NCBI RefSeq assembly: GCF_001874645.1
Contig: NZ_CP017886.1
Coordinates: 5,683,499-5,747,498, forward strand
Reading direction: 5' to 3'
From: Pseudomonas frederiksbergensis
GTDB taxonomy: Bacteria > Pseudomonadota > Gammaproteobacteria > Pseudomonadales > Pseudomonadaceae
DNA: 64,000 nucleotides
Positions 1 to 64,000 of the stretch are shown here, piece by piece. The translations under genes and the position numbers were made by a program. Numbering within the stretch: position 1 is the stretch's first letter; each line of letters starts with the position of its first letter. Under the pieces are notes generated by a model that was not told the DNA's origin, searched no databases, and saw only the letters and a list, made by a program, of their open reading frames with translations.

Positions 1-1
1 G

Positions 2-307
2 CTGTTGGCGCGCGTACTGGGCGATGGCTGGGGGGTGGCCGCGCTGCCGGCGCTGAGCATGATCGGCAGCGGCAGCCAACCGGTGGCCCGCTTGCCAAGC
101 GCCGCCCTGTGCCTGCGTCCGCATGTGTCCAAACGGTTGCGCGGACGGCAATTGCATGGCCTGGAAGCCGCTTTGCGAGCTTTGCCCATTCCGGTGCTCG
201 GTCGTATCGACGACGATGCCCTGTGGCTGGACCTGCGCCAACTGGACGACGAGGCGGCCTGGCTCGCGCAACTGGACCTGCTGCAAGGAGTGGGGGCGGC
301 AAGGTGA
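2..307 (+). CDS. selA: L-seryl-tRNA(Sec) selenium transferase, C-terminal end (partial)
   Basis: The reading frame is open from the window edge to a TGA at 305-307, so only about the last 100 residues are present. SelA is the PLP-dependent enzyme that converts seryl-tRNA(Sec) to selenocysteinyl-tRNA(Sec). The visible part reads like the SelA C-terminal small domain ([12 protein letters not shown], then a [22 protein letters not shown] segment). The identification is strengthened by context: the next gene is selB, overlapping by 4 bp (GTGA), and tRNA-Sec follows. The catalytic lysine region lies outside the window. Confidence 0.88.
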
Positions 308-2223
308 TTGTCGGCACTGCGGGACACATCGACCACGGAAAAACAGCCTTGCTCAAGGCCCTGACGGGGCAAGTCGGCGACCGTCGTCGGGAAGAACGCG
401 AACGTGGCATCACCATCGACCTGGGTTTCCTTTATGCGCCATTGGAACCTGGGGCGGAGATGACCGGCTTTATCGACGTGCCCGGTCACGAGCGCTTCAT
501 CCACAACATGCTCGCTGGCGCCCAGGGCATTGATCTGGTGCTGCTGGTGGTGGCTGCCGATGACGGGGTCATGCCCCAGACCCGCGAGCATTTGGCAATC
601 GTCGAACTACTGGGCATCCCACAGGCGCTGGTCGTGATCAGCAAATGTGACCGGGTCGAGCCCGCCCGAGTGCAGTCGGTGCATGCTCAGGTCACCGCAT
701 TGCTGGCGCCGGGGGCCTATAACGGCGCGCCACAGTTCGCCGTGTCGAGCCTGACCGGGGAGGGCATTGACGCCCTGCGCCAGGCATTGCTGGCCGCCCA
801 GTGTGAGGTCCGGCAGCGCAGCGCCAGTGGAGGATTTCGTCTGGCAATCGACCGCGCTTTCAGCGTCGCCGGCGCCGGTATTGTGGTCACCGGAACAGCA
901 CTGGCCGGGCAGGTGAGGGTGGGCGACACGCTACTATTGGGTCAGACAGGCAAGCCTGTGCGAGTGCGGAGTCTGCATGCGCAGAACCACGTCGTCGTCG
1001 AGGCGTGGGCCGGGCAGCGGGTGGCGTTGAACCTGAGTGCAGAGCGCCTGGCGCTGGAACAGATCCACCGCGGTGACTGGTTGCTGGCCGAGTGGCTGTT
1101 CGCGCCCACGCAGCGCCTGGACATCGAGATGCAGTTGCTGGCCAGTGAGCCACGCGCCTTCGAACATTTCAGCCCGGTGCATGTGCACCTGGGCACTCAG
1201 GACGTCACCGCCCGGGTCGCATTGCTGGAGAACACATGCCTGCCACCGGGTGAGCGGATGTTCGCGCAACTGTTGCTTAACACGCCGTTGCAGGCGGTGC
1301 ATGGCGACCGCCTGGTCCTGCGCGACCAGAGCGCGCGGCGCACCCTCGGCGGCGGCCGGGTGCTTGATCCGTTTGCACCGGCCCGCCAGCGCCGTAGCCC
1401 GACCCGGCTGATGCAGTTGCAAGCCTTGGCCACCAGCGAAAGTCTCGAGCACATACTGCCGGTGATGCTTGCCAATAGTGACAGCGGGCTCGACCCGCTG
1501 CGTCTGGAGCGCCAGTTCAATCGTCTGCGCAGCACCTGGAATTTGCCGGCGGATGTCCGTGTCATTGCCACGCGCCAAGGTCCGTTATTGTTCAACGCTG
1601 TACGTTGGGAGGCGCTGAAAGTTTCGTTGCTGGAGCACCTGACGCACTTTCATCAACTTGAACCGGATGAACTGGGGCCAGACCGAGATCGCTTGCGCCG
1701 GTTTTCGGCTACGTCGCTGGACCGACCGACTTTCATCAGTCAGCTCGACGAACTGCTGTCCAGCGGCGCCATTGTCGCCAGTGGGCCGTGGCTGCACTTA
1801 CCCGAACACCAGGTGCGACTGAGTGAAGAAGACGAGGCCCTGTGGCAACGTTTGCAGCCACTGTTCGAACAGGCTGGCTACGATCCACCCTGGGTGCGCA
1901 ACCTGGCCAGCGCCGTTGGATGTGATGAGGCTGCCGTGCGCTTGCTGCTGCGCAAGCTGGCGAGATCAGGACGGGTTCACCAAGTCGTCCGTGACCTGTT
2001 TTACGCCGACGCTACGGTGCGCCAACTGGCGGCTATGCTGTTGCAACTGGTCGCCGACAATCCGCTGATTCAGGCGGCGGCGTTTCGCGACAAGGTAGGG
2101 ATCGGCCGCAAGCGCAGCATTCAGATACTCGAGTTCTTCGACCGGATTGGTTTGACCCGGCGGCTTGGCGACCAGCGTCGCATCCGTGCGGACAATGCCC
2201 TGGCACAGCGCCCCGAGAGTTGA
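304..2223 (+). CDS. selB: Selenocysteine-specific translation elongation factor SelB
   Basis: SelB is a GTPase that delivers Sec-tRNA(Sec) to UGA codons by binding the SECIS hairpin of selenoprotein mRNAs such as formate dehydrogenase. I chose the GTG start at 304, which overlaps the selA stop and gives [20 protein letters not shown] at the N-terminus and 639 residues, the usual length; the frame is open further upstream but that part reads as selA in another frame. Visible motifs are the P-loop GHIDHGKT (about residue 7), the switch region [17 protein letters not shown] (G3) and the NKCD-like SKCD (G4). The C-terminal third carries winged-helix repeats that bind SECIS RNA. It is translationally coupled to selA. 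Confidence 0.95.
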
Positions 2224-2229
2224 CTTCAA

Positions 2230-2325
2230 GGAAGGCAATCGCGTCCGGTGGCGCGGCCGGGCTTCAAACCCGGTTGGGGACGGCAGCCGTTCCCGGGCAG
2301 GTTCGACTCCTGCTGCCTTCCGCCA
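2230..2325 (+). tRNA. selC: tRNA-Sec (anticodon TCA)
   Basis: A 96-nt tRNA starts 6 nt after the selB stop. The acceptor stem pairs GGAAGGCA with TGCCTTCC and ends in an encoded G-CCA (2323-2325). The anticodon loop 2262-2268 (CTTCAAA) gives anticodon TCA at 2264-2266, flanked by a CCGGG/CCCGG stem. The long variable arm and the 8-bp acceptor stem are diagnostic of selenocysteine tRNA. A short T run follows the CCA. Confidence 0.97.
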
Positions 2326-2415
2326 TTTTTCAGGCGCGCCGAATGCCGTGCAGGTGCGGCCGTCGCATCAAGGCGGCCCCGGCATCTGGCGATTCGGGGC
2401 TGCCTGGCGGGTGGC

Positions 2416-3435
2416 TTAAGCCGGCAGGTCGGTCATCACCAGCATGGCGATGTTGAAATAGATGACCAGGCCGGTACCGTCGATGAAGGTGGCAATGAAG
2501 GGGGCAGAGACCACTGCCGGATCAATGCGCATTTTTCTTAACAGCATCGGGATGATGGATGAGACGACAGCGCTCCAGATGGTGATGGCGACCAGCGTCA
2601 GACAGACCACCATGGCGATATCCGATCCCACTCCCAGCATCCACGCGCGGATCCAGGCCACGATACCGATGGCCAGCGCGATCATGAAGGAGGTGGTCAC
2701 TTCCTTGCGCAGCACCGTGCCGACATTTCGCAGGCTGACTTCGCCCAGGGCCATGGCCCGCACCAGGGTGGAGGTGATCTGAGTGCCGCTGTTGCCGCCA
2801 GTGCCAATCAGCAAGGGAATGAAGAAAGCCAGGGCGATGGCGGCTTCGAGCTGCTCTTCAAATACTTTCAAGATGGTGCTGGTGTAGGCTTCGGCGAGAA
2901 ACAACAGCAATAGCCAAGGCAAGCGCTTTTTCCACAAGCTCCATGGGCTGGTGCTGAGGTAGGGCGTTTCCAGCGGCAGACTGGCACCCTGGCGTTGGGC
3001 GTCGTCGGTGCCTTCGTCCTGAATCAGCGCCGCGATTTCTTTTTCATACAGCACGCCCAGCAGTCGGCCTTCGCTGACCACGGGAACAATGTCCACGGCT
3101 TTCTCTATCAGCTCCGGGGCGACATCGTGCCGGAATTGATTCGGCGAAACCGAAAAGCGGATGGGGATCATCAGATCGCGGACGCATAGGTCCGTGTTTT
3201 TCTCGGTGAGCAGTGTTTTGACCGACAGTTGGCCATGCAAAGCGCTGCGCGGGTCGGTGACAAAGATGTGCGCCGGGATATCATCATCCGGCAGCTGCTT
3301 GAGCAGATGTTCCCTGGCCTGGTTGACCGTCATGTTGCCGGTCACGGTGATGAGCAGAGGGCTCATGTAAGACACCACTGTGTCTTTGAGGCGGATATCC
3401 TTGAAGGTGGAAGGGGTAGCGCTTGCAATTGACAT
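2416..3435 (-). CDS. mgtE: Magnesium transporter MgtE
   Basis: MgtE is an inner-membrane Mg2+ channel/transporter gated by cytosolic Mg2+ through its CBS domains. I take the ATG at 3435 (MSIASATPSTFKDIRLKD, 339 residues); the frame extends further upstream but there overlaps the presumed riboswitch leader. A CBS pair occupies about residues 25-155 (VVSYMSPLLITV, then VRDLMIPIRFSVSPN). The C-terminal half is a five-helix membrane domain with the GTGGNSGTQ motif characteristic of MgtE pores. The N-terminal MgtE_N superhelical domain is missing, as in the short Pseudomonas forms. It converges on tRNA-Sec. Expression is probably controlled by the M-box-like leader at 3514-3684. Confidence 0.9.
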   Translation of the reverse strand: MSIASATPSTFKDIRLKDTVVSYMSPLLITVTGNMTVNQAREHLLKQLPDDDIPAHIFVTDPRSALHGQLSVKTLLTEKNTDLCVRDLMIPIRFSVSPNQFRHDVAPELIEKAVDIVPVVSEGRLLGVLYEKEIAALIQDEGTDDAQRQGASLPLETPYLSTSPWSLWKKRLPWLLLLFLAEAYTSTILKVFEEQLEAAIALAFFIPLLIGTGGNSGTQITSTLVRAMALGEVSLRNVGTVLRKEVTTSFMIALAIGIVAWIRAWMLGVGSDIAMVVCLTLVAITIWSAVVSSIIPMLLRKMRIDPAVVSAPFIATFIDGTGLVIYFNIAMLVMTDLPA

Positions 3436-3513
3436 TTGAGGTAGTCCCCGTAGCTGTTTTGACCACAAACAGTTCTCACATAGGGGCGTAAACCAGAGAA
3501 GAGAGTGCAGAAA

Positions 3514-3684
3514 GCGATCTCCACGTCTAAGTTTTGGCACTGTACAACGTATCCGGGCCAATCCGGCCGGAAGTCACTTGGGCTAAACCTTAATCCGATA
3601 GAGCCTGTCTTAACCTTGGGCGTCTCTCGACGTCGTCAGATCAGTGACCTGTGTTTGTATAGGAGCCTCGCCGAACGAGATACT
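3514..3684 (-). promoter_or_regulatory. M-box (ykoK) magnesium riboswitch, upstream of mgtE
   Basis: On the minus strand this stretch has the M-box hallmarks in order. First comes CGTTCGGCGAGGCTCCTATA (compare the family's GUUAGGUGAGGCUCCUAUA), then GACGCCCAAGG, then GTACAGTGCCAAAACTTAG near the 3' end. Outer-stem strands ATCTC (about 3681) and GAGAT (about 3519) can pair. It lies about 80 nt upstream of the mgtE start in the sense orientation. M-box RNAs switch off Mg2+ transporter genes when Mg2+ is high. The call rests on remembered consensus, not a covariance search. Confidence 0.8.
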
Positions 3685-4084
3685 GCAACATTAAATACAC
3701 CAGGGCGGTACCGATCTGGAATCGGGAAGCGCCGGTGTGAGTACACGGCTGTCTCATCACCTCCTAAATAATAATGGTCACTCAAGAATGTTCGACACCC
3801 CCTTAGGGGTTATGTCCGGAACAAGAGTAAGAGGGATTGCTATTGCTGTAACCCTCTCGATGGATAATGTTCAGCATTCATTCAGAAATTGATGCTGAAG
3901 GTTTTTCGCGACACAGGATGTTACAAATGTTTGTGTCGGTAGTTTAAACTGCCGCCACGCTAGTTATATATAGCCTGCGACACAGTAATGGGGTCAAAAG
4001 TTTGAAACGTTGAATCTACTTGTGGTCATTTTAAATGGCTGTGCCTGCAACTAAGCCGTTGACGCATGTGTGCTGCCTCTTTAG
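3685..4084. other. Intergenic region between two divergent metal-transporter leaders
   Basis: No plausible gene is seen. This 400-bp stretch separates the minus-strand M-box leader from the plus-strand yybP-ykoY leader and should hold both promoters. It is AT-richer toward 3890-4040. I could not assign -35/-10 boxes with confidence. Confidence 0.5.
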
Positions 4085-4260
4085 GATCGCCGCTCCCTTG
4101 GGGAGTAGCCGCCTTCGTTTCCGGAAGGGGTCACGTCAACATACTTGGCTCGCAAGCCATGGCGTGACCGGTCGTATGACTTGGCAAGACCATTGGTGAA
4201 GATACCTGTCTGTGGGTCGGACGCGGGTGTCTGAACCATTGGCTCTTGTGTCCGACCCCT
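4085..4260 (+). promoter_or_regulatory. yybP-ykoY (manganese) riboswitch
   Basis: The aptamer shows CCCTTGGGGAGTAGCC at about 4094 (family motif GGGGAGUAGC), then GTCAACATACTTGGC, then CATGGCGTGACCGGTCGTAT, and the second conserved internal loop GGCAAGACCATTGG ending near 4200. These two loops form the Mn2+ site in known members. A strong hairpin follows (GGGTCGGAC with GTCCGACCC, ending about 4258), the likely expression platform. The family turns on Mn2+ export or related cation genes. Its natural target is probably the exchanger gene at 5468, from which an IS5 element now separates it. Confidence 0.88.
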
Positions 4261-4263
4261 TAG

Positions 4264-5455
4264 GGAAGGTCTGAAGTAGTCAGCGATTTTTGATGCCCTC
4301 GTTGGTAGAGGTTCAAAAAACGCTGGCTGGTCAGAAATCAGACCTTTCCTATTCTTAACTCATCGTTTCACCCTTGAGCGACGCCTTTTCAAGGCGCTTT
4401 TCCCGCATTACAGGCGCATCTCTCCCGCGACCAGCAGCCGTTTTCGCATCATCCACAGGTTCGACAGGGCAAATAGCGTGGCCTGTTGCGCGGTGTTTTT
4501 CATCAGGCCGCGAAAGCGCACTTTCGTATAGCCAAACTGACGCTTGATCACTCGGAATGGATGCTCAACCTTCGCCCGGACTTGTGCTTTCGCATATTCG
4601 ATTTTGCGCCGCAGGCGCCCGATCAAACTCTTTTTCGCGTGTTTTTTATAGCTGCTGGGCCGTGCGGCAATCGACCAGATCATCTTGCGATTCTGATGCT
4701 CAGGACGCTTGTCCACACCGGTGTAACCGGCATCGCCAGACACGTATGATTCCTCGCCATGCAGCAACTGATCGACCTGCGTCACGTCCGCCACATTGGC
4801 CGCCGTGCCCACCAGGCTATGCACCAAACCCGACTCGGCATCGACGCCGATATGCGCTTTCATCCCGAAGAAATACATGTTCCCCTTCTTCGTCTGATGC
4901 ATTTCGGGGTCGCGTTTACCCTCTTTATTCTTGGTCGAACTCGGCGCATGAATGATCGTCGCATCGACCACCGTACCTTGGCGCAACATCAGGCCACGGT
5001 CGCCCAGATAACCGTTGATGACCTGCAAAATCCCGCCGGCCAACTCATGTTTTTCCAACAGACGTCGGAAGTTGAGGATCGTGGTTTCATCGGGAATCCG
5101 ATCCAGATGCAGCCCCGAAAACTGGCGCAGGATAGTGGTCTCGTACAGCGCTTCTTCCATCGCCGGATCGCTGTAGCCGAACCAGTTCTGCATCAGATGA
5201 ACCCGCAACATCGCCATCAATGGATACGCCGGACGACCACCTTCGCCTTTCGGATAATTCGGCTCGATCAAGGCAATCAGACCCTTCCAGGGCACGACCT
5301 GATCCATCTCGATCAGGAAACGCTCGCGGCGGGTCTGCTTACGTTTGCCGGCGTACTCGGCATCGGCGAAGGACATCTGTTTCATCGGGGCTCAACCGTC
5401 GTGTTCGGATCAGGCGGCTATTTCACCAAATCTGAAAGTCTTTTTCAGAGTTTCC
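4264..5455 (-). mobile_element. IS5-family insertion sequence (complete, 1,192 bp)
   Basis: Terminal inverted repeats begin GGAAGGTCTGAAGTAGTC at the left (4264) and read GGAAACTCTGAAAAAGAC inward from the right end (5455), matching at 13 of 18 positions. The element is bracketed by a 4-bp target duplication TTAG (4260-4263 and 5456-5459), which fits the YTAR target of the IS5 group. It holds one transposase on the minus strand. It sits between the yybP-ykoY leader and the exchanger gene, with the right end only 12 bp before that gene's ATG. Confidence 0.93.
4408..5385 (-). CDS. IS5-family transposase
   Basis: This 325-residue DDE transposase has the IS5-group N-terminal domain (KQMSFADAEYAGKRKQTRRE, then MAMLRVHLMQNWFGYSDPA), which helps bind DNA. 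Catalytic residues can be placed as D in VVDATIIHAPSS, D in GDAGYTGVDKR and E in VEHPFRVIKRQFGY. The length is usual for the group and the frame is uninterrupted, so the copy is probably functional. It is transcribed opposite to the flanking exchanger gene. Confidence 0.95.
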   Translation of the reverse strand: MKQMSFADAEYAGKRKQTRRERFLIEMDQVVPWKGLIALIEPNYPKGEGGRPAYPLMAMLRVHLMQNWFGYSDPAMEEALYETTILRQFSGLHLDRIPDETTILNFRRLLEKHELAGGILQVINGYLGDRGLMLRQGTVVDATIIHAPSSTKNKEGKRDPEMHQTKKGNMYFFGMKAHIGVDAESGLVHSLVGTAANVADVTQVDQLLHGEESYVSGDAGYTGVDKRPEHQNRKMIWSIAARPSSYKKHAKKSLIGRLRRKIEYAKAQVRAKVEHPFRVIKRQFGYTKVRFRGLMKNTAQQATLFALSNLWMMRKRLLVAGEMRL

Positions 5456-5467
5456 TTAGGTTTCCTC

Positions 5468-6475
5468 ATGCATTCAATGCCCATGACGTTTGCGTTGCTG
5501 TTGGGCTCCGCGATTGTCATCTACCTGGCTTGTGAATATTTCGTCAATGGCGTCGAGTGGGTCGGCCGCAAGCTTGCGGTCGGGCAGCAGGCCACGGGCT
5601 CGATTCTGGCGGCCTTTGGTACGGCGTTACCTGAAAGCGTCATCACGTTCATTGCCGTTGTGTTTGGCGACACGCCAGAGCAGAAGTCCCTCGGTGTCGG
5701 TGCTGCACTCGGCGGCCCTCTGGTCCTGGCTACAATCGCCTATGCGGTGGTGGGTGTGACGCTCCTGGCGTGTCGTCAGCGCTTGGCCAATACCGAGGCC
5801 ATCCGTCAGGACTTCAAACGACTCAGCCGTGATCAAGGATGGTTCCTCGCGATCTTTGTGGCAAAGATTGCACTCGGTCTTGTCGTGTTCGCCTACAAAC
5901 CTTGGCTGGGTATTCTTTTCCTCGCTGCCTATGCTGCGTATTTCTGGAAGGAAATGCGGGGTGAGCCGGATGAAGAAGAGCATGAACTTGAGCCCCTGAA
6001 ACTTTCGCCAAGCCAGCCGACTCCATCGACGTCGGCTGCCGTGACTCAAACGCTTGTTGCATTGGCGGTTATCTTTGCTGCCTCGCACTTCTTTGTTGGA
6101 CAACTCGATGCCCTGGGTCCAATGCTGGGTATTCACCCTCAACTGCTGGCCCTGTTGCTCAGCCCAATTGCGACCGAACTACCCGAAACGCTGAATGCCA
6201 TCATTTGGGTTCGGCAGGGTAAACACCGACTGGCCTTGGCCAACATCAGTGGTGCCATGATGATTCAAGCCACAGTGCCCACTGCATTCGGACTGTTCTT
6301 TACGCCTTGGGCGCTGGACCAGTCGCTGGTTCTGGCGGCAATCATCACATTGACAGGTGTGGGCATCATGTTCTTCGCTTTCCGAAAGGGCATCATCTCG
6401 CGCTGGCTATTGGCATCGATGGTTTTGCTGTACATCCTCTTTGCAGTCCTGCTGAAGGTTCTTGATCTGGCCTAG
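5468..6475 (+). CDS. Sodium/calcium exchanger family (CaCA) membrane protein
   Basis: The ATG at 5468 gives 335 residues; the frame runs further upstream but only through IS5 sequence, so that extension is an artefact of the insertion. Two homologous hydrophobic halves of about five helices are separated by an acidic loop (GEPDEEEHELEPLK). Each half carries a CaCA alpha-repeat-like motif: FGTALPESVITFI in the first and SPIATELPETLNAII in the second, with acidic residues that bind the cation in the family. Such proteins exchange Ca2+ or other divalent cations for Na+ or H+ at the inner membrane. The yybP-ykoY leader suggests Mn2+-linked control, possibly Mn2+ export. The IS5 insertion 12 bp upstream should have uncoupled it from its leader. 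Confidence 0.88.
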   Translation: MHSMPMTFALLLGSAIVIYLACEYFVNGVEWVGRKLAVGQQATGSILAAFGTALPESVITFIAVVFGDTPEQKSLGVGAALGGPLVLATIAYAVVGVTLLACRQRLANTEAIRQDFKRLSRDQGWFLAIFVAKIALGLVVFAYKPWLGILFLAAYAAYFWKEMRGEPDEEEHELEPLKLSPSQPTPSTSAAVTQTLVALAVIFAASHFFVGQLDALGPMLGIHPQLLALLLSPIATELPETLNAIIWVRQGKHRLALANISGAMMIQATVPTAFGLFFTPWALDQSLVLAAIITLTGVGIMFFAFRKGIISRWLLASMVLLYILFAVLLKVLDLA

Positions 6476-6650
6476 CTGAATCTGGAGCAGGACCACAATG
6501 ATCGGTGACGGGGCAGGGGAACTGCTCAGCCGGCCGGCTCGACTGTGCAACTCATTTCCCCTGAGCCTGGCTTCTGGAAAAGGACCACGTTGCCGTTTTG
6601 CCAGAAGCTGTAGTTCCCCTGATAATCCTTGCCAGTGTATTCAGCACTGA

Positions 6651-9600
6651 TCACTCAGAAGCGAGCGCGGCGTCCCCTCTTACCTGTTGGGTGCCAGCGG
6701 CCGCCTGGCGACCCACCTTGAACCATGCGGCGTACAACGCCGGGACGAAGAAGATCGTCAGTAGCGTCGCCACGGTAAGGCCGCCCATGATCGCAATTGC
6801 CATCGGCCCCCAGAACACACTGCGCGTTAGCGGGATCATTGCGAGCACGGTGGCCAGCGCCGTCAGCATCACCGGACGGGCCCGGTGAATGGCGGCATCC
6901 AGCACGGCATTCCACGGGTCGCGCCCTTCAGCGATCTCGGTTTGCACCTGGTCGATCAGGATCACCGAGTTGCGCATGATCATGCCACCCAGTGCGATGA
7001 TGCCCAGGATCGCGACGAAGCCCAGCGGCGACTGAAACACCAACAACGCCGGCACCACGCCGATCAGGCCCAGCGGTGCAGTCAGTATCACCATCCACAT
7101 GCGGGAAAAGTTCTGCAGTTGCAGCATAAGCAGCAGCAGGATGGTGACCAGCATCAGCGGGGCCACCGCGAGCAGCGCCTTGTTGGCCTTGTCACTTTCC
7201 TCCACCGCGCCGCCCACGTCTATGCGGTAGCCCGTCGGCAGCTTGGCTTCGATGTCCTTAAGCAACGGCTGGATCTCCTGCGTTACCGATACACCCTGCT
7301 CGCCATCTTTCACGTCGGCACGCACCGTGATCGCCATGTCACGGTTGCGGCGCCACAGCACCGGTTCATCCAGTTCAGAGTGCACCTGTGCAACTTGCGA
7401 CAGCGGCACCACCGTGCCCTGGCGGGTGTATAGGTTGATGTCTTTCAGTGTATCGAGGTTCAAGCGTTCCTCAGGCACGGCACGGGCCACGATGTCGATC
7501 AGGTCCTCGTGCTCACGCAGCTGCGACAAGGTTGCGCCGTTCATCACGGTCTGGGTCGCCAGCGACACGTCGGCCGGCGTGAGGCCCAGCGCGCTCGCCT
7601 TGTCCTGATCAAGCTCCACTTTCAGCGTGCGAACCGGGTCGTTCCAGTCGAGCTGGAGGTCGCGTACCTTCGGGCTGGCCCCGACCACCTTCTCTACCTC
7701 GCGGGCGATTTTGCGCACCACCTGGGTATCGGGGCCGACGACGCGGAACTGCACCGGGTAGCCGACGGGCGGCCCCAGTTCAAGCCGGGTTACGCGTATC
7801 CACGCCTGGGGGAATTGCGGGTCGGCCGCGGCCATCAGCCGCGCACGCACTCGCTCGCGCGCGTTCAGATCCTTGGTCATTACGACAAACTGGGCAAAGC
7901 CCGGATTCGGCAGTTCGGGGTTGAGCGAGAGATAGAAGCGCGGTGCGCCGGCGCCGGTGTAGGCAGTGAAGTACTTGACCTCTTCGTCCTTCGACAGCTC
8001 CGCCTCCATCCGCTTCACCTGTTCGGTGGTCGCCATGATGGACGAACCCTCTTTCATGCGCAGGTCAACGACCAGCTCAGGGCGCGAACTGTTGGGGAAG
8101 AACTGCTGCGGCACACACTTCATGCCGGCCAGAGCAAGCGCCAGGGCGCCAAAGGTTGCTCCGATGACAACCCAGCGGCGCTCGATGGCAGTGTCGATCA
8201 GGCCGCGCAGCCTGCGGTAGAACTTCGTGCCATACGGATCACCGGCATGCTGGTGCTTGCCAAAGTCCTTGGGCAGCATCTTGACTGCCAGGTAGGGTGT
8301 GAAGACACCCGAGCAGATCCACGAGAACAGCACCGCGGCGCCGACGATCCAGAAAATGCCACCCGCGTACTCGCCCGTGGTGGACTTCGAGAGGCCGATG
8401 GGCAAGAAGCCCACGACGGTGATGAGTGCGCCGGTCAGGCGCGGCATGGCGGTGGACTGATAGGAGAAGGCGGCGGCCTTCACGCGGTCCATGCCGGCCT
8501 CCATCTTCACCACCATCATTTCGATAGCGATGATCGCGTCATCGACCAGCAGGCCGAGCGCAATGATCAGCGAGCCGAGCGAGATGCGCTCGAGATTCCA
8601 GCCCATCGCCAGCATCACCAGCGCCACGCCCCCCAACACCAGCGGCACCGAGGTCGCGACCACAAGGCCTGTGCGCCAGCCCAGACTGGCCAGGCTCACC
8701 GCGATCACAATGATCAGCGCTTCCATCAGCGACCGCTCGAAGTCCCAGATCGCGTCTTTCACAGTGGAGGGCTGGTCGGCTACGCGCTCCAGTTCCACGC
8801 CGTGCGGCAGCTCGGACTGGATCTTGTCGACCGCCGTCTCCATCGCCTTGCCGAGGTCTACGATATTGCCGTCGTTGGTCATCGTGATGCCAAGCATCAG
8901 CACCGGCTGGCCATTGTGACGGACCGTGTAGGTTGGCGGATCCTCAAAGCCACGCGTGACGGTCGCAATGTCGCCGAGCTTGATCAGCCGGCCGCCCGCC
9001 GTGATGGGCACGTTGCGGATAGCGTCTTCGCTGGTGAACTGGCCGCTTACGCGCACCATGACGCGGTCGCCATGGGTGTCGATCTGGCCTGCGGGCAACA
9101 TGGCGTTCTGGCTCTTGAGGCTTTCGGCGATGGCCAATGGTGTAATGCCCAGTGCTGCCAGGCGCTCATGCGAGAACTCGACGTAGACACGCTTGGCCTG
9201 CTTGCCGATGACATCGATCTTTTTGACCATCGGTACCTTCAGCATGCGCCGCTTAATGTCCTCGGCCGCGTCCGACAGCTCGGCGTGGCCGACGCCGTCG
9301 CCCTTGACCGCGTACATCAGGCCATACACGTCGCCGTACTCGTCGTTTACGATCGGGCCGATCACGCCGTCAGGCAGCTCAAGCTTCAGGTCGTTGAGTT
9401 TCTTGCGCGCCTGGTACCAGGCCTCGCGCTGGTCGGCCTTGGAGGTGCCGCCGCGCACAGTAAGCGTCATGCCGGCATAGCCTTGTCGCGCGTAGGTGAC
9501 CACCTTCTCGAAGTTGTCGATCTGCTCGAATTTCTTCTCCATGCGATTGAGGACCTGGTCTTGCATCTGCTGGGCGGTTGCGCCCGGCCAGATGACAATC

Positions 9601-9749
9601 GCGGTCATGGAGGGCACGGAAAAGTTCGGATCCTCGAGCTGACCGAGCCGGGTGAAGCTGAAGGCGCCGGCCGCCGCGACAATGAGGAGCATGAACAGGA
9701 CGATGGCGCGATGGCGCAGCGCCCAGTCTGTGAGGTTGAAGGTGTTCAT
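6651..9749 (-). CDS. RND efflux pump, inner-membrane permease (AcrB/TriC-like)
   Basis: This 1032-residue protein is the proton-driven pump subunit of a tripartite efflux system. It has the RND layout: a first membrane helix (RHRAIVLFMLLIVAA), a large periplasmic loop, helices 2-6 with the paired aspartates of the proton relay in GLLVDDAIIAIEMM, a second large loop, and helices 8-12. The N-terminus (FNLTDWALRHR...LGQLEDPNF) reads like the TriC/MexK branch of the HAE1 family rather than AcrB or MexB. Its start overlaps the adaptor gene by 4 bp. Substrates cannot be read from the sequence. Confidence 0.93.
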   Translation of the reverse strand: MNTFNLTDWALRHRAIVLFMLLIVAAAGAFSFTRLGQLEDPNFSVPSMTAIVIWPGATAQQMQDQVLNRMEKKFEQIDNFEKVVTYARQGYAGMTLTVRGGTSKADQREAWYQARKKLNDLKLELPDGVIGPIVNDEYGDVYGLMYAVKGDGVGHAELSDAAEDIKRRMLKVPMVKKIDVIGKQAKRVYVEFSHERLAALGITPLAIAESLKSQNAMLPAGQIDTHGDRVMVRVSGQFTSEDAIRNVPITAGGRLIKLGDIATVTRGFEDPPTYTVRHNGQPVLMLGITMTNDGNIVDLGKAMETAVDKIQSELPHGVELERVADQPSTVKDAIWDFERSLMEALIIVIAVSLASLGWRTGLVVATSVPLVLGGVALVMLAMGWNLERISLGSLIIALGLLVDDAIIAIEMMVVKMEAGMDRVKAAAFSYQSTAMPRLTGALITVVGFLPIGLSKSTTGEYAGGIFWIVGAAVLFSWICSGVFTPYLAVKMLPKDFGKHQHAGDPYGTKFYRRLRGLIDTAIERRWVVIGATFGALALALAGMKCVPQQFFPNSSRPELVVDLRMKEGSSIMATTEQVKRMEAELSKDEEVKYFTAYTGAGAPRFYLSLNPELPNPGFAQFVVMTKDLNARERVRARLMAAADPQFPQAWIRVTRLELGPPVGYPVQFRVVGPDTQVVRKIAREVEKVVGASPKVRDLQLDWNDPVRTLKVELDQDKASALGLTPADVSLATQTVMNGATLSQLREHEDLIDIVARAVPEERLNLDTLKDINLYTRQGTVVPLSQVAQVHSELDEPVLWRRNRDMAITVRADVKDGEQGVSVTQEIQPLLKDIEAKLPTGYRIDVGGAVEESDKANKALLAVAPLMLVTILLLLMLQLQNFSRMWMVILTAPLGLIGVVPALLVFQSPLGFVAILGIIALGGMIMRNSVILIDQVQTEIAEGRDPWNAVLDAAIHRARPVMLTALATVLAMIPLTRSVFWGPMAIAIMGGLTVATLLTIFFVPALYAAWFKVGRQAAAGTQQVRGDAALASE

Positions 9750-10858
9750 CGGGTGGCCTGCTGCGTGGTATTCGCGTCAACAATCGCCGCGCCGGGGAGG
9801 GCGACCTTCAGTCCGGACGCCATCTTCTGCACCCCGGCGGTGACGACCAATACGCCGGCCTGCGGCCCGGAGACGAGCACCTCGTCGTTGCGGTAGCCCC
9901 ACACCGCCACACGCTCCAGCTCGACGATGCCTACCGGGTCCTTGCCCGCGGGCGTGACCACCCACAGCGCCGGCTGGCCGCCGCTTTGCGTCAGTGCCGT
10001 GGCCGGCACCGCCGCCACCGAGATAGTTGTCAGCCTGCGCTCGGCCATTACCGTGGCGGTGGCGCCCAGCGGCAGCGCCTTCAACGGCTTAAGCCGCGCG
10101 CGATAGGTGCGCGTCTGCGCCGCAGCCTGCGGCGACAGTTCGCGCAGCGTGACATCGAAGGTCTCGTTCGGCGCACTGGCCAGCAAGGCCTTGAAACGCG
10201 CCTCTTTGAAAACGGACAGCTGATCCTCGGGCACATCGACGACGATCTCGGATTCATCCGGATTCGCCACCGCGACAACCGGTTGGCCCTCCGCCACGAC
10301 CTGTCCCGCTTCAAAGCGCACAGCCGTGACGACACCGCTACGCGAGGCGCGCAGCACGGTGTACTTGATCCGGTTGCGCGCGAGTTCAAGCTTTCGCGCC
10401 TCGGCCTCGGCGGTCGCATGCGCGGTCTGGGCATTTGTATGGGCACGCTCTTCATCGGCCGCACTGACCGAACCGTCAGCCTTCAGCGCGGTCAGGCGCT
10501 GGCGGTCCGAGTCGGCCTGGTGCGTCTGCTCGACGGCAACCGTCCACTGCTGTTGCGACGCTTGCTCAGCGAGGCGGTAGTCGCTGTCATCCAGCACAGC
10601 CAATATGTCGCCTTCGCGCACAAACTGGCCTACATCGACCTTGCGCTGGGCAACCTTGCCGCCCACGCGGAAAGCCTGGTCGACTTCATGCCGCGACTGT
10701 ACGGTGCCCACGTAGCGACTGACGTCGCGGGCATTGTCGTAGTTAATTTCAACGGTGCGTACCGGCCGTGGTGCCTGCACAGTGGGCTGGTCCGGGCTAC
10801 ACGCGGACAGCATGACGGCTACGGCCAACGCGCCGGCCGCAGTAAGGGAATTCTTCAA
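9746..10858 (-). CDS. RND efflux periplasmic adaptor (membrane fusion) lipoprotein
   Basis: This 370-residue protein has a lipoprotein signal peptide with lipobox LSAC around residues 17-20, so it should be anchored to the inner membrane. The order is typical of HlyD/AcrA adaptors: a first lipoyl half (FRVGGKVAQRKVDVGQFVREGD), an alpha-helical hairpin rich in A, E and Q, a second lipoyl half (LRASRSGVVTAVRFEAGQVV), then beta-barrel and membrane-proximal domains. It bridges the pump at 6651-9749 and the outer-membrane channel at 10889. The stop overlaps the pump start (ATGA). Confidence 0.92.
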   Translation of the reverse strand: MKNSLTAAGALAVAVMLSACSPDQPTVQAPRPVRTVEINYDNARDVSRYVGTVQSRHEVDQAFRVGGKVAQRKVDVGQFVREGDILAVLDDSDYRLAEQASQQQWTVAVEQTHQADSDRQRLTALKADGSVSAADEERAHTNAQTAHATAEAEARKLELARNRIKYTVLRASRSGVVTAVRFEAGQVVAEGQPVVAVANPDESEIVVDVPEDQLSVFKEARFKALLASAPNETFDVTLRELSPQAAAQTRTYRARLKPLKALPLGATATVMAERRLTTISVAAVPATALTQSGGQPALWVVTPAGKDPVGIVELERVAVWGYRNDEVLVSGPQAGVLVVTAGVQKMASGLKVALPGAAIVDANTTQQATR

Positions 10859-10888
10859 GGCGGTTCCTCTTTGAAAAACGACAGGTTC

Positions 10889-12415
10889 TTAGGAAAGTGG
10901 TGGCCGGTCGGCTTCGGTGGCTTCGGTGGCTGCGGTGGGGGTGGCGGGTTGTTCGAATACCTGCCAGCCCCCGCCCAGTGCTTTGTAGAGCTGCACGCTA
11001 TCGAGCAGCAGGCGAGTGTTGCTTTCGTTGGCATTCAGGCGTGCCGCCAGGCGCGCCCGCTGCGAATCCAGCAGCGGCAACAGGTCGATCTGCCCGCGGT
11101 TATAGAGCGACTGGGCGCGGTTTTGCGCAGACTCCGCGGACGCGGCGGCCAATTGCAGCGACCCGGCGCGGCGGCGTTCCTGCGCCAGCGTGACGAGGGC
11201 GTTCTCCACATCCTCAAGCGCCCGGACGATGCCGTCTTCGGCGCGCAGCAGTGCCTCCTGTTGAGCACTTTCTGCAGCCTCGTTGATCGCTTGCGTGCGC
11301 CCGGCGTTGAAGATCGGCATCGCCAGCAGGCCCGCCACGTTGGTAAAGCGCGCAGCGCCGAGATCGGCACCGTTCAGGTTCAGGTCTTGGCGGCCGAAGG
11401 ACGCGCCGAGGAAAAGCCGCGGAAACCACTCGGCTGCGGCCTGTTGGCGGCGCGCATTGGCTGCGTCGACCTGCGCCATCAGCGCCAGCACGTCTGGTCG
11501 GCGTTGCAGCAGCGCGGCGGGCTGGCCCGGCTTGGCCTCGGGCACCGCCGCCACATCGCCACCCGAGGGCTGGATGTTCGCGGTATTGAAGGACGGGTCG
11601 GCGATCAGCACCGCGATACGATGACGCGACACAGCCGCCTGCGTTTCCAGCGGTGGAATCTGCGCCCGCGCCGACAAGGCGTCGGTCTGCGCGCGCTCGA
11701 CGTCGAAGGCGGATGCCAGCCCCACCTGCTGGCGCGCGGTGACCAGACGCAGCGTCTCGTCCTGCATCGCCGAGATGGCGCGCAGCGTCGCGACCTGGCG
11801 CTGCGCGCCGACCAGGGTGAAGTAGTTGCTGACGACGTCGCTCATCACCAGCAGGCGTACGCCGCGCATGCTGTCCTTCGCGGCCAGCGCATCGGCGTTG
11901 GCCGCCGCTGCGCCGGCGCGCAGGCGGCCGCTCAGGTCGAGCTCCCACGAGACGTCCAGGCCCACGCCGGCGGTCTTGGTATCCGGATAACCCTGTTTCG
12001 TGGCCGAGTTGTAGCCGCTGCTGCGATCGCTGCCGGAGGCGGATGCGCCGACGCTCGGGAGCAGCCAGGAACGGCTGACCGTTTCGCCGGCACGCGCGGC
12101 GCGCAGGCGCTCGGCGGCGATCTTGACGTCGCGGTTCTCGCGCGCTGCTCGGCGCACCAGATCCGTCAGCACCGGGTCGTGGTAGACCTCCCACCACGCC
12201 GCCTCGGGTTCCATCTCGGAGGCTGTGCTCGCGGCGAAGTTGCTCGGCAGGTCGACCGACGGCTTGACCACTGGCGTGGAGCAACCGGCCAGGGTGAGGG
12301 CGATTGAGGTGGCAAGGGCGGCCGCAACGGCGAGCCCGGCCGGGCGCTCGGCCCGTTGCAAGGCGGTCCGGCCGGTGTGGAGGGGCAGTGGAAAGGAAAC
12401 TGGAAGTCGCGGCAT
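10889..12415 (-). CDS. RND efflux outer-membrane channel lipoprotein (NodT/OprM family)
   Basis: I take the ATG at 12415 (MPRLPVSFPLPLHTGR, 508 residues). A lipobox LAGC follows a hydrophobic stretch ending near residue 45, so the protein should be an acylated outer-membrane channel of the TolC superfamily. The two OEP repeats show typical features: AEWFPRLFLGASFG, FTNVAGLLAMPIFNAGRT, and RALEDVENALVTLAQERRR. The upstream extension of the frame lacks a signal peptide at its start. It is the first pump gene in the operon, 30 bp before the adaptor. Confidence 0.9.
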   Translation of the reverse strand: MPRLPVSFPLPLHTGRTALQRAERPAGLAVAAALATSIALTLAGCSTPVVKPSVDLPSNFAASTASEMEPEAAWWEVYHDPVLTDLVRRAARENRDVKIAAERLRAARAGETVSRSWLLPSVGASASGSDRSSGYNSATKQGYPDTKTAGVGLDVSWELDLSGRLRAGAAAANADALAAKDSMRGVRLLVMSDVVSNYFTLVGAQRQVATLRAISAMQDETLRLVTARQQVGLASAFDVERAQTDALSARAQIPPLETQAAVSRHRIAVLIADPSFNTANIQPSGGDVAAVPEAKPGQPAALLQRRPDVLALMAQVDAANARRQQAAAEWFPRLFLGASFGRQDLNLNGADLGAARFTNVAGLLAMPIFNAGRTQAINEAAESAQQEALLRAEDGIVRALEDVENALVTLAQERRRAGSLQLAAASAESAQNRAQSLYNRGQIDLLPLLDSQRARLAARLNANESNTRLLLDSVQLYKALGGGWQVFEQPATPTAATEATEADRPPLS

Positions 12416-12532
12416 CGCATTGGACTCGTGTGGATTCGAGATGGCATCAGCGTAGGGCCCGGTGTGCGCGAAGTCGTCAGCGAAGCGTCGCCGTTCGGTC
12501 GCCATATCGAGCGCTCATTCAGGTTGGAGACG

Positions 12533-12748
12533 TCACTCGCCGTCGGCATCTGCCGTGTGCTCGTCGGCCGCCGACACGAGGTCCGAGGCAATCGACTCCA
12601 GCAGCTCTTCGGCGGACGAGAACTCGCGCTGACGTCCGGTGACCAGGTTTTCGAGGCGGCCCACTAGGGCCCCCGGCGCGGCATCGCCACGCAGCTTCAC
12701 TACGTACGAGCGGCGGCTCGGGTACTTGGATTCAGGGTTCAGGTTCAT
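12533..12748 (-). CDS. Small hypothetical protein in the efflux operon
   Basis: This is a 71-residue protein if started at MNLNPESKYPSRRS (12748); a start 6 codons upstream is possible. It is soluble, with a basic N-terminus (KYPSRRSYVVKLRG), a central GRLENLVTGRQREF segment and an acidic tail (DEHTADADGE). No family name is recognised, but codon use and position between regulator and pump genes, on the same strand with gaps of about 120 bp each side, argue that it is real. A regulatory or accessory role is only a guess from position. Confidence 0.65.
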   Translation of the reverse strand: MNLNPESKYPSRRSYVVKLRGDAAPGALVGRLENLVTGRQREFSSAEELLESIASDLVSAADEHTADADGE

Positions 12749-12871
12749 CGCAGACCAGGGGATCAAGAAAGTTCGACGACAGCGTAGGCCGCCCCCTGGG
12801 TCGAGTCGTAAGCGAAAGGTCAGACTTCGGTCGGGACAGCGCCCGTCAATGAACGGCGCGCCCTTGTCGCT

Positions 12872-15769
12872 TCAAGCCGACTTGGCAGCCTGAAGCAGCA
12901 AGCGCGCACGTTTCACCAGCTCGGTTCCGTCAGTTTCGGGTGACTGGTCAACCAGCGTCGCCAATGCCTGGTGGTCCTCGGCTGCGGCGTTGTGGTGCTC
13001 GCACAGCTCGACCAGCGCGAGCAGCTCCAGCCACGGTGCTTCCTGGGCGCGAGCCTCCTCAACCGCACGCCGCACCGCAGTGCTGCTGGCGTCGAGCCGG
13101 CCCTGCATCCGCGCAATCGATGCCTCCAGCAGCAACAGTTGCGGCAGGTATACGCGCTCGCCCAGTTCCTCCCCCACCCGTAGTGCTTCCTGTAGTTCTA
13201 CTTGCGCGGCGTCGCAATCACCCGCCAGCAGCAACGCCTCGGCGGCGTAGCCGAGCACCTCGCTGGCACCGGAGCGCATGCCGAGTCTGGTGTGTTCTTC
13301 GTAGGCCTCGCGGATGCGACGGTAGCCGTCGCGCGGCGCGCCGTTGCGCGCGTCGGCCCAGCCGCGCCACCAGCGGCAAGCCGTACGCCCCAGTGCGAGC
13401 GAATACTCATCGACCAGCGTCTGCATGTCGTCAGCCAGCGCTGCCACACGCACAGGGTCCCCCATCCGCACCTCGATCAACACCTCCTGCCAGGTGGCGA
13501 CCAGCCAGGTCATAGGTTGGCGAAGCGCCTGCGCACGGGTCCGCGCCCGTTGCATGTGGGCTCGGCCTTGCTCAACCAGGCCAGAACGCACGAGTTCTAT
13601 GGCCAGCATACCGTGCAGCATGACCTGGGGATCGGCCGCAAAGATCTCGTTCGCCCCGATGCCCAGCGGCTCGGCGATCGCGAGGGCGCGCTCTAGCCAA
13701 CAGCGGGTCGTCTGCGTGCGACCCTGGAGGTGATGCACCTCGCCCTGCACGATGCACGCCGCCAGCATGAGCGCTGGATCGTTCGCCTCGGACGAGAGGG
13801 TTTCGGCGCGTTCCGCCACCTCCAACGCCAGCGCATAGTCGCCGCGCAGACCGAGCAGATAGCCGAATCCGTGCAGCAGGCGACCGCGCATTGGATGCTC
13901 GGGTACATCCGCGAGCAGCGTGTATGCGCGTTCGAACGCGTTCCTGGCTTCGCTGCCGACACCGAACGTATGGAAAGCCGACACCCCCTGCAGCGTGGCC
14001 AAGGTAATTTCGAGCGCGTCGCGCTCCGTCCCTTCTGGTGCTTGCGTCAGCAGGACCAACGCGCGCTCAGTGAGGCCGATGCACAAGGCCGGGCTGAAGT
14101 GCAGCAGCGCGGCTTCTGCGGCCTCGGCGTAGTAGCGCAGCGCGATCATCGGCTGCCGAGCCCGGTCGAAGTGCATTGCCAGCTCCGAGGCCGCAACCGG
14201 CACGCCGGCCGTGCGCTCGCGTTCGAGGGCAGCGCCAACCTGGCGATGGAGGTGGGTGCGCAATGAGCGCGGCGTGCGGTCGTACAGCACCTGGCGGAAG
14301 AGCGCATGCCGGAACGAGTAGGGCAGCTCTACCGTCTCTTCAACTTCGGTGGCCCGCGACCGTGTGAGCCATACCTGCTCGCGCACCAGTTCCTCGCAGG
14401 TGTCGGCCACAGAAGCGAGGTCGCGCTCGAGGGCCAGTGAAACCGTCTCGACCCGGAATTCGACCCCGCACACCGCTGCCGCCGAGAGCAGCGCACGCTG
14501 CTCCTGTCCGAGCTTGGTGATGTAGTGTTCAATGATGGCCGCGAGGTTCTCGGGGACCGTCAATCCCGCCAGCCGAGCCTCGATGGTGGCGTCGTCGTCT
14601 GTTGGGCCCATCACTTCACTGATGACTGACGATACGAACAACGGCACACCGTCAGTGCGCTCGTGCAGGGCACGCACGAAGGTTTCATCTCGCGCCAACG
14701 AGATGGAATGCAGCGCAACATAGTCAGCGACCTCGGTTTCCGAGAACGGATCGAGCACCACTTCCTCGCACAGACGTTGCAGGCGCAGTTCGTGGCGCAA
14801 CGAGCTGAGCGGATGATCGAGCGCTACCACCTCGGCGAGGCGAAAGCTCGACAGCCACATAAGCCGTGTGCGGCCACGTCGCCGCGCCACATAGTCGATG
14901 AGCTGGACCGTCGCCCGATCGCTCCAGTGCAGGTCTTCGGTCACCAGCAACAGCGGGCGCTGCTCCGTGTAGCGGTCCAGCAGTTCGCCCATTTCCCGCA
15001 ACATGCGATCCGGGCCGATGCCAGCAAGCTCGCGCCGCAATGCATCTCGCTCCTCGGTAGTGCTCAGCCACGGCAGTTGCAGCAGCCAGGTCGGCGCCAC
15101 GGCGCGCAGCAGCGCCGGCAGGGTGGGGTCGCTGCGGCACAGATCGGCCAACGCCTCCAGCACCGGCAAGTACGGCTCACCGGCACCGTAGTGTTCCACG
15201 CAATGGCCGCGTGCGCAGGCGATGCCGCCAAGGCTGGCGAGGAAATACTCGATCAACGTGGTCTTGCCAATCCCCGGTTCTCCGGCGAGCCAGACCACTG
15301 CACGTTGGCCGCCGTCAGCTCGCTCCCACGCCCGTTGCAGCTTTGAGACCTCGTCGGTGCGACCGATGAATGACGGCGACGGATGCGTGCCGGCCGCCGG
15401 GACCGTCACGGATGCAGGCGGCATCGAAGGGGCAGGGGACGGCGCGGCGATGAAGCGATAGCCGCGCCGCGACACAGTCTCGATGAAGCGGGGACGCCTA
15501 GGGTCGTCGCCCAGCACCTTGCGGAGATCGCTGATGGCCGTCTTCAGCACCGAATCGCTGACAAACCGATGCCCCCACACGGCATCAAGCAAGGCATCCT
15601 TGGTCACCAGCGATCCCGGCTGGCGTGCAAGTACGCACAGCAGTGTGAAGGGCGTTGGCGCCAACGCGACGGCTTCTCCGTTACGTAACAAGCAGGCGTT
15701 GGCTTCGTCGAGCTCAAACTCGACAAAGCAGAGCTGGACTGGGTTCGGATGAGGCTGCGGACGCGCCAC
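12872..15769 (-). CDS. Winged-helix / AAA ATPase / TPR transcriptional regulator
   Basis: This 965-residue regulator has three parts. Residues about 12-110 form an OmpR/PhoB-type winged-helix DNA-binding domain (VSDSVLKTAISDLRKVLGDD, then FIETVSRRGYRFIA). Residues about 135-450 form a STAND-type ATPase with Walker A GEPGIGKTT and Walker B LLLVTEDLHWSD. The rest is alpha-helical and alanine-rich, with TPR-like repeats. Such multi-domain activators sense a ligand or partner through the C-terminal repeats. It lies directly upstream of the efflux genes on the same strand and probably controls them. Confidence 0.85.
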   Translation of the reverse strand: MARPQPHPNPVQLCFVEFELDEANACLLRNGEAVALAPTPFTLLCVLARQPGSLVTKDALLDAVWGHRFVSDSVLKTAISDLRKVLGDDPRRPRFIETVSRRGYRFIAAPSPAPSMPPASVTVPAAGTHPSPSFIGRTDEVSKLQRAWERADGGQRAVVWLAGEPGIGKTTLIEYFLASLGGIACARGHCVEHYGAGEPYLPVLEALADLCRSDPTLPALLRAVAPTWLLQLPWLSTTEERDALRRELAGIGPDRMLREMGELLDRYTEQRPLLLVTEDLHWSDRATVQLIDYVARRRGRTRLMWLSSFRLAEVVALDHPLSSLRHELRLQRLCEEVVLDPFSETEVADYVALHSISLARDETFVRALHERTDGVPLFVSSVISEVMGPTDDDATIEARLAGLTVPENLAAIIEHYITKLGQEQRALLSAAAVCGVEFRVETVSLALERDLASVADTCEELVREQVWLTRSRATEVEETVELPYSFRHALFRQVLYDRTPRSLRTHLHRQVGAALERERTAGVPVAASELAMHFDRARQPMIALRYYAEAAEAALLHFSPALCIGLTERALVLLTQAPEGTERDALEITLATLQGVSAFHTFGVGSEARNAFERAYTLLADVPEHPMRGRLLHGFGYLLGLRGDYALALEVAERAETLSSEANDPALMLAACIVQGEVHHLQGRTQTTRCWLERALAIAEPLGIGANEIFAADPQVMLHGMLAIELVRSGLVEQGRAHMQRARTRAQALRQPMTWLVATWQEVLIEVRMGDPVRVAALADDMQTLVDEYSLALGRTACRWWRGWADARNGAPRDGYRRIREAYEEHTRLGMRSGASEVLGYAAEALLLAGDCDAAQVELQEALRVGEELGERVYLPQLLLLEASIARMQGRLDASSTAVRRAVEEARAQEAPWLELLALVELCEHHNAAAEDHQALATLVDQSPETDGTELVKRARLLLQAAKSA

Positions 15770-16109
15770 GTTTGATTCCTAAAGACTAAAAAATAGTTGT
15801 GCGCTGTGAAGCATGGCTTCAATAACAGCGCTGATCGGCTCAGAAGCCAAGTCTCACCGGTCGGAAACTGACGCAAGCGTGACGTCACTCCTCAGGCATC
15901 CGGGATTCATCTCTTTGGACCGGACTCGATTCGCAAGCCCCCTGACACCCTCAGCACAGCCCACGTGGCCTCATCGTGGTGCGGTAATGATCCCAAAAAT
16001 TAATGACAAAAACATCAATATTGAAATATTCCTCATTTTTGCATACCTTCACATTGCCTGACGATGAGACCTGCGCGTCTCACGACTTCAATCACAACAA
16101 GGGCTCGAT
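15770..16109. other. Divergent promoter region (340 bp)
   Basis: No gene is seen between the minus-strand regulator and the plus-strand hydroxylase. The right half is AT-rich and holds AATATT-GA-AATATT at 16017-16030, a symmetric element that could bind one of the nearby TetR proteins. A ribosome-binding site AAGGG lies 8 nt before the ATG at 16110. Both promoters should be here, but I could not place boxes. Confidence 0.45.
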
Positions 16110-17768
16110 ATGAACAACAACAAAAAAGTATCCGAACTGCCTCCCACCGTCGTCGATGTGCTGGTCGTCGGTAACGGTCCGGTAGGGGCGACAATCGCGG
16201 CGCTGCTCGGCCGCTATGGAGTAAAGACACTGGTATTGGACAAGACCCATGAGGTCGCACTAATGCCCCGCGCCATTGCCCTGGACAACGAGGCGCTTCG
16301 CATCCTGCAACTCGCCGGATTGTCGGAAGACGCTTTCGAGAAGATCGCTATCCCTGAAGTGAGGATGCACTCCCCGGTCCTCGGGCAGTTCGGTCGGGCC
16401 AATACCGCGGGGTGCATCGATGGCCATCCCAAGCTTGTGACTTTCTATCAACCCGACCTCGAACACGCGATGCGCAGCCAGGTCTCCCGGCTGAAGTCAG
16501 TGACCAGCCTGGGTGGCTTCGAGCTCAAGAATCTGGTCGAGGAGGCGGATTGTGTGATCGCCACTGTACGGGATCAGAATGACCACACGCATTCCGTTCG
16601 CGCCCAGTACGTGGTAGGTGCGGATGGCGCAAGCTCCAGGGTCAGGGCACTGATTGACCAGGAGTTCGAAGGACAAACCTACGCAGAGGATTGGCTGATT
16701 GTCGATGCCAAGAACCGGCATAAGTCAGCAATCGATCACATTGAGTTTATCTGTGATCCACGGCGTCCAACGCCGCACATGCCCGCTCCCGGCGGAAGGG
16801 AGCGTTGGGAGTTCATGCTACAGCCAGGTGAATCTCGGGAAGAGCTGGAAAGCCCGGAAAGCATAGCCCGGCTGATCGCTCCTTGGATCAACCCGCAGGA
16901 GCTGGAAATCGAGCGCAAAGCGGTGTATCGATTCCACGCGCGCTGCTGCAACAAATTCAGCAGGGGACGAATTTTCCTCGCCGGGGATGCAGCACACATT
17001 ACCCCGCCCTTTGTCGGGCAAGGTCTCGTAGCGGGTCTTCGAGATGGCGCCAACCTTGCCTGGAAGCTGGCATGGGTCGTTCGTGGCCATGCCGCGCCTT
17101 CAGTACTCGATACCTATGACGTAGAGCGCCGCCCCCATGCCCAGGCGATGATCAATCTAGCGAAACTCATGGGCCGTTTGGTGATGCCCAGAAACAAAAT
17201 CGCGGCTTTTTTCATCCACGGCCTGATGCGCACGCTGGCGTTGACTCCCGCTACCAGAAGGTATTTCGAGCAGTTGGATATCAAACCGAAGAACATTTTC
17301 AAACACGGTCTGTTCCTGCAGCATCGGCGTGGCGATAAGCTGGTTCGTGGCAGTCTGTTTCCCCAAGCGTGGGTTCGTAACATGCAAAAGCAGGTCAAAC
17401 TCAGCGACGATGCTCTTGGAGACAACCTGACCCTGGTTGGATTCGGCGTAGACCCATTGTCACTGCTGACTACTGCTCAGGTCGTTTCCTGGGAAAAAAT
17501 GGGGGGCCACTTCTTGGAAATCAGAACACGTGGCCAGCGCTCCGACGGCAGTTGCGACTTCATCGAAGACCTGAACCATGACATCCTGCCGCTGGCTGCT
17601 AAAGGCACGCTGGTCGTGGTTCGCCCTGACCGTATCATCATGCACCACGCCCCCGGCGCAGAGGCAGGCAGTATCGTTCGAGACTGCATGGGACTGCTGG
17701 CTAGCGCCGACGCCCCTGCCGACAGCGATTCCATTACCATTAACGAGCCCCCTCGACTAAGAGCCTGA
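16110..17768 (+). CDS. FAD-dependent aromatic hydroxylase (MhpA-like)
   Basis: This 552-residue flavoprotein monooxygenase of the PHBH/MhpA class should use NAD(P)H and O2 to hydroxylate an aromatic ring. Three family motifs are visible: the FAD-binding GNGPVGATIAALLGRYG (GxGxxG, about residue 20), the DG motif VGADGASSRVR (about 172), and the GD motif FLAGDAAHITPPFVGQGL (about 292). The N-terminus (LVVGNGPVG...VALMPRAIALDNEALRILQ) resembles MhpA, the 3-(3-hydroxyphenyl)propionate hydroxylase, but the exact substrate is not readable. It is followed within 2 bp by a TetR gene, and the ring-cleavage-type gene is downstream. Confidence 0.88.
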   Translation: MNNNKKVSELPPTVVDVLVVGNGPVGATIAALLGRYGVKTLVLDKTHEVALMPRAIALDNEALRILQLAGLSEDAFEKIAIPEVRMHSPVLGQFGRANTAGCIDGHPKLVTFYQPDLEHAMRSQVSRLKSVTSLGGFELKNLVEEADCVIATVRDQNDHTHSVRAQYVVGADGASSRVRALIDQEFEGQTYAEDWLIVDAKNRHKSAIDHIEFICDPRRPTPHMPAPGGRERWEFMLQPGESREELESPESIARLIAPWINPQELEIERKAVYRFHARCCNKFSRGRIFLAGDAAHITPPFVGQGLVAGLRDGANLAWKLAWVVRGHAAPSVLDTYDVERRPHAQAMINLAKLMGRLVMPRNKIAAFFIHGLMRTLALTPATRRYFEQLDIKPKNIFKHGLFLQHRRGDKLVRGSLFPQAWVRNMQKQVKLSDDALGDNLTLVGFGVDPLSLLTTAQVVSWEKMGGHFLEIRTRGQRSDGSCDFIEDLNHDILPLAAKGTLVVVRPDRIIMHHAPGAEAGSIVRDCMGLLASADAPADSDSITINEPPRLRA

Positions 17769-17770
17769 AG

Positions 17771-18418
17771 ATGCCTTCCCCCACTGTTCCTTCAGAAGCA
17801 ACTGCGCATGAGCCTCTCACTCGAGGGCACAAGAAGCGTGAACGCACCCGTCGCGGCCTGGTGGACGCGGCATTGCGTCTTGTCGCACGCAAGGAGGTGG
17901 GGGAGATTGCACTGCTCGAGGTAGCCGCAGAGGCCGCGGTATCCAACGGCACCATCTACAACTACTTTCGAACGCGCGACGAAGTACTCGAGGCGGTTGG
18001 CATCGCCATGGCGGCTGAGTTCTCCGATGCCATTTCCGTCCTGAGCTCGGACGTGCACTGCGGCGCACAGCGGCTTTCGATTGGCGTGCGCATGTTCGTA
18101 TGCCGGGCCGCCGCCGACCACCAGTGGGCCTGCGCACTGCTGCGCATCATCCATTTCGATCAGGCCATGCGCTCGCGATTAGCTGCCCATGTGCTTGGCG
18201 ACCTGCGTGAAGGTCTGCGCACGGGCACTTTCGCTTACGAGGACGAAGGGATCGCCCTGGACATGGTCGTATCGTGCACAACCGGAGCCATGCGCTCGGT
18301 TGTCGAGGGGCGTGCGGTGGCGGAGCACGATTTGCGGGTCGCCGAAATAATTCTCAAGGCTCTGGGCGTAACACCTGCCAAAGCCAAGAGAATCGCCAGC
18401 AAGCCGCTCCCGGTTTAG
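17771..18418 (+). CDS. TetR-family transcriptional regulator
   Basis: This is a 215-residue TetR regulator. The N-terminal helix-turn-helix covers about residues 25-70 (RTRRGLVDAALRLVARKEV, then VSNGTIYNYFRTRDEVLEAVG). The variable C-terminal domain should bind a ligand. It starts 2 bp after the hydroxylase stop, so the two are translationally linked. It probably senses an aromatic substrate or CoA ester of the cluster. Confidence 0.9.
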   Translation: MPSPTVPSEATAHEPLTRGHKKRERTRRGLVDAALRLVARKEVGEIALLEVAAEAAVSNGTIYNYFRTRDEVLEAVGIAMAAEFSDAISVLSSDVHCGAQRLSIGVRMFVCRAAADHQWACALLRIIHFDQAMRSRLAAHVLGDLREGLRTGTFAYEDEGIALDMVVSCTTGAMRSVVEGRAVAEHDLRVAEIILKALGVTPAKAKRIASKPLPV

Positions 18419-18568
18419 TCCTGATGTCATCCTCGACCCGCTAGGCGCGGCCATTCCATTGCCGATAGCTCTTCGTCTGGCGACGAAACGTCAGCTGAAT
18501 GCCGATCAATGCCATGAGTGGCGACGTTTTTGATGGCCCTACCGAGAGGAAGGGCCGGAAGCACGACT

Positions 18569-18590
18569 AAATGAACACGCATGTTCATTT
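18569..18590. promoter_or_regulatory. Palindromic operator, distal copy (TGAACA-N4-TGTTCA)
   Basis: A perfect inverted repeat with 9-bp arms AAATGAACA and TGTTCATTT around CGCA lies about 185 bp upstream of the second TetR gene. The same core, TGAACA-N4-TGTTCA, recurs at 18725-18740. Palindromes of this size and spacing are usual TetR operators. Confidence 0.6.
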
Positions 18591-18724
18591 AAGTCGGCAC
18601 GCATAATTCGAAACACCCCCTTACCGATTCTGGCGTAGCACCTTGAACATAAGGTTCTTTGGGGTGCATGACAATATCAATTACAAAATGCGCACTCAAC
18701 TCAAAAAACCTTCTTGACGAAAAA

Positions 18725-18740
18725 TGAACACGAGTGTTCA
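18725..18740. promoter_or_regulatory. Palindromic operator, proximal copy (TGAACA-N4-TGTTCA)
   Basis: This has the same core palindrome and the same 4-nt spacer as 18569-18590. It overlaps the first possible ATG (18724) of the second TetR gene, which argues that translation really starts downstream at GTG 18775. Autorepression by the TetR protein is the simplest reading. Confidence 0.6.
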
Positions 18741-18774
18741 ATGCGATTGCAAGGTAATCCTGGAGAGAGAACCC

Positions 18775-19389
18775 GTGGAATCCCTAAACCCAACACAGCG
18801 CCGCATTCATCAAGCCGCTTTTCGCCTGTTCGCTGAAAGAGGCACCTCACAAGTGAACATCCTCGACCTCGCGCAAGAGGCAGGCGTGGCGCGCGGAACG
18901 GTCTATAGCAACATCGACAGCATGGAAAGCCTGTTCGAGGCGGTCGCCGGCCATCTCGCGAGGGAGATGCATGAGCGCGTCAACAAAAGCTTCAATTCCC
19001 TCTCCGATCCGGCTCAGCGCCTGGCCAATGGCATTCGATTCTTCATTCGTCGAGCGCATGAGGACTCCCAGTGGGGGGCATTCATACATAAATTCGCCAT
19101 GAGCAATTCTTCGCTACGCGAAATGTTCAGCAGCCAGGCGACTGTGGATCTTCTGAGCGGGCTTTCCAGTGGGCGCTACAGGTTTGCGCAGGCGCAGTTG
19201 CTCTCAGTACTGACGCTGATATCGAGCAGCGTCCTCGGCTCGATTTTCCTGGTACTGGAAGGGCACAAAACGTGGCGTGAATCGGGCTCTGACACCGCCG
19301 AGCTGGTACTGCGGGCATTGGGTGTGCCGCCAGAGGAGGCGCGTGCGCTGGCGACCACGGAGTTGCCGGCGCTTCCGTCTCTCGACTGA
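18775..19389 (+). CDS. TetR-family transcriptional regulator
   Basis: This is 204 residues from the GTG at 18775, which has a good ribosome-binding site (GGAGAGAG) about 5 nt upstream. An ATG at 18724 is in frame but lies inside a palindromic operator. The helix-turn-helix is RIHQAAFRLFAERGTSQVN followed by EAGVARGTVYSNIDSMESLF. Two copies of TGAACA-N4-TGTTCA upstream suggest it represses itself and perhaps the downstream catabolic genes. Confidence 0.88.
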   Translation: MESLNPTQRRIHQAAFRLFAERGTSQVNILDLAQEAGVARGTVYSNIDSMESLFEAVAGHLAREMHERVNKSFNSLSDPAQRLANGIRFFIRRAHEDSQWGAFIHKFAMSNSSLREMFSSQATVDLLSGLSSGRYRFAQAQLLSVLTLISSSVLGSIFLVLEGHKTWRESGSDTAELVLRALGVPPEEARALATTELPALPSLD

Positions 19390-19476
19390 ACCCGTAACTG
19401 ATTCAACTAAACAAAACCTCTGGATTTTTCAGGGGTTCGGGACAGCTTTGCCCTAAAAACCCGGAAAACAACAACA

Positions 19477-20568
19477 ATGAACAGCAGAAATGAATTGTAC
19501 CGGCTGGCGACACCACAACCTGCCCGGCATCCGCAACCGACGGTGAAGGCCCAGGAACTGACTCACCTGATCTTTCAACGGCCGGACTTGAACGACGCGG
19601 CGCGTTTCCTGACCGACTTCGGCCTGACGGTCAGTCGGCAGGACGCCGATACGCTCTATCTACGCGCCACCGAAGCCACGTCATACTGTTACCGTGTCCA
19701 TCGTGCAGAACATGCACGTTTTATCGGGTTCGGACTGGCAGTGCAGTCTCTTGAGGACCTGGAAAAGCTGGCTCGAATCCCAGGCGCGTCATCGGTAGAG
19801 AAATCGGAACATCCTGGCAGCGGGCATTACGTCAGACTGACCGATCCTTCCGGTTTCATTGTGGAAGCCGTTTGCGACCAGACGCCAGGCAAGACGCTGG
19901 CACACCGGGCGCCACTTCACTGGAATCTGGCGCAGGACCAACCGCGAATCAACGCCACGCAGCGCCCGCCGATTGCTCCGCCTGAAGTACTCAAGCTTGG
20001 CCACATCGTCATTGAAGTGGCCGACTACCAGGCGACCTGTGCCTGGTACACGCAGCATTTCGGGTTTATTCCCAGCGATGTGCAGGTACTCCCCGACGGC
20101 ACACCTATCGTCGCCTTCATGCGCCTTGACCTCGGAGACATTCCCGCGGCTCACCATACGCTCGCGATAGCGCAAGGGTTCATGGCTACCTACAGCCATA
20201 GCGCCTATGAGGTCGTCGATGCAGACGCCGTGGGAATGGGCCAGCGCGTCCTGCGGGAACGGGGTTGGGAGCACTCATGGGGCATCGGCCGGCACATTCT
20301 GGGCAGTCAGATCTTCGATTACTGGCAAGACCCTTGGGGCGATAAACACGAGCATTACTGCGACGGGGATATTTTCACGGCCGCACAGACTACGGGCATT
20401 CATCCGGTCAGCCCCGAGGCAATGGCGCAGTGGGGGCAGCGCATGCCCAAGAGTTTTACAAAACCCAAGATGAGCTTGACCAATCTGCGTGCGCTGATCC
20501 GTAACCTGCGACGCAGCCCGGACCTGACAATTCGCAAGTTGATAACGCTCATGCGGATGTTCGGGTAG
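19477..20568 (+). CDS. VOC-family extradiol ring-cleavage dioxygenase
   Basis: This 363-residue protein has two vicinal-oxygen-chelate halves, as in type I extradiol dioxygenases that cleave catechols next to the hydroxyls. The first half (about 25-135) begins LTHLIFQRPDLNDAARFLTDFG. The second (about 165-300) begins LGHIVIEVADYQATCAWYTQ. Candidate Fe(II) ligands are the H of GHIVIEV, the H of YSHSAYEVVD, and the E of DKHEHYCDGD. The roughly 60-residue C-terminal basic tail is not part of the VOC fold. It lies between the hydroxylase and an FAH-type hydrolase, which supports a meta-cleavage pathway. Confidence 0.85.
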   Translation: MNSRNELYRLATPQPARHPQPTVKAQELTHLIFQRPDLNDAARFLTDFGLTVSRQDADTLYLRATEATSYCYRVHRAEHARFIGFGLAVQSLEDLEKLARIPGASSVEKSEHPGSGHYVRLTDPSGFIVEAVCDQTPGKTLAHRAPLHWNLAQDQPRINATQRPPIAPPEVLKLGHIVIEVADYQATCAWYTQHFGFIPSDVQVLPDGTPIVAFMRLDLGDIPAAHHTLAIAQGFMATYSHSAYEVVDADAVGMGQRVLRERGWEHSWGIGRHILGSQIFDYWQDPWGDKHEHYCDGDIFTAAQTTGIHPVSPEAMAQWGQRMPKSFTKPKMSLTNLRALIRNLRRSPDLTIRKLITLMRMFG

Positions 20569-20741
20569 AGCGGCCACCATGTCGGGCCATTCAACCAGGC
20601 ATGGCCGTCAGGATGTGCTCGAAGCCGACGCGTTGATCGCCGGCGGCTTTTTGGTCTACAGCGTTGCCAGCCCCCTCAGAACAACACCACAGCTCTCGCG
20701 CCACCGAGCGCGGGACAAACGCCGCTCCAGGAGTACCTTCA

Positions 20742-21698
20742 ATGTCTGCTGTACACGTAGTCCGCTTTGAATTTCAGAACGGTATCCACTGGGGCGTGCT
20801 TCGCCAGGGCCGTATCACGGTTGTGCCCGGTGTTTTTGAAACCACGGGTGACTTCATTCGCCAGAACAGTATCGATGACCTCGCGCATCTGAAAGGTTCG
20901 GAGCTGGATGAGCCCGAAGTAAAGCTGCTGTCGCCGGTGACTCGTAACCAGCAGTTCGTCTGTCAGGGCGCCAACTACCGTCAGCACATGATCGAGTCGG
21001 GAATGGACCCGGACGTGAAGAAATTCAACATGATCTTCACCAAGGCGACGAGTTGCCTGGTGGCGGCTGACAGCGACCTGATCAAGCCGCGCACCGTGCG
21101 CTTCCTTGACTACGAGATCGAACTGGGGCTGGTGATGAAACGCGCGATTACCGGCGCTGTTGCTGTCACTGACGCCAATCTGCATGAGTTCATCGCAGGC
21201 GTCGTCATCGTCAATGACTACTCGGCTCGTGACATTCAGATTCCCCAGATGCAGTTCTACAAGGGCAAGAGCTTCCGCACTTTTGGCCCGGTCGGCCCCT
21301 ACCTCTGCCTTCTGGATGCCAAGGACATGCATTACCTGAAAGCACTGCAGCTGCGCCTGACGGTCAACAACCAGGTGCGACAGAGCGACAGCACGGCCAA
21401 CCTGGTTTACGGCCCCGCTGAAACCCTTACCGAACTCTCCTCCGTGCAAGATCTCGCCGCTGGAGACCTGATCGCCACCGGCACTCCAGCCGGCTGTGCG
21501 CTAACGGTACCTTCGCCAGCCAAACAGCGCATTGCGGCCCTGATGCCCGAAGCCACCAAGTGGAAGCTTTTCCTCAAGGCGCAGGAGAGCCGGTCGCAGT
21601 ATCTGAAGCCAGGTGACGTGGTCGAGGCGCGCATTCGCAGCGCCGATGGCGTGATCGACCTCGGCGTGCAACGCAACCGAGTCGTGGGGGAAGCCTGA
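20742..21698 (+). CDS. Fumarylacetoacetate hydrolase (FAH) family protein
   Basis: I chose the ATG at 20742 (MSAVHVVRFEFQNGIHWG, 318 residues) because AGGAG lies 8 nt upstream; the longer frame to 20664 is not needed. FAH-fold enzymes hydrolyse, decarboxylate or hydrate keto acids made by ring cleavage. Family signatures are FVCQGANYRQHMIESG, the metal-binding FLDYEIELGLVM with its ExE pair, VNDYSARDIQ, and LATGTPAGC-like IATGTPAGCA. The stop overlaps the next start (TGATG). It probably processes the product of the dioxygenase at 19477. Confidence 0.87.
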   Translation: MSAVHVVRFEFQNGIHWGVLRQGRITVVPGVFETTGDFIRQNSIDDLAHLKGSELDEPEVKLLSPVTRNQQFVCQGANYRQHMIESGMDPDVKKFNMIFTKATSCLVAADSDLIKPRTVRFLDYEIELGLVMKRAITGAVAVTDANLHEFIAGVVIVNDYSARDIQIPQMQFYKGKSFRTFGPVGPYLCLLDAKDMHYLKALQLRLTVNNQVRQSDSTANLVYGPAETLTELSSVQDLAAGDLIATGTPAGCALTVPSPAKQRIAALMPEATKWKLFLKAQESRSQYLKPGDVVEARIRSADGVIDLGVQRNRVVGEA

Positions 21699-23599
21699 TG
21701 ACGGTACAGACCCTGAGCGACATCGAAAATCTTGAACGAGTCCCCTTGTCGGAGCGTGGCCTGGCTTCCAGCACTTATGAAGCGCTGAGACGTACGGCCG
21801 GGCGCATTCCCGACGCGCCTGCGTTGAGTTTCTTCGCCGACGCCACAGACTTTCAGAGCACCCACGACTGGAGCTATTGCGAGCTCTTCGCGGACATCAC
21901 CCGCGCGGCGAATGCCTTCCATGACCTGGGCATAAAACCGGGCGAGGTGCTGGCCTTCATCCTGCCCAACCTGCCGGAAACCCATTTCACTGTATGGGGC
22001 GGGGAGGCGGCGGGCATCGTCATGGCGATCAATCCTCTGCTCGAGGCCAAGCAGATGGCTGGCTTGCTGAATGCCGCGAAGGCATCCGTGGTGGTGACGC
22101 TCGCGCCGACTGCGGGCAGCGATCTGTGGCCCAAACTGGCTTCGCAGCTGGATCAGTTACCCGCGATCAGGTCTGTCATTTGGGTCAGCATGGAGCCCTA
22201 TGTCGCCGAACCTGTGCGTGATGCCCTGAAGGCCGCAGCACTGAAGGAACGAGACTTACACAGGGGTATCGCGATCCACGATTGGCTATCGCTGATGAAT
22301 ACTCAGCCGCACACACACCTGAAGAGCGGTCGGCAAATCCGCCAGGATGAGTGCTCTTCCTACATCTGTACTGGCGGCACCACCGGGCTCCCCAAGATCG
22401 CCGCGCGTACCCATGGCTCGGAAGTATTCAATGCATGGGCCATGGCTGCTCACTTGCAGCCACGCAGCAGTGGCCAGGTAATCTTTTGTGGTCTGCCGCT
22501 ATTTCATGTCAATGGACAACTGGTGACTGGGTTGATGCCTTGGACTCAAGGCGACCATGTGATCCTTGGAACGCCTCATGGGTATCGTGGCGAAGGGGTA
22601 ATCCCACGATTCTGGGAGATGGTCGAGCACTTCGGTATCAACTTCTTTTCCGGCGTACCCACTGTCTATGCTGCACTTTTGCAAAATGAATGGCAGGGCC
22701 GCGACCTATCCAGTCTTCGCTATGCAATGTGTGGCGCCGCCCCAATGCCGGCTGAGCTTTTCCGAGAGTTCGAGCGCCGGACCGGGCTAAAGATCCTTGA
22801 AGGTTATGGCCTTACTGAGGGCGCCTGCGTTTCCTCAATCAATCCGCCTCATGGCGAGCGCCGTATCGGCTCCATTGGGATACGGATCGCCTACCAGGAT
22901 ATGCGCGCGGTCTTGCTCAATGATTCTGGAGAGTACCTGCGCGATGCCAATGTGGATGAGATCGGCCTCATTACGATCAGTGGTCCGAACGTCTTCGATG
23001 GCTATCTGGAGGCGCGTCATAACCGGGGCCTCTGGATCGATATCGACGGTCAGCGCTGGCTGAATACGGGCGATTTGGGCCGCCAGGATGCGCAGGGTTA
23101 CTTCTGGCTGACCGGACGCAAAAAGGAGTTGATCATCCGCGGCGGCCACAACATCGATCCCAAGCAAATTGAAGAGGCTCTGCAGGCACATCCCGCCGTC
23201 GCCTTAGCCGCTGCAATCGGCAGCCCCGACGTCTACTCGGGCGAGGTGCCGGTCGCCTACGTTCAACTGCGCCCCGGGCAAGCCTGCAACGCCAAAGAGC
23301 TTGAGGCGTTCGCTCATCTCAACATCAGCGAGCGGGCAGCCGTTCCCAAGCGCATTGAAATCCTCGAAGCACTACCGCTGACTGCCGTGGGCAAGATATT
23401 CAAGCCTGCCTTGCAGCAGCGGGAGATTGCCAGAGTGGTCCATCAGGCAGTGGAGCGTCTGGGGCTTTCGGATATTGCGGTGGAGGTCGTGCAGGATAAT
23501 CGCCGTGGGCATGTCGCCTGCATCAGGGCCGGAACTGGCCAAGAAGTCCTCGCTCCCGTCCTGGGACACTATAGCTTTCAGGTCGAGTGGCTTAAATGA
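21698..23599 (+). CDS. Acyl-CoA synthetase (AMP-forming ligase)
   Basis: This 633-residue ANL-superfamily enzyme activates a carboxylic acid with ATP and CoA. The adenylation motif is ICTGGTTGLPKIAARTH, followed by YGLTEGACVSSI, the ATP-contacting TGDLGRQDAQGYFWLTGRKKELI, and the C-terminal catalytic lysine in PLTAVGKIFKPAL. It carries about 70 residues beyond that lysine, as in the long AMP-binding proteins of about 630 residues. It is coupled to the FAH gene by a 1-bp overlap. A likely substrate is an aromatic or side-chain acid of the same pathway. Confidence 0.9.
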   Translation: MTVQTLSDIENLERVPLSERGLASSTYEALRRTAGRIPDAPALSFFADATDFQSTHDWSYCELFADITRAANAFHDLGIKPGEVLAFILPNLPETHFTVWGGEAAGIVMAINPLLEAKQMAGLLNAAKASVVVTLAPTAGSDLWPKLASQLDQLPAIRSVIWVSMEPYVAEPVRDALKAAALKERDLHRGIAIHDWLSLMNTQPHTHLKSGRQIRQDECSSYICTGGTTGLPKIAARTHGSEVFNAWAMAAHLQPRSSGQVIFCGLPLFHVNGQLVTGLMPWTQGDHVILGTPHGYRGEGVIPRFWEMVEHFGINFFSGVPTVYAALLQNEWQGRDLSSLRYAMCGAAPMPAELFREFERRTGLKILEGYGLTEGACVSSINPPHGERRIGSIGIRIAYQDMRAVLLNDSGEYLRDANVDEIGLITISGPNVFDGYLEARHNRGLWIDIDGQRWLNTGDLGRQDAQGYFWLTGRKKELIIRGGHNIDPKQIEEALQAHPAVALAAAIGSPDVYSGEVPVAYVQLRPGQACNAKELEAFAHLNISERAAVPKRIEILEALPLTAVGKIFKPALQQREIARVVHQAVERLGLSDIAVEVVQDNRRGHVACIRAGTGQEVLAPVLGHYSFQVEWLK

Positions 23600-23632
23600 G
23601 CCCGAATTCGCTTCCGTAAATCCAGCAAACAT

Positions 23633-23661
23633 GCCCTGGCACTCATCAGCCAGGGCCTTTT
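23633..23661 (+). terminator. Rho-independent terminator after the acyl-CoA synthetase gene
   Basis: An 8-bp perfect stem GCCCTGGC / GCCAGGGC with an 8-nt loop is followed by CTTTT. It lies 34 bp after the stop, separating the catabolic operon from the porin gene. Confidence 0.75.
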
Positions 23662-23760
23662 ACACAACTTCGATCAACACCAACCGGCACTGACAGGTGC
23701 ACAGGAAGGCGAAGCCTTGCCTGCGTGCAATCAACAAAAATAATAAATAAGAGGTGGAAA

Positions 23761-25080
23761 ATGAAACGCAATAGCCATGCGACCCCGTGTCTCTTTGCTC
23801 AGCGAAAGTGTGCTACCTGGATTACGTTCATCGGCGCCGTGGTAATACTCGGTGCTTCAACAACCGCGGGCGCCAACGGCATTGCCCTTAACGAACAAAG
23901 TGCCAGCAGTGCGGGAACGGCTTATGCGGGAAGGTCATCATCCGCGCTGGACGCCAGCACCATTTATGGAAACCCTGCAGGCTTGACCAAGTTGAAGCGC
24001 AGTGAAATTTCCGGCGGGGCCGCGGTCGTCTCGGTGAGCGACGACATTAGTGATGCGCAGAGCAGTGTCGCAGGAACGAATAAGGGGAACTCGGTACCTT
24101 TGGGGGTCGTGCCCTTCGTCTATATGTCGACGCCGCTTGATGATCGTCTTTCGATGGGGCTGGGCCTCTATGCTCCGAGTGGTCTGATCAATGACTACGA
24201 GAGCACTTTTCAAGGCCGCTACCATGGTTCCTATAGCACGACCAAGGAGATAACCCTGCAGCCCACCATTGCCTATCGGATCAATGATTACGTGTCCATT
24301 GGCGGCGGACCGACCCTAAACCGTTTCGATGCAAAGCTTCAGAATTACTTGGCCACCGGCGCCCTGAACAACGGCCAGGACACACGGGTCACCATCAAGG
24401 GCGATGACACGGCAGTGGGCTACAACCTCGGCCTCTTGATTGACTTGAGTGAGGCAACGAGTTGGGGGATTAACTATCACTCGAAGGTGAGCTATCAACT
24501 CAAAGGGCATACTACGGTTTCCGGCTCCCCGGCGGTTCTCCCGGTGGACGGAAGTTATCCCGCCAAGATAGCTATTGATATGCCCGAATCAGTGGATACG
24601 TCCATCACCCATCATTTCGATAGTCGCTGGACCGGATACCTGGGGACCACCTGGAAACGTTGGAGCAGGCTCGACAAGTTCGAGGCAATCAACAGTGATG
24701 TTTCCGCCGCTGGCCAGAGTGTCGGCCTGGGGAGTGTGGGCGAACCCTTGAACTGGCACGACACGTGGTCCACCGCGGTTGGCGCATCCTATCAATTGAC
24801 CCCGCAATGGCTGATGCGCGCAGGCTACGCCTATGATCCGTCGCCAGTAGGAAATGCCGATCGCAGCGTGCGCATTCCCGTGGGTAACCGCCAAGCCGTG
24901 ACCTTGGGTGGCGCTTATTTGCCGACTCCCGATCTGACAATAGACTTTGCTTATGGTTATCTCTGGGATTCCAAAGTCTCCGTAAAGCAGTCGAACAACT
25001 CCGGCCTTCAACCTGAATACAGTGCCAATTACGAAAACAGCGCGAATGGCTTTTCAGTGCAGGCAACCTATCGCTATTAA
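23761..25080 (+). CDS. OmpP1/FadL/TodX-family outer-membrane transporter
   Basis: This is 439 residues from the ATG at 23761, preceded by GAGGTGG. It has a long signal peptide (WITFIGAVVILGASTTAGA, cleaved before NGIALNEQS). The mature N-terminus NGIALNEQSASSAGTAYAGRSS is the plug-like hatch start typical of FadL and TodX. The rest alternates as beta strands, and the C-terminus FSVQATYRY ends in an aromatic residue as outer-membrane barrels do. Members carry long-chain fatty acids or aromatic hydrocarbons across the outer membrane, matching the neighbouring catabolic genes. Confidence 0.9.
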   Translation: MKRNSHATPCLFAQRKCATWITFIGAVVILGASTTAGANGIALNEQSASSAGTAYAGRSSSALDASTIYGNPAGLTKLKRSEISGGAAVVSVSDDISDAQSSVAGTNKGNSVPLGVVPFVYMSTPLDDRLSMGLGLYAPSGLINDYESTFQGRYHGSYSTTKEITLQPTIAYRINDYVSIGGGPTLNRFDAKLQNYLATGALNNGQDTRVTIKGDDTAVGYNLGLLIDLSEATSWGINYHSKVSYQLKGHTTVSGSPAVLPVDGSYPAKIAIDMPESVDTSITHHFDSRWTGYLGTTWKRWSRLDKFEAINSDVSAAGQSVGLGSVGEPLNWHDTWSTAVGASYQLTPQWLMRAGYAYDPSPVGNADRSVRIPVGNRQAVTLGGAYLPTPDLTIDFAYGYLWDSKVSVKQSNNSGLQPEYSANYENSANGFSVQATYRY

Positions 25081-25087
25081 TCGACAC

Positions 25088-25108
25088 GCTCCCCCTTTTT
25101 AAGGGAGC
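25088..25108. terminator. Hairpin terminator after the porin gene
   Basis: GCTCCC and GGGAGC pair around a T-rich loop (25088-25108), 7 bp after the porin stop. The downstream T run is poor, so efficiency is uncertain. Confidence 0.5.
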
Positions 25109-25292
25109 CTATATTCGCAAGCCTTCCTGAAGGTTCACCTTTGATCGAAAGGCAACTATCCCAACAGGGTCGTGATGCAGTCAAAGTGATTTAGTCTTGA
25201 GTGCAAAAGGGCCCTGCGACAGGCTGTGTGGAAACGTAGCGAGCGAAGGTAAGACAAGGCAAACTTCTAATCCAATATTTTGCTCATAGTGT

Positions 25293-25782
25293 CTATCGGG
25301 ATTCTGCCATGGTCGGATAGTCCGTGTAACCGCGCTCTTCACCTTGGTAGAACGTCGTTGGGTCTGCGTCGTTCAGGGCTTCGCCGTGTTTGAATCGCTC
25401 TACCAAATCCGGGTTGGCCAGGAACGCGGTGCCAAACGACACCAGATCAGCATCACCTAAGCTGAGCGCTGTTCCAGCTCGCTCTGCGTCATAGCCACCA
25501 TTGGCAATGTAGGTGCCACCGAAACGACGCTTTAGTTCTCTGAAATCGAATGGCCCTGCACCGAACTCCACCACATGAAGGTAGGCCAACCCATAGCGAC
25601 TGAGCATCTTCGCCGCGTAGTTGAACGTCACTTGGGGATCGCTGTCGCTCATGGAGAAATAATTGAAGATCGGCGACAGGCGAACACCCACGCGGCTGGC
25701 GCCGAAGACCTCGATGACCGACTCGACTACCTCCTTGAGAAACCGAGTGCGATTCTCTACAGAACCGCCGTAGGCATCGATT
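25293..25782 (-). pseudogene. Old Yellow Enzyme (NADH:flavin oxidoreductase), 5'-truncated by IS3
   Basis: About 163 C-terminal residues remain of an OYE-family flavoprotein of about 350. DAYGGSVENRTRFLKEVV is the conserved GGSxxNRxRF region, and GGTYIANGGYDAERAG and DLVSFGTAFLANPDLVERF follow in the expected order, down to YTDYP near the end. The frame runs straight into the IS3-family inverted repeat at 25783. The missing N-terminal half is not found beyond the other IS end at 27018, so the insertion was followed by a deletion. It has no start of its own. Confidence 0.9.
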
Positions 25783-25846
25783 TGTAGTGGTCTAATGATT
25801 CCGGACACCCATTTAGGCGAGAATACCCGCCAGATCGAGGTGTCAG

Positions 25847-27009
<1,163 letters not shown>

Positions 27010-27117
27010 CCACTACATCATCAAGCTGACTAGCACTGAGGGTGCGGCGGACAGGTTTGCTCAGCGCTGACATAATTTCTCCGCTAGCTAGGTAACAGGG
27101 CAGCAGCGTGAAGGTAA

Positions 27118-29403
27118 CTAGCCTTCGAACAAGTCTACTTGATGGACCTGTACCGACAAATCTGGACCATCTGGAAAAGGTTTTTCACCCGGTCGGCACG
27201 CCAATGCTCGATCAATATTCTCTAGAGTTTTCTTGGCATGATTCAATTGGTTTGTTCTACCAATACTGTCGCTCACGCGAGCCTCAATTTTGTTAACGGC
27301 TAATGCAATTTTTTCACGAAGCCCCACCAAATTTTGCTGATGGGTTTGCAAATCGGTAACACAAAGATGACGGCACCCGCCGTAACACTCTAAGTGTTTT
27401 GGACACGGATTGGTTACGAAACTGTTGATGCAAAACCCATAAGGCGTAACGTGAAATCCATCAGCTTCTCCCGCCAGATAGAGAAATGCTGCCTCATCGC
27501 CCATTGTTTTCTGAATCTCTCGAAACTCATCAACAACTGGACCGGACACCTTGCCACTCAGAACCATCGCTAGCACCTGCGAACTGCCTGCCGACAATAA
27601 GTCTTGCGCAGCCTGGGGTAAATCCATCGAGGCAAGTTCCTCGAGCAAACTGCGATGATCGTACTGGTACGACTGCTCAACGCTACGACGGCCATACCGT
27701 TTGGTTATGATCGTGTCAGCCACCCCCATCCTGAAGAGCTCGCAGTTTTGAACGTGACGCAGAGAATGACTGTTGATGGTAAGGCCCTGGTTTTCTTCGT
27801 CGCGCCCGTAGCGCTGAAAAAAGGTCGTATTGGAATTCTGACTTTTGTAATAGTGGTTTCGCAGATCGATCGTATCGAGTACGCCGATAAAGCAGTACTT
27901 GCGAATATCACATAGTCCCTCATTGCGTCCCTCTGACAGCGCGCGTATGGGGGCAAGAAAGAGTAGGTCATGCGGCGGCATCTTTCCTGCGGTGGTCCGC
28001 AGCGGTTCCAGGGGTGAGAGCTTGGAGGGCATTTTCAATCTGACCAATTGCTCCATATCCGAAATTTTGAAATATCCGGCCATGAACTTTACCTTACAAG
28101 GCACCCCCGACGCGTTGCGGAAAGGGACGAGCGATTCATATCCTTTACGCAGCACGGCGAAGTACTGACGAACAATATTCTTCACTTTTCCGCCATGCTC
28201 CTTCAATAACAGTTGTCGACTTTCAATTTCATCCAGCACCGCAATATCGTAATTTTTTCGGTACTGCGCGATCAGTTGCGATTCCTGATCATCTTCAAAA
28301 ACAAATGGGTTTCCGGTTAAACAGGGATAGATGTCGGCAACGGTCACCAGTTGATCCGGTTGAAAATCAGCAAAAATCCGATTGGATTCATACTGTTTCT
28401 TTAGAGTGCTGCGGAGCGGTTGGGTAAGCAAAAGCACCCGTCCCAGAAACTGAGTAATAATCTCTCTGAACATCTCGGGAATGTGCTGAATATCTGGATA
28501 CAAGAGCTTGCCGTCTTTATCCGAAATACTTCTTTTTTCCACAAAATACTTAAGAGCGATCGATGAGGAAATACCACCATACTCGCCTGCGGAAATGCCC
28601 TTTTTACTCAGATAAGAAAACTCTTGGCACCAATCGGCTGGCATGAGTGGTGTTTCGCCCATCCGCAGACCACAGAGCACCAAAATCTTGGCTTGCGCAA
28701 ACCTCAACTCGTCATAAAATGTCTGTGGCTCTTCGGTAAAAACAATCCGGATCAATTCCCAGAATGCATTGTAATCGGGAAGACGCTCAGAGTGTTTGCG
28801 CTCCGAAAGGCTTTGTCGAAAGTTAGACGTGTCGTCGCGATTGTTACGGTGTTTAACGCTCACCGCTGGCAACAACGGAGTGCGGTCAGTCAGACAATTA
28901 AAGTCCAAAACATTTTGTACTGAATTGCTAATTCCTCTGGCCAGTTGGCCGGAAGGCTGTAACAGTGATGCGAATTTAAGTGCAGACGCAATGTGATCAA
29001 CGCTCAGCTCCCACGGCTCAGCGTTACCGCAACAAGAGGCAATGACACGAATGGTTCGCACGATGTACTGGCTGGCATGCGCTGCGGATGCACCTTTCAC
29101 ATAAATATAATGAATAGCGCATGCTTTGATTAAGTCTTGCCACGCGTTCGACAGCATCGTCCTTGTGATGGGGGGCATCCCTTGTGTGCTGCGCTCCGCG
29201 TTGATCAACGCCAGGGTTTTTATGTCGGTCCCTAAGTCCGCAAGCCAATAAGGGATTCGGGGATTGCCCGCCATACGGAACAGCGGCCATCCTTCACCTT
29301 TTTTTACGGTTCCATCAGGCGCAGTGGGGATGTCCCAGTTGAGGCCTTTGGAGATGGCGAGCATTTTATTTTTTTCAATAAAGTATCTAAAGTTGTTATT
29401 CAT
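27118..29403 (-). CDS. Tyrosine recombinase of a three-recombinase module, third gene
   Basis: I place the start at ATG 29403 (MNNNFRYFIEKNKML, 761 residues), overlapping the previous stop by 8 bp; an upstream start at 29418 is also open. The recombinase core is in the middle: Arg I in CGLRMGETPLM, the HxxRH box in INSHSLRHVQNC, and the likely nucleophile tyrosine in SYQYDHRS. The C-terminus adds a cysteine-rich segment (NPCPKHLECYGGCRHLC) followed by a helical stretch, perhaps a zinc-binding and coiled-coil extension. It is last in a tightly coupled operon of three different tyrosine recombinases. Such trios (Tn554-like or RIT-type) move as units. Confidence 0.85.
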   Translation of the reverse strand: MNNNFRYFIEKNKMLAISKGLNWDIPTAPDGTVKKGEGWPLFRMAGNPRIPYWLADLGTDIKTLALINAERSTQGMPPITRTMLSNAWQDLIKACAIHYIYVKGASAAHASQYIVRTIRVIASCCGNAEPWELSVDHIASALKFASLLQPSGQLARGISNSVQNVLDFNCLTDRTPLLPAVSVKHRNNRDDTSNFRQSLSERKHSERLPDYNAFWELIRIVFTEEPQTFYDELRFAQAKILVLCGLRMGETPLMPADWCQEFSYLSKKGISAGEYGGISSSIALKYFVEKRSISDKDGKLLYPDIQHIPEMFREIITQFLGRVLLLTQPLRSTLKKQYESNRIFADFQPDQLVTVADIYPCLTGNPFVFEDDQESQLIAQYRKNYDIAVLDEIESRQLLLKEHGGKVKNIVRQYFAVLRKGYESLVPFRNASGVPCKVKFMAGYFKISDMEQLVRLKMPSKLSPLEPLRTTAGKMPPHDLLFLAPIRALSEGRNEGLCDIRKYCFIGVLDTIDLRNHYYKSQNSNTTFFQRYGRDEENQGLTINSHSLRHVQNCELFRMGVADTIITKRYGRRSVEQSYQYDHRSLLEELASMDLPQAAQDLLSAGSSQVLAMVLSGKVSGPVVDEFREIQKTMGDEAAFLYLAGEADGFHVTPYGFCINSFVTNPCPKHLECYGGCRHLCVTDLQTHQQNLVGLREKIALAVNKIEARVSDSIGRTNQLNHAKKTLENIDRALACRPGEKPFPDGPDLSVQVHQVDLFEG

Positions 29404-30943
29404 TATCAGCGGCGCCATTTAGTTCATCAATGACATGTTCCACCCGCTCCAGGACATCTTGCAGTTGCGAATAAGCGGGGGAGTAGCTCTCGCCTCTTGA
29501 TGCGTTGTAAAATTGCAGCACAACAGGGCGCAAACCGTCACGAACCTCTTCATGAATCTTAGAATTCTGGACCGCCAGGAAACGATCACAGCCATAACAT
29601 GACAATACCGGATTCTTTGCACATAACCCTTGGCCAAGGGTACACATGCCAATTCCCGCTATGGGTATTCCGTGTGGCATACCGCCTATTTGGTGCGCGG
29701 GTAGTGCGTTCGATAAGTCCTCCGTACTGATCGTTCGGGTTCTGGCAATACGCTCAATTTTGCTATATATCGGGGAAATGGCCAGAGCGCGATTCACCCG
29801 CTCGGCCTGCGTCGGTGATGATTCAAAATAAACCAGCCCGGTCATTGACCAGCTGTGCCCCATGTACTCAGCGAGTTCTTCCTGGGTGGCACCTGCGTCC
29901 ACCATACGCTGCGCAGCGCTGTGCCTGAAGTCCGTGCTACTACGACCATCCAACCCCAGTACTGCGGTGAGTCTTGCCAGCGATGTGACGACACCTGCTG
30001 GCGTCAGGCCAAACAAGGAATCGGCTAGAGCACCGGGTGATTGAGGGAACGCTTGGTCCGTAGTTCGCCGGCGATGTAACTCTACAAAGATATTTGCCCA
30101 CTCCCGTTTTATTTTTCGTAACATCGGTATAAGGGCTGTACTCTTGCGTTGTTTCCCTCGAAAAAATCGCAACTGCACACTGACGGAGTTTTCAAAACTA
30201 AATATGTTCAGATGTTCGACTTTAAGTTTAGCGATCTGTTTGGGACGCATTGCAAGCTGATAGCAAACACATAAAATACAAACGCTAATTAAAGAAGGGG
30301 TTTTGAGGTAAGCCAGATCATGTCTTGAGACGTCATTGAGCGAGTCCAGATAATCAATAATTTTCCGATCTTCATACAAATCAAGAAATACATCACCACT
30401 CCGGACACTGGCGTATTTGTCCACGGCGTGTTGAGGAAGTGATGCAATTCGAGGTCTGGAATCGCTGCTCAGAAGCCCCAAGGATTGACCGCAACAAAAT
30501 AATAGCAACGATTTGAGCGCGCTTAGCTGATGATTATTACACTCTGTAACTATTTCACGACGCCACTTATCATCGATACTTAGGGCTGGAATTAGTGAGA
30601 GTTCTAACGTTGTATATATAAGGCATTTATCGAGCCTTTGCAGTGCCTGGAAATATATCTTAACGGTTGCGCATGCCAATTCAGAAACGGAACGAGCAAG
30701 CCACAGCTTCATTAGGTGTACCAATTCTCCGTCAAAGGAACTGAAGTCGAATCTTAGGACTTCACCATTAACCTCGAAGGACCATACGTTTTCCGTGGGA
30801 TTTCTTATTGTTTTCCAGCAGTCTGCAAAATCATCCCAATAACGGATTACAGAGGGCAGGGGAGGCAGGGGAGCCAACGCCTCTATCAGTCTCGCGTTAC
30901 CAGAAAAGCCCGATTGACTCCGCTGCATGCGCGGCTCCTTCAT
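29396..30943 (-). CDS. Tyrosine recombinase of a three-recombinase module, second gene
   Basis: This is a 515-residue tyrosine recombinase starting 9 bp after the first gene, with AGGGGC as ribosome-binding site. Arg I lies in QLAMRPKQIAKLK. The second box reads STDFRHSAAQRM (D in place of the first His), followed by GHSWSMTGLVYFESSP with the candidate tyrosine. A cysteine-rich tail follows (GMCTLGQGLCAKNPVLSCYGCDRF), a possible zinc site like that in the third gene. The stop overlaps the next start (ATGAATAA), so the two are translationally coupled. Confidence 0.86.
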   Translation of the reverse strand: MKEPRMQRSQSGFSGNARLIEALAPLPPLPSVIRYWDDFADCWKTIRNPTENVWSFEVNGEVLRFDFSSFDGELVHLMKLWLARSVSELACATVKIYFQALQRLDKCLIYTTLELSLIPALSIDDKWRREIVTECNNHQLSALKSLLLFCCGQSLGLLSSDSRPRIASLPQHAVDKYASVRSGDVFLDLYEDRKIIDYLDSLNDVSRHDLAYLKTPSLISVCILCVCYQLAMRPKQIAKLKVEHLNIFSFENSVSVQLRFFRGKQRKSTALIPMLRKIKREWANIFVELHRRRTTDQAFPQSPGALADSLFGLTPAGVVTSLARLTAVLGLDGRSSTDFRHSAAQRMVDAGATQEELAEYMGHSWSMTGLVYFESSPTQAERVNRALAISPIYSKIERIARTRTISTEDLSNALPAHQIGGMPHGIPIAGIGMCTLGQGLCAKNPVLSCYGCDRFLAVQNSKIHEEVRDGLRPVVLQFYNASRGESYSPAYSQLQDVLERVEHVIDELNGAADNE

Positions 30944-30952
30944 CTGCCCCTA

Positions 30953-32161
30953 TTAGGAGCGCAGATGGCTGACATGGACGTCAAATGCATGATTCCAAAC
31001 GGTGGCTAAGCGATCTTCAAAAAAAGCTCGTGCGTACCGTCGCGGCATCTCCGAGGTGCGGGCCCAGCCAAAAAAAGCTCGCAGTCTCTGGATTGCCATT
31101 TCGAGGTCGTCACCATTTTCTACAAATTGATGAAGCCTGACAGTCGCACACGTATGCCGCATGTCGTGCGGTGTAATGCGACCGGCCCCGCGATACTGCT
31201 GAAGTGTTTGGCGCGCTTCAGCGGTGAGCTCACCTGTGATGGTGACAAAAATACCATTGACCTGGCGTAATGATAGTGGATTGCCTTCCAGTGAGGAAAA
31301 TAAGTAGCTGTGCCGGGTCGAGGGCCGGTAAATATCGACGAAGGTCCTGATGAGGTTGGCCAACGCTGGCGGGACGGGCAGTTGGCGGGCGGCATTGTTG
31401 TTTTTTAGGCTGGGTTGTTCCGGGCGTGGATCACGCTGATACGGATTGTCGCCGACATTCAGCCAGTTGACGATTTCTACAGTCGGGGTGAAGCGCTTTT
31501 CGCTTTTCAATGCATCCATAGGCAGCACCAGGGTTTCACCGCGGCGTAATCCAAGATGCAACATGAGTAGGCACAATACGTAATTTCGCCATCGTAACGT
31601 ACTGTTTCTAAATGGATTTCTCATCGAGTACGGATCAATGATCTGGTAAAACTCATCCAGTACGGGGCTTGGCAAGGCTCGGACAATCTCAGCTGGCGGC
31701 GCGGGCGCCATCCCCAGCGAGTCAAACAGTTTCTCCAGGCGCTCCAGGCGCATGCTCAGCCGCCAAAGCATGTCGGGATCGGCATGACTCTTCACCAGGC
31801 GTTGAACACAACTTTTGACGAAAACGTAGGCCACACGCCAGTTCGGATGGTAGTTGGCTGCAGTCTGGGTGCCATGATTCCTGGCCGTAATGAAGAACGT
31901 CTCAAGACAGGCTTCAAGCTCATCGAATTTGAGCTCCGCAATCAGCCGATCAAGGCAGTCAGACTGATACAGCCGTCTGGCCGACTGGTACAGCTGTTCG
32001 ATGACGGCCAGCTGGGTTCGTAGTGTGGACGGCGCCAAGCTGGCACCGTCCAGTGCAGACCAGACCGTTGACCAATAGCGCGGTCGTCCACGGTCATCGG
32101 TCAACAACCAACCAACGAGTCCGGAAGGCACGGAAATGTCTTTCAAATGAATAACAGGCAT
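30953..32161 (-). CDS. Tyrosine recombinase of a three-recombinase module, first gene
   Basis: This 402-residue recombinase has an N-terminal SAM-like core-binding domain and a C-terminal catalytic domain. Arg I is in HLGLRRGETLVL, the second box is ITPHDMRHTCATVRL, and the nucleophile is probably the tyrosine in MPRRYARAFFEDR. All expected catalytic residues are present. It is the promoter-proximal gene of the trio. Its start lies about 95 bp from the left prophage/dif junction at 32257. Confidence 0.88.
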   Translation of the reverse strand: MPVIHLKDISVPSGLVGWLLTDDRGRPRYWSTVWSALDGASLAPSTLRTQLAVIEQLYQSARRLYQSDCLDRLIAELKFDELEACLETFFITARNHGTQTAANYHPNWRVAYVFVKSCVQRLVKSHADPDMLWRLSMRLERLEKLFDSLGMAPAPPAEIVRALPSPVLDEFYQIIDPYSMRNPFRNSTLRWRNYVLCLLMLHLGLRRGETLVLPMDALKSEKRFTPTVEIVNWLNVGDNPYQRDPRPEQPSLKNNNAARQLPVPPALANLIRTFVDIYRPSTRHSYLFSSLEGNPLSLRQVNGIFVTITGELTAEARQTLQQYRGAGRITPHDMRHTCATVRLHQFVENGDDLEMAIQRLRAFFGWARTSEMPRRYARAFFEDRLATVWNHAFDVHVSHLRS

Positions 32162-32256
32162 AAGCGCAACAGCTGAAGCTGCTCCTTATGGCAGGAAGCG
32201 TTGCAGTTGAGCCTAGGTAATTTCCTGTGTAACGCAACACACACGAACAAGCTCGG

Positions 32257-32371
32257 CTTTCGCATAATATCGATGACGTTATGGTAGCTATGCCGTCGAG
32301 ATCGACGAATTTAGCGCCGGGATAATGGCGAAGCCCCGGCGCTGAATTTATCCATAACGTCCATTATGCGA
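32257..32371. other. Left prophage attachment site (attL) with foldback hairpin
   Basis: The XerC arm CTTTCGCATAA (32257-32267) is followed by a phage centre TATCGA and a poor XerD arm TGACGTTATGG (6 of 11 matches to the dif arm). The same strand holds complements further on: TCGCATAAT (32260-32268) pairs with ATTATGCGA (32363-32371), and ACGTTATGG (32276-32284) pairs with CCATAACGT (32352-32360). They leave a 7-nt against 2-nt internal loop between the arms. Inner hairpins fill the loop, notably AGCGCCGGG (32313-32321). This is the layout of a single-stranded attP hairpin as in CTXphi. Confidence 0.8.
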
Positions 32372-32380
32372 GGCTCATGA

Positions 32381-32426
32381 CTTACTTACGTAAGGGGTGA
32401 CGTAAGTAAGTGATTACGTAAGTAAG
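32381..32426. promoter_or_regulatory. ACGTAAGTAAG repeat cluster (putative operator), copy 1
   Basis: ACGTAAGTAAG occurs directly at 32400-32410 and 32416-32426, and inverted (CTTACTTACGT) at 32381-32391. The cluster lies between the att hairpin and the HTH gene at 32519. It is the kind of array a repressor or Rep protein would bind. Confidence 0.55.
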
Positions 32427-32518
32427 GGTAGGTTGCTGCTGGTTTTTCATTTTCGCGTCCGCGAAAATTGACCCTATAACCTTCGGTTAAATGCTGTTTC
32501 TGCGCCCAGGTGGAATTG

Positions 32519-32812
32519 ATGACAGAGCAAGAAAGCTACGCCAGTGTCTGGGACGCAATATGCGATTCACCAGGTGAAGCGACCGTCATGAAGCTCAAGT
32601 CGGAGCTGCTGATGGTTTTGCAGACTCGCGTCAAAAGCTGCTCGGGCAAGGAAGAGGCGGCTGCTTTTCTTGGCATTACCAAGCCGCGGCTAACTGAGTT
32701 AGTCCAGGGCAAAATAGATCGTTTCACCCTTGAGCAGCTCGTCCAGTTGCTTGTAGCTGCCGGCCTGGACGTAGAAATCCAGGTCAAACCTCGACTGCCC
32801 GAAGGGCATTAG
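32519..32812 (+). CDS. XRE/HigA-like (HTH_37) regulator
   Basis: This is 97 residues from ATG 32519, with AGGTGG about 7 nt upstream; a GTG three codons earlier is also in frame. The HTH is KEEAAAFLGITKPRLTELVQGKIDRFTLEQLVQLL, typical of the HTH_37 antitoxin-like family, followed by a beta strand (DVEIQVKPR). Such proteins usually pair with a HigB toxin, but no toxin gene is adjacent, so here it may act as a phage regulator. Palindromes TTTTCAC-G-GTGAAAA (32823) and the ACGTAAGTAAG cluster flank it. Confidence 0.82.
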   Translation: MTEQESYASVWDAICDSPGEATVMKLKSELLMVLQTRVKSCSGKEEAAAFLGITKPRLTELVQGKIDRFTLEQLVQLLVAAGLDVEIQVKPRLPEGH

Positions 32813-32822
32813 GCGCCATGAT

Positions 32823-32837
32823 TTTTCACGGTGAAAA
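32823..32837. promoter_or_regulatory. TTTTCACGGTGAAAA palindrome, copy 1
   Basis: A 7-bp-arm palindrome lies just after the HTH gene. A near-identical palindrome (TTTTCACCGTGAAAA) occurs at 41458-41472 in the same unit, ahead of the other accessory operon, suggesting a shared binding protein. Confidence 0.5.
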
Positions 32838-32888
32838 CTCGATCTTTCCGCGCCGATACCCGGCAACGCCGGCCGATCTTCAGGCAAA

Positions 32889-32922
32889 GAAAAACCCCAG
32901 CGATCGCTAGACCACTGGGGTT
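32889..32922 (-). terminator. Terminator for the minus-strand accessory genes, copy 1
   Basis: AACCCCAG (32893-32900) pairs with CTGGGGTT (32915-32922). Read on the minus strand the stem is followed by a T-rich run (TTTTTCTTTG), so it ends transcription of the genes at 33012-34302 before they meet the HTH gene. Confidence 0.75.
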
Positions 32923-33011
32923 CCCTTCGCGGGTCGCGTTCCCAGAATCACGCACCTGGTACTTCGCGCCCTAATTACTGCTTTTGCTCTGTTGCGTGAC
33001 GCAACACGGTT

Positions 33012-33437
33012 TCATGATTCCGCTGATTCTTCATCCCAAGCGGTTACATATTCTTCCTTGTCAGCGATTTTCGCTGCTTGTGCGTAGTCTTCTTTGAACT
33101 CCGGATCGTCCAGCCACCCCGGTACCATTTGATCAGCGCTGTTGTTCCATCTGTGGTACATCGCGAGAAGGATTCTCTGGATGTCAGTCGCGTCCAGGGC
33201 AGTTTCTGCGGAGCTTACAAATTCGTCCTGCATCAGGGTCACAAGCATGTCTACCCGGCTTTTTTCTTGGGCCGCTTTCATCTTCTTGAACAAGGCCACG
33301 CTTGCTTCTGTCGTCTCTATTGTTTCCACCGTCTGCGAGTCCTCGTAGCGGGAAATATTGTTTCTGACCACACGCGCTTTTTTGGCTTTTTCCTTGGCTC
33401 TTTGAGCCCGTTTCGCTTGCTTCTGTGACGATGCCAT
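33012..33437 (-). CDS. Hypothetical phage protein, basic N-terminus
   Basis: This is 141 residues. The first 30 are strongly basic and helical (KQAKRAQRAKEKAKKARVVR); the rest is acidic and helical (ATDIQRILLAMYHRW, then a D/E-rich tail). No family is recognised and no membrane segment is seen. It is transcribed with the repressor, opposite to the phage structural operon, which is where filamentous phages often keep host-interaction or immunity genes. Confidence 0.7.
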   Translation of the reverse strand: MASSQKQAKRAQRAKEKAKKARVVRNNISRYEDSQTVETIETTEASVALFKKMKAAQEKSRVDMLVTLMQDEFVSSAETALDATDIQRILLAMYHRWNNSADQMVPGWLDDPEFKEDYAQAAKIADKEEYVTAWDEESAES

Positions 33438-33500
33438 GGGTTTTTCTTACCTAGAAGGTGCCGCGATTGTCGTCAAATAGTCGTGGTATTGACCATGTCA

Positions 33501-33815
33501 TTACGTTTTATAGATCCGCTTGAACCAGGTGCGCTCACGAAAAAAACGTCTGCAATTTTTGAAGGAAAACCACCAACCTAGAAGCGTGGTAGCTCCGCAG
33601 ACGATCCATAAGACTGTGCTGTTTGTGATGGAGAGCAGGTCATGAAACAGCTTTCCTACCAAGAAGCCCGCTACGACCGAAAGCACTGTCAGCGTTATAG
33701 CGATAAAAGGAGGCGTGCCGTAGCTAATCTCTGCGTGGCAGCCTCGGCATACGCGGGCTCCCCATGGGACATTGTTCATGCAATGCGGACATGACAGATT
33801 TCTATCCGAACTCAC
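33501..33815 (-). CDS. Zinc-ribbon, two-helix membrane protein
   Basis: This is 104 residues. The N-terminus has two CxxC pairs (LSCPHCMNNV and RVCRGCHAEI) that form a zinc ribbon. Two hydrophobic helices follow (FIAITLTVLSVVAGFLVGKLF and TVLWIVCGATTLLGWWFSF), then a basic tail. It should sit in the inner membrane with the ribbon in the cytoplasm. It is not a known virion protein. Its place next to the repressor on the minus strand suggests an accessory role such as superinfection exclusion, but that is only inferred. Confidence 0.75.
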   Translation of the reverse strand: MSSDRNLSCPHCMNNVPWGARVCRGCHAEISYGTPPFIAITLTVLSVVAGFLVGKLFHDLLSITNSTVLWIVCGATTLLGWWFSFKNCRRFFRERTWFKRIYKT

Positions 33816-33872
33816 GTTTCACTCCTTTGACCTGGTGTCGGCACTTTTTGGAATTGGTTTTGGTTGAAGCGG

Positions 33873-33896
33873 GTGGGGGTGCTGTTACACCCCCAC
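33873..33896. repeat. Hairpin between repressor and zinc-ribbon gene, copy 1
   Basis: GTGGGGGTG pairs with CACCCCCAC (33873-33896). It lies after the repressor stop on the minus strand but has no T tail there, so it may be an mRNA stabiliser or weak terminator. Confidence 0.45.
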
Positions 33897-33945
33897 TTTA
33901 GTACGGAATCCCGTATTTCCAGCATCCATGAATGACTGGCTTTTT

Positions 33946-34302
33946 CTACCTCAAGGCTTCCTGTTCGTATCCGAAAAGCACACCTTTTAGGGCAATTTTT
34001 GCCTGATGCCGAATCTCTGGCGGCAGTGCCTCAAATCGCTTCAGGATAGGAACCATGTCTTGGGAAACCAACATTTCAGACGGGTCGAGCAGTAGTTCGT
34101 CCGTCGTGGTTCCAAGCACATGTGCAAGGCTTACAACCTTGTCCGCAGATGGCATTCCACGACCTGCCTCGTAGGACGTGTAACTCGATTTACTAACGCC
34201 TGCAGCCTCCCAAACCGCTTGTTGCGTTAAGCCCTTCGCCTCTCGGTAGCGCTTAAGATTTGCACCAATGGTCACGGCTCTGTCACCTGAGTGGTTGTTC
34301 AT
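33946..34302 (-). CDS. Phage repressor (XRE-family HTH)
   Basis: I take ATG 34302 (MNNHSGDRAVTIGANLKR, 118 residues), with AGGATAGGT upstream; the frame is open to 34371 but that part overlaps the operator palindrome. The Cro/CI-type HTH is IGANLKRYREAKGLTQQAVWEAAGVSKSSYTSYEAGRGMP, followed by a dimerisation tail. It is divergent from the Rep gene, and the 130-bp gap holds two palindromes, GTACCGATATATCGGTAC and CTGTATT-GG-AATACAG, that look like its operators. It probably keeps replication genes silent in the lysogen. Confidence 0.85.
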   Translation of the reverse strand: MNNHSGDRAVTIGANLKRYREAKGLTQQAVWEAAGVSKSSYTSYEAGRGMPSADKVVSLAHVLGTTTDELLLDPSEMLVSQDMVPILKRFEALPPEIRHQAKIALKGVLFGYEQEALR

Positions 34303-34334
34303 GTGACCTATCCTATTCGCTGGATACTCGTACA

Positions 34335-34352
34335 GTACCGATATATCGGTAC
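34335..34352. promoter_or_regulatory. 18-bp palindromic operator between repressor and rep, copy 1
   Basis: GTACCGATATATCGGTAC is a perfect palindrome lying 33 bp from the repressor start and 83 bp from the Rep start. It fits an operator bound by a dimeric repressor. Confidence 0.65.
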
Positions 34353-34400
34353 ATTTATGCTTGCATTTCACAATTACAAGGTCTCATAATCCTGCCAGTT

Positions 34401-34416
34401 CTGTATTGGAATACAG
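34401..34416. promoter_or_regulatory. Second operator-like palindrome before rep, copy 1
   Basis: CTGTATT-GG-AATACAG (7-bp arms) ends 18 bp before the Rep start, close to where the Rep ribosome-binding site lies. Binding here would block rep expression. Confidence 0.55.
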
Positions 34417-34434
34417 ATATTGACAGGTAATGGC

Positions 34435-35568
34435 ATGTTCATCGACTGGCTCAAGGTTTCGCAGGAATTCGAGGAGGACCTTCCCGTCATCTCGGATACC
34501 GCGTTCGCTGCGATTGACACCTTGACTGGTGAGGTCATGAGCACTCGTTATCGTGCTGTTAAACATGAGGGTAGCCATAGTTCTCGGATCCATATTCAGA
34601 TCCAGGGCCGCAAGGTGACTGTTGATGGCAATCCTTCCAGGCTGAATCGGCATGACAATCTCTGGGGCTTTGAAACGGTTGAGCAGTGCATCACCGTTTA
34701 CAACGAACTTCTCGCTGAGTACGGCTTGCCCCCGTTTACGAAATGCACGCGCTTCGAGATTCGCCAAGGCGAGTCAGGGGCAAAAAGCTCTCATCTCTGG
34801 GCCGATGGTTGCTGCATCCATCGCATTGACCTGACCACGAACATATCGGTGGGGAAGGGCAATGAGACCGCTTATTTGCGTGGTCTCGCGAGTCAACGAA
34901 TTGGACACTCGATAGGCCGACTGTTTCCAAATGGCCGATCTGTTGATTGGACAACATCAGGAAGCGGGAAGGGCGCACGCCTCCAGTACAGAAAGGCTTA
35001 TGACAAGTCGTTTGAAATACTGGACAAGCATCTTCCGAAAGTTAAAAAAGCATTCGGGGAAGCATCCCCAGAGTTTAAGTATGCTCAGGACATTTATAAC
35101 TATGCCGCAGAAACAGGCATTGTCCGTTTAGAGCAAGAGCTTAAAAGTGAATATCTAAGCCGTGAAAAGCTATGTTTCTGGGGCCTCTTTGATGAAGGCA
35201 AATATCAAACTCTACACAATGAGTTTTTGAGCGTAGACCAACGCCTGAAGGTGACAAAGATGGATATTGCCAGCATTTCGCAACAGCTTGTGCTAGAGAA
35301 TATTGTGGATTCCACAAAGGCAGCTAATACGACAGCGTGGTATGCCCATCTTTGGATGACCGGGCAAGAACTAGACTTTACGAAAAATCAGGTCAGGGTT
35401 CATGCGGCACGCCTTAACCGTATTGGTATTAATATTCGCAATGCATGCGACCTTAAAACCTTTAGTACCGTATTCATTCGAGAAATGCGGGAGATTAATC
35501 CCGTTAAAGGAATTGCCCCTCCAACCTGGTACAAGCGGCCTAATCACTTGCAGCGGGTTGCAGCATGA
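34435..35568 (+). CDS. Filamentous-phage replication initiator (pII/CRI/RstA-like)
   Basis: This is 377 residues from ATG 34435, with AGGT about 8 nt upstream. The N-terminus MFIDWLKVSQEF is typical of the Phage_CRI/gpII family, in which the protein nicks the plus strand to start rolling-circle replication. Other conserved-looking parts are SRIHIQIQGRKVTVDGNPSR, KCTRFEIRQ and ARLQYRKAYDKS; the tyrosine of the last is a candidate nicking residue. It opens the plus-strand operon and overlaps the next gene by 4 bp (ATGA). Confidence 0.87.
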   Translation: MFIDWLKVSQEFEEDLPVISDTAFAAIDTLTGEVMSTRYRAVKHEGSHSSRIHIQIQGRKVTVDGNPSRLNRHDNLWGFETVEQCITVYNELLAEYGLPPFTKCTRFEIRQGESGAKSSHLWADGCCIHRIDLTTNISVGKGNETAYLRGLASQRIGHSIGRLFPNGRSVDWTTSGSGKGARLQYRKAYDKSFEILDKHLPKVKKAFGEASPEFKYAQDIYNYAAETGIVRLEQELKSEYLSREKLCFWGLFDEGKYQTLHNEFLSVDQRLKVTKMDIASISQQLVLENIVDSTKAANTTAWYAHLWMTGQELDFTKNQVRVHAARLNRIGINIRNACDLKTFSTVFIREMREINPVKGIAPPTWYKRPNHLQRVAA

Positions 35569-35798
35569 GAACTGTAAGTCTTCAAGGCATCCAGCTTACA
35601 AGCGGGCAACGGCGCCGATTGGCTGAACAGCAGCAAGTTCGTACTTCTTTTATCAATCCTGTTCTTGCTCAGCAGGTCGAGCAAACGCTTAAGGCTGTTG
35701 AGGCACGGAAAGAGCAGGGCGTTAAGCCTGAGCGTATTTGGTTTGTAGAGCGTCAAGAAATAGGAACAACCTGTGTTGCCGAATGGATGGGTTTCTAA
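35565..35798 (+). CDS. Small phage protein
   Basis: This is 77 residues, soluble, rich in Q and R (SGQRRRLAEQQQVRTSF), overlapping the Rep stop and the next start (TAATG). It is not recognised. Tight coupling in the replication module suggests a role in replication control. Confidence 0.7.
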   Translation: MRTVSLQGIQLTSGQRRRLAEQQQVRTSFINPVLAQQVEQTLKAVEARKEQGVKPERIWFVERQEIGTTCVAEWMGF

Positions 35799-36052
35799 TG
35801 GATAAGAACCAGTTTCAAGTTTTGCGTTGGAATGTCGAGTCTGACATTCGCAATCACGTTACTGATGAAGCACTAATTAAAAGCATAGCTAACGATGTTA
35901 TGCGAACTATTCTGACTGACTTCGCGACACAAGCCGTGACTCGGCAACGCAATCACCGACAGTTTTTAACTTTCAGGCGCAATCCTGAAACCACAGCGCC
36001 CAGTTGGGCCTATCGCAAGCCGGGCATAAGCTCCCGACTTCCAACATTGTAA
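35798..36052 (+). CDS. Small phage protein
   Basis: This is 84 residues from the ATG overlapping the previous stop. It is amphipathic and helical (DEALIKSIANDVMRTILTDF) with a basic, proline-containing C-terminus. No family is recognised. It lies directly upstream of the ssDNA-binding protein. Confidence 0.7.
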   Translation: MDKNQFQVLRWNVESDIRNHVTDEALIKSIANDVMRTILTDFATQAVTRQRNHRQFLTFRRNPETTAPSWAYRKPGISSRLPTL

Positions 36053-36065
36053 TGAGGGCAATACT

Positions 36066-36359
36066 ATGTCGAATGTAATTCTTGTTGAGGTTACCGGTGT
36101 TAATCGTACTGGCACGGCTTCTAAGTCTGGAAAGCCTTACTGCATGTATGAAGCATATGTTCATCTTCCAAATGTTCCGTATCCTCAGAAAGCTTCCTTT
36201 TATGCCGAGCTGCCAAGCCAAGTCCCGCAGCCTGGAACCTATGAGTGCGATGTTATCGCAGATGTTCGCGATGGCCGTTTAACTTTTGATGTTGATCCGC
36301 GCCAAGCACGACGAGTCAATTCTGTTTCCTCACAAGCGCCTGTATCTAAAGCCGGATAA
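36066..36359 (+). CDS. ssDNA-binding protein (gpV-like)
   Basis: This 97-residue beta-rich protein resembles filamentous-phage DNA-binding proteins that coat plus strands and switch replication to packaging. The N-terminal strand SNVILVEVTG, the KPYCMYEAYVHLP segment and VPQPGTYECDVIADV fit the family, which has aromatic residues that stack on bases. Position between Rep and coat genes matches the usual order. Confidence 0.82.
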   Translation: MSNVILVEVTGVNRTGTASKSGKPYCMYEAYVHLPNVPYPQKASFYAELPSQVPQPGTYECDVIADVRDGRLTFDVDPRQARRVNSVSSQAPVSKAG

Positions 36360-36365
36360 ATAAAC

Positions 36366-36602
36366 ATGGCAGTTTGTACGCTTCTAGATGCAAACGGCTT
36401 TGTGACGTCCACTAAAGAAACCATATGTTCTGCATTTGTCATGCTTACGCCTTCTGAGTTTGCTTCCGTTCAAGCCGCTGCTGCGCCGTTCGATTACACC
36501 CAGGCATTTGCCTTTTGGTCGTTTGCGTTCGGTACAACGCTGCTTTTTTGGCTGATATCTCGCGGTGTGGGCACCGTCTTGAACCTCATACGTCATCGGT
36601 GA
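36366..36602 (+). CDS. Small membrane protein, probable minor virion component
   Basis: This is 78 residues with a C-terminal membrane helix (FAFWSFAFGTTLLFWLISRGV) and a basic end (NLIRHR), the charge pattern of filamentous-phage coat proteins. It lies between the ssDNA-binding protein and the major coat gene. It may be an end-cap protein, but no family is recognised. Confidence 0.75.
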   Translation: MAVCTLLDANGFVTSTKETICSAFVMLTPSEFASVQAAAAPFDYTQAFAFWSFAFGTTLLFWLISRGVGTVLNLIRHR

Positions 36603-36650
36603 GGAAAGCCGTACCGGCCGGATGCCGGTTATTAAGAAAGGGTAACAACC

Positions 36651-36875
36651 ATGAAACTGAAACAACTGCTGTCCGCTTCCGTTGTAACTGCCGGTGTCGT
36701 TGCTGCTACTGCGTCGCAAGCCGCCTCCGCTGCTATTGATTTGACCACCATTACCGGTGCTTTCACTGCTGCTGATGTTGTCGCAGGCATTCTGGCTATT
36801 GGTGCAGTTCTGGCGACTATTTACGCGACCTCCAAAGCCGCTTCGATGGTTCTGGGCATGATTCGCGGTCGCTGA
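36651..36875 (+). CDS. Major coat protein (gpVIII-like)
   Basis: This 74-residue preprotein has a signal peptide (KQLLSASVVTAGVVAATASQA-type, cleaved near residues 24-27). The mature part of about 48 residues has an acidic N-terminus, a membrane helix (ADVVAGILAIGAVLATIYA) and a basic C-terminus (GMIRGR) that would face the DNA. This is the standard inovirus major coat design. A strong terminator follows at 36889, as expected for a highly transcribed gene. Confidence 0.9.
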   Translation: MKLKQLLSASVVTAGVVAATASQAASAAIDLTTITGAFTAADVVAGILAIGAVLATIYATSKAASMVLGMIRGR

Positions 36876-36888
36876 TCGTAACTAGCGA

Positions 36889-36919
36889 CGGGGCATTGCT
36901 TCGGCGTGCCCTTTTTTTT
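36889..36919 (+). terminator. Rho-independent terminator after the major coat gene, copy 1
   Basis: GGGCA and TGCCC pair around a GCTTCGGC loop, followed by nine Ts. It limits read-through into the minor coat and assembly genes. Confidence 0.88.
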
Positions 36920-36990
36920 CGCCTTCAGGAAGTTGAAAACAGTGAACACGCCTAGTCGAAAACGCCTTTTTATCGTCGGAGTTGATTCCC

Positions 36991-37086
36991 ATGACCACCA
37001 ATGACGCTTGGTATTTGCTCATGTTCGTCTTCGGCCTTATGTGTGCCTGGGCGGTAGTTACTGGCTTTGCGGATAACGACCTATGA
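36991..37086 (+). CDS. 31-residue minor coat protein (gpVII/gpIX-like)
   Basis: A very short gene begins MTTNDAWYLLMFVFGLMC and ends ADNDL. It is almost one hydrophobic helix, as are the end proteins pVII and pIX of filamentous phages. Its stop overlaps the start of the adsorption gene (ATGA), which argues it is translated. Confidence 0.72.
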   Translation: MTTNDAWYLLMFVFGLMCAWAVVTGFADNDL

Positions 37087-38471
37087 AAAATTTCTTCCTA
37101 AAGTTCGCGGTAATCAAGATTTTCGTTTTTGCTCTGGTATTCACGCCGTTTTTTGCGTCTGCCGCTTCCGTTGCTGCCTATTCGCCGAAAGTTGGTAATA
37201 CCGTTGCGGGTGTGATTCAGCAAAAGTCGATTGCTCGCGGTTTTGCTGCCAACGATCCAAAATACGGGGCAACCGTTGCAGCTATTGGTACTGCCCTTAC
37301 GATTGTTGCGTCTGCTGCCGTCGGTGGTGCAACTGCACCTTTCTGGTTAACCCTTTTAGTTGGCAGTGCCGTAACTTTCGCCGTCTCTCTGGCTGCGGAC
37401 TCTTTGTACAAATGGGCATTTAACAGTGACGGTTCTATCGCTGTGACTGGCTCGCAACCAAATGATGGTTATTCCGACCCAATTGGCACGTATACCCCTC
37501 AACCAACTGTTATTGGTGGCCCTTATCTTTCTATCGGTGGAAGTACTTGTGCTTCGGGTTCTCCCGCCACGGTTGCACTTTGCGTCTATGGCGATCCTCT
37601 CTATAACAATGGAAAGACCAACGTTCACGTAAATAGCTGCGTGCAACAAGGCCCAGGCTTTTTGTGTAACGTCGGCTGGACTGATATCAATGGTCAGCCA
37701 GGCAGTGAGTCGATGAGTGTTTTTGGTTACACGTCGGGCTCTATGAGTGCCTGTCCTACTAATGCTTATTACAAGAACGGTGGCTGTGTAACCGCTTCTG
37801 GAAGCCCCTCACCTAATGCCGGTCAGTCGCAAGACAAGCCGAATGCTTCACCGGCTCAGGCGTTGGCATCGGTTCCCGCGGCTGATCTGTCGAAGCCTGC
37901 AAACCCTGCTTTGATGGCTGACACCATCAACAAAGCTTGGCAGAAAGCGGCTATGGATCCGATGTATCAGGGAGTTCCTTATTCCTACTCCGATCCCGTA
38001 ACGGCTGCTGACGTTGCTGCATGGCAGGCCTCTAACCCAGCCTCGTACCCAACGGTGCAGGATTTGCTGTCGAAGGCGGTCAACCCGGCGACCGGTTCGG
38101 TTCCAGTTACCGCACCTGGAACAGGGACTGTTACCCCACCAGTGACCAATCCGGGAACGAACCCGACGACGATTAACGTTACCGTCGATCTCGGGCCAAA
38201 TCCGGGTGTTCCGACGCCGGGTTTAGAAGCAACTCCAACTGGCTCCCAAATTTTGGCGCCGTTGTTGAACATGATGCCGGGGCTTAAAGCGTTCCAAGTT
38301 CCGAACCATTCAGCGGAATGTCCGAAGCCTCAATTCGATTTGCCGGTTATCAATACGCATGTCGTGATGGATGCCCAGTGCAAGTTGTTTGAAGACGTTC
38401 GGCCTCAACTTTTTAGCGGTGCGTTTTTGGCGTGGGTTATTGCCGCGCTCTTTATCGTTCTTTCGGCGTGA
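37083..38471 (+). CDS. Adsorption / attachment protein (gpIII-like)
   Basis: This is 462 residues. A signal peptide (IFVFALVFTPFFASAA) precedes an exported region. A cysteine-bearing domain (about 160-250, with pairs such as GGSTCASGS/VALCVYG and NSCVQQGPGFLCNVG) could be disulfide-bonded. A low-complexity linker follows (PVTAPGTGTVTPPVTNPGTN). The C-terminus ends in one membrane anchor (SGAFLAWVIAALFIVLSA). This is the order of pIII-type receptor-binding proteins. The gene lies between the small coat gene and gpVI, where gene III belongs. Confidence 0.85.
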   Translation: MKNFFLKFAVIKIFVFALVFTPFFASAASVAAYSPKVGNTVAGVIQQKSIARGFAANDPKYGATVAAIGTALTIVASAAVGGATAPFWLTLLVGSAVTFAVSLAADSLYKWAFNSDGSIAVTGSQPNDGYSDPIGTYTPQPTVIGGPYLSIGGSTCASGSPATVALCVYGDPLYNNGKTNVHVNSCVQQGPGFLCNVGWTDINGQPGSESMSVFGYTSGSMSACPTNAYYKNGGCVTASGSPSPNAGQSQDKPNASPAQALASVPAADLSKPANPALMADTINKAWQKAAMDPMYQGVPYSYSDPVTAADVAAWQASNPASYPTVQDLLSKAVNPATGSVPVTAPGTGTVTPPVTNPGTNPTTINVTVDLGPNPGVPTPGLEATPTGSQILAPLLNMMPGLKAFQVPNHSAECPKPQFDLPVINTHVVMDAQCKLFEDVRPQLFSGAFLAWVIAALFIVLSA

Positions 38472-38479
38472 GGTGAACC

Positions 38480-38767
38480 ATGTTTGCTATTTTACTTTCC
38501 GCTGTTAACACGTTGCTCGCGTTCCTGGTGCGAGGGGTATTAATCAAGTTTGTCGTTTTCACGGCCTTGTATTTCATTGTGTCCGAGCTGGTTTCTGCCA
38601 TGGTGTCATTGCTGCCTAACGGCAGCTCTTTGACTTCGGCCTTCACTGGTATTAGTTCGGCTACTTGGTATTTCCTTGATCTCTTCGCAGCTTCGCAAGG
38701 CATTCCGCTTATCATTGCCGCGCTTGTAACTCGGTTCATCATCCGCCGTATTCCGGTAATTGGCTGA
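38480..38767 (+). CDS. Minor coat protein gpVI-like (DUF2523)
   Basis: This is 95 residues with three hydrophobic segments (LLSAVNTLLAFLVRGVLI, FVVFTALYFIVSELVSAMVS and GIPLIIAALVTRFIIRRI). That is the DUF2523 pattern of inovirus gpVI, which caps the adsorption end of the virion with pIII. It overlaps the Zot start by 1 bp. Confidence 0.83.
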   Translation: MFAILLSAVNTLLAFLVRGVLIKFVVFTALYFIVSELVSAMVSLLPNGSSLTSAFTGISSATWYFLDLFAASQGIPLIIAALVTRFIIRRIPVIG

Positions 38768-39822
38768 TGCCTATTAATGCCTATACCGGGCTGATGGGCT
38801 CGGGCAAAAGCTTCGAGTGTGTCGTCTCCGTTATCGTCCCAGCGGTCGCTAAAGGGCGCCGGGTTGTGACAAACGTCGACGGTATCGACTCCGATGCCAT
38901 CCGTGCATACATCAACGAGAAACAGGGCATTGCCCTGGAGAAACTCGGCGAAGTGGTGCACTGCCAAAACGAAGACGTTTTCAAGGCTGATTTTTTGCCA
39001 CACGGCCAGCCGGTGGACACGTTCTGCCAGCCCGGTGATTTGATCTGCATCGACGAAGCTTGGCGATTCTGGGGTTCTGATTCGAAGATCGGCACCGAAC
39101 ACCGGATTTTCTTCCGCGAGCATCGTCACTATGCCCACGCTGAAACCGGTGTGACCTGTGACCTGGTACTTATGGTTCAGGACATTTCCGACCTTCATCG
39201 CATCTTGAAAACGGTGGTCGAGCTGTCGTTTCGTACCACCAAAATTAAGTCGCTGGGTTTGAATAAAATCTACCGAGTTGAGATGTGGGAAGGCTGGAAA
39301 CAGACGGCCAAAGCCCGTGTTGACGTGATGAATAAAAAGTATGACCCGGAGATTTTCCCGCTCTATTCGTCGTACTCAGGCGGTCACGGCAAAGAAGTCC
39401 AGGTGGATGACCGACAGAACATCCTGAAAAACCCAAAGGTCTGGTTTTTCCTGTTCATGATTGTTTTCGGCGGTGTCGGGTCGGTCTGGGGTGTCCTGCA
39501 CTTCTTCAACCGTGGTGCTGCTCCCGCTACGGTCGTTCAGCAAGCCGCAAGCGCCGCGCAACCAGCGCCCAATATTGTGCCTTCTGCTCCTTCTCAGGTG
39601 CTTTCCACTGAATGGCGTATTGCTGGGGAAATTGTCGTTGATGGTCAGCGACAAGTCGTCCTGGTGAACACTGACGGCGTGATCCGTTACGAGCATCCGA
39701 GCAACTTCCAGAATTCAGGCCGCGTTATGACTGGTCAACTCGACGGCCAGCGCGTCAGCACCTTCAGCGGTGGCAAGCCTCCGGCCGCGTCCTCCGTTCC
39801 TCTCCCTGGTAAAAATCCATGA
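38767..39822 (+). CDS. Zot-family assembly ATPase (gpI-like)
   Basis: This 351-residue inner-membrane motor extrudes virions. The cytoplasmic domain has Walker A GLMGSGKS (residues 8-15) and Walker B LICIDEAWRFWG (about 94). A single membrane helix (WFFLFMIVFGGVGSVWGVLHF, about 225-245) follows, then a periplasmic domain with a proline/alanine linker that contacts the secretin. The name comes from the Vibrio CTXphi homologue; toxin activity is not implied. It overlaps the secretin start by 4 bp. Confidence 0.92.
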   Translation: MPINAYTGLMGSGKSFECVVSVIVPAVAKGRRVVTNVDGIDSDAIRAYINEKQGIALEKLGEVVHCQNEDVFKADFLPHGQPVDTFCQPGDLICIDEAWRFWGSDSKIGTEHRIFFREHRHYAHAETGVTCDLVLMVQDISDLHRILKTVVELSFRTTKIKSLGLNKIYRVEMWEGWKQTAKARVDVMNKKYDPEIFPLYSSYSGGHGKEVQVDDRQNILKNPKVWFFLFMIVFGGVGSVWGVLHFFNRGAAPATVVQQAASAAQPAPNIVPSAPSQVLSTEWRIAGEIVVDGQRQVVLVNTDGVIRYEHPSNFQNSGRVMTGQLDGQRVSTFSGGKPPAASSVPLPGKNP

Positions 39823-41039
39823 TCCGGTTCTTGTTATTGTGCCTGTTGTCATTTTCCGCGATTGCCGCCGATAAGCAGGCGCCGTATCAGTTCGATCTGA
39901 CCGGCTTGCCGATTGGCCAAGTGGCTCAAATTTTCTATGCCGATGCCTTCCGTAAGCCCTACATCCTGTCGCCGGAAGTGCTCGAGGACGGTCGGCCTGT
40001 GTCGTTGCGTGTTCAGGGCTCCGCCGTCCAGGTGCGCGCCGATTTCGTCCGTCTTCTTGATGCCTTTGGTTACGCTGTTACGCAGCGCAACGGCGTCGAT
40101 CACGTCATGCCGAAAAAAGAGCCAGCACCGCCTCCTGGTGAATACTTTCTGTACCGACCGCTTTACCGCGATGTGGCCTATCTGTCCGAAACGCTCGCGC
40201 CATTGTTCCAGGGAAAATTTGGTGTTGATCGCGGGATTTCTGTTCCTGGTCAAACTCCGATGACCGGATCTGCTCCGCGTGGATCGGCTGCCAGCCTGTT
40301 AAATCGTGATGCTGATCAGCTGGTTTTTGTCGGTACAAAGGCTGAAATTGCCAACTTGCGTTCGTTGTTGCCCCAGGTTGATATCGAGATGGGCGAAGTG
40401 ATGTTGCGTAGTGCAGTTTATGAGGTTCAAACCGGCGACCGTGACGGTTCCGCTTTTTCCCTGGCTGCCTCGTTGCTCAAGGGTAAAGTATCGATCAACT
40501 TGGCCGGTAATCCGCTCGATAACTCCGTCAGCATTAGTACGGGCGACTTCAATGCCGTCCTGTCGGCTCTGTCGTCCGATTCGCGTTTTAAGGTGGTCAG
40601 TCAGCCGAGTTTGCGTGTGCGATCAGGTAAAGAAGCGACGATAAACGTCGGTGCAGAAGTGCCGGTGCTGGGTGCCTTGTCGTATCCGCAAGGTGCTGGC
40701 CAAGCTGTCCAGTCGGTCGAATATCGTAACTCTGGGGTGATTTTTACCATCACCCCTCAGGTGCGCCAGGCTGTTGTCGATCTGACCATTGATCAGCAGC
40801 TTTCCAACTTCGTGCAGACCACTACCGGCGTGAATGGAAGCCCGACTTTGACCAAGCGGCAATTGACTACAAACGTGCAGATGCGCAACGCCGAGGTGGT
40901 CATTTTGGGTGGATTGACCGAGGAAAAAACCTCAGAAACGCAAACTGGCCTATCTTTCCTGCCGTCTATTTTCCGTTCCAAGGTTACTGAGTCGAGCAAA
41001 TCGGAAATCTTGCTGGTTATCCAGATGATGAGGATGTGA
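39819..41039 (+). CDS. Phage-encoded secretin (gpIV-like outer-membrane channel)
   Basis: This is 406 residues with a signal peptide (LLLCLLSFSAIAA). N0/N1 periplasmic domains follow (PYQFDLTGLPIGQVAQIF, then VSLRVQGSAVQVRADFVRLLD), then the secretin core with VPVLGALSYPQGAGQ, IFTITPQVRQAVVDLTIDQQ and VILGGLTEEKTSETQTGLSFLP. Having its own secretin means the phage need not borrow a host type II or IV channel, unlike CTXphi. It ends the assembly operon. Confidence 0.9.
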   Translation: MIRFLLLCLLSFSAIAADKQAPYQFDLTGLPIGQVAQIFYADAFRKPYILSPEVLEDGRPVSLRVQGSAVQVRADFVRLLDAFGYAVTQRNGVDHVMPKKEPAPPPGEYFLYRPLYRDVAYLSETLAPLFQGKFGVDRGISVPGQTPMTGSAPRGSAASLLNRDADQLVFVGTKAEIANLRSLLPQVDIEMGEVMLRSAVYEVQTGDRDGSAFSLAASLLKGKVSINLAGNPLDNSVSISTGDFNAVLSALSSDSRFKVVSQPSLRVRSGKEATINVGAEVPVLGALSYPQGAGQAVQSVEYRNSGVIFTITPQVRQAVVDLTIDQQLSNFVQTTTGVNGSPTLTKRQLTTNVQMRNAEVVILGGLTEEKTSETQTGLSFLPSIFRSKVTESSKSEILLVIQMMRM

Positions 41040-41067
41040 GGGCAGGGTGCTTCAATCAGTCAGAACC

Positions 41068-41105
41068 CGTAGGAGCGGGCATGCCCGCAGCGCGTCAGCG
41101 CGAGG
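41068..41105. repeat. REP-like palindrome, copy 1
   Basis: GTAGGAGCGGGCATGCCCGC contains a perfect palindrome (41075-41088) and resembles Pseudomonas REP units (GTGGGAGCGGGCTTGCCCGC). It lies 30 bp after the secretin stop and could terminate or stabilise the long operon transcript. Confidence 0.7.
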
Positions 41106-41129
41106 ACTTGACCACTCCTATGGGTACAT

Positions 41130-41372
41130 TCATAGAGTAAATAGGGGAGGAGGGATGCGTTGACGGCGCTGTTCCGCGTCTGGCTTGCGCATCACCTCTT
41201 TTAGGCGCTGGGAAGGACCTTCAAGGTCTGACGGCGCCGCGCCGCTAACAGCAAGCATTAACGCATCGCGGCGTTTCTTTTTGCCGTCCATGATTTCAGC
41301 GAAACTACTTTCTGACGGAATATGCTGGCTCATCATCGCTGCCTTTGGCTGTGCGTCATTGGATGCTAGCAC
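41130..41372 (-). CDS. Small hypothetical phage protein
   Basis: This is 80 residues, or 66 if started at MSQHIPSESSFAEIMDG. It is basic and helical with a proline-rich tail (RQRIPPPLF). No family is recognised. It lies opposite to its neighbours between the REP-like palindrome and the end module. Confidence 0.55.
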   Translation of the reverse strand: MLASNDAQPKAAMMSQHIPSESSFAEIMDGKKKRRDALMLAVSGAAPSDLEGPSQRLKEVMRKPDAEQRRQRIPPPLFTL

Positions 41373-41457
41373 GGGCTTGATTCGCCGTAGTTCGGGCTCG
41401 ACACCTTGTCGATTTAGCAGCTAAATTTCAGACCGTTCCTTCCGGCGTTCAACCGGC

Positions 41458-41472
41458 TTTTCACCGTGAAAA
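41458..41472. promoter_or_regulatory. TTTTCACCGTGAAAA palindrome, copy 1
   Basis: This is the partner of the palindrome at 32823. It lies 86 bp before the gene at 41544 and next to the 16-bp inverted repeat at 41486. Confidence 0.5.
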
Positions 41473-41485
41473 TCTGAGTATCTTG

Positions 41486-41523
41486 TTATAACTAAACTAA
41501 AGAACTATTTAGTTTAGTTATAA
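41486..41523. promoter_or_regulatory. 16-bp-arm inverted repeat (operator), copy 1
   Basis: TTATAACTAAACTAAA and its exact complement TTTAGTTTAGTTATAA flank GAACTA. The right arm overlaps a TATAAT-like -10 box, 20 bp before the gene at 41544, so binding would block its promoter. Confidence 0.7.
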
Positions 41524-41543
41524 TGCAATGGAATATGTAGAGT

Positions 41544-41939
41544 ATGAATATGCAGGGAACTGAAAAGCAGAAAGCGCTGGCCACCTTGATTAAGGCGGAA
41601 GCTGTTCAGTCAATCGCTGCTGCGGGGCTTTCGGCTCCCCATTTCCGCGATGCATGTGCTGCCTTGTCGGAAGCGGTCGAGGCTATTACAGATTCATCCT
41701 GGATCATTTCCAACCGCTACAACCTTGGACTTAAAACGGGCTTCATTTATGGCACGGATCGGCCCACGATCACCGCTCAGGAAGTCTCATACCATCAGTT
41801 GTTACGCAACGAGCATTGGCGAAATCCCTATCTGCGCAAAGGAACCTCCAGCTTCACCAAGCAACATCAGGCCGCGTTAAAAGCCATGTTTCAGGAAGCA
41901 TGGCGACTTGAGCGGATTTCTCCCGAGGTGATCCAATGA
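41544..41939 (+). CDS. Hypothetical phage accessory protein
   Basis: This is 131 residues, soluble and mostly helical (ALATLIKAEAVQSIAAAGLS, then ALKAMFQEAWRLERISPEV). No family is recognised. It has its own palindromic promoter and overlaps the antidote-like gene by 4 bp (ATGA), the layout of a two-gene module such as a toxin-antitoxin pair, though no toxin fold is visible. Confidence 0.68.
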   Translation: MNMQGTEKQKALATLIKAEAVQSIAAAGLSAPHFRDACAALSEAVEAITDSSWIISNRYNLGLKTGFIYGTDRPTITAQEVSYHQLLRNEHWRNPYLRKGTSSFTKQHQAALKAMFQEAWRLERISPEVIQ

Positions 41940-42121
41940 CAGAGCCAATTTATGATTATGACCCAGCTGACTCGCTGGTTGATTCAGAGGCCGTAGCTGT
42001 CTTTTTGGCTGATGCTCACGACACGGGTGACGCGGCTTTCATTGCCGAAGCGATGGCCGTTGTTGCACGTGCCAAGTTTCGTATCGATGCAGATGACGAA
42101 GGACAGAAGCCATCGTTCTGA
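41936..42121 (+). CDS. Short addiction-module-antidote-like protein
   Basis: This is 61 residues. YDPADSLVDSEAVAVFLADA followed by GDAAFIAEAMAVVARAK matches the N-terminal half of the HI1420-type antidote family (about 95-100 residues). The C-terminal helix-turn-helix normally found after ARAKG is missing and is replaced by a short acidic tail. It may be a shortened, dimerisation-only version. It lies 75 bp before the att junction. Confidence 0.72.
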   Translation: MTEPIYDYDPADSLVDSEAVAVFLADAHDTGDAAFIAEAMAVVARAKFRIDADDEGQKPSF

Positions 42122-42195
42122 AGCCGTGTTGCTACTAGCAACACCTGATCACCTGGTGAAAAGGACTGAGCAGAGCCCCACAAGGAGAATCCTTA

Positions 42196-42310
42196 GGTTC
42201 GCATAATATCGATGACGTTATGGTAGCTATGCCGTCGAGATCGACGAATTTAGCGCCGGGATAATGGCGAAGCCCCGGCGCTGAATTTATCCATAACGTC
42301 CATTATGCGA
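42196..42310. other. Phage-phage attachment junction with foldback hairpin
   Basis: This has the same hairpin as at 32257, but with the phage XerC arm GGTTCGCATAA (42196-42206) instead of the chromosomal CTTTCGCATAA. It is the attP sequence as it would be in the free phage. Confidence 0.8.
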
Positions 42311-42319
42311 GGCTCATGA

Positions 42320-42365
42320 CTTACTTACGTAAGGGGTGACGTAAGTAAGTGATTACGTAAGTAAG
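42320..42365. promoter_or_regulatory. ACGTAAGTAAG repeat cluster, copy 2
   Basis: Two direct and one inverted ACGTAAGTAAG, as at 32381-32426. Confidence 0.55.
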
Positions 42366-42457
42366 GGTAGGTTGCTGCTGGTTTTTCATTTTCGCGTCCG
42401 CGAAAATTGACCCTATAACCTTCGGTTAAATGCTGTTTCTGCGCCCAGGTGGAATTG

Positions 42458-42751
42458 ATGACAGAGCAAGAAAGCTACGCCAGTGTCTGGGACGCAATAT
42501 GCGATTCACCAGGTGAAGCGACCGTCATGAAGCTCAAGTCGGAGCTGCTGATGGTTTTGCAGACTCGCGTCAAAAGCTGCTCGGGCAAGGAAGAGGCGGC
42601 TGCTTTTCTTGGCATTACCAAGCCGCGGCTAACTGAGTTAGTCCAGGGCAAAATAGATCGTTTCACCCTTGAGCAGCTCGTCCAGTTGCTTGTAGCTGCC
42701 GGCCTGGACGTAGAAATCCAGGTCAAACCTCGACTGCCCGAAGGGCATTAG
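42458..42751 (+). CDS. XRE/HigA-like (HTH_37) regulator, copy 2
   Basis: Identical in translation to the gene at 32519. In this copy it lies downstream of the antidote-like gene of copy 1 across the attP junction, so both antitoxin-like genes meet in the circular phage too. Confidence 0.82.
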   Translation: MTEQESYASVWDAICDSPGEATVMKLKSELLMVLQTRVKSCSGKEEAAAFLGITKPRLTELVQGKIDRFTLEQLVQLLVAAGLDVEIQVKPRLPEGH

Positions 42752-42761
42752 GCGCCATGAT

Positions 42762-42776
42762 TTTTCACGGTGAAAA
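42762..42776. promoter_or_regulatory. TTTTCACGGTGAAAA palindrome, copy 2
   Basis: Same as 32823-32837. Confidence 0.5.
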
Positions 42777-42827
42777 CTCGATCTTTCCGCGCCGATACCC
42801 GGCAACGCCGGCCGATCTTCAGGCAAA

Positions 42828-42861
42828 GAAAAACCCCAGCGATCGCTAGACCACTGGGGTT
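42828..42861 (-). terminator. Terminator for the minus-strand accessory genes, copy 2
   Basis: Same AACCCCAG/CTGGGGTT stem and minus-strand T run as at 32889. Confidence 0.75.
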
Positions 42862-42950
42862 CCCTTCGCGGGTCGCGTTCCCAGAATCACGCACCTGGTA
42901 CTTCGCGCCCTAATTACTGCTTTTGCTCTGTTGCGTGACGCAACACGGTT

Positions 42951-43376
42951 TCATGATTCCGCTGATTCTTCATCCCAAGCGGTTACATATTCTTCCTTGT
43001 CAGCGATTTTCGCTGCTTGTGCGTAGTCTTCTTTGAACTCCGGATCGTCCAGCCACCCCGGTACCATTTGATCAGCGCTGTTGTTCCATCTGTGGTACAT
43101 CGCGAGAAGGATTCTCTGGATGTCAGTCGCGTCCAGGGCAGTTTCTGCGGAGCTTACAAATTCGTCCTGCATCAGGGTCACAAGCATGTCTACCCGGCTT
43201 TTTTCTTGGGCCGCTTTCATCTTCTTGAACAAGGCCACGCTTGCTTCTGTCGTCTCTATTGTTTCCACCGTCTGCGAGTCCTCGTAGCGGGAAATATTGT
43301 TTCTGACCACACGCGCTTTTTTGGCTTTTTCCTTGGCTCTTTGAGCCCGTTTCGCTTGCTTCTGTGACGATGCCAT
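42951..43376 (-). CDS. Hypothetical phage protein, basic N-terminus, copy 2
   Basis: Identical in translation to 33012-33437: a lysine/arginine-rich helical start and an acidic tail, family not recognised. Confidence 0.7.
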   Translation of the reverse strand: MASSQKQAKRAQRAKEKAKKARVVRNNISRYEDSQTVETIETTEASVALFKKMKAAQEKSRVDMLVTLMQDEFVSSAETALDATDIQRILLAMYHRWNNSADQMVPGWLDDPEFKEDYAQAAKIADKEEYVTAWDEESAES

Positions 43377-43439
43377 GGGTTTTTCTTACCTAGAAGGTGC
43401 CGCGATTGTCGTCAAATAGTCGTGGTATTGACCATGTCA

Positions 43440-43754
43440 TTACGTTTTATAGATCCGCTTGAACCAGGTGCGCTCACGAAAAAAACGTCTGCAATTTTTG
43501 AAGGAAAACCACCAACCTAGAAGCGTGGTAGCTCCGCAGACGATCCATAAGACTGTGCTGTTTGTGATGGAGAGCAGGTCATGAAACAGCTTTCCTACCA
43601 AGAAGCCCGCTACGACCGAAAGCACTGTCAGCGTTATAGCGATAAAAGGAGGCGTGCCGTAGCTAATCTCTGCGTGGCAGCCTCGGCATACGCGGGCTCC
43701 CCATGGGACATTGTTCATGCAATGCGGACATGACAGATTTCTATCCGAACTCAC
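43440..43754 (-). CDS. Zinc-ribbon, two-helix membrane protein, copy 2
   Basis: Identical in translation to 33501-33815: two CxxC pairs, then two membrane helices. Confidence 0.75.
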   Translation of the reverse strand: MSSDRNLSCPHCMNNVPWGARVCRGCHAEISYGTPPFIAITLTVLSVVAGFLVGKLFHDLLSITNSTVLWIVCGATTLLGWWFSFKNCRRFFRERTWFKRIYKT

Positions 43755-43811
43755 GTTTCACTCCTTTGACCTGGTGTCGGCACTTTTTGGAATTGGTTTT
43801 GGTTGAAGCGG

Positions 43812-43835
43812 GTGGGGGTGCTGTTACACCCCCAC
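43812..43835. repeat. Hairpin between repressor and zinc-ribbon gene, copy 2
   Basis: Same GTGGGGGTG/CACCCCCAC stem as at 33873. Confidence 0.45.
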
Positions 43836-43884
43836 TTTAGTACGGAATCCCGTATTTCCAGCATCCATGAATGACTGGCTTTTT

Positions 43885-44241
43885 CTACCTCAAGGCTTCC
43901 TGTTCGTATCCGAAAAGCACACCTTTTAGGGCAATTTTTGCCTGATGCCGAATCTCTGGCGGCAGTGCCTCAAATCGCTTCAGGATAGGAACCATGTCTT
44001 GGGAAACCAACATTTCAGACGGGTCGAGCAGTAGTTCGTCCGTCGTGGTTCCAAGCACATGTGCAAGGCTTACAACCTTGTCCGCAGATGGCATTCCACG
44101 ACCTGCCTCGTAGGACGTGTAACTCGATTTACTAACGCCTGCAGCCTCCCAAACCGCTTGTTGCGTTAAGCCCTTCGCCTCTCGGTAGCGCTTAAGATTT
44201 GCACCAATGGTCACGGCTCTGTCACCTGAGTGGTTGTTCAT
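43885..44241 (-). CDS. Phage repressor (XRE-family HTH), copy 2
   Basis: Identical in translation to 33946-34302. Two repressor copies in the tandem array would raise the immunity dose. Confidence 0.85.
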   Translation of the reverse strand: MNNHSGDRAVTIGANLKRYREAKGLTQQAVWEAAGVSKSSYTSYEAGRGMPSADKVVSLAHVLGTTTDELLLDPSEMLVSQDMVPILKRFEALPPEIRHQAKIALKGVLFGYEQEALR

Positions 44242-44273
44242 GTGACCTATCCTATTCGCTGGATACTCGTACA

Positions 44274-44291
44274 GTACCGATATATCGGTAC
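44274..44291. promoter_or_regulatory. 18-bp palindromic operator, copy 2
   Basis: GTACCGATATATCGGTAC, as at 34335. Confidence 0.65.
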
Positions 44292-44339
44292 ATTTATGCT
44301 TGCATTTCACAATTACAAGGTCTCATAATCCTGCCAGTT

Positions 44340-44355
44340 CTGTATTGGAATACAG
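44340..44355. promoter_or_regulatory. Second operator-like palindrome before rep, copy 2
   Basis: CTGTATT-GG-AATACAG, as at 34401. Confidence 0.55.
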
Positions 44356-44373
44356 ATATTGACAGGTAATGGC

Positions 44374-45507
44374 ATGTTCATCGACTGGCTCAAGGTTTCG
44401 CAGGAATTCGAGGAGGACCTTCCCGTCATCTCGGATACCGCGTTCGCTGCGATTGACACCTTGACTGGTGAGGTCATGAGCACTCGTTATCGTGCTGTTA
44501 AACATGAGGGTAGCCATAGTTCTCGGATCCATATTCAGATCCAGGGCCGCAAGGTGACTGTTGATGGCAATCCTTCCAGGCTGAATCGGCATGACAATCT
44601 CTGGGGCTTTGAAACGGTTGAGCAGTGCATCACCGTTTACAACGAACTTCTCGCTGAGTACGGCTTGCCCCCGTTTACGAAATGCACGCGCTTCGAGATT
44701 CGCCAAGGCGAGTCAGGGGCAAAAAGCTCTCATCTCTGGGCCGATGGTTGCTGCATCCATCGCATTGACCTGACCACGAACATATCGGTGGGGAAGGGCA
44801 ATGAGACCGCTTATTTGCGTGGTCTCGCGAGTCAACGAATTGGACACTCGATAGGCCGACTGTTTCCAAATGGCCGATCTGTTGATTGGACAACATCAGG
44901 AAGCGGGAAGGGCGCACGCCTCCAGTACAGAAAGGCTTATGACAAGTCGTTTGAAATACTGGACAAGCATCTTCCGAAAGTTAAAAAAGCATTCGGGGAA
45001 GCATCCCCAGAGTTTAAGTATGCTCAGGACATTTATAACTATGCCGCAGAAACAGGCATTGTCCGTTTAGAGCAAGAGCTTAAAAGTGAATATCTAAGCC
45101 GTGAAAAGCTATGTTTCTGGGGCCTCTTTGATGAAGGCAAATATCAAACTCTACACAATGAGTTTTTGAGCGTAGACCAACGCCTGAAGGTGACAAAGAT
45201 GGATATTGCCAGCATTTCGCAACAGCTTGTGCTAGAGAATATTGTGGATTCCACAAAGGCAGCTAATACGACAGCGTGGTATGCCCATCTTTGGATGACC
45301 GGGCAAGAACTAGACTTTACGAAAAATCAGGTCAGGGTTCATGCGGCACGCCTTAACCGTATTGGTATTAATATTCGCAATGCATGCGACCTTAAAACCT
45401 TTAGTACCGTATTCATTCGAGAAATGCGGGAGATTAATCCCGTTAAAGGAATTGCCCCTCCAACCTGGTACAAGCGGCCTAATCACTTGCAGCGGGTTGC
45501 AGCATGA
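44374..45507 (+). CDS. Filamentous-phage replication initiator (pII/CRI/RstA-like), copy 2
   Basis: Identical in translation to 34435-35568. In a head-to-tail array, nicking at the origin in each copy would release a single-copy circle by rolling-circle replication, as known for tandem CTXphi. Confidence 0.87.
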   Translation: MFIDWLKVSQEFEEDLPVISDTAFAAIDTLTGEVMSTRYRAVKHEGSHSSRIHIQIQGRKVTVDGNPSRLNRHDNLWGFETVEQCITVYNELLAEYGLPPFTKCTRFEIRQGESGAKSSHLWADGCCIHRIDLTTNISVGKGNETAYLRGLASQRIGHSIGRLFPNGRSVDWTTSGSGKGARLQYRKAYDKSFEILDKHLPKVKKAFGEASPEFKYAQDIYNYAAETGIVRLEQELKSEYLSREKLCFWGLFDEGKYQTLHNEFLSVDQRLKVTKMDIASISQQLVLENIVDSTKAANTTAWYAHLWMTGQELDFTKNQVRVHAARLNRIGINIRNACDLKTFSTVFIREMREINPVKGIAPPTWYKRPNHLQRVAA

Positions 45508-45737
45508 GAACTGTAAGTCTTCAAGGCATCCAGCTTACAAGCGGGCAACGGCGCCGATTGGCTGAACAGCAGCAAGTTCGTACTTCTTTTATCAATCCTG
45601 TTCTTGCTCAGCAGGTCGAGCAAACGCTTAAGGCTGTTGAGGCACGGAAAGAGCAGGGCGTTAAGCCTGAGCGTATTTGGTTTGTAGAGCGTCAAGAAAT
45701 AGGAACAACCTGTGTTGCCGAATGGATGGGTTTCTAA
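45504..45737 (+). CDS. Small phage protein, copy 2
   Basis: Identical in translation to 35565-35798; coupled to rep and the next gene by overlaps. Confidence 0.7.
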   Translation: MRTVSLQGIQLTSGQRRRLAEQQQVRTSFINPVLAQQVEQTLKAVEARKEQGVKPERIWFVERQEIGTTCVAEWMGF

Positions 45738-45991
45738 TGGATAAGAACCAGTTTCAAGTTTTGCGTTGGAATGTCGAGTCTGACATTCGCAATCACGTTA
45801 CTGATGAAGCACTAATTAAAAGCATAGCTAACGATGTTATGCGAACTATTCTGACTGACTTCGCGACACAAGCCGTGACTCGGCAACGCAATCACCGACA
45901 GTTTTTAACTTTCAGGCGCAATCCTGAAACCACAGCGCCCAGTTGGGCCTATCGCAAGCCGGGCATAAGCTCCCGACTTCCAACATTGTAA
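45737..45991 (+). CDS. Small phage protein, copy 2
   Basis: Identical in translation to 35798-36052. Confidence 0.7.
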   Translation: MDKNQFQVLRWNVESDIRNHVTDEALIKSIANDVMRTILTDFATQAVTRQRNHRQFLTFRRNPETTAPSWAYRKPGISSRLPTL

Positions 45992-46004
45992 TGAGGGCAA
46001 TACT

Positions 46005-46298
46005 ATGTCGAATGTAATTCTTGTTGAGGTTACCGGTGTTAATCGTACTGGCACGGCTTCTAAGTCTGGAAAGCCTTACTGCATGTATGAAGCATATGTT
46101 CATCTTCCAAATGTTCCGTATCCTCAGAAAGCTTCCTTTTATGCCGAGCTGCCAAGCCAAGTCCCGCAGCCTGGAACCTATGAGTGCGATGTTATCGCAG
46201 ATGTTCGCGATGGCCGTTTAACTTTTGATGTTGATCCGCGCCAAGCACGACGAGTCAATTCTGTTTCCTCACAAGCGCCTGTATCTAAAGCCGGATAA
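46005..46298 (+). CDS. ssDNA-binding protein (gpV-like), copy 2
   Basis: Identical in translation to 36066-36359. Confidence 0.82.
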   Translation: MSNVILVEVTGVNRTGTASKSGKPYCMYEAYVHLPNVPYPQKASFYAELPSQVPQPGTYECDVIADVRDGRLTFDVDPRQARRVNSVSSQAPVSKAG

Positions 46299-46304
46299 AT
46301 AAAC

Positions 46305-46541
46305 ATGGCAGTTTGTACGCTTCTAGATGCAAACGGCTTTGTGACGTCCACTAAAGAAACCATATGTTCTGCATTTGTCATGCTTACGCCTTCTGAGTTT
46401 GCTTCCGTTCAAGCCGCTGCTGCGCCGTTCGATTACACCCAGGCATTTGCCTTTTGGTCGTTTGCGTTCGGTACAACGCTGCTTTTTTGGCTGATATCTC
46501 GCGGTGTGGGCACCGTCTTGAACCTCATACGTCATCGGTGA
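46305..46541 (+). CDS. Small membrane protein, probable minor virion component, copy 2
   Basis: Identical in translation to 36366-36602. Confidence 0.75.
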   Translation: MAVCTLLDANGFVTSTKETICSAFVMLTPSEFASVQAAAAPFDYTQAFAFWSFAFGTTLLFWLISRGVGTVLNLIRHR

Positions 46542-46589
46542 GGAAAGCCGTACCGGCCGGATGCCGGTTATTAAGAAAGGGTAACAACC

Positions 46590-46814
46590 ATGAAACTGAA
46601 ACAACTGCTGTCCGCTTCCGTTGTAACTGCCGGTGTCGTTGCTGCTACTGCGTCGCAAGCCGCCTCCGCTGCTATTGATTTGACCACCATTACCGGTGCT
46701 TTCACTGCTGCTGATGTTGTCGCAGGCATTCTGGCTATTGGTGCAGTTCTGGCGACTATTTACGCGACCTCCAAAGCCGCTTCGATGGTTCTGGGCATGA
46801 TTCGCGGTCGCTGA
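46590..46814 (+). CDS. Major coat protein (gpVIII-like), copy 2
   Basis: Identical in translation to 36651-36875. Confidence 0.9.
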   Translation: MKLKQLLSASVVTAGVVAATASQAASAAIDLTTITGAFTAADVVAGILAIGAVLATIYATSKAASMVLGMIRGR

Positions 46815-46827
46815 TCGTAACTAGCGA

Positions 46828-46858
46828 CGGGGCATTGCTTCGGCGTGCCCTTTTTTTT
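46828..46858 (+). terminator. Rho-independent terminator after the major coat gene, copy 2
   Basis: Same GGGCA/TGCCC stem and T run as at 36889. Confidence 0.88.
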
Positions 46859-46929
46859 CGCCTTCAGGAAGTTGAAAACAGTGAACACGCCTAGTCGAAA
46901 ACGCCTTTTTATCGTCGGAGTTGATTCCC

Positions 46930-47025
46930 ATGACCACCAATGACGCTTGGTATTTGCTCATGTTCGTCTTCGGCCTTATGTGTGCCTGGGCGGTAGTTAC
47001 TGGCTTTGCGGATAACGACCTATGA
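46930..47025 (+). CDS. 31-residue minor coat protein (gpVII/gpIX-like), copy 2
   Basis: Identical to 36991-37086; overlaps the adsorption gene by ATGA. Confidence 0.72.
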   Translation: MTTNDAWYLLMFVFGLMCAWAVVTGFADNDL

Positions 47026-48410
47026 AAAATTTCTTCCTAAAGTTCGCGGTAATCAAGATTTTCGTTTTTGCTCTGGTATTCACGCCGTTTTTTGCGTCTG
47101 CCGCTTCCGTTGCTGCCTATTCGCCGAAAGTTGGTAATACCGTTGCGGGTGTGATTCAGCAAAAGTCGATTGCTCGCGGTTTTGCTGCCAACGATCCAAA
47201 ATACGGGGCAACCGTTGCAGCTATTGGTACTGCCCTTACGATTGTTGCGTCTGCTGCCGTCGGTGGTGCAACTGCACCTTTCTGGTTAACCCTTTTAGTT
47301 GGCAGTGCCGTAACTTTCGCCGTCTCTCTGGCTGCGGACTCTTTGTACAAATGGGCATTTAACAGTGACGGTTCTATCGCTGTGACTGGCTCGCAACCAA
47401 ATGATGGTTATTCCGACCCAATTGGCACGTATACCCCTCAACCAACTGTTATTGGTGGCCCTTATCTTTCTATCGGTGGAAGTACTTGTGCTTCGGGTTC
47501 TCCCGCCACGGTTGCACTTTGCGTCTATGGCGATCCTCTCTATAACAATGGAAAGACCAACGTTCACGTAAATAGCTGCGTGCAACAAGGCCCAGGCTTT
47601 TTGTGTAACGTCGGCTGGACTGATATCAATGGTCAGCCAGGCAGTGAGTCGATGAGTGTTTTTGGTTACACGTCGGGCTCTATGAGTGCCTGTCCTACTA
47701 ATGCTTATTACAAGAACGGTGGCTGTGTAACCGCTTCTGGAAGCCCCTCACCTAATGCCGGTCAGTCGCAAGACAAGCCGAATGCTTCACCGGCTCAGGC
47801 GTTGGCATCGGTTCCCGCGGCTGATCTGTCGAAGCCTGCAAACCCTGCTTTGATGGCTGACACCATCAACAAAGCTTGGCAGAAAGCGGCTATGGATCCG
47901 ATGTATCAGGGAGTTCCTTATTCCTACTCCGATCCCGTAACGGCTGCTGACGTTGCTGCATGGCAGGCCTCTAACCCAGCCTCGTACCCAACGGTGCAGG
48001 ATTTGCTGTCGAAGGCGGTCAACCCGGCGACCGGTTCGGTTCCAGTTACCGCACCTGGAACAGGGACTGTTACCCCACCAGTGACCAATCCGGGAACGAA
48101 CCCGACGACGATTAACGTTACCGTCGATCTCGGGCCAAATCCGGGTGTTCCGACGCCGGGTTTAGAAGCAACTCCAACTGGCTCCCAAATTTTGGCGCCG
48201 TTGTTGAACATGATGCCGGGGCTTAAAGCGTTCCAAGTTCCGAACCATTCAGCGGAATGTCCGAAGCCTCAATTCGATTTGCCGGTTATCAATACGCATG
48301 TCGTGATGGATGCCCAGTGCAAGTTGTTTGAAGACGTTCGGCCTCAACTTTTTAGCGGTGCGTTTTTGGCGTGGGTTATTGCCGCGCTCTTTATCGTTCT
48401 TTCGGCGTGA
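47022..48410 (+). CDS. Adsorption / attachment protein (gpIII-like), copy 2
   Basis: Identical in translation to 37083-38471. Confidence 0.85.
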   Translation: MKNFFLKFAVIKIFVFALVFTPFFASAASVAAYSPKVGNTVAGVIQQKSIARGFAANDPKYGATVAAIGTALTIVASAAVGGATAPFWLTLLVGSAVTFAVSLAADSLYKWAFNSDGSIAVTGSQPNDGYSDPIGTYTPQPTVIGGPYLSIGGSTCASGSPATVALCVYGDPLYNNGKTNVHVNSCVQQGPGFLCNVGWTDINGQPGSESMSVFGYTSGSMSACPTNAYYKNGGCVTASGSPSPNAGQSQDKPNASPAQALASVPAADLSKPANPALMADTINKAWQKAAMDPMYQGVPYSYSDPVTAADVAAWQASNPASYPTVQDLLSKAVNPATGSVPVTAPGTGTVTPPVTNPGTNPTTINVTVDLGPNPGVPTPGLEATPTGSQILAPLLNMMPGLKAFQVPNHSAECPKPQFDLPVINTHVVMDAQCKLFEDVRPQLFSGAFLAWVIAALFIVLSA

Positions 48411-48418
48411 GGTGAACC

Positions 48419-48706
48419 ATGTTTGCTATTTTACTTTCCGCTGTTAACACGTTGCTCGCGTTCCTGGTGCGAGGGGTATTAATCAAGTTTGTCGTTTTCA
48501 CGGCCTTGTATTTCATTGTGTCCGAGCTGGTTTCTGCCATGGTGTCATTGCTGCCTAACGGCAGCTCTTTGACTTCGGCCTTCACTGGTATTAGTTCGGC
48601 TACTTGGTATTTCCTTGATCTCTTCGCAGCTTCGCAAGGCATTCCGCTTATCATTGCCGCGCTTGTAACTCGGTTCATCATCCGCCGTATTCCGGTAATT
48701 GGCTGA
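48419..48706 (+). CDS. Minor coat protein gpVI-like (DUF2523), copy 2
   Basis: Identical in translation to 38480-38767. Confidence 0.83.
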   Translation: MFAILLSAVNTLLAFLVRGVLIKFVVFTALYFIVSELVSAMVSLLPNGSSLTSAFTGISSATWYFLDLFAASQGIPLIIAALVTRFIIRRIPVIG

Positions 48707-49761
48707 TGCCTATTAATGCCTATACCGGGCTGATGGGCTCGGGCAAAAGCTTCGAGTGTGTCGTCTCCGTTATCGTCCCAGCGGTCGCTAAAGGGCGCCG
48801 GGTTGTGACAAACGTCGACGGTATCGACTCCGATGCCATCCGTGCATACATCAACGAGAAACAGGGCATTGCCCTGGAGAAACTCGGCGAAGTGGTGCAC
48901 TGCCAAAACGAAGACGTTTTCAAGGCTGATTTTTTGCCACACGGCCAGCCGGTGGACACGTTCTGCCAGCCCGGTGATTTGATCTGCATCGACGAAGCTT
49001 GGCGATTCTGGGGTTCTGATTCGAAGATCGGCACCGAACACCGGATTTTCTTCCGCGAGCATCGTCACTATGCCCACGCTGAAACCGGTGTGACCTGTGA
49101 CCTGGTACTTATGGTTCAGGACATTTCCGACCTTCATCGCATCTTGAAAACGGTGGTCGAGCTGTCGTTTCGTACCACCAAAATTAAGTCGCTGGGTTTG
49201 AATAAAATCTACCGAGTTGAGATGTGGGAAGGCTGGAAACAGACGGCCAAAGCCCGTGTTGACGTGATGAATAAAAAGTATGACCCGGAGATTTTCCCGC
49301 TCTATTCGTCGTACTCAGGCGGTCACGGCAAAGAAGTCCAGGTGGATGACCGACAGAACATCCTGAAAAACCCAAAGGTCTGGTTTTTCCTGTTCATGAT
49401 TGTTTTCGGCGGTGTCGGGTCGGTCTGGGGTGTCCTGCACTTCTTCAACCGTGGTGCTGCTCCCGCTACGGTCGTTCAGCAAGCCGCAAGCGCCGCGCAA
49501 CCAGCGCCCAATATTGTGCCTTCTGCTCCTTCTCAGGTGCTTTCCACTGAATGGCGTATTGCTGGGGAAATTGTCGTTGATGGTCAGCGACAAGTCGTCC
49601 TGGTGAACACTGACGGCGTGATCCGTTACGAGCATCCGAGCAACTTCCAGAATTCAGGCCGCGTTATGACTGGTCAACTCGACGGCCAGCGCGTCAGCAC
49701 CTTCAGCGGTGGCAAGCCTCCGGCCGCGTCCTCCGTTCCTCTCCCTGGTAAAAATCCATGA
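48706..49761 (+). CDS. Zot-family assembly ATPase (gpI-like), copy 2
   Basis: Identical in translation to 38767-39822. Confidence 0.92.
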   Translation: MPINAYTGLMGSGKSFECVVSVIVPAVAKGRRVVTNVDGIDSDAIRAYINEKQGIALEKLGEVVHCQNEDVFKADFLPHGQPVDTFCQPGDLICIDEAWRFWGSDSKIGTEHRIFFREHRHYAHAETGVTCDLVLMVQDISDLHRILKTVVELSFRTTKIKSLGLNKIYRVEMWEGWKQTAKARVDVMNKKYDPEIFPLYSSYSGGHGKEVQVDDRQNILKNPKVWFFLFMIVFGGVGSVWGVLHFFNRGAAPATVVQQAASAAQPAPNIVPSAPSQVLSTEWRIAGEIVVDGQRQVVLVNTDGVIRYEHPSNFQNSGRVMTGQLDGQRVSTFSGGKPPAASSVPLPGKNP

Positions 49762-50978
49762 TCCGGTTCTTGTTATTGTGCCTGTTGTCATTTTCCGCGA
49801 TTGCCGCCGATAAGCAGGCGCCGTATCAGTTCGATCTGACCGGCTTGCCGATTGGCCAAGTGGCTCAAATTTTCTATGCCGATGCCTTCCGTAAGCCCTA
49901 CATCCTGTCGCCGGAAGTGCTCGAGGACGGTCGGCCTGTGTCGTTGCGTGTTCAGGGCTCCGCCGTCCAGGTGCGCGCCGATTTCGTCCGTCTTCTTGAT
50001 GCCTTTGGTTACGCTGTTACGCAGCGCAACGGCGTCGATCACGTCATGCCGAAAAAAGAGCCAGCACCGCCTCCTGGTGAATACTTTCTGTACCGACCGC
50101 TTTACCGCGATGTGGCCTATCTGTCCGAAACGCTCGCGCCATTGTTCCAGGGAAAATTTGGTGTTGATCGCGGGATTTCTGTTCCTGGTCAAACTCCGAT
50201 GACCGGATCTGCTCCGCGTGGATCGGCTGCCAGCCTGTTAAATCGTGATGCTGATCAGCTGGTTTTTGTCGGTACAAAGGCTGAAATTGCCAACTTGCGT
50301 TCGTTGTTGCCCCAGGTTGATATCGAGATGGGCGAAGTGATGTTGCGTAGTGCAGTTTATGAGGTTCAAACCGGCGACCGTGACGGTTCCGCTTTTTCCC
50401 TGGCTGCCTCGTTGCTCAAGGGTAAAGTATCGATCAACTTGGCCGGTAATCCGCTCGATAACTCCGTCAGCATTAGTACGGGCGACTTCAATGCCGTCCT
50501 GTCGGCTCTGTCGTCCGATTCGCGTTTTAAGGTGGTCAGTCAGCCGAGTTTGCGTGTGCGATCAGGTAAAGAAGCGACGATAAACGTCGGTGCAGAAGTG
50601 CCGGTGCTGGGTGCCTTGTCGTATCCGCAAGGTGCTGGCCAAGCTGTCCAGTCGGTCGAATATCGTAACTCTGGGGTGATTTTTACCATCACCCCTCAGG
50701 TGCGCCAGGCTGTTGTCGATCTGACCATTGATCAGCAGCTTTCCAACTTCGTGCAGACCACTACCGGCGTGAATGGAAGCCCGACTTTGACCAAGCGGCA
50801 ATTGACTACAAACGTGCAGATGCGCAACGCCGAGGTGGTCATTTTGGGTGGATTGACCGAGGAAAAAACCTCAGAAACGCAAACTGGCCTATCTTTCCTG
50901 CCGTCTATTTTCCGTTCCAAGGTTACTGAGTCGAGCAAATCGGAAATCTTGCTGGTTATCCAGATGATGAGGATGTGA
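49758..50978 (+). CDS. Phage-encoded secretin (gpIV-like), copy 2
   Basis: Identical in translation to 39819-41039. Confidence 0.9.
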   Translation: MIRFLLLCLLSFSAIAADKQAPYQFDLTGLPIGQVAQIFYADAFRKPYILSPEVLEDGRPVSLRVQGSAVQVRADFVRLLDAFGYAVTQRNGVDHVMPKKEPAPPPGEYFLYRPLYRDVAYLSETLAPLFQGKFGVDRGISVPGQTPMTGSAPRGSAASLLNRDADQLVFVGTKAEIANLRSLLPQVDIEMGEVMLRSAVYEVQTGDRDGSAFSLAASLLKGKVSINLAGNPLDNSVSISTGDFNAVLSALSSDSRFKVVSQPSLRVRSGKEATINVGAEVPVLGALSYPQGAGQAVQSVEYRNSGVIFTITPQVRQAVVDLTIDQQLSNFVQTTTGVNGSPTLTKRQLTTNVQMRNAEVVILGGLTEEKTSETQTGLSFLPSIFRSKVTESSKSEILLVIQMMRM

Positions 50979-51006
50979 GGGCAGGGTGCTTCAATCAGTC
51001 AGAACC

Positions 51007-51044
51007 CGTAGGAGCGGGCATGCCCGCAGCGCGTCAGCGCGAGG
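51007..51044. repeat. REP-like palindrome, copy 2
   Basis: Same GCGGGCATGCCCGC palindrome as at 41075. Confidence 0.7.
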
Positions 51045-51068
51045 ACTTGACCACTCCTATGGGTACAT

Positions 51069-51311
51069 TCATAGAGTAAATAGGGGAGGAGGGATGCGTT
51101 GACGGCGCTGTTCCGCGTCTGGCTTGCGCATCACCTCTTTTAGGCGCTGGGAAGGACCTTCAAGGTCTGACGGCGCCGCGCCGCTAACAGCAAGCATTAA
51201 CGCATCGCGGCGTTTCTTTTTGCCGTCCATGATTTCAGCGAAACTACTTTCTGACGGAATATGCTGGCTCATCATCGCTGCCTTTGGCTGTGCGTCATTG
51301 GATGCTAGCAC
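51069..51311 (-). CDS. Small hypothetical phage protein, copy 2
   Basis: Identical in translation to 41130-41372. Confidence 0.55.
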   Translation of the reverse strand: MLASNDAQPKAAMMSQHIPSESSFAEIMDGKKKRRDALMLAVSGAAPSDLEGPSQRLKEVMRKPDAEQRRQRIPPPLFTL

Positions 51312-51396
51312 GGGCTTGATTCGCCGTAGTTCGGGCTCGACACCTTGTCGATTTAGCAGCTAAATTTCAGACCGTTCCTTCCGGCGTTCAACCGGC

Positions 51397-51411
51397 TTTT
51401 CACCGTGAAAA
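51397..51411. promoter_or_regulatory. TTTTCACCGTGAAAA palindrome, copy 2
   Basis: Same as 41458-41472. Confidence 0.5.
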
Positions 51412-51424
51412 TCTGAGTATCTTG

Positions 51425-51462
51425 TTATAACTAAACTAAAGAACTATTTAGTTTAGTTATAA
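51425..51462. promoter_or_regulatory. 16-bp-arm inverted repeat (operator), copy 2
   Basis: Same as 41486-41523. Confidence 0.7.
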
Positions 51463-51482
51463 TGCAATGGAATATGTAGAGT

Positions 51483-51878
51483 ATGAATATGCAGGGAACT
51501 GAAAAGCAGAAAGCGCTGGCCACCTTGATTAAGGCGGAAGCTGTTCAGTCAATCGCTGCTGCGGGGCTTTCGGCTCCCCATTTCCGCGATGCATGTGCTG
51601 CCTTGTCGGAAGCGGTCGAGGCTATTACAGATTCATCCTGGATCATTTCCAACCGCTACAACCTTGGACTTAAAACGGGCTTCATTTATGGCACGGATCG
51701 GCCCACGATCACCGCTCAGGAAGTCTCATACCATCAGTTGTTACGCAACGAGCATTGGCGAAATCCCTATCTGCGCAAAGGAACCTCCAGCTTCACCAAG
51801 CAACATCAGGCCGCGTTAAAAGCCATGTTTCAGGAAGCATGGCGACTTGAGCGGATTTCTCCCGAGGTGATCCAATGA
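51483..51878 (+). CDS. Hypothetical phage accessory protein, copy 2
   Basis: Identical in translation to 41544-41939. Confidence 0.68.
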   Translation: MNMQGTEKQKALATLIKAEAVQSIAAAGLSAPHFRDACAALSEAVEAITDSSWIISNRYNLGLKTGFIYGTDRPTITAQEVSYHQLLRNEHWRNPYLRKGTSSFTKQHQAALKAMFQEAWRLERISPEVIQ

Positions 51879-52060
51879 CAGAGCCAATTTATGATTATGA
51901 CCCAGCTGACTCGCTGGTTGATTCAGAGGCCGTAGCTGTCTTTTTGGCTGATGCTCACGACACGGGTGACGCGGCTTTCATTGCCGAAGCGATGGCCGTT
52001 GTTGCACGTGCCAAGTTTCGTATCGATGCAGATGACGAAGGACAGAAGCCATCGTTCTGA
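51875..52060 (+). CDS. Short addiction-module-antidote-like protein, copy 2
   Basis: Identical in translation to 41936-42121. In this copy the gene lies 75 bp from the reconstituted dif site. Confidence 0.72.
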   Translation: MTEPIYDYDPADSLVDSEAVAVFLADAHDTGDAAFIAEAMAVVARAKFRIDADDEGQKPSF

Positions 52061-52134
52061 AGCCGTGTTGCTACTAGCAACACCTGATCACCTGGTGAAA
52101 AGGACTGAGCAGAGCCCCACAAGGAGAATCCTTA

Positions 52135-52162
52135 GGTTCGCATAATGTATATTATGTTAAAC
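52135..52162. other. Complete dif site (XerC/XerD chromosome-dimer resolution site)
   Basis: XerC arm GGTTCGCATAA (52135-52145), central TGTATA (52146-52151) and XerD arm TTATGTTAAAC (52152-52162) match the Pseudomonas dif consensus except at the outermost bases. The XerC arm comes from the phage and the centre and XerD arm from the chromosome. The ancestral chromosomal arm CTTTCGCATAA is now at 32257. This is the only complete dif in the window and marks the replication terminus. Confidence 0.93.
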
Positions 52163-52415
52163 GAGGTGCCATGTTAGAGATGTTCATGAGTTGTCGGTTA
52201 TCACAAACCTACGCTTGTTTTTTCACGAAACCCAGTTTCCGTAAAATTCATGGGTTTGCCGCGTCCACTTCATCTGGCGTACGCGCTGTCCAATCACGAA
52301 CCCCCGCTCCCTGATCATCTGCATCTCGGCCGCACGCCATGCTCCTTAATCTTCTGCTAAACCTATAGAAAGACCGTGAGCTAATACTGCATTTTAGTCT
52401 GGGAGAACCTGGATT

Positions 52416-53527
52416 GTGCCGCCATTTTCCCCTTTCCCTATGTTCGCTCCCTACGACCATTGGTGGCCAAACCAAGACTCCAAATTTCCTGGGAACGACC
52501 ATGTGCGCCAGCGGCTCAGTGCGGTTGATCCAGCTTCCAAGCCTTTCATCAATCTGTGGTATTGCGACCGTTATCTACGCTGGGTAGCTCATACTTGGAC
52601 TCCTGGTACAGCGTATGACTTATACACACTGGAAACCAGCGCGTTGATGCAGATGCTTAATTGGAGCTTTTCAAACGGCACCTCACTCATAGACTGGAAT
52701 CAAGAAGATATCGAGGCATATATCACACATGTCTCTGCACCGCCCGAAACCTGGGTTGCAATCTCTTCATTAAAGCGTTTCATACCGACTCCAAGTGAGT
52801 TCTCTGAATGGCTCATCAATCCACAATGGCGGCCATACAAATTTGGGACTGGCGCCGTTCGTAATCGAATTTCGAATTTTCAACGCCGAGGAAATAAATT
52901 CTTTGAATTTTACAGAAGGGAAGTTGGATTAAATGGAGCCGAAATAATAGTGTTGAATCACAAGAGCCGCGCCTTCGATAGCAAGGTGTTATTCACAAGA
53001 GATGAAATGGACTGGTGCCTTAAAGAGATTGAGTGTATGGAGCTCCCTGAACTAAAAAGGAAAATTATTTCAACTTATATTGCTATTGCTCTATATTGCA
53101 AAGGCCCAGAACGCAAAGTGGTTGGCTCGTTAAAGCACGATGCAATGTTAAGTCAGTTTTTTAAGAAAAAGGGGGGTGGCATGAACGCCTTGGAAATCCT
53201 GACGAGTGCTTGCCACCGGGCTTCACGAAAATTTTCGAAGATTATCTCGACTGCTTGGGCATAAACGTAAATCAGCCTTTGCCAGAACAGATACTATTTC
53301 CTATTGATGCGGGGTTTTACAGAAGCTGGGCCGCCTTTCGTATTGCATTGTCTGCGCGAGCAAACACGTCGCTAAATCAACAGGTCAAAAATACGCATTA
53401 TAAATGGGATCAATTGAGTTTCCAGCGCATCCGAGTCTCATTTTCTGAGTCGAAAACCCGATCTCGACCTAGAAATCATGCAGAAAGCCGACTCCATGCA
53501 CTGCTGCGCGCCAATAACTATTACTGA
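52416..53527 (+). pseudogene. Tyrosine recombinase/integrase, frameshifted and degenerate
   Basis: The first frame (52416-53264) carries a core-binding domain (YCDRYLRWVAHTWTPGTAYD, then RNRISNFQRRGNKFFEFYR) and the start of a catalytic domain (FTRDEMDWCLKEIE). At the G run near 53170 the frame breaks, and the second frame (to 53527) continues the same sequence (GGWHERLGNPDECLPPGFTK, like the catalytic-lysine region). The Arg I box and the HxxR...Y boxes are absent, so small deletions have also occurred. It lies 250 bp beyond dif, on the opposite side from the recombinase trio. ATG 52440 is the more natural start. Confidence 0.75.
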
Positions 53528-54332
53528 ACCTCTTCGCTGGCCGACTTATCCCAGGACGGTTGCTAAGCCGGTTTATGATTTATCAGCGCCTGCTATGCCC
53601 TCAATTAATTAACCACGGCGAATAACGCCGCCTTCCTCGCACGATTGTCGTCGGTTTATCTCTCGTGCAAGATCATCGCAACCCCGCCCTTCGAAAATTG
53701 TTCACTAGAGCAATGCTTTCCTCGCAGCTGCAAATGTCCAGCAATCGAATATTTCCTGAGCCGCTGGAGGGCGTCCCGAAATCCAGAAACGCGTGGTTCA
53801 TCCCGATATATATCACTCTTGGCGCTGATCATCTGCTCGCTCGCACCGTGATGGATTGTGTTCATGTTGTTCCTGCTTCAGCTCGTGTCGCAGCTGTCCA
53901 GCATCGTTCTGAGTCGGCCTCAATAGCCGCTTCTCGCAGAGAGGCTATTTCATCGCGGGAATGGCTAGCTGGTCGATGAGCTGCTCTCTAGCACCCTCCT
54001 CTCTATCTGACGCGATGACCAAGGCATTGAGCTTACCTGTAAGCCGCGCAATGGTGTCGTCTTGGCTGGTCTTGGCTGGTCTTGACCTTGGTCTGCTGAC
54101 TTGAGTCGCTTAGCAGACGCGCGTTGTCTCGAATCTAGCGGCTTGAGTATCATTGTTCAGTAACCATAGCTCGGCTTGATGAAACGACCCCATGTGGTTT
54201 CTGTGCAGTGGGGTAATCGCGTCCGCTGCTTCGGCCTGCACGTCCAGTACGACCGGCAGCTGCCAAGTGGTAAGATGTGGCGAACTGCCAGCGGAGCTGG
54301 CCAACAAGATAATGAAGTAAAGGGATGCCAGT
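53528..54332. other. Intergenic region without a convincing gene (805 bp)
   Basis: Only short, unconvincing frames occur here. A 10-bp unit GGTCTTGGCT is repeated in tandem near 54060. A ribosome-binding site AAAGGGA at about 54319 serves the effector gene. The stretch may hold remnants of deleted genes and the promoter of the defence operon. Confidence 0.5.
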
Positions 54333-56363
54333 ATGATCAGACGGTTTCGGCTGGAGCAGAAGTCGCTTTACGAGAAACTGGTCATTGCTCAGCGCTTGTC
54401 GGACATGCTGGAAAAATTCCTCGACGGGCGTCGGGCTCCGCTGGAAATTGGCGCCGAGCAAGGTGGTATCGAAGAGTGGGATGACGTCGTAATTGTCCAT
54501 TCCCGAGATTCATTTGAGCACCTGCAGGTCAAGCGTCAGACCACGGACTTCTGCACCAAAGACCCCGATATGCAAGTGTATCTGGGCAAGCTTGCAAAGC
54601 TCCGACTCGCCCGTAAAAAGAAGCGCGCAAAACCTGCTTCCGGCTCCTCTGAACCTGTTGTTACGGACGAACCCACCTCGGACGAACCCGCTGATGCCGC
54701 TGATGCCGCTGATGCCGCTGATGCCAATGCTGACGCGGCCAAGGACAGCCTTTCCGTTCTTGACTCGGCGTTTTCGAGCTTAGCCAAGCATGCCCGCGCC
54801 GGCACATTCGCTTAATTGCCTGAACGTCGATTTCAGCTGACGCTTGTAGGAGCGAATCTGAAAATCAAAGACGATCTAACCGTTAACCATCTGGACGAGC
54901 TGTGTAAGCTGTGCCGCCAGGACGGACTCAATCCCAAAGATCTGGCTCACCGTGTTGACGGCCCGACAACGCGGGCTCACCTCTGGCTCACAACGTGGTG
55001 TGGCTTCGAGAATTGGACGCAGATCATCGACACCCTGAAGCTTGTCACGGTTGCCTGCGTTGGGAATGACGCGACATTGGAGCAGCGCTCAGTCCAATCC
55101 CTGGGCAGGCATTTCACGAATCCAGAACGCACGCTCGAACGGCTAATCTCGGTAATCACCGCAGAGACCTCTGACGTTTCGGCCTTGGGGTGTCATGCGA
55201 TCATCCGCGAGCTTAGAGATGAGCTTCGCCCTGATATCGAAACATGGGCTCAATATCTCTTAGGGGATGAAATTCAGCCTGCCGGCAAGACATGGTCTTT
55301 TTCTGGCACCCATGATCTCGGTGCGCTCGTCCCCCGATCAGCACAGGGCGTGGTAGATCACTTGTGGGGTAGCTCCCCCGGGAACCGGAGGCTCAGGGTG
55401 TATGCACCATACGCACCTCCTGTTGGAGCAACGCTTACGCGTCCATCCGCAATATTGCGAATGGCGCTGCACTTGCCCCACGGTAGTCAGAGCCTAATGC
55501 TGGGCGAACCAACCTGGCGCTCCAGCGTTAGCCATGAAGTTGGGCATACCCTCGGTTGCGCCGAAAGTGACCTCAGAGATCTCCCGTGGATAGAAAATGC
55601 TGAGCGGCTCGTGTGCACCCTGGATCATGAGTTCAAGACCCAAGGCGCTGCTCGAGCGGAAGCTGCAGCGCTCGCGAACGCCATGGACGACCTGGTGTGG
55701 CAACGACTTATTCAAAGCCTCTCTGCAAAGCTTGCGGCCGTAAAAGACCCGGCCCTTGCTGATGCCATGGAAACGATCTGGCTGGAGTGGTTGGACGGCT
55801 TTACCAATAATCCCGAGAGCCGCCGTCAATTTCTGGAACAGCTTCTGTACCCGGAAACGGAGGGAAAAAATGCCACGCATGCGCTTCGCCTCGGCCCTCG
55901 CACCGTAGACCTATTGGTCACCGCGGTGGAATTATTGTTGCTGGTTGCGGTGGGGGTTGGTGGCACCGGCACTGCCTGGAAGCACTTCCCGGATTTTGGA
56001 GAGGTGTTGAGCATCGCTCTCAGGTACTGGTCTGGCCCCGCAAGTGGAGCGCCCGAAGTCCGTGAGCTATCTGACGATCCGTTGATCAACGTTATCGGCC
56101 CGTCCCCTGCCCCGGTCGTGATTCTGTCAGGCGTGAGCACTCCTCCCTCAGAGCTGTTGAATATCGGAATGGCTGACGATGCAGAGACGGCCACCAGTAT
56201 GGCGGCAGAACGTCGACCACATCTGCTCGTGACCCGCTCAGGGGTATTCAATCAATTGCGCTTCGGTACGCTAGCCACGGTGCGGCAACACTTTAGTAAA
56301 CAATTGCAAGATCGACTGCTCGCCCGCCAGTCAGCCATCGATACGAATACGAAAGGAATCTGA
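54333..56363 (+). pseudogene. Lamassu/ABC-3C-type effector with N-terminal nuclease-like domain (in-frame stop)
   Basis: Two frames, 54333-54815 and 54816-56363, are in the same phase and separated by a single TAA at 54813-54815 (GCT TAA TTG). No ribosome-binding site precedes the second part, so this is best read as one gene of about 676 residues with a nonsense change, for example CAA to TAA. The N-terminal part looks like a Cap4-type PD-(D/E)xK nuclease: D50-D51 in EEWDDVVIVHS and Q65-V-K67 in FEHLQVKRQ. A repetitive acidic linker (DAADAADAADANADAA) precedes the stop. The second part is helical and not recognised. Order effector - middle gene - SMC-like ATPase matches Lamassu/DdmABC and ABC-three-component systems. 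Confidence 0.68.
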
Positions 56364-56364
56364 A

Positions 56365-56964
56365 ATGCTAACAATCTCGGAGATGGTTGAAGCCATCTCT
56401 AACCGTGCCGAAGGTCGCTATGACGTTTCCTATGCCGATTCGGTGGAATTGCCACCGCCATTGGCTGAGATCGCTACCGCAGGGATGCAGCTCAAACGGG
56501 TCAATCAGGAGAATGCGGGCTGGCGGACGGTCTTGATCGCAGCCTTTCCCTACGATGTGGCAAAAATCCAGGGGGCGTTTCGGTGGGCCGCGGATGTCCG
56601 TGACATGCTTCCAGAGCCGCAAACTGCTGACCTCTACATGTTCATGCTCATTGAAGGTGTCGCGTCTGAGGATGCTGCTCGTCTCGAGACGGACGACCGT
56701 TTCTGCAGAAAGGTAGTCGTCAGAGAGGACGAAGACGCCGGTTCCTTTCTCGACCGTAGCTTCCTTGCGACACTTTCGATTCCTGGTAGCTCAGACAGCA
56801 TTAGTGATCCATTGTCAGCTTCCCTCAGCGCCCTTGTCCTGGCGCATGCCTGGGTTGAGCCGCATCGCGATACATGGCGAGACCTGTTGCTGTCTGGAAA
56901 GTCGGGTAGTGAGATCGCTGAAGCCCTCAAGGTTTCGGCGTTCGGCGAAGAGGACGAGCAATGA
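56365..56964 (+). CDS. ABC-three-component middle component (LmuC/DdmB-like position)
   Basis: This is a 199-residue soluble protein starting 1 bp after the effector stop and overlapping the ATPase start by 4 bp (ATGA). The segment TADLYMFMLIEGVASEDAAR followed by DDRFCRKVVVRED resembles the middle-component family seen between effector and ABC ATPase genes in these systems. The acidic C-terminus ends GEEDEQ. It is presumed to link sensor and effector. Unlike its two partners it is uninterrupted. Confidence 0.72.
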   Translation: MLTISEMVEAISNRAEGRYDVSYADSVELPPPLAEIATAGMQLKRVNQENAGWRTVLIAAFPYDVAKIQGAFRWAADVRDMLPEPQTADLYMFMLIEGVASEDAARLETDDRFCRKVVVREDEDAGSFLDRSFLATLSIPGSSDSISDPLSASLSALVLAHAWVEPHRDTWRDLLLSGKSGSEIAEALKVSAFGEEDEQ

Positions 56965-59913
56965 AGCATTTAAAGTCCATCACGCTCTCGAACATCCGCC
57001 GGTTTGGCGCTGAAACTACGATTGAGCTCAGCCGCGGGGCAACCATTCTCCTGGCCCCCAATGGCACCGGGAAGACGGCGATCTTTGAAGCCATCGAGTT
57101 CGCACTGACTGGCAAGATCTCTCGCCTGGACGGAAATCTTGTCCCGATTATCCGAGACTCTCAATCCATGGCTCGAGTGAGCCTTGATTTCGGTGATCTG
57201 CAAGCCAGCGCGCAAGTTACCAACATCGGAGACGTTGAGACATCGGGCGATCTGAGCCCTCTTTTTCCAGAGACAGCCTCTGAAGACATCCCCTTTCTGC
57301 TCAGGCTTACCCACCTGCTTGATCAGCGTGAGGGTGAATGGCTGGTCAAGGCAGATCCCAAAGTCGCTGGTTCCCAGCTGGAGCGGTTGCCAATTGGTAA
57401 AGATGGCAGCCAGGTAAGCTCTGCCCTTGGCAGCATCCGCCGAGCGCTCACAGAGCAGCTTAAGCACGCGAAAGCCTCGCTGGAATCGCTCGAAGCCGAG
57501 TTTGCTGAATGGCAGAGCTTCAGCCTTGACCGAGATCAGGCGGCTGCGCAGACCCAAGGGGCGCTTCGCAGCAGGGAAAGCATTGCCGAATCGATATCGG
57601 ACATTGCGCACCAGGCGCAAAGCTTCGACCAACTGCCCGCTGGCCTGCTCGTACCGCCACTGGGCCAATATGGGTTGGAAACGGTGCATGATGCGTTGGA
57701 GCAATTGGTGCAAATCAAGCTTGAGCGACTTCGTGAGCAGATCAAGGCATTGGCTGAGGTCGACGGCCTCATAGGCCGGTTTGTATCTGAACAAGCTCGT
57801 TCAGAGCAGCTCAGTGCCGAATTCATCTCCGCGACGCAGGAGCTGGATCAGAAGAAAGAAAATCGCTCGTTGGCCGTGGCTACTCTTGAGCAGCTTCAAC
57901 GAGAGTTGGTCGCCGCAGAAACTGAGCGCGATACGATTGCTCAGCAGCTCAACCGGTACGTGAATGAGACCAAGGCGAAAGAGGCGGTCGAACAACGCCA
58001 GCAGGTGCTTAAGTCCGCCGACGATGCCCTCACCAACACTGAGTTGGAAGCTTCTACGGCGCGCAGAGTGCATGAGGGGCATGAGCAGATCCGTGTCCAA
58101 CACGACCTGATTAATGGACAGCGCAAGACGCTGCTACAGATTCACGCCGACCTTCTCACAGCTCAGGAACTCCTGGATCGCTGGGAGCTGACCCTTCAGC
58201 ACGTTGCGGAGGTTACCGGCACCATCAGCGGTGAGGAGGTACATGAGGACATCCTCAACGAACAGCTTCGTGTTGCGCTATTCGCCAGGGCCGCCGCCGA
58301 AGTAGAAGATCAGGCCGCTAAGAGCCATCACGAAAATCTGACCTCGGCGGCTGACTCGATACGCCAAGCCGTTGCATCCATCGCGGCCCACTTACCAAGC
58401 GATCGTGGTGATTGCCCATTATGTGGCGAAGAGCATGGCGCGGTCGCATTACATGAGCGTGTCGCCAAGGCGCTGGCGGCTATTGACCCCAATGTCGTCG
58501 AAGCTGAACGGCGTTTGAAAAAGGCCGCTGATATTCTGCGTGACTGTACAGAAGCGGTAACGGGCGCCGAAGCAGAATTGAGTGCATGCAAGAACAGGAT
58601 CACTCAACTGGAGTCACAGCAGGCATCCCTGAAAGCGGATATCGCCGAGATCAGCTCCAACATTCTTCTTGGCGGCGATACTGTGCCCTTGGCGAAAGAG
58701 TCCATCCGGCTTCGCGTTGGTGCCAATGCTGCTGCGAAGCTGCAGCTGGACGAGAAACAAAGCAAACTCGCATCGCCAGCAACCTCAGAGATTTTTGAGC
58801 AATCCAGGAACGCATACGACGCAGCTGTTCGTGCAGTAGACGCCGCGCGGCAGGCCCGGTCGGAAGCCAGCACCAGGCTGGAGCAAGCCACTGCGGCGTT
58901 GGCAGCGATCACCGCCGACGCCCCGCCAGCGCAATCCTTGGCAGAGCTGTCCACCGCGCAGAACCAGAATGCCAATCAGCTAGTCGAGCTAGGCGCTAAG
59001 GTGACTGCCGAGCAGTCCGCCCTGGATCGTCAGCAGGCTCAGCTGACAGATGCCACGAATACGGCAGATGATCTGGAGACTCAGCTATCCGAGGCCCAAG
59101 CTCGATTGGCTACGATTAGAGCGTCCTGGCGTCAGCTCTCATTCACCGGCGATCCCACTGTCGAGGTTGCGAGCAGTCATGAGACTCAGCTGCAGTCCAC
59201 CAGCACAGAGCTTACCAGGCACTCAGAGGCACTTCAGACCATCAAAATAGAGATCGGCGCCTGGAGCAAAATAGAGCAGGCCCGTCTCGCACAGGGCCTT
59301 CTGGATCGGCGGCGCGGCGAGCGGTCGGAAGATGACTTTTCGACTCACCTTCATCAACAAGTGGAGTCGAAGCGGACGGGCATGCAGCGTCTGTCGCAGC
59401 TATCTGCAGCGATGGAGTCGCTTAATCAGTTCCTTTCCTCCGAAATCGCGAACGTCCAGAAACACGTCCAGGCGGTTATGCCTCGGTGGCAGGCACTGCT
59501 CAAGCGCGTGGTCAGAGAACAAAGGTTCACCGGGACGAACCTGAGTTTCCGAAGCTCCTATCAAAAGCCACGTGCTGAGGTGTCTGTGCCGCTCCACGGG
59601 GGTTAGCCCCAGTACCTCGATAGCCAGTGAAGCCCAACTGACGGATCTGCAACTGACGTTTCTGCTATCAATGGCGTTGGAGCATCAGTGGTCTCCGTGG
59701 CGCGGACTTCTCCTTGACGACCCCACACAGCATCACGACCTGGTGCACGCCGCGTCTGTCTTTGATGTGCTTCGCGACTACATCATTGATCATGATTTCC
59801 AGGTGGTCATCGCCACCCACGACGCCCTTCAGGCCCGTTACTTCATGCGCAAACTGCAGAATGATGGGATCGAAGCACGCATATGGTCACTTGTTCCCAC
59901 CCTGAGGGCGTAA
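56961..59913 (+). pseudogene. SMC/Rad50-like ABC ATPase of the Lamassu-like locus (frameshifted)
   Basis: The main frame 56961-59606 starts LKSITLSNIRRFGAETTIEL with Walker A APNGTGKT (residues 32-39). It continues with long coiled coils and a zinc-hook motif C485-PLC488 in GDCPLCGEEH, then a second coiled coil. Near 59600 the frame breaks in a GGGGG run. The true C-terminus continues in another frame to 59913, with a signature-like ASEAQLTDL, Walker B-like GLLLDDPTQHHD and H-loop VIATHDAL. Adding one G would restore about 983 residues. The ATPase should sense DNA or invading replicons. The frameshift removes Walker B, so the product would be inactive unless the shift is a sequencing error. 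Confidence 0.85.
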
Positions 59914-60048
59914 CCGCGGTGGAAACCCCTTGGCCGGGCAGAAGCCAGATAACGGTGAGCGAGTAGCCACCACCAGCCCTCGACGATGTGTGAGCAGTCA
60001 ACAGGGCCTGAAGGCTAAACGACCGTGCCAGCTTTCGGTTTGGCACGG

Positions 60049-60606
60049 TCACATGATGCCTACGCTGAGCCTGATAACCTTCATCGCCATGTATTGCGCG
60101 CCAGAGACCAGCAACGAGATATTGGTGAGTTCGCTCAGCCGATCCGCCGCTACGAGGGAGTAACCAGGGTACCCGCCGAGGTAGTCCGCTCGTATTCCCA
60201 AGGTGGGATCCGCCATGAAATTTAAAGCATGATTTTTCGCAACCGTAGGTAGCGAGTCCCACCAGGAGATTCGAATCGCATGGTTCTCGCAACACGCGAG
60301 CGAAAACCGGAGCAGCATGTCCTCAATCTTTGCCCCGCCGCGCCCTGATTCCGCCAAGGAGTAGATGAATCGCTGGTAGCTTAAATCGCTTGATTCATGC
60401 CATGCGAGAACGAATGCCCAACCATATTCGGAGGGGCTGTGAAGAGATAGGAGATCCAGGTCTCTGGTTTCGGGGCCCAAGTCCTGTAGCTGGCGGCCTT
60501 GAAAATCAAAATCAGAGAAGATCAGCCCCGAGGCCTGCAGCGAGCATCGAGACGTTGAGCCAAAGATAATTAATTTCAGACCCGTAAAATCGTTGGCCGA
60601 TAGCAT
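60049..60606 (-). CDS. Hypothetical protein between the two defence loci
   Basis: This is 185 residues with mixed strands and helices (LKLIIFGSTSRCSLQASGLI, then EYGWAFVLAWHESS and MLLRFSLACCENHAIRISWW). No domain is recognised and no membrane helix is convincing. It lies on the same strand as and 122 bp downstream of the helicase-nuclease gene, so it may be a partner of it. Convergent with the Lamassu-like operon. Confidence 0.6.
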   Translation of the reverse strand: MLSANDFTGLKLIIFGSTSRCSLQASGLIFSDFDFQGRQLQDLGPETRDLDLLSLHSPSEYGWAFVLAWHESSDLSYQRFIYSLAESGRGGAKIEDMLLRFSLACCENHAIRISWWDSLPTVAKNHALNFMADPTLGIRADYLGGYPGYSLVAADRLSELTNISLLVSGAQYMAMKVIRLSVGIM

Positions 60607-60728
60607 CGGGATTGCCCACCCTGCCCTCGCCTACCACGACGCCTTATCTGCATCGCCAACTGCTCCGTCGATGCAGCCAGCTTGGGACTGCCGCGCACAA
60701 ATCGATCCTGTGCGCGGTCAGTCAATTC

Positions 60729-63700
60729 TCAGATAGGTAGTGCTTGCTGCTCCTCACCGGCAGTCGTTGGTGCTGCCAACTCACCGATGTCCTCGTCATC
60801 TTCATCCATGGATGTGCTAACCGCGGATGACCATTCCCGTAGCTCTACTACAGCCGGGAGCTTTTCCAAGGCATTAGTCGGTTCGATCCCGAGCTCAGCT
60901 AGGCGCTGCAGAAGCTCTCCGAAGATTTCCTCCTTATGCATGCTCCAGGACGAAGCAAAGCACCGCCAGAACGTCCAGCCTGCACGCTCGAGGATACGTT
61001 GGCGATTCATGTCTGCCTCCCAGCGATCGGGGCCATGGAAAGCGTCCCCATCACACTCGATGGCCAGACGATTATCGTTGGCGCCTTCTACGACCATGTC
61101 GAGCCTGAATGCCCCACTCTCACCTGCGGGATGACGCGGTATCCCCGCTCAACCAATCTGCTGAATACCTGCTGCTCGAACCCAGACTCGCACAGCTTGA
61201 TGAGGCCATCCTGATCGACCTCCTGCTCAGTTAGGGTTTGCTGAAGTACTCGAGGAGTGTACGACGAACATCTTTCTGGGAGAGGTGATCAAGAGTGACC
61301 GAGCGAATCAGGTACATCCTGTCACGCGCACGGCTAGCGGCTACGTTGAACCGCTGTTCAGCAGCATTGCCTGAAAGCGGATGGCAGTTCTCCGGATCTG
61401 CGACCATGGAAATGAAGATGATGTCGCGCTCGCTCCCCTGGAAGGTGCTGGCGTCACCACACGCAAATTCGCGTGCGTGGAGCTCCACGGCCGGGCATCG
61501 TTCACGTACTAGCGAATCGATGAATTTGGCTTGTTCCATGCCCCTAGCAGCGTCACCACACCAATCGAGCGACCCGCATACTTGTCGTCCTTGATAAGTG
61601 CCTGGATTTCTTCAACGATGGCTTCGGCCTCAAGCTTGTTGCAGCCCTTCTTGTTCCTCACTCCGTCTTTGACGTAGATGTCCACCAGCGGTGGATCGAG
61701 GCGCTCGGATGGTCGAGGGATTCGAAGGGGCTGGATCGCACCGCCGTAGAACTGGTTGGAATAGGAAATGATGGGAGGGACGCAGCGGAAATGCTCACGC
61801 AGCATAACCATGTGACCAGCGAAGACTCGCGATGCCAAATCGTAAAGAGATTTATCCGGCGTCATGTCGGCGCCATAGGGCTGGTCATTCAGGAACCGGT
61901 TACGAAGCTCGCCGATCCTCTTGCCGGATTTGAAACCGCCATCGGGAGAAACCTGCTTGTCATCCCCTACTACCAGTACCTTTTTGGCCCTGACGATAGC
62001 CGGCAAAGCCCATAAGTCTGACTGGCTCGCCTCATCCACAATCACCAGGTCGAAGGCGCCTATTTCCGCCGGCATGGACTCAGAAATCTTGGCGTGACTC
62101 ATGATCCAGCATGGCACGGCGCCGGCAGCATCCTGCATGCACTGTTGAGCATCGCGGCGATAACGCTCCGCGTTCGGCCCTGTCCCCTGCCCTATCTTGC
62201 GTATCGCTGTCGAGTAGCCGGCTAACGCTTGCAGTACCATCGGGCTGGCATTGGCCTTAGTGGACAGCCAAGCCGCTCGGCTCACCACTTCCCGATACAT
62301 ACGCGCCAGGCCAGCCTCGAGTTTTACCCGCTTGCCGTTTAGCTCGACGAGTTCATGACGCGCTTCGATGCTCTGCAGGTGAGAGCGTATCTGCGCATGC
62401 TGCCACGCCTCTTCCAACTACTTGGGAAAGCCAGGTCTTCAGCACGTTCTCAACGGGGACAGTCAACAACCGATCGGAGAGCTTTTCCGCTCCAGCTGTC
62501 ATCACCCGATGCGCGCCTCCCTGACATGATTCAGGAGGCCACCGAGTTCTCTGATCCGCTGCAGTTCTGTCAGCAGGTCGACATACTGGGATACGATCCG
62601 ATGCGTATCCTGATCCGGGCTGCCCAGGCACTCCAGAACAAATGTACGAAGCCGGCAGGCGATAGGGCCCTCGCCCGCGACTTTGGCCTGCAGAATCGCG
62701 AGCGAGGCGCCCGCCATACTGAGATCTAATCGCGCAAGGTTTTGAGTGAGGTGTTGCCGCAGGCCACGAATCTCGGCAATTGTCAGCCGATGCATGTTAT
62801 CCGGCGCGTCTGCGAAGACCTCCTCGCAGAGCGGCTGTACCTTGTCGACGTACCGTGAGGTGAGCTCGAGAGCCGCCTTAACTGTACTAACGGTCAGCTC
62901 CAGTTGCCGCAGATGGGCCATTCCCGCTTGAAGTCGCGGGATCCCCAGGGTCTCGGCCAGCGGGTTCCAACGCGCAGTGAAGGATCGCACGTCCACGTAA
63001 AGCTTCAGGTAGTCCTGGACGGTCTTCCAGTGCTCGGCAGACTTCGGAGCCGAGCCATTGATCCGGACATGGCTGATGTGTGTCTTGGCTTGGGATGCTC
63101 GAAGCTCATCAGACCAAACGGCTTTCCTGTTTCGGTAGCTCTATCCACGGCCTCGGACGTTTTCTCGCAATCCAAGGCTTCCTCTGGGAATTCAACAGAG
63201 TTTTCCAGCATGACCTTGCGGCGTTGCATCAACGCCTGCGCGGCTGGAAGCATGCCTACAAGGACTGAAATCTCACTGTCGTAGCGTCCACCTGCCGCCT
63301 TGAATCGCAGCTCCAGCGACCAAGGAGTTTCGCAGTCCCCGCCGTCGTGCAACACCACAAGCTTTTCTTCGCACTGATCCAGTTCCAGATCCAGCTTCCT
63401 GGCGGCAGCGACAACGGCTTCACTGTCGGATTTCAGGGGCATGAGATCACCCTGACCCAGGGCATATTCGAGCGACTTTAGCTGGCAGAGTGAGCCATGG
63501 AGCTTGCCGATATCCGCCGCTGCCGGTAATTGCTCCAACTCAGGCAGACTGTAGTTGACGTAGACAAGGTCATGCCCGAGGTCGCGACGGGCCTGTCTTA
63601 AGCTTCTACCGAACTCATCGTCGAAAGGCAGTGAGTGTTCGAGAGACAATGAAAGTTCGTCGTCAAACCAGGCGTATTGGTCGCCGCCCTTCATCAGAAG

Positions 63701-64000
63701 CTCAGCAAGCTCTTCCGCACGATACTTGGCATCGCCTACCTGGATATCGGAAAGCTGATTCAGGGCAATCTCATTGACGCGGCGATCAAGCCTCACCAGC
63801 TCGGTATGAGCAAGATCAATGGACTGGTGCAGGCGATCAATCTCTCCCCGAGCAAGTGATGGATTGATTTGCGAAACTTGGTGTTGGATAGCCTCAATCG
63901 AGCCTTGGAATTGCCGGATCCCCTCGCGGTCACTGGTCAGCAGCGCAACCGTCAGTGGCCGAACCTCAGCCGGTATTTTCGACTGGAGTACCTTCAGGGC
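60729..64000 (-). pseudogene. Large SF1 helicase with C-terminal Vsr/MTES_1575-type nuclease (frameshifted, partial)
   Basis: The 5' part lies beyond the window; the frame is open at 64000 (KVLQSKIPAEVRPLTVALLT, just after where Walker A is expected). Helicase motifs follow in order: VIVDEASQSDLW (II), VLVVGDDKQVSP (III), FQGSERDIIFISMV (V) and FNVAASRARDRMY (VI). The C-terminus is a Vsr-like nuclease (RLAIECDGDAFHGPDRWEAD, then ILERAGWTFWRCFASSW). The coding sequence crosses frames near 63107, 62507, 62415, 61548, 61236 and 61108. Several breaks sit in short G or C runs and would be healed by one base. Such helicase-nuclease fusions occur in defence islands. Confidence 0.82.

Follow-up and report, generated by a model that had tools for sequence, protein, structure and literature searches.

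A hairpin resembling the folded attP(+) of CTXphi in a dif-integrated inovirus prophage of Pseudomonas frederiksbergensis

How does a filamentous phage that lacks an integrase enter the chromosome at dif? This question is raised by the 64,000 nucleotides (hereafter, the window) that form the end of the 5.75-Mb contig G000:C1 of P. frederiksbergensis. The original prediction proposed that a foldback at 32257..32371 rebuilds a Xer site on single-stranded phage DNA, as happens in CTXphi. Our analysis leads to a similar reading: the hairpin is very probably a CTXphi-type folded attP(+) of a dif-integrating inovirus, used by the host XerC and XerD recombinases.

The prophage array and dif

The window carries two prophage copies on the plus strand, arranged head-to-tail (32259..42197 and 42198..52136). 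The 9,939-bp units are identical (period 9939, 0 mismatches), and the named phage genes lie on the plus strand. Pfam identified a G2P replication protein (34420-35568), an inovirus single-stranded DNA-binding protein (36066-36359), Zot (38767-39822) and a secretin (39819-41039), all on the plus strand; given these genes and the two identical copies, the array is a tandem inovirus prophage. An intact dif (GGTTCGCATAA TGTATA TTATGTTAAAC; 52135..52162, plus strand), with 0 mismatches to the searched core, closes the array on the right. The second copy, its identical attP hairpin (42199-42310) and the terminal dif had not been part of the original prediction. That the phage lacks an integrase, as had been claimed, agrees with the Pfam scan, in which none of the 17 phage ORFs contains an integrase domain; two Phage_integrase ORFs lie just outside the phage (29396-32161). 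As in CTXphi, the prophage thus sits at dif, one dif (judged by sequence) is regenerated and an integrase of its own is absent. The host genome encodes one XerC (C1:3152957) and one XerD (C1:1745024), both above curated cut-offs.

The junctions of the array are informative. The internal junction consists of the attP1 XerC arm followed by the attP1 centre, and the last junction of the attP1 XerC arm followed by the dif centre, as expected of an exchange on the XerC side. The chromosomal junction falls at the XerC arm of attP1, though it is attP2 that, as duplex, has the canonical 6-nt spacer. The bases outside the XerC core are CTTT in the outermost copy and GGTT in both the inner copy and dif, a difference expected if the outer bases derive from the host side.

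Other features were noted around the array. Three consecutive ORFs on the minus strand (27118-32161) end about 100 bp from attL and look like a recombinase trio adjoining dif; two of them (402 and 515 aa) contain Phage_integrase domains and the third (766 aa) has no Pfam match. Units resembling TTACTTACGTAAG, repeated in either orientation (32377-32428) and perhaps operator sites, separate the hairpin from an HTH_37 gene (32510-32812). A gene pair (41544-42121, plus strand) lies directly upstream of attP; its second gene is weakly antidote-like (addiction module, PF21716, below the cut-off), and its first has a 95% identical copy before dif in genome G058, the Zot of which is only 30% identical. 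The start of the same contig (L034:1-16000) repeats the contig-end prophage region at ~99.8%; the minor differences break up some of the tblastn matches. The repeat features a 1.19-kb insertion, missing from the window, located 15 bp after dif and containing a 327-aa transposase-like frame that is presumably IS5-like. Either the two contig ends overlap or the culture was mixed.

The attP foldback and its Xer sites

The first hairpin copy, on the attL side (32260..32371, plus strand), is built from nested exact arms. The outer arm TCGCATAAT (32260-32268) pairs with ATTATGCGA (32363-32371), and the inner arm (G)ACGTTATGG (32275-32284) with CCATAACGT(C) (32352-32361). The predicted bulge sizes (7 and 2 nt) are correct for the arms as originally named and shrink to 6 and 1 nt when one extra G-C pair is counted. 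The strong inner hairpins expected in the loop are also present: sequence and fold reveal a small one (CGTCG-AGAT-CGACG, 32294..32307, plus strand) and a main one with a 14-bp stem (32308..32348, plus strand). When 32250-32380 was folded as DNA, both arms were paired at -33.1 kcal/mol (z -4.5; 0/200 shuffles as stable), so that a stable intrastrand hairpin joins the two sites, as in CTXphi. A scan for exact nested foldbacks of 9+10 nt, with arms 60-140 nt apart and bulges ≤10, found only two sites in the 64 kb, 32260-32371 and 42199-42310. No such foldback occurred in 200 simulated phage-sized sequences, in which relaxation to 8+8 nt yielded three. The foldback is real and not a product of chance. 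The minus strand folds equally well (-33.5, z -5.3), and folding alone therefore cannot choose the strand.

Placement of a sliding XerD consensus resolved two inverted dif-like sites. On the plus strand, attP1 (CGCATAA-TATCGATGACG-TTATGGTAGCT) comprises a XerC arm core in the outermost copy (CGCATAA, 32261..32267), an 11-nt central spacer (32268..32278) and a XerD arm matching dif at 8/11 positions (32279..32289). On the minus strand, attP2 (CGCATAA-TGGACG-TTATGGATAAA) comprises the same XerC core (32364..32370), a 6-nt spacer (32358..32363) and a XerD arm matching at 7/11 (32347..32357). The poor duplex XerD arm of 6/11 described earlier is correct at dif spacing, but it is not the best available, since TTATGGTAGCT sits 5 nt further in; a match of at least 8/11 is reached in 1.3% of random best-of-12 placements.

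This layout, with inverted dif-like sites ~90 nt apart in the plus strand, an extended attP1 centre and a short attP2 centre, is that of attP(+) in the Vibrio cholerae phage CTXphi. The comparison rests on published tables and text: CTXphi spacers measure 12 nt in attP1 and 7 nt in attP2, or 6 nt in one variant, in Table II of PMC3089051, and the text of PMC4246890 gives centres of 12 and 5-7 nt and describes neither site as suitable in duplex form. The substrate in CTXphi is the folded (+) strand. The two systems differ in host, in the CGCATAA-type arms and in the spacers (11 and 6 nt here). According to the text of PMC3089051, CTXphi specificity depends on the bases next to the XerC arm. At this position attP1 reads TAT, attP2 TGG and dif TGT. 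Consecutive spacer identity to dif extends over the first base only in attP1, versus three bases in CTXphi El Tor (PMC3089051), and over two bases (TG) in attP2. By the pairing rule set out in that paper, the attP1 spacer would be a weak stabiliser.

Relatives, covariation and strand polarity

BLAST found attP-like DNA in 8 of 298 genus genomes, the window's own included, and the hairpin is present in 15 of 23 viral contigs encoding a similar Rep. It is absent from the other eight; four of these end in terminal repeats and are probably complete, and the rest may be cut off before the hairpin. Megablast against phage records matched no more than 48 bp, in two records of P. aeruginosa phages, and the Rep query hit a single locus among named genomes, in Pseudomonas gregormendelii. 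Judged by identity, the hairpin is better conserved than neighbouring phage DNA. For instance, the hairpins of L011 and G388 are 97% and 92% identical to that of the window, versus 81% and 68% for the replication regions; in G058 the hairpin is 95% identical, 508 bp close to the opposite end are 87% identical and the replication region cannot be aligned.

Alignment A1 combined 24 hairpins, from the window, 8 genus genomes and 15 viral contigs, leaving out the degenerate G197 hairpin and the eight hairpin-less contigs. The attP1 spacer (7-13 nt) exceeds the attP2 spacer (6 nt in 19 hairpins, 7 in four and 8 in one) in all 24. The two stems covary, with 30 double-change cells versus 8.4±2.2 in shuffles, none of 500 of which reach that number. 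Pairs changed on both sides number 7, versus 4.5±1.1 in shuffles (12/500), and in the second stem (columns 21-30 with 109-118) two-sided changes affect 6 of 10 pairs. Sliding the partner by 1-3 columns lowers the paired cells from 93% to 22-46%. Further pair types do not rise above shuffles in A1 (12 versus 12.5), and the XerC stem, being almost invariant, is uninformative on covariation.

These hairpins bear on the most serious alternative, in which XerC would recombine double-stranded attP1 (CGCATAA-TATCGA-TGACGTTATGG) with dif, as in VGJphi, and the foldback would serve another role. An identical junction and orientation are predicted by this route, the window and eight other hairpins reach a XerD match of 6/11 with a 6-nt spacer, and published VGJ-type phages do use a single duplex site (texts of PMC3089051 and PMC4246890). 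However, the phage has two inverted sites instead of one, with a poor XerD arm at the canonical 6-nt spacing of the junction. Moreover, the match at that spacing falls to 1-4/11 in 15 of the 24 hairpins, while all 24 feature a match of 7-9/11 at longer spacing. Since the XerD arm is lost at 6 nt in these 15 hairpins, and since a duplex site leaves both the stem covariation and the polarity described below unexplained, we regard this route as unlikely.

The choice of strand was tested by bulge polarity. Inoviruses package their coding strand. Viral contigs were searched for XerC foldbacks symmetrically, and the coding strand was assigned from ORF length. At least 120 foldback stretches were found; 79 of the 80 listed (all but L028) were analysed, together with 13 of the 15 hairpin contigs (all but L025 and L028). 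Removal of one duplicate contig and eight contigs >16 kb left 83, each counted once. Among the matches listed, 53 of 53 contigs (32 clusters) with a stem score ≥11, a coding bias ≥0.7 and a length ≤16 kb have a longer bulge on the 5' than on the 3' arm, as read along the coding strand. When the score and bias thresholds were dropped, 69 of the 83 contigs ≤16 kb among these matches were longer in the 5' bulge, 13 in the 3' bulge, and one had equal bulges. MFE folding gives the expected polarity in five of the 13 (L167, L108, L116, L120 and L181), two (L149 and L033; bias 0.52 and 0.53) have an ambiguous coding strand, and in five (L114, L173, L115, L179 and L152) the second stem is weak, with scores of 1.4-7.5. 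L183 shows the opposite polarity, also by MFE. By coding-strand polarity, the hairpin is located on the packaged (+) strand, as in CTXphi.

R1, a covariance model describing the hairpin, matched 30 of 398 genus genomes, the window's own included, and 4 of 369 genomes of the class, again including its own; seven of the 30 supplied R1 sequences and match by construction. A dif is present within the fetched DNA of 23 of these 30 genomes, and in 22 of the 23 it shares the hairpin's strand and lies downstream. The exception is G129, in which dif is 16 kb away on the opposite strand. In the fetched DNA of the remaining seven (G338, G296, G214, G344, G178, G379 and G092) no dif was found, in some cases because the contig ends. 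Taken together, spacer asymmetry, covariation, coding-strand polarity, dif orientation and the attP1 junction favour the folded (+) strand over the duplex as the substrate, in line with the earlier claim that the folded form rebuilds a XerC/XerD site like that of CTXphi.

Hairpins away from a same-strand dif occur in five other genomes (G129, G296, G338, G344 and G214) and, at a second site, in the genome that contains the window. Around these six, a 53-aa stretch in G214 was all that tblastn with the window phage proteins matched, and Pfam assigned none of the neighbours scanned at the five sites other than G344 to an inovirus family. The same tblastn was empty at G041 as well, where hairpin and dif are 7 kb apart, which makes it a weak test that misses distant phages. 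The second site of the own genome (L092:17068-17176, equivalent to G000:C1:1581068-1581176) is a degenerate attP hairpin that is distant from dif and adjoins a gene for an S-type pyocin DNase. In the search for an empty site, the right flanks align over ~50 bp in G015, G007 and G002, and the left flanks of G015 and G007 do not align. No exact dif is found in the G002 comparison, and among the three genomes no uninterrupted ancestral site was found.

Integration route, loop motif and short elements at dif

In the route that we infer, the circular packaged (+) strand would enter the cell or arise by rolling-circle replication. By folding in the cell, attP1 and attP2 would pair into a XerC-XerD site with a bulged centre, 11 nt on the 5' arm and 6 nt on the 3' arm. 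Host XerC, the only recombinase to catalyse the reaction, with XerD assisting, would exchange one strand with dif immediately after CGCATAA, and host replication would then complete the process by converting the junction into an integrated duplex copy. The resulting order would be the host XerC arm and the phage at one end, and the phage XerC arm followed by the host centre and XerD arm at the other. The prophage would stay integrated because the duplex form cannot refold; dif would be regenerated downstream of it, where more copies could join head to tail.

Such a life cycle has parallels in other phages. CTXphi, as published, shares the (+)-strand hairpin, the regeneration of a functional dif, the tandem prophages and the absence of a phage integrase. 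In contrast to CTXphi, Pfam named no toxin family besides the assembly protein Zot in the 17 ORFs of this phage. CUS-1 and the Ypf phages are similar in having, in the text of PMC3089051, attP features for direct single-stranded DNA integration at dif; they differ in their enterobacterial hosts, and the likeness is one of published description and not of sequence. UPphi forms tandem prophages at dif via XerCD, and its repeats typically match the first fifteen bases of dif only. Its description differs, since the main text of PMC7307601 mentions a dif copy and contains neither "attP" nor "inverted", hence no foldback under those words. VGJphi and TLCphi are filamentous or satellite elements that likewise exploit XerC/XerD at dif. 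Unlike the present phage, VGJphi has a single duplex attP of 29 bp (PMC3089051 and PMC4246890, as far as their text describes it), and TLCphi a degenerate XerD arm and a dependence on XerD catalysis (text of PMC4246890). The Pf phages of P. aeruginosa are also filamentous Pseudomonas phages, but they use integrases of their own and are contrasted with dif phages in the text of PMC7549136 and PMC4863604; all 182 Pf prophages analysed in PMC7549136 carry an integrase and occupy tRNA, tmRNA or direct-repeat sites, whereas the present phage is at dif and no integrase was found in it. The main text of PMC6813254 does not mention XerC, attP or a dif site. In the parts of the open-licence literature searched, we found no Pseudomonas phage described as having a folded attP, and the phage is accordingly filed as a new CTX-type case with a Pseudomonas host.

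The apical loop of the main inner hairpin contains, at its 5' entry, the sequence GGATAAT (32320..32326, plus strand). The corresponding motif, GGANNAT, occurs in 30 of 49 non-redundant hairpins, compared with a shuffled mean of 1.31 and with 3 of 49 on the other strand; L135, which has an empty core, was scored as motif-less among the 49. The motif is missing from a group of hairpins that includes L167 and L151. GGANNAT is possibly a second protein-binding site.

Intergenic hairpins of inoviruses usually act as packaging signals or minus-strand origins, and the present hairpin could mainly have such a role, its likeness to dif being secondary. The conserved, strand-specific loop motif, which Xer binding does not explain, fits this idea. 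Against it, Xer arms are found on both hairpin arms with a fixed spacer asymmetry, 22 of 23 genomes show the element in a single orientation with dif downstream of it, and four probably complete relatives lack a XerC foldback, which thus seems dispensable for replication or packaging unless another hairpin substitutes for it. We consider a mainly packaging or origin function very improbable. Least credible of all is integration by the neighbouring tyrosine recombinases (29396-32161) instead of XerC/XerD, since these ORFs, although directly outside attL and in two cases equipped with Phage_integrase domains, are not part of the phage unit, and since the site is dif, where phage relatives reside in many genomes.

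The reading of the hairpin as a folded attP(+) can be tentatively extended. The hairpin may be a two-function single-stranded DNA module, in which the stem would provide the Xer site and the GGANNAT loop would bind a second (+)-strand factor of phage or host origin. As a cassette, it might be kept or exchanged among inoviruses, considering the 95% identity to the G058 element next to the 30% identity of Zot, and its relatives might be used by satellite-like dif elements of 1.4-2.4 kb that have no full replication gene.

Short elements of this kind, spanning 1.4-2.4 kb from the attP hairpin to dif, were observed in three genus genomes (L083:2821-5154, L089:2014-4443 and L094:15351-16869). They contain small ORFs, one of which resembles the C-terminal part of G2P (by Pfam in L083 and L094, by tblastn only in L089), and share a similar ORF of 111-121 aa (measured for L083 and L094, judged by eye for L089). 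These mini-elements may be satellites of dif-integrating inoviruses or remnants of such phages. A fourth short hairpin-dif interval, 1.7 kb long, is found in G266 and features a Zot-like ORF instead. An array of three hairpins at dif (L085:1597-19524) consists of a 3.9-kb unit with only a short G2P piece, followed by two 7.0-kb phages, and resembles a satellite beside its helper.

Direct single-strand Xer integration is discussed, in the open-licence literature as far as covered, only for cholera and enterobacterial phages. The R1 matches in 30 of the 398 sampled genus genomes and the presence of this architecture, among the matches listed, in dozens of short viral contigs suggest, together with the covariation of the arms and the steady strand polarity, that a folded attP is a common lysogeny route of integrase-less filamentous phages. 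The architecture is recognisable from sequence alone, and the natural variants with spacers of 7-13 nt offer material on the tolerance of XerC for a bulged centre.
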